The notes under the pieces are model-generated. The model was not told where the DNA came from. It ran no database searches and saw only the letters and a list, made by a program, of their open reading frames with translations. Positions 1 through 46,297 of a DNA stretch of 46,297 nucleotides are shown one piece after another; position 1 is the stretch's first letter; every line of letters begins with the position of its first letter. Both the position numbers and the translations under genes were made by a program. This DNA comes from Halanaerobiales bacterium (GTDB lineage Bacteria; Bacillota_F; Halanaerobiia; DY22613): positions 1 through 46,297 of the forward strand of contig JAGMES010000023.1 of NCBI GenBank assembly GCA_023128035.1, written 5' to 3'.

Positions 1-3000
1 CGTAATCTGATTAATTTCATAATAACTGTTCAATTTCTTTAAGTTAAGTCGAATATCTTCAGAGATAATATGAATCTCAGCTCCACTAGTTAGAAGTGGG
101 AAGATTTCAATTATAGAAGCATCAAAGCCAACTCCAGCGTATTTAGTACCACGATCATCGGAAGTTATTTCGTAATAATGGTTGGCCCAGTTGCATAGAT
201 TAATCAAGGATTTATGTTCTACCATAACTCCTTTTGGTTGGCCTGTTGAACCTGAAGTATAGATTACATATGCAAGATCATTTGAGCGATTTGCATTCTC
301 TAAATTTGAGCTATTTAAATCATTTACATTTATGGTATCATCAACAATGATCAGTTCTCTAGCAAATTTAACTTTATAAGCCAGATGATTTTGAGTTAAT
401 AAGATCCGGCTGTTCGAGTCTGAAAGCATAAACTCTATTCGGCTCACAGGGTAAGTTGGATCGATTGGTAGATATGCTGCTCCCGATTTCAATATTGCAA
501 AAATCGAAACTATCATTTCTATAGAAGGCTCCATTAAGATTCCAATGATCTCTTCAGGGCCAGCTCCCCTTCCATCCCTCAACCCCCTCGCCACCACATT
601 AGCTCTCTCATTCAACTCCCGATAGCTAATCTTCTCATCCTCAAACACCAGCGCCACCTTATCTGGATACCGTTCAACCACTTCCTCAAAGACCTCATGT
701 ATAACCCTATCTTTCGGGTAATCAACAGCAGTATCATTAAACTCATAGAGAATTTGTTCCCTCTCATCACCTGTAATCATCTCAAAGTCAGCAATCTTCT
801 TAACTGGATCTGCAACAATCTCAGTCAGTATATTCACAAAATGCCTAGCCATCCTATCAATTGTTTCACGCTTAAACAACTTCGTACAATACTCAAAATT
901 AAACTGAATTCTATCCTCAAATTCTGACCCAGTTAAAGTTAAATCAAATTTAGATGTCTGATTCTCAAATTTATATGGTGTAAATGTCAGATCACTTAAC
1001 TGTACAGCTGCTGAATCCAGATTTTGTAGCACAAACATGACATCAAAGAGAGGATTCCTGCTTAAATCCCTTGGCACTAAACCTTTCTCCTCAAGCTTTT
1101 CAATCAATATCTCAAATTGATAACCCTGATTTTCAAAGGCTTTAAGAGCATTTTCCTTTACCTCAGAGAAAAATTCCACAAAAGTCTTATCACTTTCAGG
1201 AGCATTCCGCATAGCTAAAGTATTAACAAACATTCCAACTATGTTCGCTAAATCTGGATGAGATCTACCTGCAATTGGTGAACCAACAATAATATCTTCC
1301 TGACTAGCATACTTAGCTAAAAGCAGATTAAACGCTGCCAATAAAACCATATACAAAGTTCCACCATGATAAGATGCCAATTCATTAACCTGTCTTGCTA
1401 GAACATCACCGATGCTAAACGTTACACTATCTCCTGCAAAACTCAAAATTGCTGGCCTTTGATAATCTGTTGGAAGTTGTAAAACAGGAAGTTGTTCACC
1501 ATCTTTAATAAAGTGATCAAGCCAGTATTTCTCCTGTTTTTTTATTTCATCAGAAATCAAGAATTTATTCTGCCATACAGCAAAGTCCTTATACTGTCTC
1601 TTAAGCTCAGGCAATTCTTCACCATCCATAAATTTGATTAAGTCACTGATAAGTATATTCATTGACACTCCATCAGCAATAATATGATGCATATCATATA
1701 AAAGATAATTGCGCTCGTTAGTTTCAATTAAAGCTACCCTTAATAAAGGAGCATTCGTTAAATCAAATGGTCTAACAAACCCCTTGACGATTTCCTTTAT
1801 CTCTTCTGCATCATACTGCAGATCGTCCAATTTAAGCAAAACAATCTCAAATTCCACATCTTCATGGATCACCTGCTTAGGATTACCTTCAATCACCTTA
1901 AATGATGTACGCAGAACTTCATGTCTTAAGATTAACTTTTTAAATGCATCTTTCAACCTTGCGATATCAAGATCACCATCAATAATCATAACTCCAGGCA
2001 TGTTATAACTGATTCCTATTCCCTTAAACTGATTGATGAGGAATATTCTCTTCTGAGCTGATGATAAAGGACATATATTATTTTCAAAAGTCAGATCAAT
2101 TTCTGAATAAATACTATTTTCTAGCCCACCAATATATTCTGCCAGTTTACTGATAGTTGGATTCTTAAAGATATCTCCTAATAAAATCTCTACACTTAAT
2201 TTTTTATATATCTTGGAAACTACATTGATTGCTTTTAATGATTGCCCACCCAATTCAAAGAAATTATCATTGATTCCAACCTGCTTAACATCCAGAACAT
2301 CTGCCCAGATCTCTGCCAATATCTTTTCTATATCATTTCGTGGTGCTGCATATTCTATCTCTGATTTTATCAATGTATCAAATTTTAACAATTCTTTTCG
2401 ATCAATTTTACCATTAGGTGTCAATGGGATTTTATCTACTTTCACAAAATATGCTGGAACCATATAATCTGGTAGAGTTTTTAAAAGATTTTCTCTTATA
2501 TTAGATATGACCAGTTCAGAATCAGAAACCAGATATCCGACTAAATATCTATTACCGTTTTTATCTTGATGATCTAAGACAACTGCTTCCTTTATCCATT
2601 CATCACTCACTAACTGGCTTTCAATCTCTCCCAATTCAATCCTATATCCACGAATCTTCACCTGATGATCAATTCTACCTAAAAACTCTATATTACCATC
2701 AGGACACCATCTGCCTAAATCACCTGTACGATACATCATATCGGTAGTATAAGGATTTTTAGTAAACTTTTCATCAGTTAACTCTGATCTATTCAAATAA
2801 CCTCTAGCAAGACCATTTCCAGAAAGACATATCTCTCCAAAAACTCCCTGTGGCACCAAATGATCATATTTATCAAGGATATAAACTCGTGTATTAGAAA
2901 TTGGTTTACCAATGGTCACATTTGAATCAGTATTTACATCCCTACATATAGTTGATACTATACTATTTTCTGTTGGCCCATATTCATTGACCACTTCTAA

Positions 3001-6000
3001 AGAACTTTTTAAATCTTTACTCTTTTTAACTAATTTTGAGCTGATCTTTTCTCCGCCCAAAATAACAACTTTTAGTGATTTTACATCTCCAACTGTTAAA
3101 CAATCCAATACACTCGTATATAACGAAGGAACTAAATTTACATGTGTTATCTTTTCAGATTTAATATATTTTTTGATAATCAATGGATCTTTCACTTCTT
3201 CATCTTTTGCCAATACAACCCGCGCACCACTTACAAGTGGTCCGAATAGACCTATTACAAAAGCATCAAAACCTATTGAAAATAGCTGTAATGTACTATC
3301 TGTATGATCTAAATTATGTTCATCTTTATACCATTGAAGAGTATTGCTAATATTACGATGTTCGATCATAACCCCTTTTGGCTTACCGGTTGTTCCTGAA
3401 GTATAGATTATGTATGCCAGATCACTAGGGTTACTTATAGATTCTAGATTAGAACAATCTAAGCTGTAGTTTTTTTCTTCATTAAGGATAATTTTTTTTA
3501 TATCTAATTGAATATGATCTGTTAACTCTTTCTGGGCCAGCAAAATTTTTGCTCCGCTATCTTCAAACATAAATTCAATTCTTTCCTGAGGATAGGATGA
3601 ATCTATCAGCAAATAAGCTCCACCAGCTTTTAAAATTGCAAGCATGCCAATTACCAGCTCAAAAGAACGCTTCATCATGATAGCTACAACAGTATTCGAC
3701 CCAACCCCCTTATTCTGAAGCAGTCTTCCTACCTGATTAACCTTTTCATTTAACTCCCCATAGCTTAAATTCTTATTATCATAAACTAAAGCAGTATAAT
3801 CAGCATTTTTTTCACTAATCTCTTCAAATAATTTATGCATAGTTATATCTGTTGGATATTTCACTTCCGTATCATTAAAACCATATAAAAATTGCTCTTT
3901 TTCTTCATTTGAAATCGTCTGGAACTCTTTGATCTGACCCTCTGGATTCTCTACGACCTCATTGATTAAATTAACAAAATGTCTGGCTATTCTCTTTATC
4001 GTTTCTTCTTTAAATAACTTTGTCTTATATTCCAGATCAAAATGTAATCCTTTCTCACTTTCAAAAGCATTAAGGGTAAGATCAAATTTAGCCACTTGAT
4101 TTCCTATACTATAGTTAGAAAGCTTTAAATCAGGAAAATCAACCCCAGATGTCATCTGATTTTGTAAGGCAAACATTACATCAAACAATGGGTTTCTACT
4201 TAAATCCCTAGGGATTAAACCTCTTTCCAAATCTAATCTTTCAACCAACATCTCAAACTGATAATCTTGATTTTCATATGCCATAAGTGCATTTTCTTTA
4301 ATCTTACCTAAGAAGTCAACAAAGGTCTTATCTTGCTTAGGAGCATTTCTCATTACTAGAATATTTACAAACATACCTATCACAGATTCCAAATCTGGAT
4401 GAGTTCTACCTGCAATCGGTGAACCTATTATGATATCTTCCTGACTAGAGTATTTAGCTAAAAGAATGTTAAAGACTCCTGATAAGACCATATACAAAGT
4501 CGCGCCATTTGAACTCGCTAAATTGTTGAGCTTCTTCGTTAGTTCTTTATCAATTTCGAAATGAATGGCATTACCTTGATAATCCATTAATTTAGGTCTT
4601 GGGTAATCTGTTGGTAGATTTAAGACTGGAATTTCTCGATCGTTAAATAAATCTAACCAGTATTCTTCCTGTTTATTGATCAAACCAGACTTTATTAATT
4701 CATTTTGCCAGACCGCAAAATCTCTATACTGAATGGGTAATTCAAGTAACTCATATCCCATGTATAGATTTAAAAAGTCTCCAACTATAATCTCCATTGA
4801 TACACCATCTGAAATAATATGGTGCATATCTACCATCAAAATATGTTTCTCTTCAGTCACCTTCAATAGTTTCACCCGTAATAAGGGGGCACAGCTTAGG
4901 TCGAATGGTTGAATAAACTCTCTAACTAATTTTTCCACCTGAGCTTCTGGTATTTCTTGAAATGATATTGCAAAATTTACTGTATCATGAATCTTTTGTA
5001 CGGGTTCTCCATCTATTGTATAAAAGCTAGTCCTGAGAGTTTCATGTCTTGTGATCAATTGAGCAAAGGCTTGTTCAAATTTTTCTATATCTACTTTTCC
5101 CTTAAGGACAAGAACAGATGGTATATTATAATTAATTTTATTGGCCTCCAGTTGGTTAACGATGTACATCCTGCGTTGTGCAGATGACAGAGGGTACTCG
5201 GGTCTTTTCTCAACAGGTTCAATAGCTGTAAACTCACTCTTTTGTAATTCGCTTAAATGTTTAGCCAATAGTTCAATGGTTGGTCTTGCAAATACTTCAT
5301 GGATTGGCACATCCACGTTAAACTCTTTATAAATTCGGACAGAAAGTACTGTAGCTCTTAAAGAATGACCACCCAGTTCAAAAAAATTACTCTTCACTCC
5401 AATATTTTCAATCTGTAAAACTTCTTTCCAGATTGCCAACAATCTTTCTTGAGTCATATTTTGCGATGCAACCAACTCCGTTTGTTCTTGCTGAAACTGA
5501 TCAGGAGCAGGCAAAGAATTCCGATCAAGTTTACCATTAGGAGTAAGTGGCATTTTTTCTAACTTGAAAAAATATGTGGGAATCATATAATCAGGCAATC
5601 TTTCTCCCAAATACTCCCGTAAATCTGGATTTGGTACATCTTGATTGCTTAAATAATATGCACAAAGATATTTGTCTCCATCTTCCCTGGTAAGAGCCAC
5701 CACAGCAGCTTCGCTAATCTCTGGATATTTCAGAAGTTGATTTTCAATCTCGCCTAGTTCAACACGAAAACCGCGGATTTTTATTTGGTTATCAATTCGT
5801 CCTAAAAACTCCAGATTCCCCTCAGGTAACCACCGAGCCAGGTCTCCTGTCCGATACATCTTTTCTTCTGGTACAAATAGGTTATTGATAAACTTTTCTT
5901 TAGTAAGCTCAGGTTTATTAACATAACCACGAGCCAGCCCCTCCCCACCAATACACAACTCTCCTGGAACCCCAATAGGCGTTATCTGTTGTTCCTCATT

Positions 6001-7734
6001 AAGAATCCATACTTTGTAATTCATCAAGGGTTTGCCAATAGGTATGGTGGTATATTCTTCTTCTAATTTGCATTCATATAGAGTTGTATTAATGGTCGCT
6101 TCTGTGGGTCCATAAATATTAATCAATTTATCAATAGTAAAGCTATTCAACAGTCGTTGATGAAGTTTTTTAGAGAACACTTCACCTGCAAGAATCACAT
6201 ATATAAACTCTAGTCTTTCTTCATCTTCAGCCAGAGCCATTAGACTCTCCATTAATGAAGGTACAGTGTTAAAAACATTGATCTTTTTCGATTTGATCAA
6301 TTCAAACATCCGTCTAGGATCATTTTTCATCATTTTGGTGACCAAAAACAGTTGGCCCCCAGTAATCAAAGGCAAAAATATTTGCTGAACAGATGGATCA
6401 AAGGTATATGGAGCCATTAGTACATGACGCAAACTATCGTCAAAGGGATATGTTTTTTGCAAACCGATCAATTGATTCACAATATTATTATGCTGAATCA
6501 ACACACCCTTTGGCTCTCCAGTAGAACCAGAAGTATAGATTACATAGGCCAGGTCTGTCCCCTGACTTTCCACTTCTACATAACCGGTTGGCTCCTGATG
6601 GAGTTCCAACTGGGTGATGTTGATTACCTCAAGAGGCGGATTCAGATTGCTTGCTGTTCCATCTGTCAAGAGCAGTTTTGCCTTTGAATCATGGAGCATA
6701 TAACTAATCCGATCTTCTGGCAGATCTGGATCTATCGGTAAATACGCAGCTCCTGCTTTTAATACACCAATTATGCCAATCACCATATCAATAGATATAT
6801 TGATCATCAGTGCAACAATATCATTTGAGGTAATACCCTTTTTTCGTAAAAACCAGGCTAACTGGTTAGAACGTTCATTTAACTCCCGATAAGTAAGGGT
6901 ATCATCCTGAAAATGCAGTGCTGGAAACTCTGGTGATCTCTCAACTTGTTCCACAAACAATTCATAAAGTGTTGTGTCCTGAGGATACTCTCCATAAGTA
7001 TTATTAAAACTTTCCAATTTTTGCTGTTCTTCTAGATCAACTATGGGAATTTTTACAATAGTCAAAGCCAGATTTGTGGTCAGGTCGGTTAAAACGCTTA
7101 TCAGATTTTTGCAAAATCTCTGAATTATTTCAGCTTCATATTGGTATGAATCATACTCTACCTGTACACTAATACCTGCTTTAGAAATCTTCAAAGTAAA
7201 GACTACTGAAAACTGCTCAAGTTCTGAGACTTTGGGTTGAATTTCCTCACAAATTACCGCAATATTGAACAGATTAAGGGAACCGTGTTGATAGTTAATT
7301 TGTAGCTTATTATAAATATTTGTAAAATCATAATCACTATGATTTACTGCATCCTGGAAAGTTGCTTTAGTCTGGATAATCATCTCTTTTAAAGTAAGTT
7401 CTTTCGTTAAAGCATTTCTACACAAAAGCAGTGACGGCTCATTCTTTTGACCAATAAGATTTGTTGTTCCCACTACAAGATCTTCTAGACCAGTATATTT
7501 GTGTAAAGCAATATTCAAAACGCTAAAAAAGATAATGAAGATGTTAAGCTCTGAACCTCTTCCAACCTTTTTGATCTGTTCTACTGCTTCTATTGGTAAG
7601 TCAAGTTGGAGTTCTCCTCTTTGGATTTGCCCAATCTTTGGAGCATCACTGATTACTGGTAAAGTAATTTTCGGTATATTCCCCTCCAACTTTTTTAGCC
7701 AATATTTTTCAATGATCTTTTTCCGTAATTCCAT
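1..7734 (-). CDS. NRPS-E: half C - A - T - C - A - T - C - A (partial, runs off left edge)
   Basis: Nonribosomal peptide synthetase that adds at least three residues; 2578 codons are visible and the frame is open at base 1. ATG at 7734 follows AGGAGG. The frame opens with only the C-terminal lobe of a condensation domain (about residues 1-245, from the YWLKKLEG motif), with no HHxxxDG. Then come A (255-760; PYVIYTSGSTGEPKG-like A3), T (FFELGGHSL), C (DMHHIISDG), A, T (FFELGGQSL), C (DMHHIIADG), and a third A domain cut after its FDASIIEIF region. Specificity residues read by eye are D-P-Q-N-I-A-I-I-N for the first A domain and D-A-I-N-I-G-E-I-V for the second; I recognise neither. It follows the B12 radical SAM gene by 32 bases, so it is in the same operon. 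The preceding synthetase (10656-19472) ends in a free C domain that would serve the first A domain here. No epimerase or thioesterase is visible. Confidence 0.95.
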   Translation of the reverse strand, partial: MELRKKIIEKYWLKKLEGNIPKITLPVISDAPKIGQIQRGELQLDLPIEAVEQIKKVGRGSELNIFIIFFSVLNIALHKYTGLEDLVVGTTNLIGQKNEPSLLLCRNALTKELTLKEMIIQTKATFQDAVNHSDYDFTNIYNKLQINYQHGSLNLFNIAVICEEIQPKVSELEQFSVVFTLKISKAGISVQVEYDSYQYEAEIIQRFCKNLISVLTDLTTNLALTIVKIPIVDLEEQQKLESFNNTYGEYPQDTTLYELFVEQVERSPEFPALHFQDDTLTYRELNERSNQLAWFLRKKGITSNDIVALMINISIDMVIGIIGVLKAGAAYLPIDPDLPEDRISYMLHDSKAKLLLTDGTASNLNPPLEVINITQLELHQEPTGYVEVESQGTDLAYVIYTSGSTGEPKGVLIQHNNIVNQLIGLQKTYPFDDSLRHVLMAPYTFDPSVQQIFLPLITGGQLFLVTKMMKNDPRRMFELIKSKKINVFNTVPSLMESLMALAEDEERLEFIYVILAGEVFSKKLHQRLLNSFTIDKLINIYGPTEATINTTLYECKLEEEYTTIPIGKPLMNYKVWILNEEQQITPIGVPGELCIGGEGLARGYVNKPELTKEKFINNLFVPEEKMYRTGDLARWLPEGNLEFLGRIDNQIKIRGFRVELGEIENQLLKYPEISEAAVVALTREDGDKYLCAYYLSNQDVPNPDLREYLGERLPDYMIPTYFFKLEKMPLTPNGKLDRNSLPAPDQFQQEQTELVASQNMTQERLLAIWKEVLQIENIGVKSNFFELGGHSLRATVLSVRIYKEFNVDVPIHEVFARPTIELLAKHLSELQKSEFTAIEPVEKRPEYPLSSAQRRMYIVNQLEANKINYNIPSVLVLKGKVDIEKFEQAFAQLITRHETLRTSFYTIDGEPVQKIHDTVNFAISFQEIPEAQVEKLVREFIQPFDLSCAPLLRVKLLKVTEEKHILMVDMHHIISDGVSMEIIVGDFLNLYMGYELLELPIQYRDFAVWQNELIKSGLINKQEEYWLDLFNDREIPVLNLPTDYPRPKLMDYQGNAIHFEIDKELTKKLNNLASSNGATLYMVLSGVFNILLAKYSSQEDIIIGSPIAGRTHPDLESVIGMFVNILVMRNAPKQDKTFVDFLGKIKENALMAYENQDYQFEMLVERLDLERGLIPRDLSRNPLFDVMFALQNQMTSGVDFPDLKLSNYSIGNQVAKFDLTLNAFESEKGLHFDLEYKTKLFKEETIKRIARHFVNLINEVVENPEGQIKEFQTISNEEKEQFLYGFNDTEVKYPTDITMHKLFEEISEKNADYTALVYDNKNLSYGELNEKVNQVGRLLQNKGVGSNTVVAIMMKRSFELVIGMLAILKAGGAYLLIDSSYPQERIEFMFEDSGAKILLAQKELTDHIQLDIKKIILNEEKNYSLDCSNLESISNPSDLAYIIYTSGTTGKPKGVMIEHRNISNTLQWYKDEHNLDHTDSTLQLFSIGFDAFVIGLFGPLVSGARVVLAKDEEVKDPLIIKKYIKSEKITHVNLVPSLYTSVLDCLTVGDVKSLKVVILGGEKISSKLVKKSKDLKSSLEVVNEYGPTENSIVSTICRDVNTDSNVTIGKPISNTRVYILDKYDHLVPQGVFGEICLSGNGLARGYLNRSELTDEKFTKNPYTTDMMYRTGDLGRWCPDGNIEFLGRIDHQVKIRGYRIELGEIESQLVSDEWIKEAVVLDHQDKNGNRYLVGYLVSDSELVISNIRENLLKTLPDYMVPAYFVKVDKIPLTPNGKIDRKELLKFDTLIKSEIEYAAPRNDIEKILAEIWADVLDVKQVGINDNFFELGGQSLKAINVVSKIYKKLSVEILLGDIFKNPTISKLAEYIGGLENSIYSEIDLTFENNICPLSSAQKRIFLINQFKGIGISYNMPGVMIIDGDLDIARLKDAFKKLILRHEVLRTSFKVIEGNPKQVIHEDVEFEIVLLKLDDLQYDAEEIKEIVKGFVRPFDLTNAPLLRVALIETNERNYLLYDMHHIIADGVSMNILISDLIKFMDGEELPELKRQYKDFAVWQNKFLISDEIKKQEKYWLDHFIKDGEQLPVLQLPTDYQRPAILSFAGDSVTFSIGDVLARQVNELASYHGGTLYMVLLAAFNLLLAKYASQEDIIVGSPIAGRSHPDLANIVGMFVNTLAMRNAPESDKTFVEFFSEVKENALKAFENQGYQFEILIEKLEEKGLVPRDLSRNPLFDVMFVLQNLDSAAVQLSDLTFTPYKFENQTSKFDLTLTGSEFEDRIQFNFEYCTKLFKRETIDRMARHFVNILTEIVADPVKKIADFEMITGDEREQILYEFNDTAVDYPKDRVIHEVFEEVVERYPDKVALVFEDEKISYRELNERANVVARGLRDGRGAGPEEIIGILMEPSIEMIVSIFAILKSGAAYLPIDPTYPVSRIEFMLSDSNSRILLTQNHLAYKVKFARELIIVDDTINVNDLNSSNLENANRSNDLAYVIYTSGSTGQPKGVMVEHKSLINLCNWANHYYEITSDDRGTKYAGVGFDASIIEIFPLLTSGAEIHIISEDIRLNLKKLNSYYEINQIT

Positions 7735-7766
7735 CAATCTTACCTCCTAAATAGCCACATTTTTAA

Positions 7767-9374
7767 TCACACCAGATCAAGAAAACCAGGAACTGCATTG
7801 GCGTGTAACTCCTTCCAGCGTTCATCAGCAGCAATGATTTCTTCTAGCGAATATGGGTTTGGGATGTCGAGTTGCTGACAATGCTTGGCGATCCTGTTTA
7901 AACGCTCATAGATTACTTCCCGTGAAGGATCAGTGTTCAAAACCCAGGTCTGAGTAATCAACATCTCAGTAGCCTCTTCTGGGTATAGAAGACTAGTTCC
8001 ATATATCTCTCCCCATGATTCAGAACTTACCTGTCCTGATGGGTAATAAAAGAAAGGTGCCCAGTCAGCTTCATAAATATCATCTTTGAGTTCACTTAGC
8101 AGATCTAAAGTCTTTTGAAAGTCTTCCTCAGTCTCACCGGGGTGGCCTACAACCCAGTAAGTTGTGGTTTTGATTCCTGCTGATGCAAGGCCAGAGATGG
8201 CTGCTCTAATTTGCTCTGGAGTAATCTTTTTGTTCATCAGATTCAAAACATTTTCTGAACCACTCTCAATACCCAATCTTGCCCGATAAAGTCCACCATT
8301 TCGCCATAATTGGATATTCTCAGGTTTGCATACCATAGGGTCTGCACGTAAATAGCCATCCCAATAAATCTCTCTTTCTCTACTAATAAATTCTGTGGCC
8401 AGATCTGAAGCCAATGAATTAAGTAGAGAATCACCCAGCATAAAGAGTTTGCTGTTATATTTTTCAGATAACATACACAGTTCATCAACCACTTGTTTGA
8501 CAGGCTTTTTCCGATAATTTCCCCAGAGAACCGTCTCTGAACAAAAACTACATTTAAACGGACAACTTCGTGAAGCATAGGATGCTAATTGAGGATACAG
8601 ATCTACCTCAAGATCAGAAAAATCAGGTAAGCTACTATTATTCAAATCAAGAAATTCATTATTAATATCACTCAGGGTGTATACTTTTTGATCATGAGGG
8701 AGTTGGCCCTGCAAATATCGCAAAAAGAGTTGCTCACTTTCTCCAACAAATATTTTATCAATATAAGGAGTTTTTTCTACAAATCTATGAAAATTTTCCG
8801 AACCATAAGTGAGATGTCCAGCAAATATTCCTCCTCCAAAAAGAGTTTTGATCTGAGGATAACGTTCCTTTATCAACTTAAAAGCAAACAAAGATGGACC
8901 AAATGTGCTATTATAAACCGACAGACCAAAGATACTCGGTTGATAAGAGTCTATAAGTTCAAGCAAATACTCTTCAAGTTTTACATAAAAGTCAGCTACT
9001 AGATTATTCAATATCTTAACGTCTTGGATACTAATTTTTGTGAAGAAATTTTTCTCAATGAGAATCTGAACCAATTCAAAAAGTGTAGTTTCATCAGTCG
9101 AATTAATATAAGTGACCATGTGGTTCATCAAAACATCATACCCAATCATATGTAAATTACCTATTTTGTTCTGATCAACCATCTGCCGCAGTTTCTGCAA
9201 ATACATATAATTAGTCTCACAAAGCACAGAATTATGATTAAGATCGAGTGCTTTCACATTATACCCATGATGCTGCAAATATCCCTTCAAGCAGGAAATG
9301 CCCAAGGGTGGGTTTAGTGGAGCCCAGAAAGGTAATAACATTAACAGAATCTTTTCTTGTTTTGAATTATCCAT
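7767..9374 (-). CDS. B12-binding radical SAM enzyme, free-standing
   Basis: A 535-residue cobalamin-binding radical SAM protein in the usual order: an N-terminal B12-binding-type Rossmann region (about 1-240, with PPLGISCLKGYL, FGGGIFAG and VGESEQLF), then a radical SAM barrel with a CX3CX2C cluster (SCPFKCSFCSE). Barrel motifs LGIESGSENVLNLMNKK and VGHPGETEEDF are typical of the BchE/methyltransferase-like class. The canonical DxHxxG cobalamin ligand motif is not evident; DLNHNS near residue 45 is the nearest match. ATG at 9374 follows GGAGGAGATATA. It lies between the RaSEA-like gene (33-base gap) and NRPS-E (32-base gap), which indicates tailoring of the nonribosomal peptide. Methylation of an unactivated carbon is the commonest reaction of the class, but cyclisation or other radical chemistry cannot be excluded. 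Confidence 0.9.
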   Translation of the reverse strand: MDNSKQEKILLMLLPFWAPLNPPLGISCLKGYLQHHGYNVKALDLNHNSVLCETNYMYLQKLRQMVDQNKIGNLHMIGYDVLMNHMVTYINSTDETTLFELVQILIEKNFFTKISIQDVKILNNLVADFYVKLEEYLLELIDSYQPSIFGLSVYNSTFGPSLFAFKLIKERYPQIKTLFGGGIFAGHLTYGSENFHRFVEKTPYIDKIFVGESEQLFLRYLQGQLPHDQKVYTLSDINNEFLDLNNSSLPDFSDLEVDLYPQLASYASRSCPFKCSFCSETVLWGNYRKKPVKQVVDELCMLSEKYNSKLFMLGDSLLNSLASDLATEFISREREIYWDGYLRADPMVCKPENIQLWRNGGLYRARLGIESGSENVLNLMNKKITPEQIRAAISGLASAGIKTTTYWVVGHPGETEEDFQKTLDLLSELKDDIYEADWAPFFYYPSGQVSSESWGEIYGTSLLYPEEATEMLITQTWVLNTDPSREVIYERLNRIAKHCQQLDIPNPYSLEEIIAADERWKELHANAVPGFLDLV

Positions 9375-9407
9375 TATATCTCCTCCAAAATGATAAATCT
9401 TTTTTCA

Positions 9408-10544
9408 TTAATCTAACAATACATTTAATCTTTGTAAAAGAGGCTCATCTTCCTGGTTTAGTGTCTTCTCCCAGTCTTTTTTACAATCACAGTCCAGACC
9501 CGAAAGGGCTTGTACGTCTAAAGTTTTATTGTATTTACATAAAGCATTTATAACCTTATCACTACATTTCTCACAATTATATGGTACTTTGGTTGGCGAC
9601 GGATAGAATTGAAACAATCCAACTATCAGTTTTCCCAAATGAGCTGTTCGTTGGACAACCTCCAAGATACTCCATAGCCAGGCTGTTTGGTAGCTATTGC
9701 GTTGGGCTAAATAATTCACCAGGGTATAATCTTGAATAGTACAAGTCTCTAAAGAAACAGTTGTGCTGCCAACACTGAAAGCATGATGAATGGTTTCGAT
9801 CACCTGGTCAATGCTCTCTTTTTCCATTAAAAATGGTGGCTTAAGCATAACATAAGTCCGTAAATGAAAATCTTTGATGATCAACTTCGCTGCACGATTG
9901 TATTGCTGGAGCGAAAAACCTTTATTAATACACAGGTAACGCAAAAAGTCATCCTTCATCTCCAGACCAATGGCAATCTCCACATATTTATCTGGAAGAC
10001 AGGTTTTTAATTCCTGAATCTTTTCCTCATCAACAAATTCGGGGCGTGTTTCTAAAACCACCATTTTGACATCAGGGTTTTGATTAATAATCTTGTAAAT
10101 ACCGATTCTCGCTTCAGCCTGAATCTCATTGTCATTAAAGAAAGAACCGTTATTATACAGATTAAGTAGTGGATGTGTTTTTAAATTAATATTGGCAAAT
10201 TCCTTTTCAAACTGTTCCAGGTAATTTTCAACTGATAGTGGTTTCTCTGTTCTAGTCTGTTTAGCCAGATGACCACACATAGTGCATCCATGTCCACTTT
10301 TCCGAGCCCACTCACAACCATTGGACATCAAATACATCACAGCCCGCTTATAATTCACCCCCTGAAAATTCTCTTCCCGAGTTTCTGTAGAAGTTGCCAC
10401 CAGTGAATTATTAAACTGTTCTGAGACAATTTGCTCATGAATCTTTCCCATTAGTTCTGATATTATCTTAAAATAGTGAGAATTCTTTAACGGTCCTTGT
10501 GTATTCAATGTTTCTAATTGTTCTAAGCTATGTGTAATTTCCAT
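9408..10544 (-). CDS. RaSEA-like radical SAM protein
   Basis: A 378-residue radical SAM protein with an unusual CX9CX2C cluster (CEWARKSGHGCTMCGH). The wide first spacing and the GCTMCG signature are, to my knowledge, typical of the archaeosine-synthase radical SAM family (RaSEA, TIGR01210-like), which performs a lyase reaction on a lysine-modified deazaguanine in archaeal tRNA. Supporting features are LYNNGSFFND, VVLETRPEF, IGLEMKDD and a Cys-rich tail (CEKC ... LCKY ... CDCKKDW). ATG at 10544 follows GAGGGG at good spacing. I infer peptide tailoring rather than tRNA modification, because the gene sits inside the NRPS operon and no queuosine or archaeosine genes are visible. The exact reaction is unknown; C-N or C-C bond cleavage on a carrier-bound residue would fit the family. 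A 110-base gap holding a strong hairpin separates it from NRPS-D. Confidence 0.8.
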   Translation of the reverse strand: MEITHSLEQLETLNTQGPLKNSHYFKIISELMGKIHEQIVSEQFNNSLVATSTETREENFQGVNYKRAVMYLMSNGCEWARKSGHGCTMCGHLAKQTRTEKPLSVENYLEQFEKEFANINLKTHPLLNLYNNGSFFNDNEIQAEARIGIYKIINQNPDVKMVVLETRPEFVDEEKIQELKTCLPDKYVEIAIGLEMKDDFLRYLCINKGFSLQQYNRAAKLIIKDFHLRTYVMLKPPFLMEKESIDQVIETIHHAFSVGSTTVSLETCTIQDYTLVNYLAQRNSYQTAWLWSILEVVQRTAHLGKLIVGLFQFYPSPTKVPYNCEKCSDKVINALCKYNKTLDVQALSGLDCDCKKDWEKTLNQEDEPLLQRLNVLLD

Positions 10545-10600
10545 ATGATCCCCTCACAATTTATACTCAATTTGATCTTTTTCATCCATACATTCAATTC

Positions 10601-10647
10601 AGGTATGTTGAGGGAGCCAGAAACAACTATGCTCTCTCAACACACCT
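10601..10647 (-). promoter_or_regulatory. Intercistronic hairpin between NRPS-D and the RaSEA-like gene
   Basis: Arms at 10601-10617 and 10631-10647 are 17 bases each with 15 complementary positions (AGGTATGTTGAGGGAGC against GCTCTCTCAACACACCT) and a 13-base loop. No U-run follows on the minus strand, so it is not a standard intrinsic terminator. It sits in one of the two long gaps of an otherwise tightly spaced operon. A role in RNA processing, 3'-end protection or partial attenuation is inference. Confidence 0.6.
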
Positions 10648-10655
10648 AAGGTTAC

Positions 10656-13600
10656 CTAAAAGTCAAAATCAAGAAGCAAATCTTCTATCTGTTCACCACT
10701 ATTATCAATTGTTTGCTGTAAATCAATCTCATCAATTTTTTGTAGTGGATCTTTTAAAATTAGCTCCAACAATGTTAAGAACTCTTCTTTCATCAAATCA
10801 ATTGTAGCTTCCTCGAATAAATTAATGTTATAAACAAATTCACAATCAAGGGTGTTCGTTCTTTCAATAACTTGGAATACGATATCAAACTTGGAGATTT
10901 GATTTTCATATCTATAGTGCCTAAGAGTTAATTCTTCCATCTCAATCCCTTTTGTTTCAATATTTTGTAGAATTAGCATGGTGTCAAAGAGCGGATTTCT
11001 ATTTGAGTTTCGTTTTATATTTAATTTTTCCACTAATTCATCAAACTGATAATCCTGATTCTTATATCCTGCTAAAGCATTGTGCCGAACTTCTTGTAAA
11101 AAGGCCAGGAATGTTTTATCACCTTCAGGATGATTCAGCATTGCTAATGTATTGACAAACATTCCAATTACATTCTCTAGATCAGAATGAGGTCTTCCTG
11201 CAATCGGTGAGCCGACAATAATCTCTGTTTGTCCAGTATATTTATGTAGTAATACATTGTAAGCTGCCAATAATACCATATAGAGCGAAGCATTATTCTC
11301 TCTGGCCAAATTATTCAGTTTTGCGGTAACTTCTTTGTCAATAGTAAAATAAATACTCTTGCCTGTAAAGTCTGGGATAAGGGGTCTTGCAAAATCTGTC
11401 GACAGATTCAAAACTGAGATTTCCCCATAAAATCTGTTCAGCCAGTATTCTTCCTGGGATTTAAAAGCATGAGTTTCTCTCATCTGTTGCTGCCATTCTG
11501 AATAATCCTTATACTGAATTCTTAATTCTGGTAAACTAGCACCTGCATACAACAGAGAAACTTCTCTGGTCAGAAGTGCTACAGATACCCCGTCAGTAAT
11601 GATATGGTGCATATCAACTAATAAAATATGGCGTTGTGGTGCTAACTTGATTAAGCCAATTCTAAACAAGGGTGCTGTGCTCAAATCAAATGGCTGAATA
11701 AACTGATTAATTACCATATCTACAGACTCTTCAGCCACTTCCATATACTCAATTGCTACTCCATTCACTTGTTCAATCTTTTGCATTGGCATACCATCAA
11801 TGGTGATGAAACATGTTCTCAAAGATTCATGGCGCTGAACCAAGTCTCCAAAGGCTTTTTCCAAACGTTTATAGTCAAGTTCACCTTTCAATAACATTAC
11901 ATTAGGTACATTATAACTTACACTGTGTGGATCAAGAGAATGGACAAAATACATTCTCTTTTGTGCAGAAGATAATGGGTAATACTCCTTTTCTTCTGCT
12001 TTAGCAATATCAGCATACATATTCTCAATAGCCATATTTTGCAGGTAATTAGCTGTTCCAGCAATCGTTGGGTTTGTAAACATTTCCGCAATCGGTAATT
12101 CTGCATTTAATTCTTTATGAATTTTGGCTACCACCATGGTCGCCTTTAAAGAGTGACCACCTAGATCAAAGAAATTATCATGAATCCCGATTGGTTCTTT
12201 TTTACCCAGAACTGCTTGCCAGATTTCCACTAGTTTTTCTTCTAATTTATTCCCTGGTGGTGTATAATCTAACTTTGTACTAACTTTTCCTTCAGGTTTT
12301 GGTAGTGCTTTCCGATCAGTTTTCCCATTGTGATTTAACGGTATTTTGTCTAATTTGATAAAGTATGTTGGAATCATATAAGCTGGTAGACTTTCGGCTA
12401 AATTATTCACCAATTCATCAGTATCCATCTCCATATCTGCCACATAATAGGCACATAAGACCTTGTCTCTATTTTCCAAGGTCCGATCAACAACCACCAC
12501 ATCTTTCATTTGAGAATCTTTACGTAAGTAAGTCTCAATCTCTCCTAATTCAATGCGAAAGCCTCGAATTTTAACCTGATAATCGATTCTGCCAAAGAAT
12601 TCAATAATCCCATCAGCACGCCATCTACCAAGGTCTCCTGTTTTATACATTCTTACCTTTTCATTTTTTCTGAATGGATCAATCATAAAGACCTGATTGG
12701 TTTTAGTTGGATCATTCCAATAACCTCGACCGACACCGATTCCCGAAACACATATCTCTCCCTTAACCCCGATTGGACAAAGTTGCATATTTTTATCCAC
12801 AATATAGATTCTTAGGTTTTGTAGAGTTTTCCCGATAGGGATAGCCCCACTCTCAGGTACAAAATCCATAATATGGTGGGTTATATCATCAGAAGCCTCG
12901 GTTGGCCCATACGCATTAACCACCTTAATCGCATACTTATCAAACCAACGCTTAACCAGATCATGCTTGACTTCTTCACCTGTGACTAAAAGATATTGTA
13001 AATCTGGGAACTGGCGTGGCTGCATATCTAACGAATCCAGCATCACCGCCAGATATGATGGTACTACTTCCAAAATGGTAATTCGATCTCTAATAACCTG
13101 TTCCATAAAATTATCAATCTGTAATGTTAGATCATTATCATAAATTTTAGTGGTTCCTCCAACCAATAAGGCAACGAAGAATTGCCAGACAGAGATATCA
13201 AAACAGTGGGAAGCGTTTTGAGCAATGATACTCTTTTCATTTAATTGTAAATCATTAATCTTTGCATACATGTGGTTAAGCATTCCCAAATGTTCAACCA
13301 TCGCTCCCTTGGGATTACCTGTCGACCCAGAGGTGTAGATAACATATGCCAAATCTCCAGGATTAGGTCTGCGCTCTGGGCTAGCATAAGAATACTGAGC
13401 TAATACATCACTGCCATGCTGGTATTTACGTTTTTTAACTTGTTTAAAATGTGGATTTTGATGGTCTATTTTATAAATTAGATCATATCTATATCTGGTT
13501 AATTCGTTTTCGATTGTATAAATTTTTTTAGAAAACTCAACCTCTGCAATCTCAGGCCATTCAATCGATAAATCAGTAAAGTAATCTTTGGATATAAATA

Positions 13601-16600
13601 GCTCATCAAAGTTAGAAGTAGAATGATACTCAGGCCGCTGGCATTTAAAATCAAGTACAGATTGTTTAAACTCTTCTTTCAGATCTTGATCTCGTATGTC
13701 ACCAATAAAGATAATACCCTGATTATTAAGCCGTTGGATCGCCTTTCTCAAGACATCCTTTAAGTAATTATGGCCGAGAAAATATTGAATAACACTGTTA
13801 ATGATAATAATATCAAACTGTTCTGTAATCTGGTCAATTTCGTCTGCACTCATACAGGTAAGTACAATATTATCAAGCTTCTCTTTAGCTACCCGCTGGC
13901 GATTCTTTTCAATCATTATACTCGATAAGTCAGTTCCATAATACAGATCTACCTGAGGTGCAACTGCATACATAGTGATTCCAGACGCACAACCAATCTC
14001 TAAAACCCGTGATTTATTATTCAAATAAGGTTTCAGTTTAAAAAGACTATTATCTGCATATTCTCGCATCTCTACTTCAGAGAATTGCTGACCAGTATAA
14101 CTGTTAACCCAACCTGCTCCCTCAATTTCTGTATCAGATTGTTTACCAATATAATTCCACATATCTTTCCCATATTTTAATGCATCTTTTTCCATATCTG
14201 CAATGGAATCAATGTCAGGTGTATCCAGACATAAGTAACCAGAAAAATTCTCACATTCCCATTGAAGATTATTTAACACCTGCACCAACTGTTTTTCAGA
14301 GATCATCACCGATAATTGAGAGTCTTTCACAATCTGTTCAATCCGTTTCTGTGGATATGCTGGATCTAGTGGAACATAAGCAACACCAGCTTTCATCACA
14401 CCCAGGATGGCGATAGCCATATGATGTGACCGCTTCATATAGATTCCCACCAGTGAATCAGGGCCAAGATTATATTGGGAGATCAAGTAATTGGCAAACT
14501 GATTTGCCCTCTGATCCAATTCCGCATAGGTTAACTGTTGATCTGCAAACTTAATTGCGATCTGCGTACTACATTCTTGCACCTGGCTTGCGAACAACTC
14601 TAGAATCGTCTTCTCCCCAAACTCCCATTCTGTATTGTTAAATTCTTCAATAATCTCAACCTTTTCTGATTCAGATAAGATATCAATCTCACCTAATTGA
14701 ATATTAACATTCTGCACCACAGCCTGTACAATATTGATGAAATGTATTGCCATCCTTTGAACAGTGGCTTCTTTGAATAAGTTAGTACAATAAACAATAC
14801 TACCTTTGAGACAATGGTTAGCCTCCATTAGATTAAATTCCAGATCAAATCTTGCCGCTTTAGTCGCAAATGGATATGGAGATAGCTTTAGATTATCAAT
14901 ATCTGTTTCTGCCTGGTTATAGTGTAAATCAAAGACAGTATCGAACAAAGGATTACGACCTAGATTTCTCTTCAAATCCAACCTTTCGACCAGATCTTCA
15001 AATTGATAATCCTGATTTGCATATGCTTGTAGCGCATTTTCCTTCACTTCACTTAAGAATGCAGCAAATATCTTACTACTCTTAGGATAATTCCGCATTG
15101 CCAGAGGATTAACAAACATACCCACAACATTTTCTAAATCATCATGGTTTCTGCCAGATACAGATGAACCAACAACAATATCGGTTTGACCTGAGTATTT
15201 AGCCAGTAAGGTATTGTAAATCGCCAATAAGAGCATATACATGGTTACACCTGTCTGTTGAACTAACTTATGCAAACCTCTAGTTAGCTCACTATTCAAG
15301 ACAAAATTAATCGCTTTTCCCTCAAAACTCTGTATTATTGGACGTGGATAGTCTGTTGGAAGATTCAATTCTGGAATCTCCTGAGCAAATTGTTCTAACC
15401 AGAAGTTCTCCTGTTTTTGAATCTCTTCACTATCCAATATCTTTTGCTGCCAAAAAGCATAATCTTTGTACTGAATCTTTAGTTTTGGCAAATCATTTCC
15501 AGCATATAGCTGAGTAAAATCCCGAGCAATAATTTCTGTTGAAGTTCCATCAGAGATAATATGATGGATATCTACAATGAGAATATGTTTCTCATCAGCA
15601 ACTTTGATCAAACCAGCTCTCCATAGAGGTGCTTGACTTAAATCAAAAGGCTTAATAAATTTAGAAATTACCCTAGCAACACTCTCTTCACTAGCCTCAT
15701 ACTCCTTCAAATAGACATCGATCTTTGAATGAATAATTTGTACCGGAATCTCATTGACTGTAGTAAAGCAATTCCGAAAAGCCTCATGACGATTGACAAG
15801 GTTCTGGAGAACACTTGTAAGCCGTTCTTTATCCACTATCCCTTCCAGAAGCAACACAGTTGGCATATTATAATGGGTACTATCTGGGTCAAACTGTTGT
15901 AAGAAATACATCCTCTTCTGAGCAGAAGAGAGCGGATAATGCTCCCTTTCTTCAATCTTTTGGATAGAAGAATAGATATTTTTAGTGGCAGATTGAATAT
16001 ATTTTGCTAACTCTGCAATAGTTTTGGTCTTAAAAATAATCAATAACGGGATTTTTACATTCAACTCTTTATGGATTTTTGCAATCAGAGCTGTAGCCCG
16101 TAAAGAATGACCACCAAGTTCAAAGAAATTTTCCGTAATTCCAATAGGGCGTTGTATTCCTAAAACCTGCTGCCAGATTTGGACTAATTTTTCTTCCACC
16201 ATACTCCTGGGAGCTACATATTCTGGTAGATCACTGATAATCAGATCTAGATCTACTAAAGAATTCCGATCAATCTTACCATTTGCCGTTAGAGGCAGTT
16301 GATCTAATTGCACAAAATACGCAGGTATCATATACTCGGGAAGCTTTTCTTCTAAATACTCCCTCAGTATCGACCCATGTAACTTCTTCTCGGCGACATA
16401 ATAGGAAAAAAGTGCCTTTTCACCTTTTTCATCATCTTTCGCTACTACTACCACGGCTTTAATCTTAGGATGTGTACTCAGTTGATGTTCAATGTCACCT
16501 GGTTCAATTCTAAAACCTCGAATCTTCACCTGATAGTCTGCTCGGCCGATAAATTCAATATTTCCATCTCTCCGCCATCTGGCCACATCACCAGTTCGAT

Positions 16601-19472
16601 ATATCTTTTCACCAAGAATGAAGGGGTTTGACAGGAAACGATCGCCAGTTAACTTTGGCTGATTGTAATATTCTCTAGCAATCCCTGCCCCACCGATGTA
16701 AAGTTCACCACTAACTCCAATGGGAACAGGTCTCTTGTTTTTGTCCAAAATGTAGACAAAAGTATTATCAATTGGTTTCCCAATCAAGACAGTTTCATCA
16801 TCTTCTGCTAAATCCCGAACCTGAAACATAATCGAGGTTACCGTAGTCTCTGTAGGACCATATTCATTATAAAAATCACATCGCTGCTGCCACTTGCGGA
16901 CTAATGCGCCTAGGCAAAGATCTCCACCTGAAACCATTCTGCGAAAATGATAGCCCTCTTTAGGAGTAATAGTCTGTAAAAATGAAGGTATACTGTGAAT
17001 GTGAGTAACTTCATGTTTTATCACATAGTCCTCAAACTTTTTGCCATCTAACAAAATGTCTTTTGCAATCAGAACCAGTGCTGCTCCACTTGCCAAGCTG
17101 ATAAAGATTTGTTCAACTGAAGCATCAAAGGTTATGGACGAGAACTGTAACACCCGATCGGTCTCATTCATCCCAAATCTCTTCTGCTGAGAATAGACCA
17201 GATTTACTACTGAACGATGCTCAATCATTACCCCTTTAGGCATTCCAGTTGTACCAGAGGTATAAATAATATAGGCCAGAGAAGTGGTATTAACCTTTAT
17301 GGCTAAATTTGCATAATCTGTCCCATAATGATCTAATTGATCTACTAGGATACATGTCTTGACAAATGTACATTTTCCAGCAAACTGTGTTTGTGTAAGT
17401 AAGGTCTCAACCTTACAATCATCTATCATAAATTTTAAACGTTCAATGGGATATTTTGCATCCAGAGGTAAATATCCAGCACCCGCTTTTAAAATTGCAA
17501 ACATACCAACAATCATTTCCAGCGAAGGCTCCACCATCAGGCCAACAAAAGAATCTGGTTTTACACCTTGCGCCACCAGGGTTCTGGCCAATTGATTGGC
17601 CCGTTTATTGAGTTCATCATAGGTCAGTTGAGTATCTTCAAAGACCACTGCTGGAAAATCAGGAGTTCTTGCCACTTGTTCCTCAAAGAGTCTGGTCAAT
17701 GTCATATTCTCAGGATAAGTACTGGTGGTAGCGTTAAACTCATATAATATGCAATCTCTTTCTTCGTCTGACAATAGTTTAACTTCACCTAACTTAACAT
17801 CTGGATTAATGATCACATGATTTAAAATGTTGACCAGATGATCGGCAAAACTTTGCATTGTTTCTGATTTAAATAGGCTAGTATTATACTCCAGATTGAA
17901 ATTAATCTCTTCCCCCACCTCTGAGGCATAAAGGGTAAAATCAAAATCTGCAAGTGTATTCTCAGACTCATATGGGAAGATTCTCAACCCATCTAAATCA
18001 ATATCTATCTTACCGATATCAGTATTTTCCAGAACGAACATAACATCAAATAAAGGGTTTCGATTAATTTCTCTTTGAATATCAAGCTTCTCGACTAATT
18101 TTTCAAATGGATAATCCTGGTTCTCATAAGCCTTCAGTGCATATTCCCGCACTTCATTCAAGAATTGCCGGAATGTTTTATCAGCATCTGGATTACTTTT
18201 GAGTGCCAGAGTATTGACAAAAATTCCGATGGTTCTTTCCAGATCTGGATGAGGTCTACCAGCAATTGGTGTCCCCACAATAATGATTTCCTGAGACGTA
18301 TATCTATACAAAAGGGTTTTGAATGCAGCCAGAAGTACCATGTATAATGTGGCAGATTCTTTTTTCGCCAAAAGCTTTAGACTGGTGGCAATGTTTTTAT
18401 CCACTTTAAAATGCACATTTTTGCCTTCTAAGGATTGGACCATAGGTCTTGGGAAATCAATCGGCATGGCCAAAAGTGGAATTTCTCCTTTGAGTGTCTC
18501 CAACCAATACTTTTCCTGCTTCTTAAGCTTACCTTGAGTAATCAAACCCTGCTGCCAGATTGCATAATCCTTGTATTGGATTTTTACAGGTGGAATTTCC
18601 TCACCTGCGTACAATCTAGCAAATTCTTCGATCAAAATACCTGTAGACACACCATCTGTGATAATATGGTGCATGTCAAGCATCAGGATATGTCTATCAG
18701 TTAGTTCTTTGAGTAAAGCTACCCTAATTAAAGGTGCCTGGCTCAGATCAAATGGTTTGGCAAATTCCTTTATCTTTTGCTCGATCTCATCACTCTGAAC
18801 CTCAAGTAAGTCAATATGTAAATCTAGATGGGGGTGAATTTTTTGAACAGGTGTCCCATCTACCATCTCAAACCATGTGCGTAAAGCATCATGACGATTT
18901 ACTAAACTATTAAAGGTCTGTTCAAACCGTTTAAGATCAAGTTTACCTTCAATTACCATAACAGATGTCAGATTATAATTAAGTCTCTCTTTTTCCATCT
19001 GGTTTAAGATATACATCCGATTTTGGGCAGAAGACAGACGATAAAACTCACTTGATTCCACCTCTTCAATCCCAGCATACATCACCTTCTCAGCATTTTG
19101 AAGATGCTCTGCCAATTGAGAGAGGGAAGGTTTGTCGAAAAATTCCGAAAGGGTCACATTCACAGCAAACTCTTTATAAATTCTGGCTATTAAATCAATT
19201 GCCTTTAGAGAATTGCCACCTAGATCAAAAAAATTATCATTGACCCCAATCTGCTCTACTTTCAAAAGTGTCCTAAACAAGTTGTGTAATTTTATCTCAA
19301 TTTCATTGCCTGGCGCCACATATTCTTGATGAATTGTAGTCTGTGGAGCAACTTTTTCCACAGGTATTTCCAATAATGATTTGGCTGTAAAATCTTTTTT
19401 CATGAATTGCTTCATTTTTGCATAAGAACTCTGGTTTGGTAATCCTTTGTCCTTTTTATCGTATATCGACAT
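10656..19472 (-). CDS. NRPS-D: T - C - A - T - C - A[MT] - T - C
   Basis: A 2938-residue synthetase. It opens with a carrier domain (about residues 50-125, attachment Ser88 in FFDLGGNSL) that has no A domain of its own and is placed to take the unit loaded by the FkbH domain ending NRPS-C. Then: C (135-570, DMHHIITDG), A (580-1075; specificity D-A-E-H-V-G-E-V-T, not recognised, polar), T (FFELGGHSL), C (1175-1605, DIHHIISDG), A (1610-2395) interrupted by a methyltransferase at about 1735-2030, T (FFDLGGHSL), and a final C (2495-2915, DMHHIITDG). The second A domain reads D-I-W-E-L-T-A-D-D, close to a code I associate from memory with 2,4-diaminobutyrate. The protein ends in an acidic tail (EDLLLDFDF). 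ATG at 19472 follows AGGAGGC. Its last C domain has no A partner here; NRPS-E, which opens with half C-A, is the likely partner. Confidence 0.96.
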   Translation of the reverse strand: MSIYDKKDKGLPNQSSYAKMKQFMKKDFTAKSLLEIPVEKVAPQTTIHQEYVAPGNEIEIKLHNLFRTLLKVEQIGVNDNFFDLGGNSLKAIDLIARIYKEFAVNVTLSEFFDKPSLSQLAEHLQNAEKVMYAGIEEVESSEFYRLSSAQNRMYILNQMEKERLNYNLTSVMVIEGKLDLKRFEQTFNSLVNRHDALRTWFEMVDGTPVQKIHPHLDLHIDLLEVQSDEIEQKIKEFAKPFDLSQAPLIRVALLKELTDRHILMLDMHHIITDGVSTGILIEEFARLYAGEEIPPVKIQYKDYAIWQQGLITQGKLKKQEKYWLETLKGEIPLLAMPIDFPRPMVQSLEGKNVHFKVDKNIATSLKLLAKKESATLYMVLLAAFKTLLYRYTSQEIIIVGTPIAGRPHPDLERTIGIFVNTLALKSNPDADKTFRQFLNEVREYALKAYENQDYPFEKLVEKLDIQREINRNPLFDVMFVLENTDIGKIDIDLDGLRIFPYESENTLADFDFTLYASEVGEEINFNLEYNTSLFKSETMQSFADHLVNILNHVIINPDVKLGEVKLLSDEERDCILYEFNATTSTYPENMTLTRLFEEQVARTPDFPAVVFEDTQLTYDELNKRANQLARTLVAQGVKPDSFVGLMVEPSLEMIVGMFAILKAGAGYLPLDAKYPIERLKFMIDDCKVETLLTQTQFAGKCTFVKTCILVDQLDHYGTDYANLAIKVNTTSLAYIIYTSGTTGMPKGVMIEHRSVVNLVYSQQKRFGMNETDRVLQFSSITFDASVEQIFISLASGAALVLIAKDILLDGKKFEDYVIKHEVTHIHSIPSFLQTITPKEGYHFRRMVSGGDLCLGALVRKWQQRCDFYNEYGPTETTVTSIMFQVRDLAEDDETVLIGKPIDNTFVYILDKNKRPVPIGVSGELYIGGAGIAREYYNQPKLTGDRFLSNPFILGEKIYRTGDVARWRRDGNIEFIGRADYQVKIRGFRIEPGDIEHQLSTHPKIKAVVVVAKDDEKGEKALFSYYVAEKKLHGSILREYLEEKLPEYMIPAYFVQLDQLPLTANGKIDRNSLVDLDLIISDLPEYVAPRSMVEEKLVQIWQQVLGIQRPIGITENFFELGGHSLRATALIAKIHKELNVKIPLLIIFKTKTIAELAKYIQSATKNIYSSIQKIEEREHYPLSSAQKRMYFLQQFDPDSTHYNMPTVLLLEGIVDKERLTSVLQNLVNRHEAFRNCFTTVNEIPVQIIHSKIDVYLKEYEASEESVARVISKFIKPFDLSQAPLWRAGLIKVADEKHILIVDIHHIISDGTSTEIIARDFTQLYAGNDLPKLKIQYKDYAFWQQKILDSEEIQKQENFWLEQFAQEIPELNLPTDYPRPIIQSFEGKAINFVLNSELTRGLHKLVQQTGVTMYMLLLAIYNTLLAKYSGQTDIVVGSSVSGRNHDDLENVVGMFVNPLAMRNYPKSSKIFAAFLSEVKENALQAYANQDYQFEDLVERLDLKRNLGRNPLFDTVFDLHYNQAETDIDNLKLSPYPFATKAARFDLEFNLMEANHCLKGSIVYCTNLFKEATVQRMAIHFINIVQAVVQNVNIQLGEIDILSESEKVEIIEEFNNTEWEFGEKTILELFASQVQECSTQIAIKFADQQLTYAELDQRANQFANYLISQYNLGPDSLVGIYMKRSHHMAIAILGVMKAGVAYVPLDPAYPQKRIEQIVKDSQLSVMISEKQLVQVLNNLQWECENFSGYLCLDTPDIDSIADMEKDALKYGKDMWNYIGKQSDTEIEGAGWVNSYTGQQFSEVEMREYADNSLFKLKPYLNNKSRVLEIGCASGITMYAVAPQVDLYYGTDLSSIMIEKNRQRVAKEKLDNIVLTCMSADEIDQITEQFDIIIINSVIQYFLGHNYLKDVLRKAIQRLNNQGIIFIGDIRDQDLKEEFKQSVLDFKCQRPEYHSTSNFDELFISKDYFTDLSIEWPEIAEVEFSKKIYTIENELTRYRYDLIYKIDHQNPHFKQVKKRKYQHGSDVLAQYSYASPERRPNPGDLAYVIYTSGSTGNPKGAMVEHLGMLNHMYAKINDLQLNEKSIIAQNASHCFDISVWQFFVALLVGGTTKIYDNDLTLQIDNFMEQVIRDRITILEVVPSYLAVMLDSLDMQPRQFPDLQYLLVTGEEVKHDLVKRWFDKYAIKVVNAYGPTEASDDITHHIMDFVPESGAIPIGKTLQNLRIYIVDKNMQLCPIGVKGEICVSGIGVGRGYWNDPTKTNQVFMIDPFRKNEKVRMYKTGDLGRWRADGIIEFFGRIDYQVKIRGFRIELGEIETYLRKDSQMKDVVVVDRTLENRDKVLCAYYVADMEMDTDELVNNLAESLPAYMIPTYFIKLDKIPLNHNGKTDRKALPKPEGKVSTKLDYTPPGNKLEEKLVEIWQAVLGKKEPIGIHDNFFDLGGHSLKATMVVAKIHKELNAELPIAEMFTNPTIAGTANYLQNMAIENMYADIAKAEEKEYYPLSSAQKRMYFVHSLDPHSVSYNVPNVMLLKGELDYKRLEKAFGDLVQRHESLRTCFITIDGMPMQKIEQVNGVAIEYMEVAEESVDMVINQFIQPFDLSTAPLFRIGLIKLAPQRHILLVDMHHIITDGVSVALLTREVSLLYAGASLPELRIQYKDYSEWQQQMRETHAFKSQEEYWLNRFYGEISVLNLSTDFARPLIPDFTGKSIYFTIDKEVTAKLNNLARENNASLYMVLLAAYNVLLHKYTGQTEIIVGSPIAGRPHSDLENVIGMFVNTLAMLNHPEGDKTFLAFLQEVRHNALAGYKNQDYQFDELVEKLNIKRNSNRNPLFDTMLILQNIETKGIEMEELTLRHYRYENQISKFDIVFQVIERTNTLDCEFVYNINLFEEATIDLMKEEFLTLLELILKDPLQKIDEIDLQQTIDNSGEQIEDLLLDFDF
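13383..14270 (-). other. N-methyltransferase domain inserted between A2 and A3 of an A domain (inside NRPS-D)
   Basis: About 295 residues (roughly 1735-2030) lie between the A2 motif (MKAGVAYVPLDP) and the A3 motif (YTSGSTGNPKG). They show the hallmarks of NRPS N-methyltransferase domains: NSYTGQQFSEVEMREY, SAM motif I LEIGCASG, acidic YGTDLS, NSVIQYF and GDIRD. In most N-methylating NRPS modules this domain sits between A8 and A9, so the position is unusual. It probably methylates the amino group of the residue on the adjacent carrier, read as Dab-like. Confidence 0.88.
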
Positions 19473-19505
19473 TTTAATCGCCTCCTAGTAACGGTAAAAC
19501 ACAAT

Positions 19506-22500
19506 TCAACAGACATTATTCTGAAACTCAATATATTCAACAGTTTCAGCTGTCTTTTCCCAATTTGTTCTTAAAAGAAACTCTTTTATCTGTAAATTTT
19601 TCGCAGTTGGGTAATATCGAGTAACCAATGTACTTAACTGTTGTTTTCGACCATACTCTTGAAAATATTTAATAATCCTATCTTCTACCCGTCTGCCAAG
19701 TACTCTGCAACTGAGTAAGAAAGTTTCCAAAAATAGAGTATGATTCTCTTCAATGGTAATCACCACTCCTACCAATCCATAGTCACCAAAGCGATCAGTA
19801 ACTTCAATCGCCCAACAGTTTACACCGTCTTTTTCCTGGAGTTTGGATAGATCAGCTTCACTTCTACGAATAGTGCTAAGATTAAATTGATTGGTTCGCA
19901 TCGTCAGTTGTGACATCCTACTAAGTTGATCTGGAGTAACCAGATGAATCTGAACCTGCAAATCAAGGGTTTGGATAAAATCCTCCAAAGAACCACATTG
20001 CTGTTGGACAACCTGCCGTGCTTTCTCACTTCGATACATCTGATTCCGTTTCTGATCCTCAACAGTAACATGCACTCTATCAAATTCCCAAGTATGAGCT
20101 AAGAACAGTGGAATCTCCTCAGCATCTGGCAACTGCATTGTTAATACCTCAGGACAATTTGCCATCACTTCCGCACATTCTACTGGACTATCATCAATAA
20201 AGATAAAACTATCAATACCCAAATTCAATTCTGCAGCCAATTCACATAAATTCTGCGACTTAGCATTCCAATTTATTCGCCAGCTGATAAAATTCTCTTT
20301 TTTAAGAATCATCTGAGGATTTTTTTCAAAAACCTCTAAAACATCAGTTTCATTATTTTTGCTACACAGACATAGCAACAATCCCTCATTATATTTTTGC
20401 AACATAAATTGTTGTAATTCAGCATAAGGTTCCTCCATTTGAATCCCATTTACTCCATCTTCACCACAGATTCCCTTCCACAATGTATTATCACAATCTA
20501 GAACAATCACCTTATACTTTTGATTATTTAAAGAAAATATCTTTCGAGTAATCCATTGACCCATGGCTGCATAAAATTCATCAGAAAATGGTATATGGCC
20601 TTCGCGATCTTTGATCCAATCAAAAATCTCCTCTATGCCATATAAATCTTGTAAGACCCGAAAATCGATCAAATGAAGATTGCTGATCTTAGAGACTGCT
20701 TCTTGCCAACGTTGATTTAGATCACGTAAACAGCTCATGACTTGGGATGAATATTCCAGGTGTTCAGAGACTGGGAAGATACCAGCAAAATAAATAGCTG
20801 TTTTCTCTTTTGTCGAGATAATTTGGATCAATTCTGCAAAAACATTTTTTAACTTTGCACATTTTTCTAAATCAGAACCATAATCATTTCGAATAAAATC
20901 TTCAAACCGAACCAGTAAAAGATTCACTCCCTGGTTTCTGGAAATGATACTGCTGGGATCTAACAACTCCTGAAAAACTTGATGATAGGGAGAGAATTTG
21001 ATGTCAAGATTGAGATTGACCTGTTTTCCCCACCAGCTAATATATGGTTTAATTGGTTCTGCAACAAAGGTGGCAGCAACCGCTACTTGGATAAGTTTTT
21101 CCTGTGGCTGACAGTGACCAGTTCTCTTTTCTATTAATTCTTCTTTCTCCTCTGCAGAAAAGATTTGGATTGCTGTTAAGCTTTGTGCAGGATTTGTAAT
21201 ACATTCTGTCACCAATTTTTTAAATTTTTCAATCAGTTGGTACATTGTTTCTTCCTTAAATAACTCAGTATCATACTGTAAATAACAGTTCATCTCACCA
21301 GCATGATTCAGGTGCATATCCAGTTTTAAATCCAAAGTGGTAGTATCTTTTTGCATCAGATATTCGGTAAACTTTAAACCTGCAACTTCCAGTTTTACAT
21401 CCATCTCGATCTGATTATGGAAAATCAACATAGTATCAAAAAGTAGGTTTCGTGAATGATCAGTAGGCAGATCTAAATCTTCGACGATCTTCTCAAAGGG
21501 ATAGTCTTGATTAGCATAAGCTGCAACCACACTCTCCCGAATTGAATCTAAAAATTCCGAAAATATACTATTTTCGTCCACTTTGACCTTAATAGGCAAA
21601 AAGTTTGCAAACATGCCAATCACATTATATAGATCAATATGTTTTCTGCCTGCAACTAAAGACCCGATCACCAGTTCTTGCTGGTCAGTATATTTATTAA
21701 GCAAAAGACTGTATAGAGCCAACAGTAAAGTATTTAATGTTACATCCTTTTCTTTGGCAAATTTATCCAGTTGGCTGGTGATCTCTGCCGATAATGTAAA
21801 TGGTAGAACCTCACCAACATAACTACGCCGCTTGGGTCGTTCATAGTCTAAAGGCATTTCCAGGACAGGTATATCCCCTTTCTGTGTCTCCTGCCAATAC
21901 TCAGCTTGCTTTTGACACTCTGCTGATTCAAAAAACTTGTTTTGCCATTCAGAGAAATCTTTATACTGAATCTGCAGATCTGAAAGTTCTTCACCATTAT
22001 ATAACCTGGCAAACTCTTTCATGAGAATCCCTTTTGAGACCCCGTCAGAGATAATATGATGCATATCTACAGCCAATATATGTTTCTCTTCATTTACCTG
22101 AATTAACCCAGCCCAGATAAGAGGTGGTCTTTTCATATCGAATGGTTTTACAAGACTTGGAACAACCATCTCTACATTTTCTTCATCGACTTCCAGATAT
22201 TCTAGCTTAAAATCAACATCATCAAAAATCTTTTGTTTTATCTCTCCATCAACCATCACAAAACTAGTCCGAAAAGCTTCATGTCTTCCAATTAGAGTTT
22301 TAAAGGCTGTCTCAAAACGTCCCTGATCAATCTTTCCATCTATCTGAATAACAAAGGAAGTATTGTAATGGGTGCTCTGATCTGCTAATTGATGTAGTAT
22401 ATACATTCTCTTTTGAGCAGAAGAAACTGAGTAGAACTCTTTCTCCTCAGCTTTCTCGATGGCTGCAAAGGATGTTGGGCTTTCCGCCTGGATATACCTG

Positions 22501-24269
22501 GCCAGAATTTCAATACTTGGATTTTTCAAGATTTTAGCCAAAGGTACATTGACATTATACTCCTGATAGATTAAAGAGATTAGCTTCATGGCATTAAGGG
22601 AATGGCCACCGATATCAAAAAATCTAGCATCCATACTGATCTCATCAATCTCTAAAACCTCTGACCAGATTTTAGCTAATTTAGCTTCAACATCATTTCG
22701 TGGTGGGATATAGTTGGCCCGACTTATTATATCTGACTCTGGCAGTAAGTTTTGATCAACCTTACCATTTAAATTCAATGGTAAATGATCTAATAATATA
22801 AAGTGTTGTGGGAGCATATAGTCAGGCAACTTCTGTGCCAGATAATCACGAAAAATACTTACTTTAGTATCAACATCTCCATTTGACACAATATAAGCAA
22901 CCAGGACATTATTCCGTTCTTTGATCTCACGATTAAGTACATAAGCAGTTTTGACCAGTTGATGGCTCAAAAGAAGATTCTCAATCTCAGATAATTCTAC
23001 TCGAATCCCTCTAATCTTGATTTGACGATCTGCTCTACCAATGAACTCAATATTTCCATCCAGAAGTAATCTTCCCAGATCACCAGTACGATAGATCAGG
23101 TCATTAGGGTCCTGATTGAATGGATTCGGGATAAATTTTTGCTCAGTCAATTTTGGATTATTAAAATATCCATAGGTTCGAAAAGGAGTACGAATATAGA
23201 TAAATCCTACTTTTCCTGGCCCACAGATCTCCATATCTTCATTAAGAATAATTGCCTTTGCTCCTTTGATTGGTTTACCAATAGGGATATTGCTTTTCTC
23301 CACATCTTCAACGCTTATCCGATAAAATAGCTTGAACAGAGTTGTTTCAGTTGGCCCATATGCATTAACTAGTTGAATACGATCTGCAAAAATATTGTAC
23401 CAGTTTTGCAGTTCTTTCGGGATCACCCGTTCACCAGCCAGCAGAACATATTTGAGTTTTGAAAAACTTTCACTGTGCAAAGTAGGAGAATTAAATAAGG
23501 TGAATAAACTAGGTGTACAATGTATCAGATTCACTCCACTCTGCTCAATCCAATTAATCAATCTAGCTGAATCCAAAATTGTTTCTTTACTATTTGGAAC
23601 ACACACAGTTCCACCAATACATAAAGGAATAAAGATATCTCGCAAGAACGGGTCATGACATGGTGAGGTTAACTGACTCACCTTAGTAGTTTCGGTTAGC
23701 TCAAATTCATCAATCTCCCAATGGATAAAGTGATGTAGTCCCTTGTTATTACCCAAAATAGCTTTTGGAACACCAGTAGTTCCAGAAGTAAAATAAATAT
23801 AGATTTTATCAGCAGGTGTGTATCCAAGATGTCCTATCTCCTGATACCAATCAGGATTAGCCAGATAAAAATCTTCATCTATACAGACCTGCTGTAAATT
23901 GTTCTCTGCAGTTAACTCTCTCGCCTGTAGCCAGGTCTCCTGGTCAGTAAAAATATATCTACACTCAGCAGTAGAGATCATCACTTGAGTTCTCTTTAGA
24001 GGGTAGTTCGGCTCTAAGGGGACAAAGATACACCTTGCTTTGAGAATCCCGATAATCAGTGTAATCAGTTCCACCTTATCTACTACAAAGATGCCTATTG
24101 AAGATTCCTGTGAAATTCCTTGTGCTAAAATCCAGTTTGCGATATAATTGCTTCTTTGAGCCAGTTCTCCATAACAAATTTTTTTATCTTTATAGTCTAT
24201 AGCAACTTTGTCAGGGTAGTTTTCAAAAATATAGTTTAGCTTGGCCTGCAAAGTTTTACTTCTATCCAT
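19506..24269 (-). CDS. NRPS-C: A - T - C - FkbH-like HAD domain
   Basis: A 1587-residue protein starting at an ATG 7 bases after AGGAGG and 12 bases after the NRPS-B stop. It begins directly with an A domain (about 1-505), with no half C in front. The A domain is atypical: A2 reads LKARCIFVPLEP, and the FDxSVxE segment is replaced by HDPFLRDIF. Specificity residues read D-P-R-H-L-A-A-L-F, and I cannot assign a substrate. T (FFDIGGHSL) and C (about 600-1030, DMHHIISDG) follow. The last roughly 540 residues are a complete FkbH-like region: an N-terminal SGNH-like part, then a HAD core with VLDCDNTLWKG (D1258, D1260), IDDSPVE, RTNQFNLS and FGDYGLVGV. FkbH proteins load D-glycerate from 1,3-bisphosphoglycerate onto a carrier as a thioester. 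The carrier needed is the first domain of NRPS-D. The C domain here would then join the growing chain to glycerate, most likely as an ester. Confidence 0.95.
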   Translation of the reverse strand: MDRSKTLQAKLNYIFENYPDKVAIDYKDKKICYGELAQRSNYIANWILAQGISQESSIGIFVVDKVELITLIIGILKARCIFVPLEPNYPLKRTQVMISTAECRYIFTDQETWLQARELTAENNLQQVCIDEDFYLANPDWYQEIGHLGYTPADKIYIYFTSGTTGVPKAILGNNKGLHHFIHWEIDEFELTETTKVSQLTSPCHDPFLRDIFIPLCIGGTVCVPNSKETILDSARLINWIEQSGVNLIHCTPSLFTLFNSPTLHSESFSKLKYVLLAGERVIPKELQNWYNIFADRIQLVNAYGPTETTLFKLFYRISVEDVEKSNIPIGKPIKGAKAIILNEDMEICGPGKVGFIYIRTPFRTYGYFNNPKLTEQKFIPNPFNQDPNDLIYRTGDLGRLLLDGNIEFIGRADRQIKIRGIRVELSEIENLLLSHQLVKTAYVLNREIKERNNVLVAYIVSNGDVDTKVSIFRDYLAQKLPDYMLPQHFILLDHLPLNLNGKVDQNLLPESDIISRANYIPPRNDVEAKLAKIWSEVLEIDEISMDARFFDIGGHSLNAMKLISLIYQEYNVNVPLAKILKNPSIEILARYIQAESPTSFAAIEKAEEKEFYSVSSAQKRMYILHQLADQSTHYNTSFVIQIDGKIDQGRFETAFKTLIGRHEAFRTSFVMVDGEIKQKIFDDVDFKLEYLEVDEENVEMVVPSLVKPFDMKRPPLIWAGLIQVNEEKHILAVDMHHIISDGVSKGILMKEFARLYNGEELSDLQIQYKDFSEWQNKFFESAECQKQAEYWQETQKGDIPVLEMPLDYERPKRRSYVGEVLPFTLSAEITSQLDKFAKEKDVTLNTLLLALYSLLLNKYTDQQELVIGSLVAGRKHIDLYNVIGMFANFLPIKVKVDENSIFSEFLDSIRESVVAAYANQDYPFEKIVEDLDLPTDHSRNLLFDTMLIFHNQIEMDVKLEVAGLKFTEYLMQKDTTTLDLKLDMHLNHAGEMNCYLQYDTELFKEETMYQLIEKFKKLVTECITNPAQSLTAIQIFSAEEKEELIEKRTGHCQPQEKLIQVAVAATFVAEPIKPYISWWGKQVNLNLDIKFSPYHQVFQELLDPSSIISRNQGVNLLLVRFEDFIRNDYGSDLEKCAKLKNVFAELIQIISTKEKTAIYFAGIFPVSEHLEYSSQVMSCLRDLNQRWQEAVSKISNLHLIDFRVLQDLYGIEEIFDWIKDREGHIPFSDEFYAAMGQWITRKIFSLNNQKYKVIVLDCDNTLWKGICGEDGVNGIQMEEPYAELQQFMLQKYNEGLLLCLCSKNNETDVLEVFEKNPQMILKKENFISWRINWNAKSQNLCELAAELNLGIDSFIFIDDSPVECAEVMANCPEVLTMQLPDAEEIPLFLAHTWEFDRVHVTVEDQKRNQMYRSEKARQVVQQQCGSLEDFIQTLDLQVQIHLVTPDQLSRMSQLTMRTNQFNLSTIRRSEADLSKLQEKDGVNCWAIEVTDRFGDYGLVGVVITIEENHTLFLETFLLSCRVLGRRVEDRIIKYFQEYGRKQQLSTLVTRYYPTAKNLQIKEFLLRTNWEKTAETVEYIEFQNNVC
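19509..21152 (-). other. FkbH-like glyceryl-loading domain (inside NRPS-C)
   Basis: HAD-IIIC/FkbH region at about residues 1040-1587. Conserved elements are the DxDxT-type motif DCDNTLWKG, CSKNN, the RINWNAKS segment, FIDDSPVE, MRTNQFNLS and DRFGDYGLVGV. All expected FkbH blocks are present, so it is probably active. It lies downstream of a C domain inside the assembly line instead of acting as a starter or in an extender-unit cassette, and its carrier is on the next protein. Confidence 0.9.
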
Positions 24270-24281
24270 TTCTTAAACCTC

Positions 24282-27200
24282 CTAATACTCATAATCTAAA
24301 TCATCATTAAAACTATCCAAAAGGTTTGCAGTTGCTTTTGCAGAAATCAATTCTATCTCAGCCAAATTAAACTGTGGATTATCAATAATTCTCCTCAAGA
24401 TATCCAAATAGTCTTGATAAAAGGTCTCCATTGTTTTAGCTTTGAACAACTTAGTCGAATACTCCAATCGGAAATTAATCTGCTGATCAACTTCACTGGC
24501 AGACAGACTTAGATCAAACTTAACTGCATTTCTCTCATACTCATAGTCATAAATTTTTAGATTACTGATGTTTTTTTGGATCTGAGATAACTCATGTAAA
24601 TTACCCATATTCTGTAGCATAAATATTGTGTCAAACAACGGATTTCGACTCTGATCCTTTTTGATCTTCACTTGTTCAACCAGGTCTTCAAATTGATAAT
24701 TCTGATTATTAAAAGCATTCAATGAGTTTTTCCTTACTTCTGCCAAAAATTCTTGAAATGTTTGAGATTTTTCTAATTTGTTTTTAATAGCAATAGTGTT
24801 AATAAATACACCAACAATGCCCTGAAGATTTACATGAGATCTTCCAGCAATAGGAACCCCTGCAACTATAACTGAATTTCCACTATATTTATACAGTAGC
24901 AGATTGTGAGCTGCCAATAAAATCATAAATAAAGTAGCATTGTGTTCTTTTGCAACTTGATTTAACTTCTCGGTCATCTCACCCTCTACTGAAAACTTTA
25001 TTACAGAACCTGCGTAGCTTAGCACCTTTGGACGAGAAAAATCAGTAGGTAGATCCAGAACCGGAATTTCATCTAAAAACTGATCTAACCAGTATTGTTT
25101 TTGCCTTTGTAATTCTTCACTTTCTTGCATTTTTTGCTGCCAAATGGTATATTCTTTATACTGAGCCTTTAATTGCGGTAATTTCAGGGTATTTTTACTT
25201 TTATATAACTCCAACAACTCATTAATAATAATTTGCATAGATACACCATCTGAAATAATATGATGCATATCCAGCATAAAAAGATGTTTCGACTCAGCCA
25301 ACTTAACCACTTCAGCTCGCAGTAATGGAGTTTGTATTAAATCAAATGGACGAATAAATGCCTGTACTTTCGCGTCAACTTCTGATTCATTAACTTGACT
25401 ATAGGCCAGACTAAAGTTTACCATAGCATGAATCTTTTGCTTAGGGTTTCCCTGAATCATCAGAAAACTAGTTCTTAGAGATTCATGTCGCTCAATAAGA
25501 ATCTTTAACCCCTTGGTCAATAATTCTACCTCTAATTCACCCTCCAAAACCAAAATGGCTGGCATATTATAAGTTAAACTTTGTGGATTTGACTGATGAG
25601 CAATATACATCCGCTTTTGAGCAGAAGATAATGGATAATAATCCTGTTCTTCTACTGGTTCGATAGGGGCATAGTGACTTTTCCTTGCAGCCATCACATA
25701 CTCAGCCATCATTTTAACTGTTGGTCTTTTAAAGACCTCTGTAAGAGGCATTTTGATATTCAATTCTTGATGAACCTTAGAAAGAAGTGTCATCGCCTTC
25801 AAGGAATGACCACCTAGTTCAAAAAAGTTTTCCCCAGTTCCAAACACTTCTTTGATTGCTAAAACTTCTTTCCAAATTTTTAGTAATATCTCTTCAGTCC
25901 TATTTTCTGGTGCCTGATAGGTTTTTCCTATAAAAGCAACGGTATCTGCTTCACGTAACCATTGGCGATCTATCTTGCCATTTTTAGTTAAAGGCAATTG
26001 CTTTAAATTCGTAAAATAAACAGGAATCATATATTCTGGTAATTGCCGTGTTAGGAACTTTCTAATCTCTGAAGTTGTTAACTCTCTTTCTACGACAATA
26101 AAGGCTGATAAATACTTATCTCCATTATCATCTTCTTTTATAACAACTGCTGCTTCATATATATCTGGATATTTTTGCAACTGACTTTCGATTTCGCCAA
26201 TCTCGATTCTGAACCCTCTTACTTTAACCTGATGATCCTTCCGACCCAGGAATTCTATATCTCCAGTAGGTGTCCAGCGGGCTAAATCTCCTGTTCGATA
26301 CATCTTCTCTTCTGGCTTAAAAGGGTTAAGAATAAATTTTTCTACGGTTAACTGAGGTCGATTTATATAGCCTCTACCCACATTGGCACCGCTGATACAT
26401 AATTCTCCAGGTACACCAATAGGCATTAACTCCATATCTTCACTCAAAATATAAATACCTGTATTAGAGATTGGCTTACCAATCGGTGGAATAATCGGAT
26501 AACTACTTCCAGGTTCCAGAGTAAAGGTTGTGACTACATGAGTTTCCGATGGGCCGTAATGGTTATGCAAATATACCTGATTTATCTGCAAGAATTCCTT
26601 AAATAAGTCAGAGATCAAGAGTTGTTCACCAGCAGTGATAATGTGTTTTACCGACTTAGGAAAATGCTGCATATATTCTTCAAAAGCAGTGATGAATTTT
26701 AAAAAAGCAGTTGGCCAGAAAATAACTTCAATCTTGTTCTCCTTAATAAAGGAGAAGAGTTGTCCCACATCTTTTTTCAGATCTTTATTGATCAGATATA
26801 AGTTACCTCCAGAGAGCAGAGTTGAAAAAATCTCCTGAAAAGATACATCAAAACCGATAGGAGCAAACTGAAGTACCCCTTTAGTAAAATCTATATCTGT
26901 TTGGGTGAACTCATGCTGCAATAAATTAACAAGATTGCGATGTTCTAACATAACACTTTTCGGTTGTCCAGTAGAGCCAGATGTGGAAATCAAATAAAGC
27001 AAATCATCTGGTTGGCTAAAACTTCCAGGATTTTCTGTGGATTGTTCAGCTAATTGCTCAGAGATCTGATCAAAACAGATTATCTCACGATTTAGTCTCT
27101 TCAAGCTCTCTTTCTCCTCTTGATTGATAAAGGCTAGACCTGGAATATTCTGCAAGACCTCTTTTGCAGGCAGTTTATTACCATTTTTTATGATCTCTCC

Positions 27201-29876
27201 AATCAAATGAGTGAAAGTAATCTCGCCTTCGCCCAAGACTGCAAGATCCACATGGTGATCTTGCAACATACTGGAGTAATCACTTGTAGCATAAGGCCCA
27301 CCAGCTATAATAGGAACATCTATTCCCCACTGTCCAATTAGTGACACTGCTTTATGAAAAAATTCCTTATAAATTGACAAGGTCCGAATTCCAATCACAT
27401 CTGGTTGAAAATTTTTGATAAATGATTGCATCTGGTCATAACTCTTAAATTCACTTCTGGATTTACCAATCTTCCCAACTATATCGCTGCCAAATTGTTC
27501 TTTTAAATATGTTAAGAGATACATCAGCCCAAGAGGTTCGCCCAGCACATCATACATCATATTATTACTTTCATCAATAAACCATTGGGACAAATCTAAC
27601 AACAATACACGCAGTGCTGTCTTACTGGCTAGTTCTGGTACTGGGAAGTATTTTTTAATCTTTTCATTAAACTCAGGAGCAGCCATCTGCTCATCCTTAA
27701 GCAATTTGGCATTACCTAATTCATCCCAGGTAATATCAGCAAAGTGCAGAATATCGGTAAAGCTCCGAATATCAATAGGTAAATAACTATCATATTTTTG
27801 CACCAGCTCATCTTCTGTTAGTATCTTCATCTGCATCGGTAGGACATGTAACAAGCGCTCTTTTAGTAGAAAATATTCTTTCATATACTTAACCTGAAAT
27901 TGTCTGGTAAAACTTTTGGGAAACGGTAATGTTTCTGGCAACTGGTGGAAAGCCAGGTGAGTGGAATTTTTAATACTTTCACGGGAAACACCATTTTCCA
28001 GAGCTAACTGATACATCTCCGTATTAGGAAAGATCTTCAGTATATTTAAGTTAGGAAAATGAATCCACTTCACACTCTGCATAAATTCAAATGTTTTCAT
28101 GGCTTCCTCTTCAGTCTCTGTTGGGAATCCATGCATCATCTCCATCTCCAGAATTACATGTGGATGTTGCTGGGCCAAATATTGAATATTTTCCTGTAAA
28201 CGTTCCAGGTTAACATTCTTTTTTAAAAGTTTCTGAATACGAGGAGATGCTGACTCTAAGGCCAGGTCGATGTTGACTGTACCTGCTTCCACCATCAAAT
28301 CAATATAATCCTTGGTTAGAATATCTCCTCGCAAACCATTGGAAAAGAAAAGTTGTAGATCAAGACCATTTTTCAAAATTAACTTTAGTAACCTGCTACT
28401 ATTCTCCACATCTAGATTAAAAATATCATCTATGAAAACAAATCTGCAAACACCAGCATTATAACAATATTGAATCTCTTCAAAAATGTTCTCAGCACTT
28501 CGAACTATATGTTTTTTTGGCCAGATTTTGTGACAATAGAGACAATTAAAGGGGCATCCCCTGGTAGCTTGCAGTGAAACAGTATGTTTCGCTGGAGCGA
28601 TCCCAATATAATTGAAATACTTACTGTAATCAATGAGCGTCCGATCTGGTTTCGGTAATTGGTCAAAATCTTTAATCGGTTCACGATAGGAAGTAACCAC
28701 TGGCTTAATCCCAAAATTATTCAAACTCTGTAAAGTAGTAAAAGAATGTTGCCTGATCGTCTTTTCTTTGGTCAATAAAAACTGAGCTTGGCTATCATCA
28801 AGAATAGTAACAATCCGACTGATGGGATATTCATAGTCAACTGGCAGATACGCTCCACCAGCTTTTAATATTCCCAAAATACCAACTATCAAGTCTATGG
28901 AAGATTCCATCATAATTCCCACTACACTACCTGTTTTGACTCCCTTAGCAATCAAAATCTGAGTCAATTGATTTGCCTGTTGATTTAACTCTTGATAGGT
29001 TATTTTGTGCTCTCCCATTACAACTGCTATCTTATTAGAAGTTCTCTCAACCTGTTCTTCAAATAACTTATGAATAGTAACATCTGTTGGAAATACCCTC
29101 CTGGTTCGAATGAAGTCATCCAATAATAATTGTTTTTCTTCAGGAGAGATGATTTCAATCTTTTCCAAAATTTCATTAGGATTAGCGAATGCCTGTTTTA
29201 GAATGTTAAGATACTTAATTCCAATTTGTTCAACAGTGGTTTTAGCATATAAATTAGCATTATACTTAACCATACATTCGATCTCCTGATCTTTCTGCAA
29301 GAAGGAAAAGATCATGTTGGACTGTAGATGTTCAATATATTTTTCAGCATGAATGTTTCTCAACATGCAGACAATATCAAATAAACTAGAACACTTTAAT
29401 TGCTCAACTAACACTTCATAGGGATAATTTTGGTTCTCATTTGCATCCATTAGAGTTTTTCTAACCTGTAAAATGAGATCTTTAAAACTCAAATCGCCAG
29501 ATATCTGATTACGCAGTGTCAGAACAGTATTGATAAACTCCCTTTCTATCTCCTGGCGATAAATTGGTGATCCAATGATAATATCTTGCTGTTTGGTGTA
29601 CTTATAAAGCAAAGTGATCAAACCAGCAGTCAAAATCATATGGAGTAAAGAGTTAGAGCCGTTGGACATTTTCATCAGTTTTGCGGCTAGCTGTCCCTTT
29701 ATTGTAAAATCTAAATTTTGCAGTTGATTGCCCTTAGTATCTATATTATTATTAAAATCGTATGGAAAACTAGTTTTAGTTAACTCGCCTTTCAATTGAT
29801 TCAACCAAAATTCTTTTTCTTTTACATGTTGAATGGCGGCAACCTTTAATTTTCTAGTTAGTTTTTTATCAACCAC
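24282..29876 (-). CDS. NRPS-B: half C - A[radical SAM + B12] (Pro) - T - C
   Basis: A 1864-residue synthetase. The start is GTG at 29876, 7 bases after an AGGAGG that overlaps the previous stop codon. Layout: the C-terminal lobe of a C domain only (1-250, from KEFWLNQLKGE, no HHxxxDG); A-domain N part (260-370, A2 LKAGGAYLPVD); an insert of about 570 residues (372-940) with radical SAM then B12-binding regions; A3 (STSGSTGQPK, 964-973) and the rest of the A domain; T (Ser1358 in FFELGGHSL); a full C domain (about 1395-1830, DMHHIISDG); and an acidic tail (DDLDYEY). Specificity residues read D-V-Q-I-I-A-H-V-V, one conservative change from the classical proline code DVQLIAHVV. The module therefore probably activates proline, and the embedded enzyme may methylate or otherwise modify it. 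I know of no described NRPS with this arrangement. Confidence 0.96.
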   Translation of the reverse strand: MVDKKLTRKLKVAAIQHVKEKEFWLNQLKGELTKTSFPYDFNNNIDTKGNQLQNLDFTIKGQLAAKLMKMSNGSNSLLHMILTAGLITLLYKYTKQQDIIIGSPIYRQEIEREFINTVLTLRNQISGDLSFKDLILQVRKTLMDANENQNYPYEVLVEQLKCSSLFDIVCMLRNIHAEKYIEHLQSNMIFSFLQKDQEIECMVKYNANLYAKTTVEQIGIKYLNILKQAFANPNEILEKIEIISPEEKQLLLDDFIRTRRVFPTDVTIHKLFEEQVERTSNKIAVVMGEHKITYQELNQQANQLTQILIAKGVKTGSVVGIMMESSIDLIVGILGILKAGGAYLPVDYEYPISRIVTILDDSQAQFLLTKEKTIRQHSFTTLQSLNNFGIKPVVTSYREPIKDFDQLPKPDRTLIDYSKYFNYIGIAPAKHTVSLQATRGCPFNCLYCHKIWPKKHIVRSAENIFEEIQYCYNAGVCRFVFIDDIFNLDVENSSRLLKLILKNGLDLQLFFSNGLRGDILTKDYIDLMVEAGTVNIDLALESASPRIQKLLKKNVNLERLQENIQYLAQQHPHVILEMEMMHGFPTETEEEAMKTFEFMQSVKWIHFPNLNILKIFPNTEMYQLALENGVSRESIKNSTHLAFHQLPETLPFPKSFTRQFQVKYMKEYFLLKERLLHVLPMQMKILTEDELVQKYDSYLPIDIRSFTDILHFADITWDELGNAKLLKDEQMAAPEFNEKIKKYFPVPELASKTALRVLLLDLSQWFIDESNNMMYDVLGEPLGLMYLLTYLKEQFGSDIVGKIGKSRSEFKSYDQMQSFIKNFQPDVIGIRTLSIYKEFFHKAVSLIGQWGIDVPIIAGGPYATSDYSSMLQDHHVDLAVLGEGEITFTHLIGEIIKNGNKLPAKEVLQNIPGLAFINQEEKESLKRLNREIICFDQISEQLAEQSTENPGSFSQPDDLLYLISTSGSTGQPKSVMLEHRNLVNLLQHEFTQTDIDFTKGVLQFAPIGFDVSFQEIFSTLLSGGNLYLINKDLKKDVGQLFSFIKENKIEVIFWPTAFLKFITAFEEYMQHFPKSVKHIITAGEQLLISDLFKEFLQINQVYLHNHYGPSETHVVTTFTLEPGSSYPIIPPIGKPISNTGIYILSEDMELMPIGVPGELCISGANVGRGYINRPQLTVEKFILNPFKPEEKMYRTGDLARWTPTGDIEFLGRKDHQVKVRGFRIEIGEIESQLQKYPDIYEAAVVIKEDDNGDKYLSAFIVVERELTTSEIRKFLTRQLPEYMIPVYFTNLKQLPLTKNGKIDRQWLREADTVAFIGKTYQAPENRTEEILLKIWKEVLAIKEVFGTGENFFELGGHSLKAMTLLSKVHQELNIKMPLTEVFKRPTVKMMAEYVMAARKSHYAPIEPVEEQDYYPLSSAQKRMYIAHQSNPQSLTYNMPAILVLEGELEVELLTKGLKILIERHESLRTSFLMIQGNPKQKIHAMVNFSLAYSQVNESEVDAKVQAFIRPFDLIQTPLLRAEVVKLAESKHLFMLDMHHIISDGVSMQIIINELLELYKSKNTLKLPQLKAQYKEYTIWQQKMQESEELQRQKQYWLDQFLDEIPVLDLPTDFSRPKVLSYAGSVIKFSVEGEMTEKLNQVAKEHNATLFMILLAAHNLLLYKYSGNSVIVAGVPIAGRSHVNLQGIVGVFINTIAIKNKLEKSQTFQEFLAEVRKNSLNAFNNQNYQFEDLVEQVKIKKDQSRNPLFDTIFMLQNMGNLHELSQIQKNISNLKIYDYEYERNAVKFDLSLSASEVDQQINFRLEYSTKLFKAKTMETFYQDYLDILRRIIDNPQFNLAEIELISAKATANLLDSFNDDLDYEY
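27057..28763 (-). other. Radical SAM + B12-binding insert between A2 and A3 (inside NRPS-B)
   Basis: The insert covers about residues 372-940 of NRPS-B. The radical SAM part comes first, with a CX3CX2C cluster at Cys441, Cys445 and Cys448 (TRGCPFNCLYCHKIW), LESASPRIQKLLKKN and HGFPTETEEE. A B12-binding part follows (about 755-915): LGEPLGLMYLLTYL, PDVIGIRTLS, IAGGPYATSDY and LAVLGEGEITF. Ordinary B12 radical SAM methylases have the B12 domain first. The linker pieces usually adjacent in those enzymes are here at opposite ends: PKPDRTLIDY before the radical SAM part and IPGLAF after the B12 part. This is what a circular permutation would leave. All three cluster cysteines are intact. Confidence 0.9.
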
Positions 29877-29887
29877 TCCGATCCCTC

Positions 29888-32800
29888 CTAAAAAACAAAA
29901 TCAATATCGTCAAGTGTATTACTCTGCACTTCTAATACATCTTGAGATATCTGCACATCATCTAAGACAATTGCTCGATTTTCAACTACCTGACGTAAAA
30001 CTTCAACATAGTTATTGATGATCTCTTCTGCTGTGGACTCACTAAATAAGTGTATAGCATAAGTTAGCACAACATTTAAACCATCTTCATCTTCAGAAAT
30101 ATTTAAAATAAGATCATACTTAGCAACTGTATCTTCAAGTTCATATGGATAAATTGTACAATCATTTAACTCTAAGGTCTTGGTATTGGTATTCTGGAGT
30201 ACGAAAATAGTATCAAATAATGAATTTCTGCTTAAATCACGCTTAATATCCAGTTGTTCAATCAGTTCTTCCAATGGATAATCTTGATTCTTAAAAGCAT
30301 TCAAAGAGTTAATTCTTACCTCTTGCAAGAACTCACTAAAAATTTTCTTTCCCTGTGGTTGATTCTTCATGGCCAGAGTATTGACAAACATACCTACCAC
30401 ATGTTTCAGATCAATATGAGAACGTCCAGCAACTGGTGAGCCAATAATGATCTCTGTTTGGCCTGTGTACTTATATAATAAGATCGTATAAGCAGCTAAA
30501 AGTACCATATACTGTGTTGCATTAGCTTCTTTCGCAAATTGATTGATCTGGTTTCTCAAATCATTATCGACTAGTCTCTTAACACTATTTCCAGTAAAGA
30601 GTTGCTTTTCGGGTCGTGGGAAATCAGTTGGCATCTGAAGGACTGGAATTGATCCACTCAAGGTGTTTAGCCAATATTTCTCCTGCTCGCGAATCTCAGG
30701 ATTTGCTAACATCTCTTGCTGCCATATAGTATAGTCTTTATATTGAATGTTTAAGCCTGGCAGAACCTGTCCGGCATATAATTTAGCAAATTCCTCAATC
30801 AAAATTCCAATTGAAATACCATCAGCAATAATATGATGCATATCCACAATCAAGATATATTTCTCCACTGTTACTTTCATCAGACCAACATTAAACAAAG
30901 AAGCTCGACTTAGATCAAATGGAGAGATAAAAGCTTTAACCTCTTCATCTACATTTGCTGAATTACTCTCAAAATAATTTATCTTAAAATCGATCTGGCT
31001 TTTGATTTTTTGAACAGGCTTTCCATCCTCAAGTACAAAATAGGTCCTTAAGCCTTCATGACGATTAATTAGTTGGGTAAAAGCATTCTCCAACCTGGCT
31101 CTGTCTACTTGTCCTTCTAGGATAGTGACAGATGGAATGTTATAATTAATATTCAGATCATCTAACAGACTGACAATATACATTCGTTTTTGAGCAGATG
31201 ATAATGGATAGCTAGATCTTTCTTCAACTTTTTTAATAGATTTGTAAATTGTTTTCTTTATATTGCTTATAAAAGTTGCCAATTTTTGGATGGTTTGCTG
31301 TTTAAAAATCTCCACCAGTGGCACTTTAACATTTAACTCTTTGTGTATTCTGGCAACAATGGTGGTAGCATTCAATGAATGACCACCTAGATCAAAAAAG
31401 TTGTCATGTCTTCCGATTTTTATCGCAGGGGCTAAAATATCTCGCCAGATCTCTGCCAGTTTTTCTTCTACCTGCCCAGAAGGTGGCACAAATTCCGTAT
31501 TACTACTAGCTCCCACCTCTGGTTCTGGCAGTGCTTTGCGGTCAATTTTGCCATTTATAGATATTGGCAACTTATCTAACTGCACAAAGTAAGCAGGAAC
31601 CATATATTCTGGTAGTTCTTGAATCAAATAATCCTTTATCTCCTGAGAATCTAACTGTCTAGAGGAAATATAGTATGCACACAAAAATTTAGTACTACTA
31701 TTTTTTTCAGTTCTTGCAACTACTAATGCTTCTTGAATAGCATCATGCTCTAAAAGGTGACTTTCGATCTCCCCAAGTTCAATTCTAAAACCTCGAATCT
31801 TCACCTGATGATCTCTCCGTCCTAAAAATTCCATATTACCATCTTCAAACCAGCGAGCAATATCACCAGTTTTATAAAGTTTTTCACCTGGACAATAAGG
31901 ACTGTCAATAAACTTGGCAGCAGTCAATGTTGGATCATTGATATAACCTTCTGCTAAACATTCCCCCCCAATATATAAGTCGCCAGCTACACCTATTGGG
32001 CAGAGGTTTAATTTATGATCTAAGATATAGTACTTAGCATTTTGAATCGGCTTTCCATAAGGAATACTAGGCCAAGTTGGTTCAATTTTTCCAATGGGGT
32101 AATAGTTGGACCAGATAGTAGCCTCAGTAGCTCCACCTAGACTAATGACTTCTACACCTGGAAATGCCTTACGCAAGAGATCTGGCATAGGTACAGATAT
32201 CCAGTCTCCACTCAAAAAGACACGCCGTAATTTGCTCTGATCAGCCAAATGCTGTACATTAGGGAAAAATGGTACTAGACGTTGTAAAGCGGCTGGAGCA
32301 GAATCCCAGAAGGTGATCCCTTCATTGAAAATGATCTCTAGTAAATGATTCGGCTCCTTCATCTCTGCCTTTGATGCAATCCGAATACATCCTCCTGTCG
32401 CTAAAATTCCAAATACATCATAAACTGATAGATCAAAACTCAATGAGGTCAGGAACAAAATCTTATCTGAACTATTTACACCAAAGGTACGGTTAACCCA
32501 TTCGATAACATTGATCACCAGCCGATGTTTTACAACAACACCTTTAGGAGTACCTGTAGACCCAGAAGTAAAGATTACATAGGCAATATCTTCGGATGTT
32601 GAGATTTTTAGCAGATTTTCTGTTGAATTGTGCTGAAGTTGGTCTGCAAAAATCAAATTCTTATTTTTAAACAGAGCTTCTTCCACCTGAATCTGATCAC
32701 TGGTTGAATTGATACAGAAAATATGTTTAACCAGACAAGTATTTTGGGATATTTGCCCAATCAGCGGTAGAGTTGAATTATCTGTCACTAAGCAATTCAC

Positions 32801-35800
32801 CTGTAAAGAATCAAGGATTTTTAAGATTCTGTTCTCTGGAAGGCCTGGCTCTAACGGCAGATATGATCCACCTGCTTTACTAATCCCCAGCAATCCGACA
32901 ACCATCTCTACACAGCGGTCAATAATGATGCCTGTAAAGGTTCCCGGTTGTACCCCATGTTTACATAATTCGTGGGCCAACTGGTTTGCCCGTTGGTTCA
33001 ATTCCCGATAAGTCAAACACTGATTACCCTGTTGGACTGCAATATTGTCTGGCGTTTTTGTAACCTGTTCTTCAAAGAGTTGATAGATTGTTTTGTCTCT
33101 TGCATAATCCAGTTTTGTATCATTAAACTCAAAAAGAAGTCTTTGTTTTTCTACATCAAGTAAGATAGCATTTTTGACCATAGAAGATTCAGGTTCATAG
33201 ATAAATTTGTTCAAAACTCTGATATAGTACTTACATAATTTATCAATATCCTCATCCTTAAACACTGTAGTTACATATTTAGGACATAAGACTAAAGTAC
33301 CATTGGTAATATTAACCTCAAAATCAAAGATGGTGTTGGTATTCTCACTTCCTGTGATAGCATAATCATCACCCCAGAAACCTGATCCACCTTGGTACAT
33401 TTCTTTAACAATGTGAAAATCCATAAAGTTAAAGATGGTGTCAAATATTGGGTTACAATCAATATTCTTCTCACCTATTATTTTTCCGATCTCAAATAAA
33501 GGTATGCGATCAAAGATTTTTACTTCCAGTAATTTTTTATCAACCTTTTTCACAAAATCGATCCAGTTCAAAGTATCTTCAACCTTTAGCCTAACGGGAA
33601 CTGTATTCAAAAAACAACCAAGGATCTTGTCCCCATCTTCAGATTCTGGTCTAGTATTAGTTACAATTCCCATTACCAGATCATTCTCATAGGAAATCAT
33701 ACTCAACATATATACATAAGCGGCAAAACACAAGTTTTTGACAGTTGTATTATACTTTCTAGCCTGAGTCTGAAGTTTATCCAAGAAGGATTCGCCCATA
33801 TCTTTGATATACTTTTTCATTAAACCAGAACCAGTGGGATTTTTGTACATACCAGAAAAATCTAATCGCTTATAATCCATAAGCTCATTTTTCCAATACT
33901 CATAACCCTTACTATCCTGTTTCTGTAAAAGTTCTTCCACAATTGCATCTTTATAAGTTGCTTTTAATGGTTGGAGGACAACAGACTGCTGTGACTCTAA
34001 TGCTGTATAGATATTATGTAACTCTGTCATCAGTAAAGAATTACTCCAGCCATCCAAAATAGCATGGTGAACAATCCAAACCAGACAGATGTTTTCATCG
34101 TTGAGAGCAAATACCCGCATCCGCCAAAAATATTTGTCCTCAAGGGTAAATGGATGCTGTCTATCTTGAACAAGAAAATTCGTAATATAGGTCTCTTGTT
34201 CTGTTTTAGTCAGATAGGAAAGGTCTTCAAACTGGATGTCTTCAGGAACTTTTCTGTATACAATCTGTACAGGTTCTTCGAAATCTTCCATATTGAAGCC
34301 TGTTCGTAAAATAGAGTGTTTTTTCACCATTAAGTTAAAAGCTTGTTTTAAAATGGCAAAATCAAAATTAGTCTTATACCAACCTGTCACAAACTGATCA
34401 TGATACACTGCTGTGTCTACATTTTTCAGATATAAAAAGATCATTCCTTTTTCTATATCAGCTAGTGGGTAAAGATCAACGATCTCGTCAGTTAATTTGT
34501 TAGTAGCAAAGATTCTATTTTTTAGTTCTTCCATCTGTTGCAAGATAGATATTTTTTCCCTTTGCAGGTCTTTTGTAACAGAGTTTAGAATAACTTTTGC
34601 TAACTCTGCGATAGTCTGATTTTGATACAAATCTGCAATTTTGATGTCTGTATCAAGTTGGTTATTGATCATGCTAATCACCCGAATAGCCTTAATGGAA
34701 TCACCACCTACATCGAAGTAATTGTGGTTGATTCCAATATTCTTACTATTCAGAATCGTCTCCCAAATCTGTACCAGTTTTTCTTCAACCTCATTAGTTG
34801 GAGCAACATACTCTATCCCTAAATCCAAATTGCCCTGTATCTTAAGTAAAGCTTTACGGTTTGCTTTTCCATTTGAAGTTAAAGGAATTTCGTCAATTTG
34901 CACAAAATTAGAAGGAACCATATATTGAGGTAAACGAATAGTTAGGTATTCGCGAAGTTCAGAGACTGTCAAATTTTTATCACTGACGATGTATGCACAT
35001 AAGTATTTTTCTCCATTAGAATCTTCGTTGACCAACACAACCGCCTGCTGGATATTTTCATGTGTTTGCAACAAGTTCTCTATCTCACCAAGTTCAATGC
35101 GGAAGCCTTTGATTTTTACCTGGTTATCTGTCCGACCTAGGTATTCCATCTCCCCATTCTCCAGAAGTCGGGCTAGGTCACCAGATTTGTATAATTTTTC
35201 TCCTGGTTTGTAAGGATTATCAATAAATCTTTCTGCTGTCAATTCAGGGCGATTGAGGTACCCTCTAGCTACACCGTCTCCACCCACATAAATTTCACCA
35301 GGTACACCAATTAGTAACAAACGCTGCTTGGAATCCATAATATAGGTAGTCACCGTTGGCAGTGGTTTACCAATATTAGTAATGTTCATAGCTAAATCAC
35401 TATCAGTGATATCTTTAAAGGTCACATGTACAGTTGTTTCGGTGATTCCATACATGTTAATTAACTTTGTCTCTTGATACCTTTCTTTCCAAGGTCTTAA
35501 GTGGGTGAAGCGTAATGCTTCTCCACCAAAAATTACATATTTAATTGAAAGTTTCCTGACCGGATGCCTAGAATCCTCATCAATCAAATTGTAAAAAGCA
35601 GATGGAGTCTGGTTTAAAATAGTCACCTGTTCAGTTTCCAAAAGGTTGAGAAACTTTTCTGGCTCTCTAGCAACCATTTTGGGGATAACAATTAGTTTGC
35701 CACCATACAAAAGTGCGCCAAACATCTCCCAGACTGAAAAATCAAAACTAAAGGAATGAAACATCACCCAAACGTCAGTTTCATCAAATTTCATTGGAGC

Positions 35801-37717
35801 CTTTTCATTGATTAGTAGTCTGACTACATTCTTATGTTCCAGCATAACTCCCTTGGGATTTCCAGTTGTTCCAGATGTATAGATAATATACACTAGATCA
35901 TTGGCAGTATTAATATTAAGAAGATTACTGCCATTAAGATGATAACTAGCAGGATCATCTAGTTTGATAACTTCTAGTTCCAAATCAGTATAATCAACTT
36001 GTATCTTTCTGGTGGTAAGCAAAATATCAGTTTCGCTATCTTCAAGCATGAATCTGATCCGTTCTTCTGGTAATTCAGGATCAATTGGCAAATATGCTCC
36101 GCCAGCTTTTAAGATAGCCATAATCCCGACAAACATTTCTAAAGAATTTTCTACCATAATGCCGATGATAAACTCACTTTGAACTCCCTTGTCACGTAAA
36201 GTTCGGGCCACTTGATTTGCTCTGGTATTTAACTCCAGATAGGTTAACTGCTCTTCTGAAAAATCAACTGCTACATGGTTAGGGTATTTTTCAGTTATAG
36301 CTTCAAATATCGTGTGGACTGTTTGATCAACAGGGTATTCGGCATGGGTATCATTAAATTCATCTAATAACTGTTTTTTCTCTTTCGCTGTCAACATCTC
36401 AATGGTATCAATTTGTTGGTCAGGATATCGGAGAATAAATTGCAAGATACCCTCAAAATGTCGGGCAATCCCTTCTATTGCCTCCGGCTTATACTTATCT
36501 TTGTTGAATACAACATCCAGTATCAGTTCATCAAAGGTTTCGACAACAAGAGTTAGATCATAGTTAGTCCTCTCATCAAGATGATAGGATTGGATCACCA
36601 GAATATTATTATTTCCTTTTAAAGCTTTATCAAGAGGGTAATTCTCAATGACCATAACTGAGTCAAATAATTCAGAACTACCAGTAATACCACTATATCT
36701 TTTGATATCTACCAGTGAAGATGTTTCATACTCTACACGCTCCTGGATCAGTTCATTAATCTGCTGTAACAGTTCAGAGATTTGATTATTGGTGTGAAAG
36801 GAAACCCGCAGAGGTAATGTATTAATAAAAAGTCCTACAATCTTTTCCACATCTTTGAGTTTCACATTTCTCCCTGATACAGTGGTACCAAAGACTACCT
36901 CTTGGTTACTTGTATATTGATGAAGCACTAGTGCCCAGACAGTATAAAAAAGTGTCGCCAGAGTAATTTTTTGCTCACTGACAAATGTCTGTATTTCCTG
37001 ATTGAGACTTTCAGAAAATTTTAATCTATAGCGTTCGATTATCTTATCTCCAGTATTATCTCTGGAGGTAATAGGCAATATAGTATGGGTTTTAAAATCA
37101 CGAAACATTGCTTTCCAGTATGATTCTTCACTGGTTTTATCTCTACCTTGAACAAATTTAATAAACTCTTTAAACTTTGTTCTGGAGAGAAGCGAAAAAT
37201 CTTTATTATTAGCAAAAGCTATGTATGTATCATAAAAGTCTTTTAAAATTATCCCATTACTCCAGCCGTCATATAAAATATGATGATTACTTATGATAAT
37301 TTCAAATAACTCATCTTCAATCTTGCATAAACTGATTCTAAATGGAACCTCTTGCAGGTCAAATCTTTTTTTCTTATCAGCGATTTTGATCTCTTGAAGT
37401 AACGTTTCTTGTTCATATCCAAATGTGGAAGTAAGATCAAAAAAGGTAACAAGTGGTTCATGCTTCTTTAAAACGATCTGTACAGGTTGTTTTACCTTAT
37501 CCCAGCGAAAGACGGTTCTAAGCATTTCGTGGGAATCAACTACATTATTCCAAGCTTGCTGAAAAAGATTCAACTGGACTGGCCCAGCTACTCGAATTGA
37601 CAATTGTTCAAAATATTGATCACTCTCAGGCTCCTTTAAATAGTAAAATAACATGCCTTCTTGCATTGAAGTTAGAGCGAGCATATCGGCAATATTTTCT
37701 CGGTCTATTATACTCAT
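29888..37717 (-). CDS. NRPS-A: C - A(Thr) - T - C - A(Cys-like) - T - C
   Basis: A 2609-residue synthetase, probably the first elongation protein of the line. ATG at 37717 follows GGAGAT. Order: C (1-440, NHHILYDGWS), A (about 455-965), T (YFDVGGDSI), C (1085-1510, VHHAILDGWS), A (1525-2065), T (FFDLGGHSL), C (from about 2168, DMHHIIADG) and an acidic tail (LDDIDFVF). The first A domain reads D-F-W-N-I-G-M-V-H, the standard threonine code. The second reads D-L-Y-D-F-S-L-I-W, seven of nine matching the cysteine code DLYNLSLIW. The N-terminal C domain has no visible upstream synthetase; it may be a lipid-accepting starter domain or take a unit from a protein outside the window. The first two C domains differ in style (HHILYDGWS/HHAILDGWS) from the HHIISDG/HHIITDG/HHIIADG domains elsewhere. 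Confidence 0.95.
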   Translation of the reverse strand: MSIIDRENIADMLALTSMQEGMLFYYLKEPESDQYFEQLSIRVAGPVQLNLFQQAWNNVVDSHEMLRTVFRWDKVKQPVQIVLKKHEPLVTFFDLTSTFGYEQETLLQEIKIADKKKRFDLQEVPFRISLCKIEDELFEIIISNHHILYDGWSNGIILKDFYDTYIAFANNKDFSLLSRTKFKEFIKFVQGRDKTSEESYWKAMFRDFKTHTILPITSRDNTGDKIIERYRLKFSESLNQEIQTFVSEQKITLATLFYTVWALVLHQYTSNQEVVFGTTVSGRNVKLKDVEKIVGLFINTLPLRVSFHTNNQISELLQQINELIQERVEYETSSLVDIKRYSGITGSSELFDSVMVIENYPLDKALKGNNNILVIQSYHLDERTNYDLTLVVETFDELILDVVFNKDKYKPEAIEGIARHFEGILQFILRYPDQQIDTIEMLTAKEKKQLLDEFNDTHAEYPVDQTVHTIFEAITEKYPNHVAVDFSEEQLTYLELNTRANQVARTLRDKGVQSEFIIGIMVENSLEMFVGIMAILKAGGAYLPIDPELPEERIRFMLEDSETDILLTTRKIQVDYTDLELEVIKLDDPASYHLNGSNLLNINTANDLVYIIYTSGTTGNPKGVMLEHKNVVRLLINEKAPMKFDETDVWVMFHSFSFDFSVWEMFGALLYGGKLIVIPKMVAREPEKFLNLLETEQVTILNQTPSAFYNLIDEDSRHPVRKLSIKYVIFGGEALRFTHLRPWKERYQETKLINMYGITETTVHVTFKDITDSDLAMNITNIGKPLPTVTTYIMDSKQRLLLIGVPGEIYVGGDGVARGYLNRPELTAERFIDNPYKPGEKLYKSGDLARLLENGEMEYLGRTDNQVKIKGFRIELGEIENLLQTHENIQQAVVLVNEDSNGEKYLCAYIVSDKNLTVSELREYLTIRLPQYMVPSNFVQIDEIPLTSNGKANRKALLKIQGNLDLGIEYVAPTNEVEEKLVQIWETILNSKNIGINHNYFDVGGDSIKAIRVISMINNQLDTDIKIADLYQNQTIAELAKVILNSVTKDLQREKISILQQMEELKNRIFATNKLTDEIVDLYPLADIEKGMIFLYLKNVDTAVYHDQFVTGWYKTNFDFAILKQAFNLMVKKHSILRTGFNMEDFEEPVQIVYRKVPEDIQFEDLSYLTKTEQETYITNFLVQDRQHPFTLEDKYFWRMRVFALNDENICLVWIVHHAILDGWSNSLLMTELHNIYTALESQQSVVLQPLKATYKDAIVEELLQKQDSKGYEYWKNELMDYKRLDFSGMYKNPTGSGLMKKYIKDMGESFLDKLQTQARKYNTTVKNLCFAAYVYMLSMISYENDLVMGIVTNTRPESEDGDKILGCFLNTVPVRLKVEDTLNWIDFVKKVDKKLLEVKIFDRIPLFEIGKIIGEKNIDCNPIFDTIFNFMDFHIVKEMYQGGSGFWGDDYAITGSENTNTIFDFEVNITNGTLVLCPKYVTTVFKDEDIDKLCKYYIRVLNKFIYEPESSMVKNAILLDVEKQRLLFEFNDTKLDYARDKTIYQLFEEQVTKTPDNIAVQQGNQCLTYRELNQRANQLAHELCKHGVQPGTFTGIIIDRCVEMVVGLLGISKAGGSYLPLEPGLPENRILKILDSLQVNCLVTDNSTLPLIGQISQNTCLVKHIFCINSTSDQIQVEEALFKNKNLIFADQLQHNSTENLLKISTSEDIAYVIFTSGSTGTPKGVVVKHRLVINVIEWVNRTFGVNSSDKILFLTSLSFDLSVYDVFGILATGGCIRIASKAEMKEPNHLLEIIFNEGITFWDSAPAALQRLVPFFPNVQHLADQSKLRRVFLSGDWISVPMPDLLRKAFPGVEVISLGGATEATIWSNYYPIGKIEPTWPSIPYGKPIQNAKYYILDHKLNLCPIGVAGDLYIGGECLAEGYINDPTLTAAKFIDSPYCPGEKLYKTGDIARWFEDGNMEFLGRRDHQVKIRGFRIELGEIESHLLEHDAIQEALVVARTEKNSSTKFLCAYYISSRQLDSQEIKDYLIQELPEYMVPAYFVQLDKLPISINGKIDRKALPEPEVGASSNTEFVPPSGQVEEKLAEIWRDILAPAIKIGRHDNFFDLGGHSLNATTIVARIHKELNVKVPLVEIFKQQTIQKLATFISNIKKTIYKSIKKVEERSSYPLSSAQKRMYIVSLLDDLNINYNIPSVTILEGQVDRARLENAFTQLINRHEGLRTYFVLEDGKPVQKIKSQIDFKINYFESNSANVDEEVKAFISPFDLSRASLFNVGLMKVTVEKYILIVDMHHIIADGISIGILIEEFAKLYAGQVLPGLNIQYKDYTIWQQEMLANPEIREQEKYWLNTLSGSIPVLQMPTDFPRPEKQLFTGNSVKRLVDNDLRNQINQFAKEANATQYMVLLAAYTILLYKYTGQTEIIIGSPVAGRSHIDLKHVVGMFVNTLAMKNQPQGKKIFSEFLQEVRINSLNAFKNQDYPLEELIEQLDIKRDLSRNSLFDTIFVLQNTNTKTLELNDCTIYPYELEDTVAKYDLILNISEDEDGLNVVLTYAIHLFSESTAEEIINNYVEVLRQVVENRAIVLDDVQISQDVLEVQSNTLDDIDFVF

Positions 37718-37759
37718 AATTATTCATCTCCTTTAATCCATGGTCTATGCAATTAAATG

Positions 37760-37827
37760 AAGTGCATCCTCTTTCAGGATTAAAAGATGCCAAAGATGAA
37801 AAAACTCTTCTGAAAAAGAATGCACTT
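37760..37827 (-). promoter_or_regulatory. Long inverted repeat between the GNAT fusion gene and NRPS-A
   Basis: Arms at 37760-37777 and 37810-37827 are 18 bases each with 16 complementary (AAGTGCATCCTCTTTCAG against CTGAAAAAGAATGCACTT) and a 32-base loop. It fills much of the 131-base gap before NRPS-A. No clear U-run follows on the minus strand. It could be an RNA processing site, an attenuator or a protein-binding palindrome; the sequence alone does not decide. Confidence 0.55.
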
Positions 37828-37848
37828 TGATATAATCATAACATCGCA

Positions 37849-40800
37849 TTATCTAAATTTTATATTTTTCAAAGATTTTAGCAAACTGCTTTTAATCTCA
37901 TCTTGTGAGAGGATTAAAAAGATTGGAGCAGTAAACACCCGATCTCCATCACCAAGGGAGATGAATTGTTGGATAAAATTTGCATTAATCTCCATATTGT
38001 TGAAACCATCTACTCCCCAGGCATCAAGAGCGTAAATGAATAGACTAGCTTCCCTGTTTGCTCCTCCATAGATTACAGTCGAATCTATTGCTTCTGTTCC
38101 CTGACTTACTCGCCCAGCCTTGTATTTCACAAGTTCATCATTTCGATTTTTGGCACTAAACCAGGTATTTTTAATATCCTCGTCTAGTTTTAAAAAGCCT
38201 TCATGACTAATTTGCTGATCATTAAAATAGTAACCTGTGTTTTGGATAACTTCTGCTGTGGTTACCATCAATGGCAGTCCTGGCATAGTCAAATAGTATT
38301 GATGAATCTCCAACCCGGCAAACTGTGGATTAGCTTCAATCTTCATCTTCAGCTTTAATCCACTCCACTCATTACCCAAATGGTCACACAATTTGGTAAA
38401 TTCGGCAGTAGATTTCTCATTCAATAGTGAGGCAAAATTCATATCTCCCATGTGCCAGGCTAATCCACCAACCCATGGATTCCATGGATGTTTCATCGTA
38501 GGTGTCGGATAAGATGAATCCAAATATTCATGTCCTTTATAATTAAGAGAATAGATGGAACCAGCAAAATCTGGAGCAGATTTGAATTTGAGTACACCAT
38601 TATCTACAACATACACATCTATCCCATTGTCCTGTAAAACTTGTTCGGTAATATCACCATTAGTCTTTAACACCAAACTCTGTCGGTTAAGTTCATAGGT
38701 TTCAAAATCTACCAACAGTTCAATCACATCTATGGAGCCATCCTGCATCTTCAGAGCGACTGTAGTCTCACGAATATTTTCCTCAGATGTAAATTGTTGT
38801 GTCACTGGTGAAAATGCATTGGTTTTAGACCGCAAGGTTAGATCTCCACTAAAGTTAACCTGTTTATAGTTTTTGATAGTTACATTTAGATCACCAGTGA
38901 TAAAGGGATTATTGTCATTGATGATCATTTCCAGGCTATTGATTGGCTGAGGATGACTAGTGATGTTTTTCTTAAAAGCAAAATTTCTGCATTCTTCCCA
39001 ATCTTTAAAGGTCTGATAGGTAAAGAATATTGGTTTTGTTTTAACAATACCTTGACCGGCAATGTGGCCTAGATTGACTGTAAGAAGCAAATAACGTCCG
39101 TTAGATTCTAACTTATATTCCTGAGACCAGATAATTCCCCGTGAAACTTTTGTATCGTTTGAATAGAGCCAATTTTCAGTAACTTTTTCTAGATCGTAAT
39201 AGTTAAAAACTGCATCCTCATAGCCTTTGACTTTAAGCACTTGACCTTCATAAGGAATGAAGGTATTTTCAAAATTATAGAAAACACCTAAACACAATGC
39301 AATCTCGTTAACAGTTTCGCGTTTTCCAGAATTGTTGATCTCATAATAGTATTCGACAATACCGTTATTGTTGAGTTTGGTGACAGATACCAGTTCTAAT
39401 CCTTTAAAATCTTTAGATTGATAGTATGCTTTCATTACCATCAAATCTTTTTCTTCGTAAAATTCAACATTAGTAGGTTCTATTTTAGCAAATTCCATAG
39501 AAAATGGGAGTCCAATTCGGGGGAATAATATAGTGGTAATCTTAGGATCAATACTATATTTCTTCAAACTCAGGCGGTTCCCATCTTTATGTAACATCAA
39601 TTCATAATTCCCATTGTAGATTGCCCAACTATGTTGATATACAGCACTAAATTTGCAGCCATGGCCTCGAAGTACAGCAGTGATTTTCTTTTTAAAATTA
39701 ATCTCTTCTTGTTTTAATTTAATATGTACAGGAATCTCTTCTGAGTAAAAGCCGAGATTTTTAACCCTATATGAAATACTGATAGACTGTCTCTCTCGTG
39801 GTTGTAAATGCAATTTGTATGTACTATGGGGAAAAGTAATGAACTGGTTTGAGACAAGTTCAAACTCAATAGTAACTTCTTCATTAAAACCATTTCTGAC
39901 GTTACAATAGCCAGTTGAATCAGTGTTAACAAAATGTTCAACTGTTGGAATCACAATATCTAGCTGAACCGGGAATTTAGGAGCAACACCAAGTTTCAAG
40001 GTAGCTTTTTTGCCATTGATGTAAATATCAGAGCACACTCCTGGGTGAGTTTTGGAAGGTTGCTGTTCTTTATTGATCTCATCTAGATAGAATTCTCCTA
40101 CAATGGTTTTAGTAGAGTCAACTGTACAAGACTGGTTAAGAGAAAACTTAACATTTTTGTTATCAAACCCGTTAATGGTAACCTCTAAAGGTTTACCTGT
40201 TTTGTTAACTAGTTCATAATTCACTAAATAACTTCTTCCAAAAGTCAATTCAGGCTCAGCGATAGAACAGCTAATTAGGTAATCATCTGTCTCAATTAGT
40301 CTAATGCCCCGTGCCCGACGACAGAACTCTACCCGAAGATTTACATCATCTTTTTCCCATATGTATTCATAGAATTCAAAACCGTTATCGCTTTTACCAT
40401 CAGGTTCTATTTGAATATCCCGTTTGCTATCATTATACCAATCCAGAATGTCAAAATACTCTTGCAAAGCTTCGGTACGCAAAACCGTTGGGATAAAATT
40501 CATTAGATGAATGGTTACATTCTCATCTGTATCATTTTCCCAAAAAAAACCACACTTTTTATATAAGGGAATAGCTTTTGTGTTAGAGCCCCAGGTAAAT
40601 AAATCTAATCTTGGCCATTCCATGTCAATAGTTTTTTGTACAGCCTGCAAGATTAGTGCCTTACCAATTTTCTTACCTTGATAATCAGGACTGACATTGA
40701 GTAAAGGAATCTGAGCTGCTCCTTCATCCTGTTGATATTCAGCAAAACTACAAAACCCAACAACTTCATCAGCAGCAATTGCCAGATAGTTATGTATATT

Positions 40801-40953
40801 TCCTGAATTCGCGATCTCTTCAATTATAGAATTTTCACTTTTTAATGCATCAGTTCCACCAAATCCCTCTTTACTAGCATTCCACATATCTGCAAGAGAT
40901 TCAGCATATGAATCATTATACTCAATGATTTTTATATTTTGTAAGTTTACCAT
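37849..40953 (-). CDS. GNAT acyltransferase fused to a large beta-rich protein
   Basis: A protein of 1034 residues from the chosen start. ATG at 40953 is preferred because AGAAGGG lies 8 bases upstream; GTG at 40962 and ATG at 40959 overlap or crowd that site. Residues 1-155 form a GNAT domain with the acetyl-CoA-binding motif (NVSPDYQGKKIGKALI) and the C-terminal YKKCGFF motif. The remaining roughly 880 residues have no motif I recognise with confidence. They are rich in predicted beta strands and immunoglobulin-like segments (for example LHLQPRERQSISISYRV), and the final third (GHEYLDSSYPTPTMKHPWNPWVGG, split here as GHEYLDSSY and HPWNPWVGG) recalls beta-sandwich mutarotase-like or carbohydrate-active folds. 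No signal peptide is visible. It is the first gene of the NRPS operon, so N-acylation of the product or of a precursor, or self-protection by acetylation, are reasonable ideas but unproven. Confidence 0.85.
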   Translation of the reverse strand: MVNLQNIKIIEYNDSYAESLADMWNASKEGFGGTDALKSENSIIEEIANSGNIHNYLAIAADEVVGFCSFAEYQQDEGAAQIPLLNVSPDYQGKKIGKALILQAVQKTIDMEWPRLDLFTWGSNTKAIPLYKKCGFFWENDTDENVTIHLMNFIPTVLRTEALQEYFDILDWYNDSKRDIQIEPDGKSDNGFEFYEYIWEKDDVNLRVEFCRRARGIRLIETDDYLISCSIAEPELTFGRSYLVNYELVNKTGKPLEVTINGFDNKNVKFSLNQSCTVDSTKTIVGEFYLDEINKEQQPSKTHPGVCSDIYINGKKATLKLGVAPKFPVQLDIVIPTVEHFVNTDSTGYCNVRNGFNEEVTIEFELVSNQFITFPHSTYKLHLQPRERQSISISYRVKNLGFYSEEIPVHIKLKQEEINFKKKITAVLRGHGCKFSAVYQHSWAIYNGNYELMLHKDGNRLSLKKYSIDPKITTILFPRIGLPFSMEFAKIEPTNVEFYEEKDLMVMKAYYQSKDFKGLELVSVTKLNNNGIVEYYYEINNSGKRETVNEIALCLGVFYNFENTFIPYEGQVLKVKGYEDAVFNYYDLEKVTENWLYSNDTKVSRGIIWSQEYKLESNGRYLLLTVNLGHIAGQGIVKTKPIFFTYQTFKDWEECRNFAFKKNITSHPQPINSLEMIINDNNPFITGDLNVTIKNYKQVNFSGDLTLRSKTNAFSPVTQQFTSEENIRETTVALKMQDGSIDVIELLVDFETYELNRQSLVLKTNGDITEQVLQDNGIDVYVVDNGVLKFKSAPDFAGSIYSLNYKGHEYLDSSYPTPTMKHPWNPWVGGLAWHMGDMNFASLLNEKSTAEFTKLCDHLGNEWSGLKLKMKIEANPQFAGLEIHQYYLTMPGLPLMVTTAEVIQNTGYYFNDQQISHEGFLKLDEDIKNTWFSAKNRNDELVKYKAGRVSQGTEAIDSTVIYGGANREASLFIYALDAWGVDGFNNMEINANFIQQFISLGDGDRVFTAPIFLILSQDEIKSSLLKSLKNIKFR

Positions 40954-41073
40954 GAACATCACCCTTCTACATTTTTTTCTGATACCTTATATTAATTCGC
41001 TTATTTTTTTTTTACTCCTTCTTTATCTTAGGTAAAATAAGACAAAAAATATAAAACTAAAGTGTAGAGTCGA

Positions 41074-41099
41074 AGGAGGTCGGCTTTTGCCTTCCTCCG
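41074..41099 (-). promoter_or_regulatory. Second leader hairpin (GGAGG..GGC tttt GCC..CCTCC)
   Basis: A compact GC-rich hairpin in an AT-rich leader: two paired blocks (GGAGG/CCTCC and GGC/GCC) flank a 2x2 internal loop and a 4-base loop. On the minus strand a T-rich stretch (TTTTATATTTTTT) begins about 17 bases downstream, too far for a classical terminator but possibly a weak attenuator. With the upstream palindrome and mini-ORF it makes a structured 5' leader. Confidence 0.5.
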
Positions 41100-41126
41100 T
41101 CCGCTCATTCTCCCAATCTAATATAC

Positions 41127-41159
41127 AAGTTATCTTTACCATGTTTCTAAAGATAACTT
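41127..41159 (-). promoter_or_regulatory. Perfect 12-bp inverted repeat in the operon leader
   Basis: AAGTTATCTTTA (41127-41138) pairs exactly with TAAAGATAACTT (41148-41159) around a 9-base loop, about 175-205 bases before the first operon gene. On the plus strand a T-rich run follows, so it could terminate plus-strand transcripts, but no plus-strand gene precedes it. On the minus strand it lacks a U-run and fits better as an operator or leader hairpin. Confidence 0.6.
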
Positions 41160-41176
41160 TTTCTTCTTTTTGTCAT
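41147..41176 (-). CDS. Possible 9-codon leader ORF upstream of the NRPS operon
   Basis: ATG at 41176 lies 6 bases after a GGAGG and encodes MTKRRKSYL before TAG. The last four sense codons form the first arm of the 12-bp perfect inverted repeat at 41127-41159. A well-placed RBS and overlap with a hairpin resemble attenuation leader peptides. It could equally be a remnant or chance. No homology is claimed. Confidence 0.35.
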   Translation of the reverse strand: MTKRRKSYL

Positions 41177-41205
41177 TACAAACCTCCAGTTAATCCTTAA
41201 ACGAC

Positions 41206-41239
41206 AAAAACCCCTTCCCATACCCTGAAAGGGGTTTTT
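41206..41239 (-). terminator. Bidirectional-looking intrinsic terminator
   Basis: An 11-bp perfect stem (AAAAACCCCTT at 41206-41216 with AAGGGGTTTTT at 41229-41239) with a 12-base loop and U-runs available on both strands. It lies just downstream of the truncated ATPase-like gene (stop at 41280) and upstream of the NRPS operon, so it insulates the operon from read-through. Confidence 0.85.
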
Positions 41240-41279
41240 ACATTATCACAAGCCATCAGATATCCAAGATGTGATAAGA

Positions 41280-42209
41280 TTAACTAATCTCTATCCTAAC
41301 TTTCTCCATACATTTATCACCAACAAAGACCAACACCCATTTTAAGAGTCTCTGTTTCTCCTGCAATTCCTTGACTTGGCTGTACGCTAAGAGCTGGCTC
41401 TTTCCTTCCTCAAGCTTTTTTTGAACCAGGACCACACCTTTTTTGTCATAATCACTTTTTTTGATATATTTCAGCTCTATCAAGCCTTCATAGATATCTT
41501 CTATGCCCATACGTTTAAAAAAGGCGATATCAATATAGCCACCTTTGACTTCATACTCGCTTTTTACATAATATAGTTTACTTAACATCATATATGTAAC
41601 AAAAAGTAATTTTATATATTTTTCATCAAAGTTGATATAATCTCTATAGGATAAATCTCCCACTGTTCTTTCTACTAACCCGACAAATTCATCTATATTT
41701 CCATCCAATGCTATTTTTTCTATACTATTTGCTAACTCCATAATATCTAATTCCTGCTCCATTTTATCCCTAATAATTTGTGCAAAGAAATCAAAGTATA
41801 GCTCTTTGATTACATAGTTTGGCACCTTCAGTTTGACTCTATTTAAAACTCCCTTTTCGATAGTTAAAAATCCTAGATAAAATAATAATGAAAGAAAATC
41901 CCCCGCAGTAAACTCCTTAGCCAAACTAAATTTATGGATAATGGAAGTTAGTTGTGGTTCATCATTTAAAATACTCTCTAATATTTTGAAGTTTCTCTCC
42001 TTATTCTTCAAAGTAAAGAGATTTTTCATCTTCGAATAATCACTAGATATATTCGTATCAATTAAATCCATGGGTGGTATATGACTGATCAAATATTCTG
42101 TTAGACAATAAAGCACCATATCACTATTGAACACTCTTTTTTGTGCATCTTTATTAAAAAGATATCCATTATAACAAATCTTTAGTTCTTGTAAGATATC
42201 ATCTGTCAA
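41280..42209 (-). pseudogene. 5'-truncated AAA-ATPase-like / PD-(D/E)XK nuclease-like gene
   Basis: The 309 residues match the C-terminal part of the widespread AAA-ATPase-like/DUF1703 family (full length about 550 residues). Family landmarks are the CYNGYLF segment (usually WYDGYxF), FLSLLFYLGFLT, and the C-terminal nuclease-like core GGYIDIAFF followed by GLIELKYIKK. The N-terminal ATPase half with its Walker motifs is missing. The reading frame upstream continues only as far as SNNSLLVRAVLTEED before a stop, and the only start available is TTG at 42209. Homology ends within a few codons of a 16-bp inverted repeat bordering decayed transposase DNA, so mobile-element activity probably removed the 5' half. 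A residual protein could still be made, but normal function is unlikely. Confidence 0.75.
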
Positions 42210-42227
42210 ATCTTCTTCTGTAAGAAC

Positions 42228-42243
42228 AGCTCTAACGAGTAAA
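42228..42243 (+). repeat. Left arm of a 16-bp inverted repeat pair
   Basis: AGCTCTAACGAGTAAA here is the exact reverse complement of 42712-42727, 484 bases away; weaker similarity continues inward for about 15 bases. This arm lies at the truncated end of the ATPase-like gene, and the other lies at the 3' end of the ISL3-like transposase remnant. They may be the ends of a small mobile unit or a recombination scar. Confidence 0.7.
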
Positions 42244-42329
42244 CTATTATTCGATCAATAAAACAGAAAAATTTATCTCTGTATAATTGTTAAAATTTAG
42301 CATTTGTATTCTGGAATTTTTATTAAAAA

Positions 42330-42575
42330 AGAATGCAGCATTTTTTTGAGAAATTTTAAATTTTGCATAGCATTATAGTCTAAACAACATATATGATGAA
42401 TATTAAATTTTCAATCTTCCATCTACTCCTACCTGCTAACACTATTCTAGAAGCATTTCTTTTTGTAATATTGAGATCCGTAACAAAAACAAATTTTTTT
42501 TCCTTTCCATCAATTACATCAATGGTTACAAATCTGAAATATTGGCTCACAGGAATATAAGCTATCTCCCAACAA
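42330..42575 (-). pseudogene. Transposase fragment (RWKIEN-type DDE family)
   Basis: Conceptual minus-strand translation gives FVTIDVIDGKEKKFVFVTD, then NITKRNASRIVLAGRSRWKIEN (shown here as NITKRNASRIV and AGRSRWKIEN). After a frameshift comes HHICCLDYNAMQNLKFL. The GRxRWKIEN signature and the following LxxxYNAMQNxxFL block mark the C-terminal end of a DDE transposase of the IS4-like superfamily. No start, no intact frame and no N-terminal part remain. It is too broken for the ORF finder. Confidence 0.65.
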
Positions 42576-42711
42576 GCAAATTGGAAGACGTGGATATTTA
42601 TTTAATAATCTGTAATGCTCTAAGCTTCGCTTTCTAAAAAGAGTCTTTATCATATAACTTATTATATTATGTTGTATTTATACATTTATGGAAATTATTA
42701 TATCGAAAATA

Positions 42712-42727
42712 TTTACTCGTTAGAGCT
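42712..42727 (-). repeat. Right arm of the 16-bp inverted repeat pair
   Basis: TTTACTCGTTAGAGCT contains the stop codon of the decayed ISL3-like transposase and is the reverse complement of 42228-42243. This location suggests it is a transposon terminal repeat, though it does not resemble the ISL3 ends I remember. Confidence 0.65.
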
Positions 42728-43310
42728 GGTCATACTTATTGTCATATTCTAATTCTACTCTTCTTATGAGATTTTTAATGTTCGGGACTCCATAGCCTAT
42801 TCTTTTAATCAACTTGATCTTGTTGTTAAAGTAATTCAGGATTTTCTCAGAGCATCTGTAGCTTCATTTATATCTTCCTTCTTTCGAGTCAGTAGTATGT
42901 TGATGATCAATTTTCTCTTTGGATCAGTAATGGCGACCGCATACTTAACGGCAAACTCATCAATGCTAATGACTTCTAAATCACCAACCTGTGAAGTTCA
43001 GGATTCTATAATAGGATCAATCTGTTTTCTAACAGCGTTCTCAATAGAGGTGTAGCTTAGATTCTTTTCTCTCGCTACTCTGGAATAATCTCTACTGATA
43101 GCCTAGTCTGCCAAGTACTTTTCATATCGCTTGGTTTTTACGTGTATACTGATCTATGTTATCGTAGCATTTGAAGAAGCCTCTTTTAGAGCAGTTAGGG
43201 CATCTATATCTCTTCTTATCTAAACGGAGAATGACTTTCATATTCCGAATAGGTTGGTCTTTGATATTTTGCCATCTTCTATTATAATTAGGTCTGGTAA
43301 ATCAAGCAGA
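42720..43310 (-). pseudogene. Decayed ISL3-family transposase
   Basis: Minus-strand translation gives an ISL3-type zinc ribbon (MKVILRLDKKRYRCPNCSKRG), a helix-turn-helix-like region (DYSRVAREKNLSYTSIENAV), the catalytic-core motif VISIDEFAVK with ITDPKRKLI, and the C-terminal KLIKRIGYGVPNIKNLIRR. These are recognisable ISL3 blocks. In-frame stops (TAG and TGA), at least one frameshift and a large internal deletion between DALRKS and the C-terminal block show it is dead. No plus-strand gene overlaps it. Confidence 0.8.
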
Positions 43311-43411
43311 AATGTTTTTTTTATTTTGCTGACAAATTTTTCTTCACAACATTAATTATACACCCAAAAATTATCTATTAATACGAATGTTACGAATAAA
43401 ATAAATTGCAA

Positions 43412-44023
43412 TTATCCCCAAGGAATGATTTTGAGATCAGGCCATATTGATAACCAACGAAAAACCTTTTGCTCATAAATTTCCTTTGTTATTTGGACTT
43501 TGTTAGCTCGTACAAACTTTCCAAATAAGTCATTTAATCCAAAGGGTGCATAAACTATCAAGTTACCTCTTGCATCTAATCTTACCCCAATTGAAGTCGC
43601 AGTCGTTGGCCACGAATTAATGGCATCTTCCAATGAAGAATAAGGTTTTATCTCATATCTAAAATGTTTCTTGTACCACAGGTGAACTCTAGCTTGGTTT
43701 TTTACATCAATTTTAAGAGGAATGTCAGCAAATAAGCGATATGCCTTTTTAACAATCTTGTCCTCATTAGCATAACTGAGGTCTACTTTGTCAAAATAAA
43801 CAAAATCTATATCTTGAATCCCGTAATTTAGTTGATTACCCGATAGATAATTCCAAACTGTTTGGGTGATACAGCCAGCACCAACATAATAACTTTCTAC
43901 TTCTAAAGATGAGGATCTATTTAACACTTCCCTTAAAACTTCATTCTCAAATAATACTTCTTGTAATATCTGAATTTGTGATTGCAAATCCAAATTATAT
44001 GCATTGTCTTTTCTTTTTTCCAT
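43412..44023 (-). CDS. Nucleotidyltransferase-like protein (DUF925/NTP_transf_6 type)
   Basis: A 203-residue protein from ATG at 44023. That start is chosen because GGAGGAG lies 11 bases upstream; an in-frame ATG at 44071 would add 16 residues across that RBS. It matches the nucleotidyltransferase family known as DUF925/PF06042: GAGCITQTVWNYLSG near the N-terminus (the nucleotide-binding GG/S-like loop), YGIQDIDFVYFD (the paired acidic residues of the polymerase-beta fold), IDVKNQARVHLWY, and SATSIGVRL-like PTTATSIGVRL. The family's substrate is not established. It is monocistronic, preceded by a GC-rich palindromic intergenic block and followed by transposase debris. Confidence 0.85.
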   Translation of the reverse strand: MEKRKDNAYNLDLQSQIQILQEVLFENEVLREVLNRSSSLEVESYYVGAGCITQTVWNYLSGNQLNYGIQDIDFVYFDKVDLSYANEDKIVKKAYRLFADIPLKIDVKNQARVHLWYKKHFRYEIKPYSSLEDAINSWPTTATSIGVRLDARGNLIVYAPFGLNDLFGKFVRANKVQITKEIYEQKVFRWLSIWPDLKIIPWG

Positions 44024-44071
44024 ATATCCATCTTCTCCTCCACAGTTTTTGTAATTAATTTTGTTCAACAT

Positions 44072-44338
44072 TTTCGCTCAGCGGTTTCGGAGTCACGGTA
44101 GAAACGCCGATTACTTGATGCCCCCCGCACAGATCCTAAAATAATCGTTATAAACCGAATCATCTTTTATTATGGTTTTCGCTTTTGCACCATTTCGCAG
44201 AACAGATTCGGGATATGCGGAGTTTTTTGAGTGGTCTTTGCTCAAAAAATTCTGTATATCCCGTGTTATCCGATGCCACTGCTCCCCACTTTTGCTAAAA
44301 AATCTAATATACCATTACCCTTTAAGGTTTTAATTCTT
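44072..44338. other. GC-rich intergenic block with palindromes
   Basis: This 267-base gap is visibly richer in G+C than its flanks. It contains GCGGTTTC/GAAACGCC near 44090-44115 and a 22-base inverted repeat (arms 44210-44231 and 44241-44262, 19 of 22 positions paired, 9-base loop). The outer edge reads CGGATAAC on the minus strand (44264-44271 region). The block at 45359-45473 shares GGTTTCGGA and CGGATAAC. No gene is seen. Confidence 0.55.
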
Positions 44339-44839
44339 CTAATCAAATGCTGTTGTTACCTTTAAATATGAACCAATATATTTCCACGTTTTTTGAAGAA
44401 ATTTTGCATAATCAATAAATACTAATTGTGATTTAGGAGTTATATTATCAAAGTGAGCATCATCAATTGTTTTAATTAAAAATCCAACAACACTTTCTTT
44501 CTTAATATTTGACTTCATTTTAGATAACTCGGATATTATAAAAACTTTATCTGAGTATAACAATTCTTTTCTTATTGCTTCCCTAGCTTCATAGTTTCTA
44601 CTATAAGCATCACCTGTTAGTTGTTCACCTAGTTGCCTAAAAGTTAAATCGTTTTCTTTAAATAAAGAATGTATGTACAACTTATACTTGTTAAGCTTGC
44701 TATGAAAAATATACCAATCTATTAACTCCGTCTGATCTCTAAGATCCTTCTCAAAAACAGATGACAACGCATCTTTTTTGTAATTTGTACCCCTCTTCTT
44801 TTTTCTATATTCTTCAAAGGAAATTATAATTTCACTCAT
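44339..44839 (-). CDS. Hypothetical protein, 166 residues
   Basis: ATG at 44839 follows AGGAAGG at suitable spacing. The protein is charged and apparently soluble: a Lys/Arg-rich N-terminus (FEEYRKKKRGTNYKKD), a helical middle section (DWYIFHSKLNKYKLYIHSLF) and a more hydrophobic C-terminal part (SQLVFIDYAKFLQKTW). No signal peptide, membrane span or catalytic motif is visible, and I do not recognise the family. It starts 55 bases after the end of the 136-residue gene upstream, so the two are probably co-transcribed. The setting between GC-rich palindromic blocks suggests a mobile or cassette-like accessory gene. Confidence 0.7.
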   Translation of the reverse strand: MSEIIISFEEYRKKKRGTNYKKDALSSVFEKDLRDQTELIDWYIFHSKLNKYKLYIHSLFKENDLTFRQLGEQLTGDAYSRNYEAREAIRKELLYSDKVFIISELSKMKSNIKKESVVGFLIKTIDDAHFDNITPKSQLVFIDYAKFLQKTWKYIGSYLKVTTAFD

Positions 44840-44894
44840 TAAGATCTATCCTTCCTAAATGTAGGTAAATAAAAATATTCACTCTAATGTCCAT

Positions 44895-45305
44895 TTAAAA
44901 TGAGTTCCTAGCAATCTCAATCCAATCTTTTCTAGATTCCTTTATTATTGCTTTCATTTCTTCAAAATCATCTTTAGTTACTAATCCTTCACTATACATA
45001 AATTTATAGAATTTGTTAATGCTTGTTATTGAGGATTTTACATTTGACTCATTTGACCAAGATGCCTTTCTTATAAACCAGTCATTAAAAAATTCATCAA
45101 TTTCTAATATTCCTTCTTTAGCCCTGATAGCCTCATAATAAGTTAAAAATTCGTTTATATAAAAGCTAGTATTAAATAAATGATTCTTTATCGTTATTTT
45201 TGATAATCCATCTTCTTTAAGTTTATTCTCAAATTTAGCTAATAGTTTTTCATTTTCTTTATTTATTTCATTAACCTTTTTTTCATATTCAAGATAATCA
45301 TTCAT
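44895..45305 (-). CDS. Lone integrase core-binding-like (SAM-like) domain protein
   Basis: 136 residues; ATG at 45305 follows GGAG. After a charged coiled-coil-like N-terminus (EYEKKVNEINKENEKLLAKF) the sequence resembles the N-terminal core-binding domain of tyrosine recombinases: FENKLKEDGLSKITIKNH, FINEFLTYY-like FYINEFLTYYE, and SSITSINKFYKFMYSEGLV. The catalytic domain with its Arg-His-Arg-Tyr residues is absent and there is no room for it in the downstream gene. It may be a DNA-binding accessory protein or a relic of a recombinase. It is probably co-transcribed with the 166-residue gene. Confidence 0.65.
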   Translation of the reverse strand: MNDYLEYEKKVNEINKENEKLLAKFENKLKEDGLSKITIKNHLFNTSFYINEFLTYYEAIRAKEGILEIDEFFNDWFIRKASWSNESNVKSSITSINKFYKFMYSEGLVTKDDFEEMKAIIKESRKDWIEIARNSF

Positions 45306-45358
45306 TACTAGTAAAATCTCCTTTCATAATTTTATAACCAAAAAATTCAAGTGGTTTC

Positions 45359-45473
45359 GGATAACGTTCCGTATTTCCGACGTCTCTGAACCGGACCCTC
45401 AGCGCCCTTCTTCGTAGGCGATGCTCGCACCCGGTGAAGGGATGTGCGTAGCGAACGGAAATATATTGTTACC
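45359..45473. repeat. GC-rich imperfect inverted repeat, attC-like in outline
   Basis: Arms GGATAACGTTCCGTATTTCC (45359-45378) and GGAAATATATTGTTACC (45457-45473) are partly complementary (TAAC, TATTTCC and CG blocks). Between them are nested GC-rich stems such as CCCTTC/GAAGGG. The size (about 115 bases), the TAAC...GTTA ends and the contrast with AT-rich flanks recall integron attC sites or a dispersed bacterial intergenic repeat, but the exact RYYYAAC/GTTRRRY core rule is not met. Confidence 0.5.
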
Positions 45474-45567
45474 AGACGTTACCTCACTCAGCTACGAAGC
45501 AAATCCCAAACTAGTTTTTGTATCTGATGCGTAAATGTTGACTATTGCGAAGTAATTTTTTACACTG

Positions 45568-45597
45568 AAAAAGGAAATCGTTTAAGATTTCCCTTTA
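45568..45597 (-). terminator. Intrinsic terminator of the small membrane-protein gene
   Basis: A 7-bp stem (GGAAATC/GATTTCC at 45573-45579 and 45586-45592) with a 6-base loop, followed on the minus strand by TTTTTC. It lies about 125 bases after the 45723 stop codon and is correctly oriented for that gene. Confidence 0.7.
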
Positions 45598-45722
45598 ATT
45601 AATATGCTACTATTGTTGTGACAGTGTTTATTGTTTTAGTATTATTGACTTTCACGCTAATATCATACCCTCAAAGCTTTTCCAAGAGAGAGTGAAGTTC
45701 CTTTCTTCACACAGTATGCATG

Positions 45723-45851
45723 TTATTTTTCTTTTTTTTGCTTTGGCAAATTTATTTTTCCGTATAATGAACACCACCATAAGAAACCCACACCTGCAAA
45801 AAAGATACCTAGACCAGCAAAAAATATACCTAAAGTAACCAAACCTTCCAT
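45723..45851 (-). CDS. Small single-span membrane protein, 42 residues
   Basis: ATG at 45851 follows AGAAGGTG at good spacing. The product begins MEGLVTLGIFFAGLGIFFAG, continues VGFLWWCSLYGK and ends with a basic tail (KQKKEK). A Gly-rich hydrophobic helix spans about residues 4-30, and the positive C-terminus would place the tail in the cytoplasm. A terminator follows. Glycine spacing (GxxxxxGxGxxxxGxG) could allow helix packing. It resembles the very small membrane proteins common in Bacillota, but I cannot name a family. Confidence 0.7.
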   Translation of the reverse strand: MEGLVTLGIFFAGLGIFFAGVGFLWWCSLYGKINLPKQKKEK

Positions 45852-46297
45852 GTTTTCACCTTCTAACTTTAGTTTCTATTGTTAATTCAATATTAATTAT
45901 CTTTTGACTCACATCCACAGAAACAAATCAATAATAATGAAAATAGCATTCTAAAATAAGTGTATAATTTCATCTAACTAGGGAATTCCCCCATTAATAT
46001 TATATGCACCACATATTAGTATATTATATCATATATGCTTTTTAATAGAAATCTTATCTTTTCCCTATTCAGTTTTCAATGTACGGTTGTTCTTATTTAC
46101 TGCGTAATTTAAATCGTTTACGTATTCTACTTAAGCTTTATGTGTTTTAGTAATAATATGTATAAACTTCATAGTTGGAGTATCTTTTTTTGACCCATAA
46201 GGAATCCCCCGAAATGTGTGAGGTAATGTCCGCATATCTGGTGTTGAACTAAACCGCTACGCGGTGGCTTTAAAATCATGGCAAGGTTTCTTATTAG
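45852..46297. other. No gene recognised at the right edge
   Basis: AT-rich DNA without an ORF that has an RBS and a plausible product. It includes a palindrome GGGAATTCCC (45981-45990) about 130 bases before the small membrane-protein start, and a short palindromic ACCGCTACGCGGT near 46253-46265. The former could be an operator, and the promoter of the small gene is presumably in this stretch. Nothing else can be supported. Confidence 0.4.

Follow-up and report, generated by a model that had tools for sequence, protein, structure and literature searches.

A circularly permuted radical SAM/B12 unit lies within a proline-type adenylation domain of a bacterial NRPS

The window analysed here is a stretch of 46,297 nucleotides from a Halanaerobiales bacterium (contig JAGMES010000023.1). 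On its minus strand, several NRPS genes follow one another, accompanied by two separate radical SAM genes:

29888..37717, minus strand: NRPS-A, C-A-PCP-C-A-PCP-C (Pfam), the upstream neighbour of NRPS-B
24282..29876, minus strand: NRPS-B, 1864 aa, C-terminal half of a C domain - A (interrupted) - PCP - C
19506..24269, minus strand: NRPS-C, A-PCP-C followed by an FkbH domain (Pfam)
10656..19472, minus strand: NRPS-D, PCP-C-A-PCP-C-A(MT)-PCP-C, with its second A domain interrupted between A2 and A3
13626..14057, minus strand: class I methyltransferase domain that interrupts the second A domain of NRPS-D (profile match)
9408..10544, minus strand: separate radical SAM gene, TIGR01210 (archaeosine enzyme RaSEA; 249.9, cutoff 212.15)
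7767..9374, minus strand: separate B12-binding/radical SAM gene of canonical domain order, 535 aa (profile matches)

The FkbH domain (304 bits, cutoff 146.65) is fused to the C-terminus of NRPS-C at 19575-20516 (minus strand), and the adjoining NRPS-D opens with a carrier domain. The RaSEA-type match at 9408-10544 sits inside the NRPS cluster; this gene has no Pfam match at E 0.001. On the other side of NRPS-A, a 1037-aa ORF (37849-40962, minus strand) has an N-terminal GNAT acetyltransferase domain, and its remaining ca 890 residues have no Pfam or NCBIfam match at the limits used.

NRPS-B is encoded by one unbroken open frame. Its parts are as follows:

29121..29828, minus strand: half C domain at the N-terminus, Pfam profile positions 191-456 only
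28755..29093, minus strand: N-terminal part of the A domain, from A2 (LKAGGAYLP) up to LLTKEK (alignment to five uninterrupted A domains)
27102..28754, minus strand: insert of ca 551 residues, a circularly permuted radical SAM/B12-binding unit (Pfam and alignment)
28083..28568, minus strand: radical SAM domain (PF04055), residues 437-598, 64.3 bits, cutoff 29.5
28533..28556, minus strand: CX3CX2C motif, C441, C445 and C448 (motif alignment)
27627..27926, minus strand: largely helical extension located between radical SAM and B12-binding domains (boundaries chosen by us)
27204..27542, minus strand: B12-binding domain (PF02310), C-terminal to the radical SAM domain, residues 779-891, 44.1-45.9 bits, cutoff 32.1
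25947..27101, minus strand: C-terminal part of the A domain, A3 to A10, with a proline-type code (alignment)
25695..25889, minus strand: PCP of the interrupted module (Pfam)
24318..25646, minus strand: downstream C domain, HHIISDG (Pfam)
24285..24323, minus strand: C-terminal tail LLDSFNDDLDYEY, which resembles the tails of many free-standing relatives

No HHxxxDG motif is present in the half C domain. NRPS-A already has a full C domain at its end; NRPS-B nonetheless starts with a C-terminal lobe only, and the consensus of a 59-row alignment (A1) starts with a half C domain like that of NRPS-B.

Five A domains of the window that lack an insert served as alignment references; against them, the insert is bounded by ...QFLLTKEK and REIICFD... 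(about residues 375-925), which places the site between A2 and A3, as an earlier note on this DNA had claimed. The insert described there (27057-28763, ca 570 residues) stands, with its ends displaced by about 15 residues on one side and 3 on the other. The A motifs are intact on both sides of the insert. A3 to A8 and A10, the motifs searched for downstream, were all found after it, in agreement with the claim of an otherwise complete domain. In Pfam, the AMP-binding match is split in two stretches, of which 942-1170 scores better. NRPS-B thus has the layout of an interrupted A domain, with core motifs on both sides of an auxiliary catalytic-type domain at a2-a3. In the structure prediction that the earlier note had called for, the A domain is predicted to fold normally and to close around the insert, so that the objection of a domain unable to close fails. 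In NRPS-D, the methyltransferase insert starts past the strand that follows the NRPS-B insert site; the two sites differ slightly.

The insert contains an intact CX3CX2C motif and a B12-binding region scoring above its cutoff, both as previously noted. The three cysteines are unchanged in 236 of 236 aligned rows among the matches listed. Canonical B12-radical SAM enzymes carry the B12-binding domain first, and this position is part of the definition of class B methylases. The insert has the CX3CX2C radical SAM domain and the B12-binding domain of this class but not the N-terminal B12 position: it has radical SAM first and B12-binding second, opposite to canonical enzymes, an inversion that breaks a defining trait of class B methylases. 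The earlier note had recognized the fusion but had overlooked the reversed order and its wide recurrence. Among the matches listed, BLAST gives the order radical SAM, extension, B12 in 241 of 241 proteins, and motifs give the same order in 231 of 236, the remaining five having no B12 pattern. Median identities are 58% for the insert, 62% for its radical SAM part and 56% for its B12 part, 50% for the A core, 47% for the N part of the A domain, 45% for PCP and 36-38% for C, a comparison biased by the gathering of the proteins through their similarity to the insert.

Among solved structures, AprD4 is the best match to the insert by fold and also by sequence, and TsrM, OxsB, CysS and TokK are found as well. 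The VIA list behind the fold matches hardly spans the B12 half of the insert. In NCBIfam, no profile among the 25 matches listed reaches its cutoff. The two best are those of B12-type P-methyltransferases; BchE scores 78 bits and HpnJ 64 bits.

The A-domain code proposed earlier, D-V-Q-I-I-A-H-V-V, is confirmed: aligned GrsB1 agrees at 8 of 9 positions, in the numbering convention that we take to apply, the one giving GrsB1 DVQLIAHVV. Over the A4-A5 stretch, GrsB1 and tyrocidine synthase 2 are the only solved A domains matching at E 1e-15 or better, and GrsB1 is also the best fold match for the A domain. These two closest solved A domains are, unlike that of NRPS-B, uninterrupted. Given its DVQ(L)IAHVV-type code and the proline type of its nearest solved relatives, the A domain of NRPS-B is predicted from its sequence to activate proline.

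The fusion recurs in independent sequences. A first protein search gave 806 matches at E 0.001 or better and an insert-only search gave 953; the best 120 of each were used. Together with the window's own protein, these 240 make up the 241 proteins studied. Among the matches listed, the unit is flanked by both A halves in 119 of the 241, by the N half alone in 27, by the C half alone in 4 and by neither in 91. Their source names include Candidatus Aminicenantes, Acidobacteriota, Ruminiclostridium, Planctomycetes, Omnitrophota, Deltaproteobacteria and Desulfobacula, and most of the matches listed come from metagenome bins. We also fetched 17 genome regions around matches from the class of an Acidobacteria bacterium (G001). 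They hold 22 units, every one in frame with NRPS domains. Eighteen of the 22 units lie within an A domain: the unit is followed by A3 or by later motifs and, where the pattern caught it, preceded by A2. The other four are in-line in NRPS modules. A joining of two genes by assembly or sequencing error is therefore practically negligible as an explanation, the same fusion being found in many other bacterial sequences, and the concern that it might be absent from relatives falls with it.

In the class of G001, 7 of 142 genomes match. They account for 70 matches, 34 in one genome and 18 in another, a few being two pieces of one copy. The genome with 34 matches measures 10.4 Mb (G1080), and the open frames concerned range from 637 to 6151 aa. 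None of 396 genomes drawn from the phylum of G001 matches at E 1e-70 and none of 299 from the phylum of G013 at E 1e-50. One of 297 from the phylum of G003 does, and that one is canonical in domain order. These draws indicate that the unit family is rare across species and dense in a few. A tblastn search of plasmids gave one record (36% identity over 42% of the query), and the viral contigs searched gave none. A scan of genome contigs with two generic peptide patterns found at least 80 distant relatives (24-35% identity), used for outgroup genes only.

The interrupted form is present in 15 of the 17 regions, and two regions (L116 and L123) have in-line units only. The four in-line units follow a complete A domain and precede a PCP: that of L107 (in a 4053-aa frame), the second unit of L108, and those of L116 and L123. 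In L107 and L116, the unit sits within a second, decayed A domain, and its radical SAM part is nevertheless 64% and 61% identical to that of the window. No A relic was found around the L108 and L123 in-line units. That the unit outlives an A domain once interrupted, and stays beside the carrier, can be read as a sign of catalysis on a carrier-bound residue. In all four cases, the complete A domain ahead of the unit has the code CVQYIAHVV, proline-like with Cys replacing the usual Asp; in A-domain pockets, that Asp holds the amino group of the substrate. Despite this proline-like pocket, the four units are nearest to non-proline rows. They pull both ways on the best explanation. In L110 and L117, fused modules stand back to back.

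Among the matches listed, 123 A domains lie behind a unit: 69 have a proline-type code, 37 another type (Ile-, Thr-, Leu-, Val-, Glu/Gln- or Asp/Asn-type), 16 no assigned code and 1 is gapped. Proline was assigned by a pattern of our own and the other types by what we take to be their signature codes; several of the 16 codes left without assignment lie near the proline code. On the insert tree, the 105 code-labelled rows among the matches listed need 21 changes of code, versus a mean of 34.8 and a minimum of 32 in 200 shuffles. A single insert clade of 77 rows, chosen by script as the best among splits of 70-80 rows, holds 68 of the 69 proline-type codes among the matches listed; with a midpoint root, the proline clade holds 66 of 69. 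In the other clade, the same insert type frequently goes with different codes. As a fresh check, we used the 18 of 22 unique interrupted genome units that are less than 95% identical to any listed row. A proline-type code is found in 4 of 5 units of the proline clade (the fifth has DVHFVAFNA) and in 0 of 13 of the other clade. Block inheritance of the insert with the A core could by itself cause such a tie between code and clade, and the four in-line units break it. Among A domains with an assigned code, none of 54 interrupted ones has a Gly/Ala/Ser/Cys code, against 7 of 32 uninterrupted ones (4 Gly, 3 Cys), in a grouping made post hoc and over rows that are not independent. For this count, A domains were picked up by the A3 pattern, 79 of them interrupted and 73 others, and 24 of 78 and 41 of 73 unique ones have no assigned code. 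The absence of these codes fits, weakly, an attack on a side-chain carbon. The earlier proline-only reading is narrower than the facts, the unit being also found in A domains with other codes, free-standing, and between A and PCP.

Interrupted A domains have been described with methyltransferase, ketoreductase and oxidase inserts. What is new here is the sort of insert and the permuted enzyme. Among the closest parallels are TioN and MarQ (review PMC11355689), which share with NRPS-B the a2-a3 insertion interval and have a bifunctional A domain, as is predicted for NRPS-B; their insert is a SAM-dependent S-methyltransferase, in contrast to the radical SAM/B12 unit of ca 550 residues of NRPS-B. 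According to the available text of the same review, M-domain inserts methylate the T-bound residue, after loading. Its main text contains neither 'radical' nor 'cobalamin'. CysS, TokK, OxsB and TsrM combine, as the insert does, a CX3CX2C radical SAM domain with a B12-binding domain, but in the insert the B12-binding domain comes after the radical SAM domain and the whole is embedded in another enzyme. By their titles, solved entries of CysS contain pantetheinylated substrates, and the title of a TokK entry is legible up to '(2R)-pant'.

In the accessible part of PMC12858407, DscE of discodermin biosynthesis provides a case of cobalamin-dependent radical SAM C-methylation in an NRPS pathway, as we propose for NRPS-B. 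DscE differs in being a separate enzyme assayed on discodermins, with no A-domain placement stated there, and the combination of an NRPS cluster with a radical SAM C-methyltransferase homologue is called unusual. Separate B12-type radical SAM enzymes are also mentioned for NRPS pathways in excerpts of PMC7966384 and PMC7277169. The excerpts consulted also describe C-methylation of proline by a radical SAM enzyme in bottromycin (PMC11285071) and, in figure legends, valine C-methylation by EreB together with a peak of tert-leucine (PMC9259500). The earlier note knew of no described NRPS with this fusion. The open-licence literature, as far as its text was available, gave neither a radical SAM/B12 fusion in an A domain nor a permuted B12-radical SAM enzyme, and the accessible parts of PMC4811929, PMC10672896, PMC13311259 and PMC12654047 likewise mention none; such a report may still have been published.

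Taken together, the TioN/MarQ site, the timing of M-domain inserts, bottromycin, EreB, the CysS substrates and DscE lead us to propose proline C-methylation. In NRPS-B, a permuted radical SAM/B12 unit sits in one complete proline-type A domain, which is predicted to activate proline; C-methylation would then follow on the PCP of the same module, a reading that we consider on balance probable. The A domain would load proline onto its own PCP. The insert would bind a [4Fe-4S] cluster, SAM and cobalamin and generate a 5'-deoxyadenosyl radical, which would take a hydrogen atom from the prolyl thioester at an unactivated carbon, and a methyl group from methylcobalamin would be passed to the prolyl carbon. 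C-beta as the methylation site is a guess. The two other radical SAM genes of the cluster could carry out the C-methylation instead.

More tentatively, the permuted unit may be a standard reusable NRPS part that is mounted either between A and PCP or within A domains whose specificities vary widely; one lineage would be tuned to proline, and the part would serve for on-line radical C-methylation of the residue just loaded. Some bacteria with dozens of such modules would then make peptides with many C-methylated residues, comparable to the ribosomal polytheonamides. If the proposal is true, unactivated carbons would become open to methylation on the assembly line itself through an embedded radical SAM/B12 enzyme, C-methylated residues would be predictable straight from sequence and the unit would be a portable part for engineering. 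A genome-mining tool reading such an A domain as plain proline would mispredict the product. The permuted order is, in addition, a natural experiment on the way in which the B12 and radical SAM domains have to meet. The embedded design is used in bulk by a few genomes, and the reaction is directly testable.

C-methylation has to be weighed against other radical chemistry on the loaded residue, be it desaturation, dehydration, cyclisation, epimerisation, coupling or a ring change (compare OxsB, BchE, BipD and AprD4). AprD4, the nearest solved structure by both fold and sequence, is a dehydratase and speaks against methylation. The BchE and HpnJ profile matches point in the same direction, as does BipD, a B12-containing radical SAM enzyme that forms a biaryl bond (PMC12707348, available part). 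Conversely, the two best profiles are those of methyltransferases, though to phosphorus, and B12-dependent radical SAM enzymes of RiPP pathways are, in the same part of that source, mostly described as methyltransferases. On this evidence, we regard such other chemistry as rather unlikely.

The unit could also be a methylase acting elsewhere, on the upstream peptidyl chain, the residue of another module or the finished peptide, with the A domain as a mere mounting point. Units without A halves, many with an NRPS-B-like tail, are compatible with this, as are the frequent code changes in the non-proline clade and the in-line units, which do not track the code of the preceding A domain. Methylation of discodermins by DscE is, moreover, thought to be a late step (PMC12858407, accessible part). 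Such action at a distance is made quite unlikely by the gathering of nearly all proline-type codes of interrupted A domains in one insert clade among the matches listed, by the lack of Gly/Ala/Ser/Cys codes with the reservations given above, and by the position of the in-line units directly before a PCP. A degenerate or structural, non-catalytic passenger is very improbable, since identity reaches at least 97% at 61 positions in the alignment of 236 rows among the matches listed, with invariant cluster cysteines, and since the radical SAM part of L107 and L116 has been retained while the A domain around it decayed.

The permuted unit has canonical relatives. In L001 (1-10319), seven genes stand in a tandem row and read as canonical B12-radical SAM enzymes. 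Five of these ORFs and one gene within 393-3878 of L086 (38% identical to the insert) are the closest canonical relatives collected, the L001 ORFs and L086 being 35-39% identical to the insert over the radical SAM part. They share with it stretches such as IDDIFN, PNGLR and the GGPYATSDY-like motif, but they carry the B12-binding part first and are separate genes outside NRPSs, whereas the insert is reversed and embedded. Five of the seven L001 ORFs align to the insert as two pieces in swapped order; in one of them, residues 22-264 and 410-548 of the insert match residues 153-400 and 18-149. L086 shows swapped pieces too, with insert residues 32-309 and 384-546 matching 172-453 and 1-156. When the halves of the insert are swapped, alignment scores with the five ORFs rise from 393 to 534, 408 to 578, 395 to 524, 371 to 530 and 361 to 454. 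The rise is smaller for the other two (181 to 204 and 209 to 224), and with the window's ORF at 7767-9374 the score is 115 both ways. Relatives of this last ORF, 44% and 50% identical, are found beside fused modules in 2 of the 17 regions (L111, 3315-5027; L121, 6861-8642). The L086 gene is flanked by an FkbH-like gene, 28% identical to the FkbH domain of the window, and by a methyltransferase-like gene.

One protein, P0002, is a 1122-aa tandem of two permuted units. Together with the tandem row of L001, it suggests that a fusion within such a row gave rise to the permuted unit: a head-to-tail fusion of two adjacent canonical B12-radical SAM genes would have left the inner radical SAM-B12 pair, which would later have been placed into NRPS modules. 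On a tree of 241 rows (236 units and 5 outgroup genes), in which rows without A halves may in part be contig fragments, the deepest branches under the canonical outgroup are, among the matches listed, rows labelled free-standing, with weak support. One deep-branching row, P0233, may retain a decayed A half. A simple single-origin history of the fusion is not supported, the label 'fused' needing 27 changes on this tree, at least 16 of them by starred branches.

Seven rows of 718-766 aa among the matches listed have an N-terminal A half and no C half. In the two of them that were read, P0126 and P0136, the A half seems to be in decay, and the unit is continued by an NRPS-like tail. Of 88 free-standing units, 49 end in an acidic tail of the FNDDLENE kind, against 7 of 4400 internal stretches, and of the 119 fused proteins only the window's NRPS-B ends with such a tail (both among the matches listed, with tail patterns written after the tails had been viewed). 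In the genome regions, a DFGF-like acidic tail pattern, likewise drawn up with the tails in view, is found in 5 of 5 separate radical SAM ORFs picked by script, 7 of 14 unit frames and 7 of 16 other NRPS frames. These shared tails suggest that the enzymes may dock to the assembly line. In L114 (13039-19658), a fused module is followed by three B12/radical SAM genes and one gene matching Peptidase_U32, all of which carry an acidic FDI/FDL-type tail like that of NRPS subunits.
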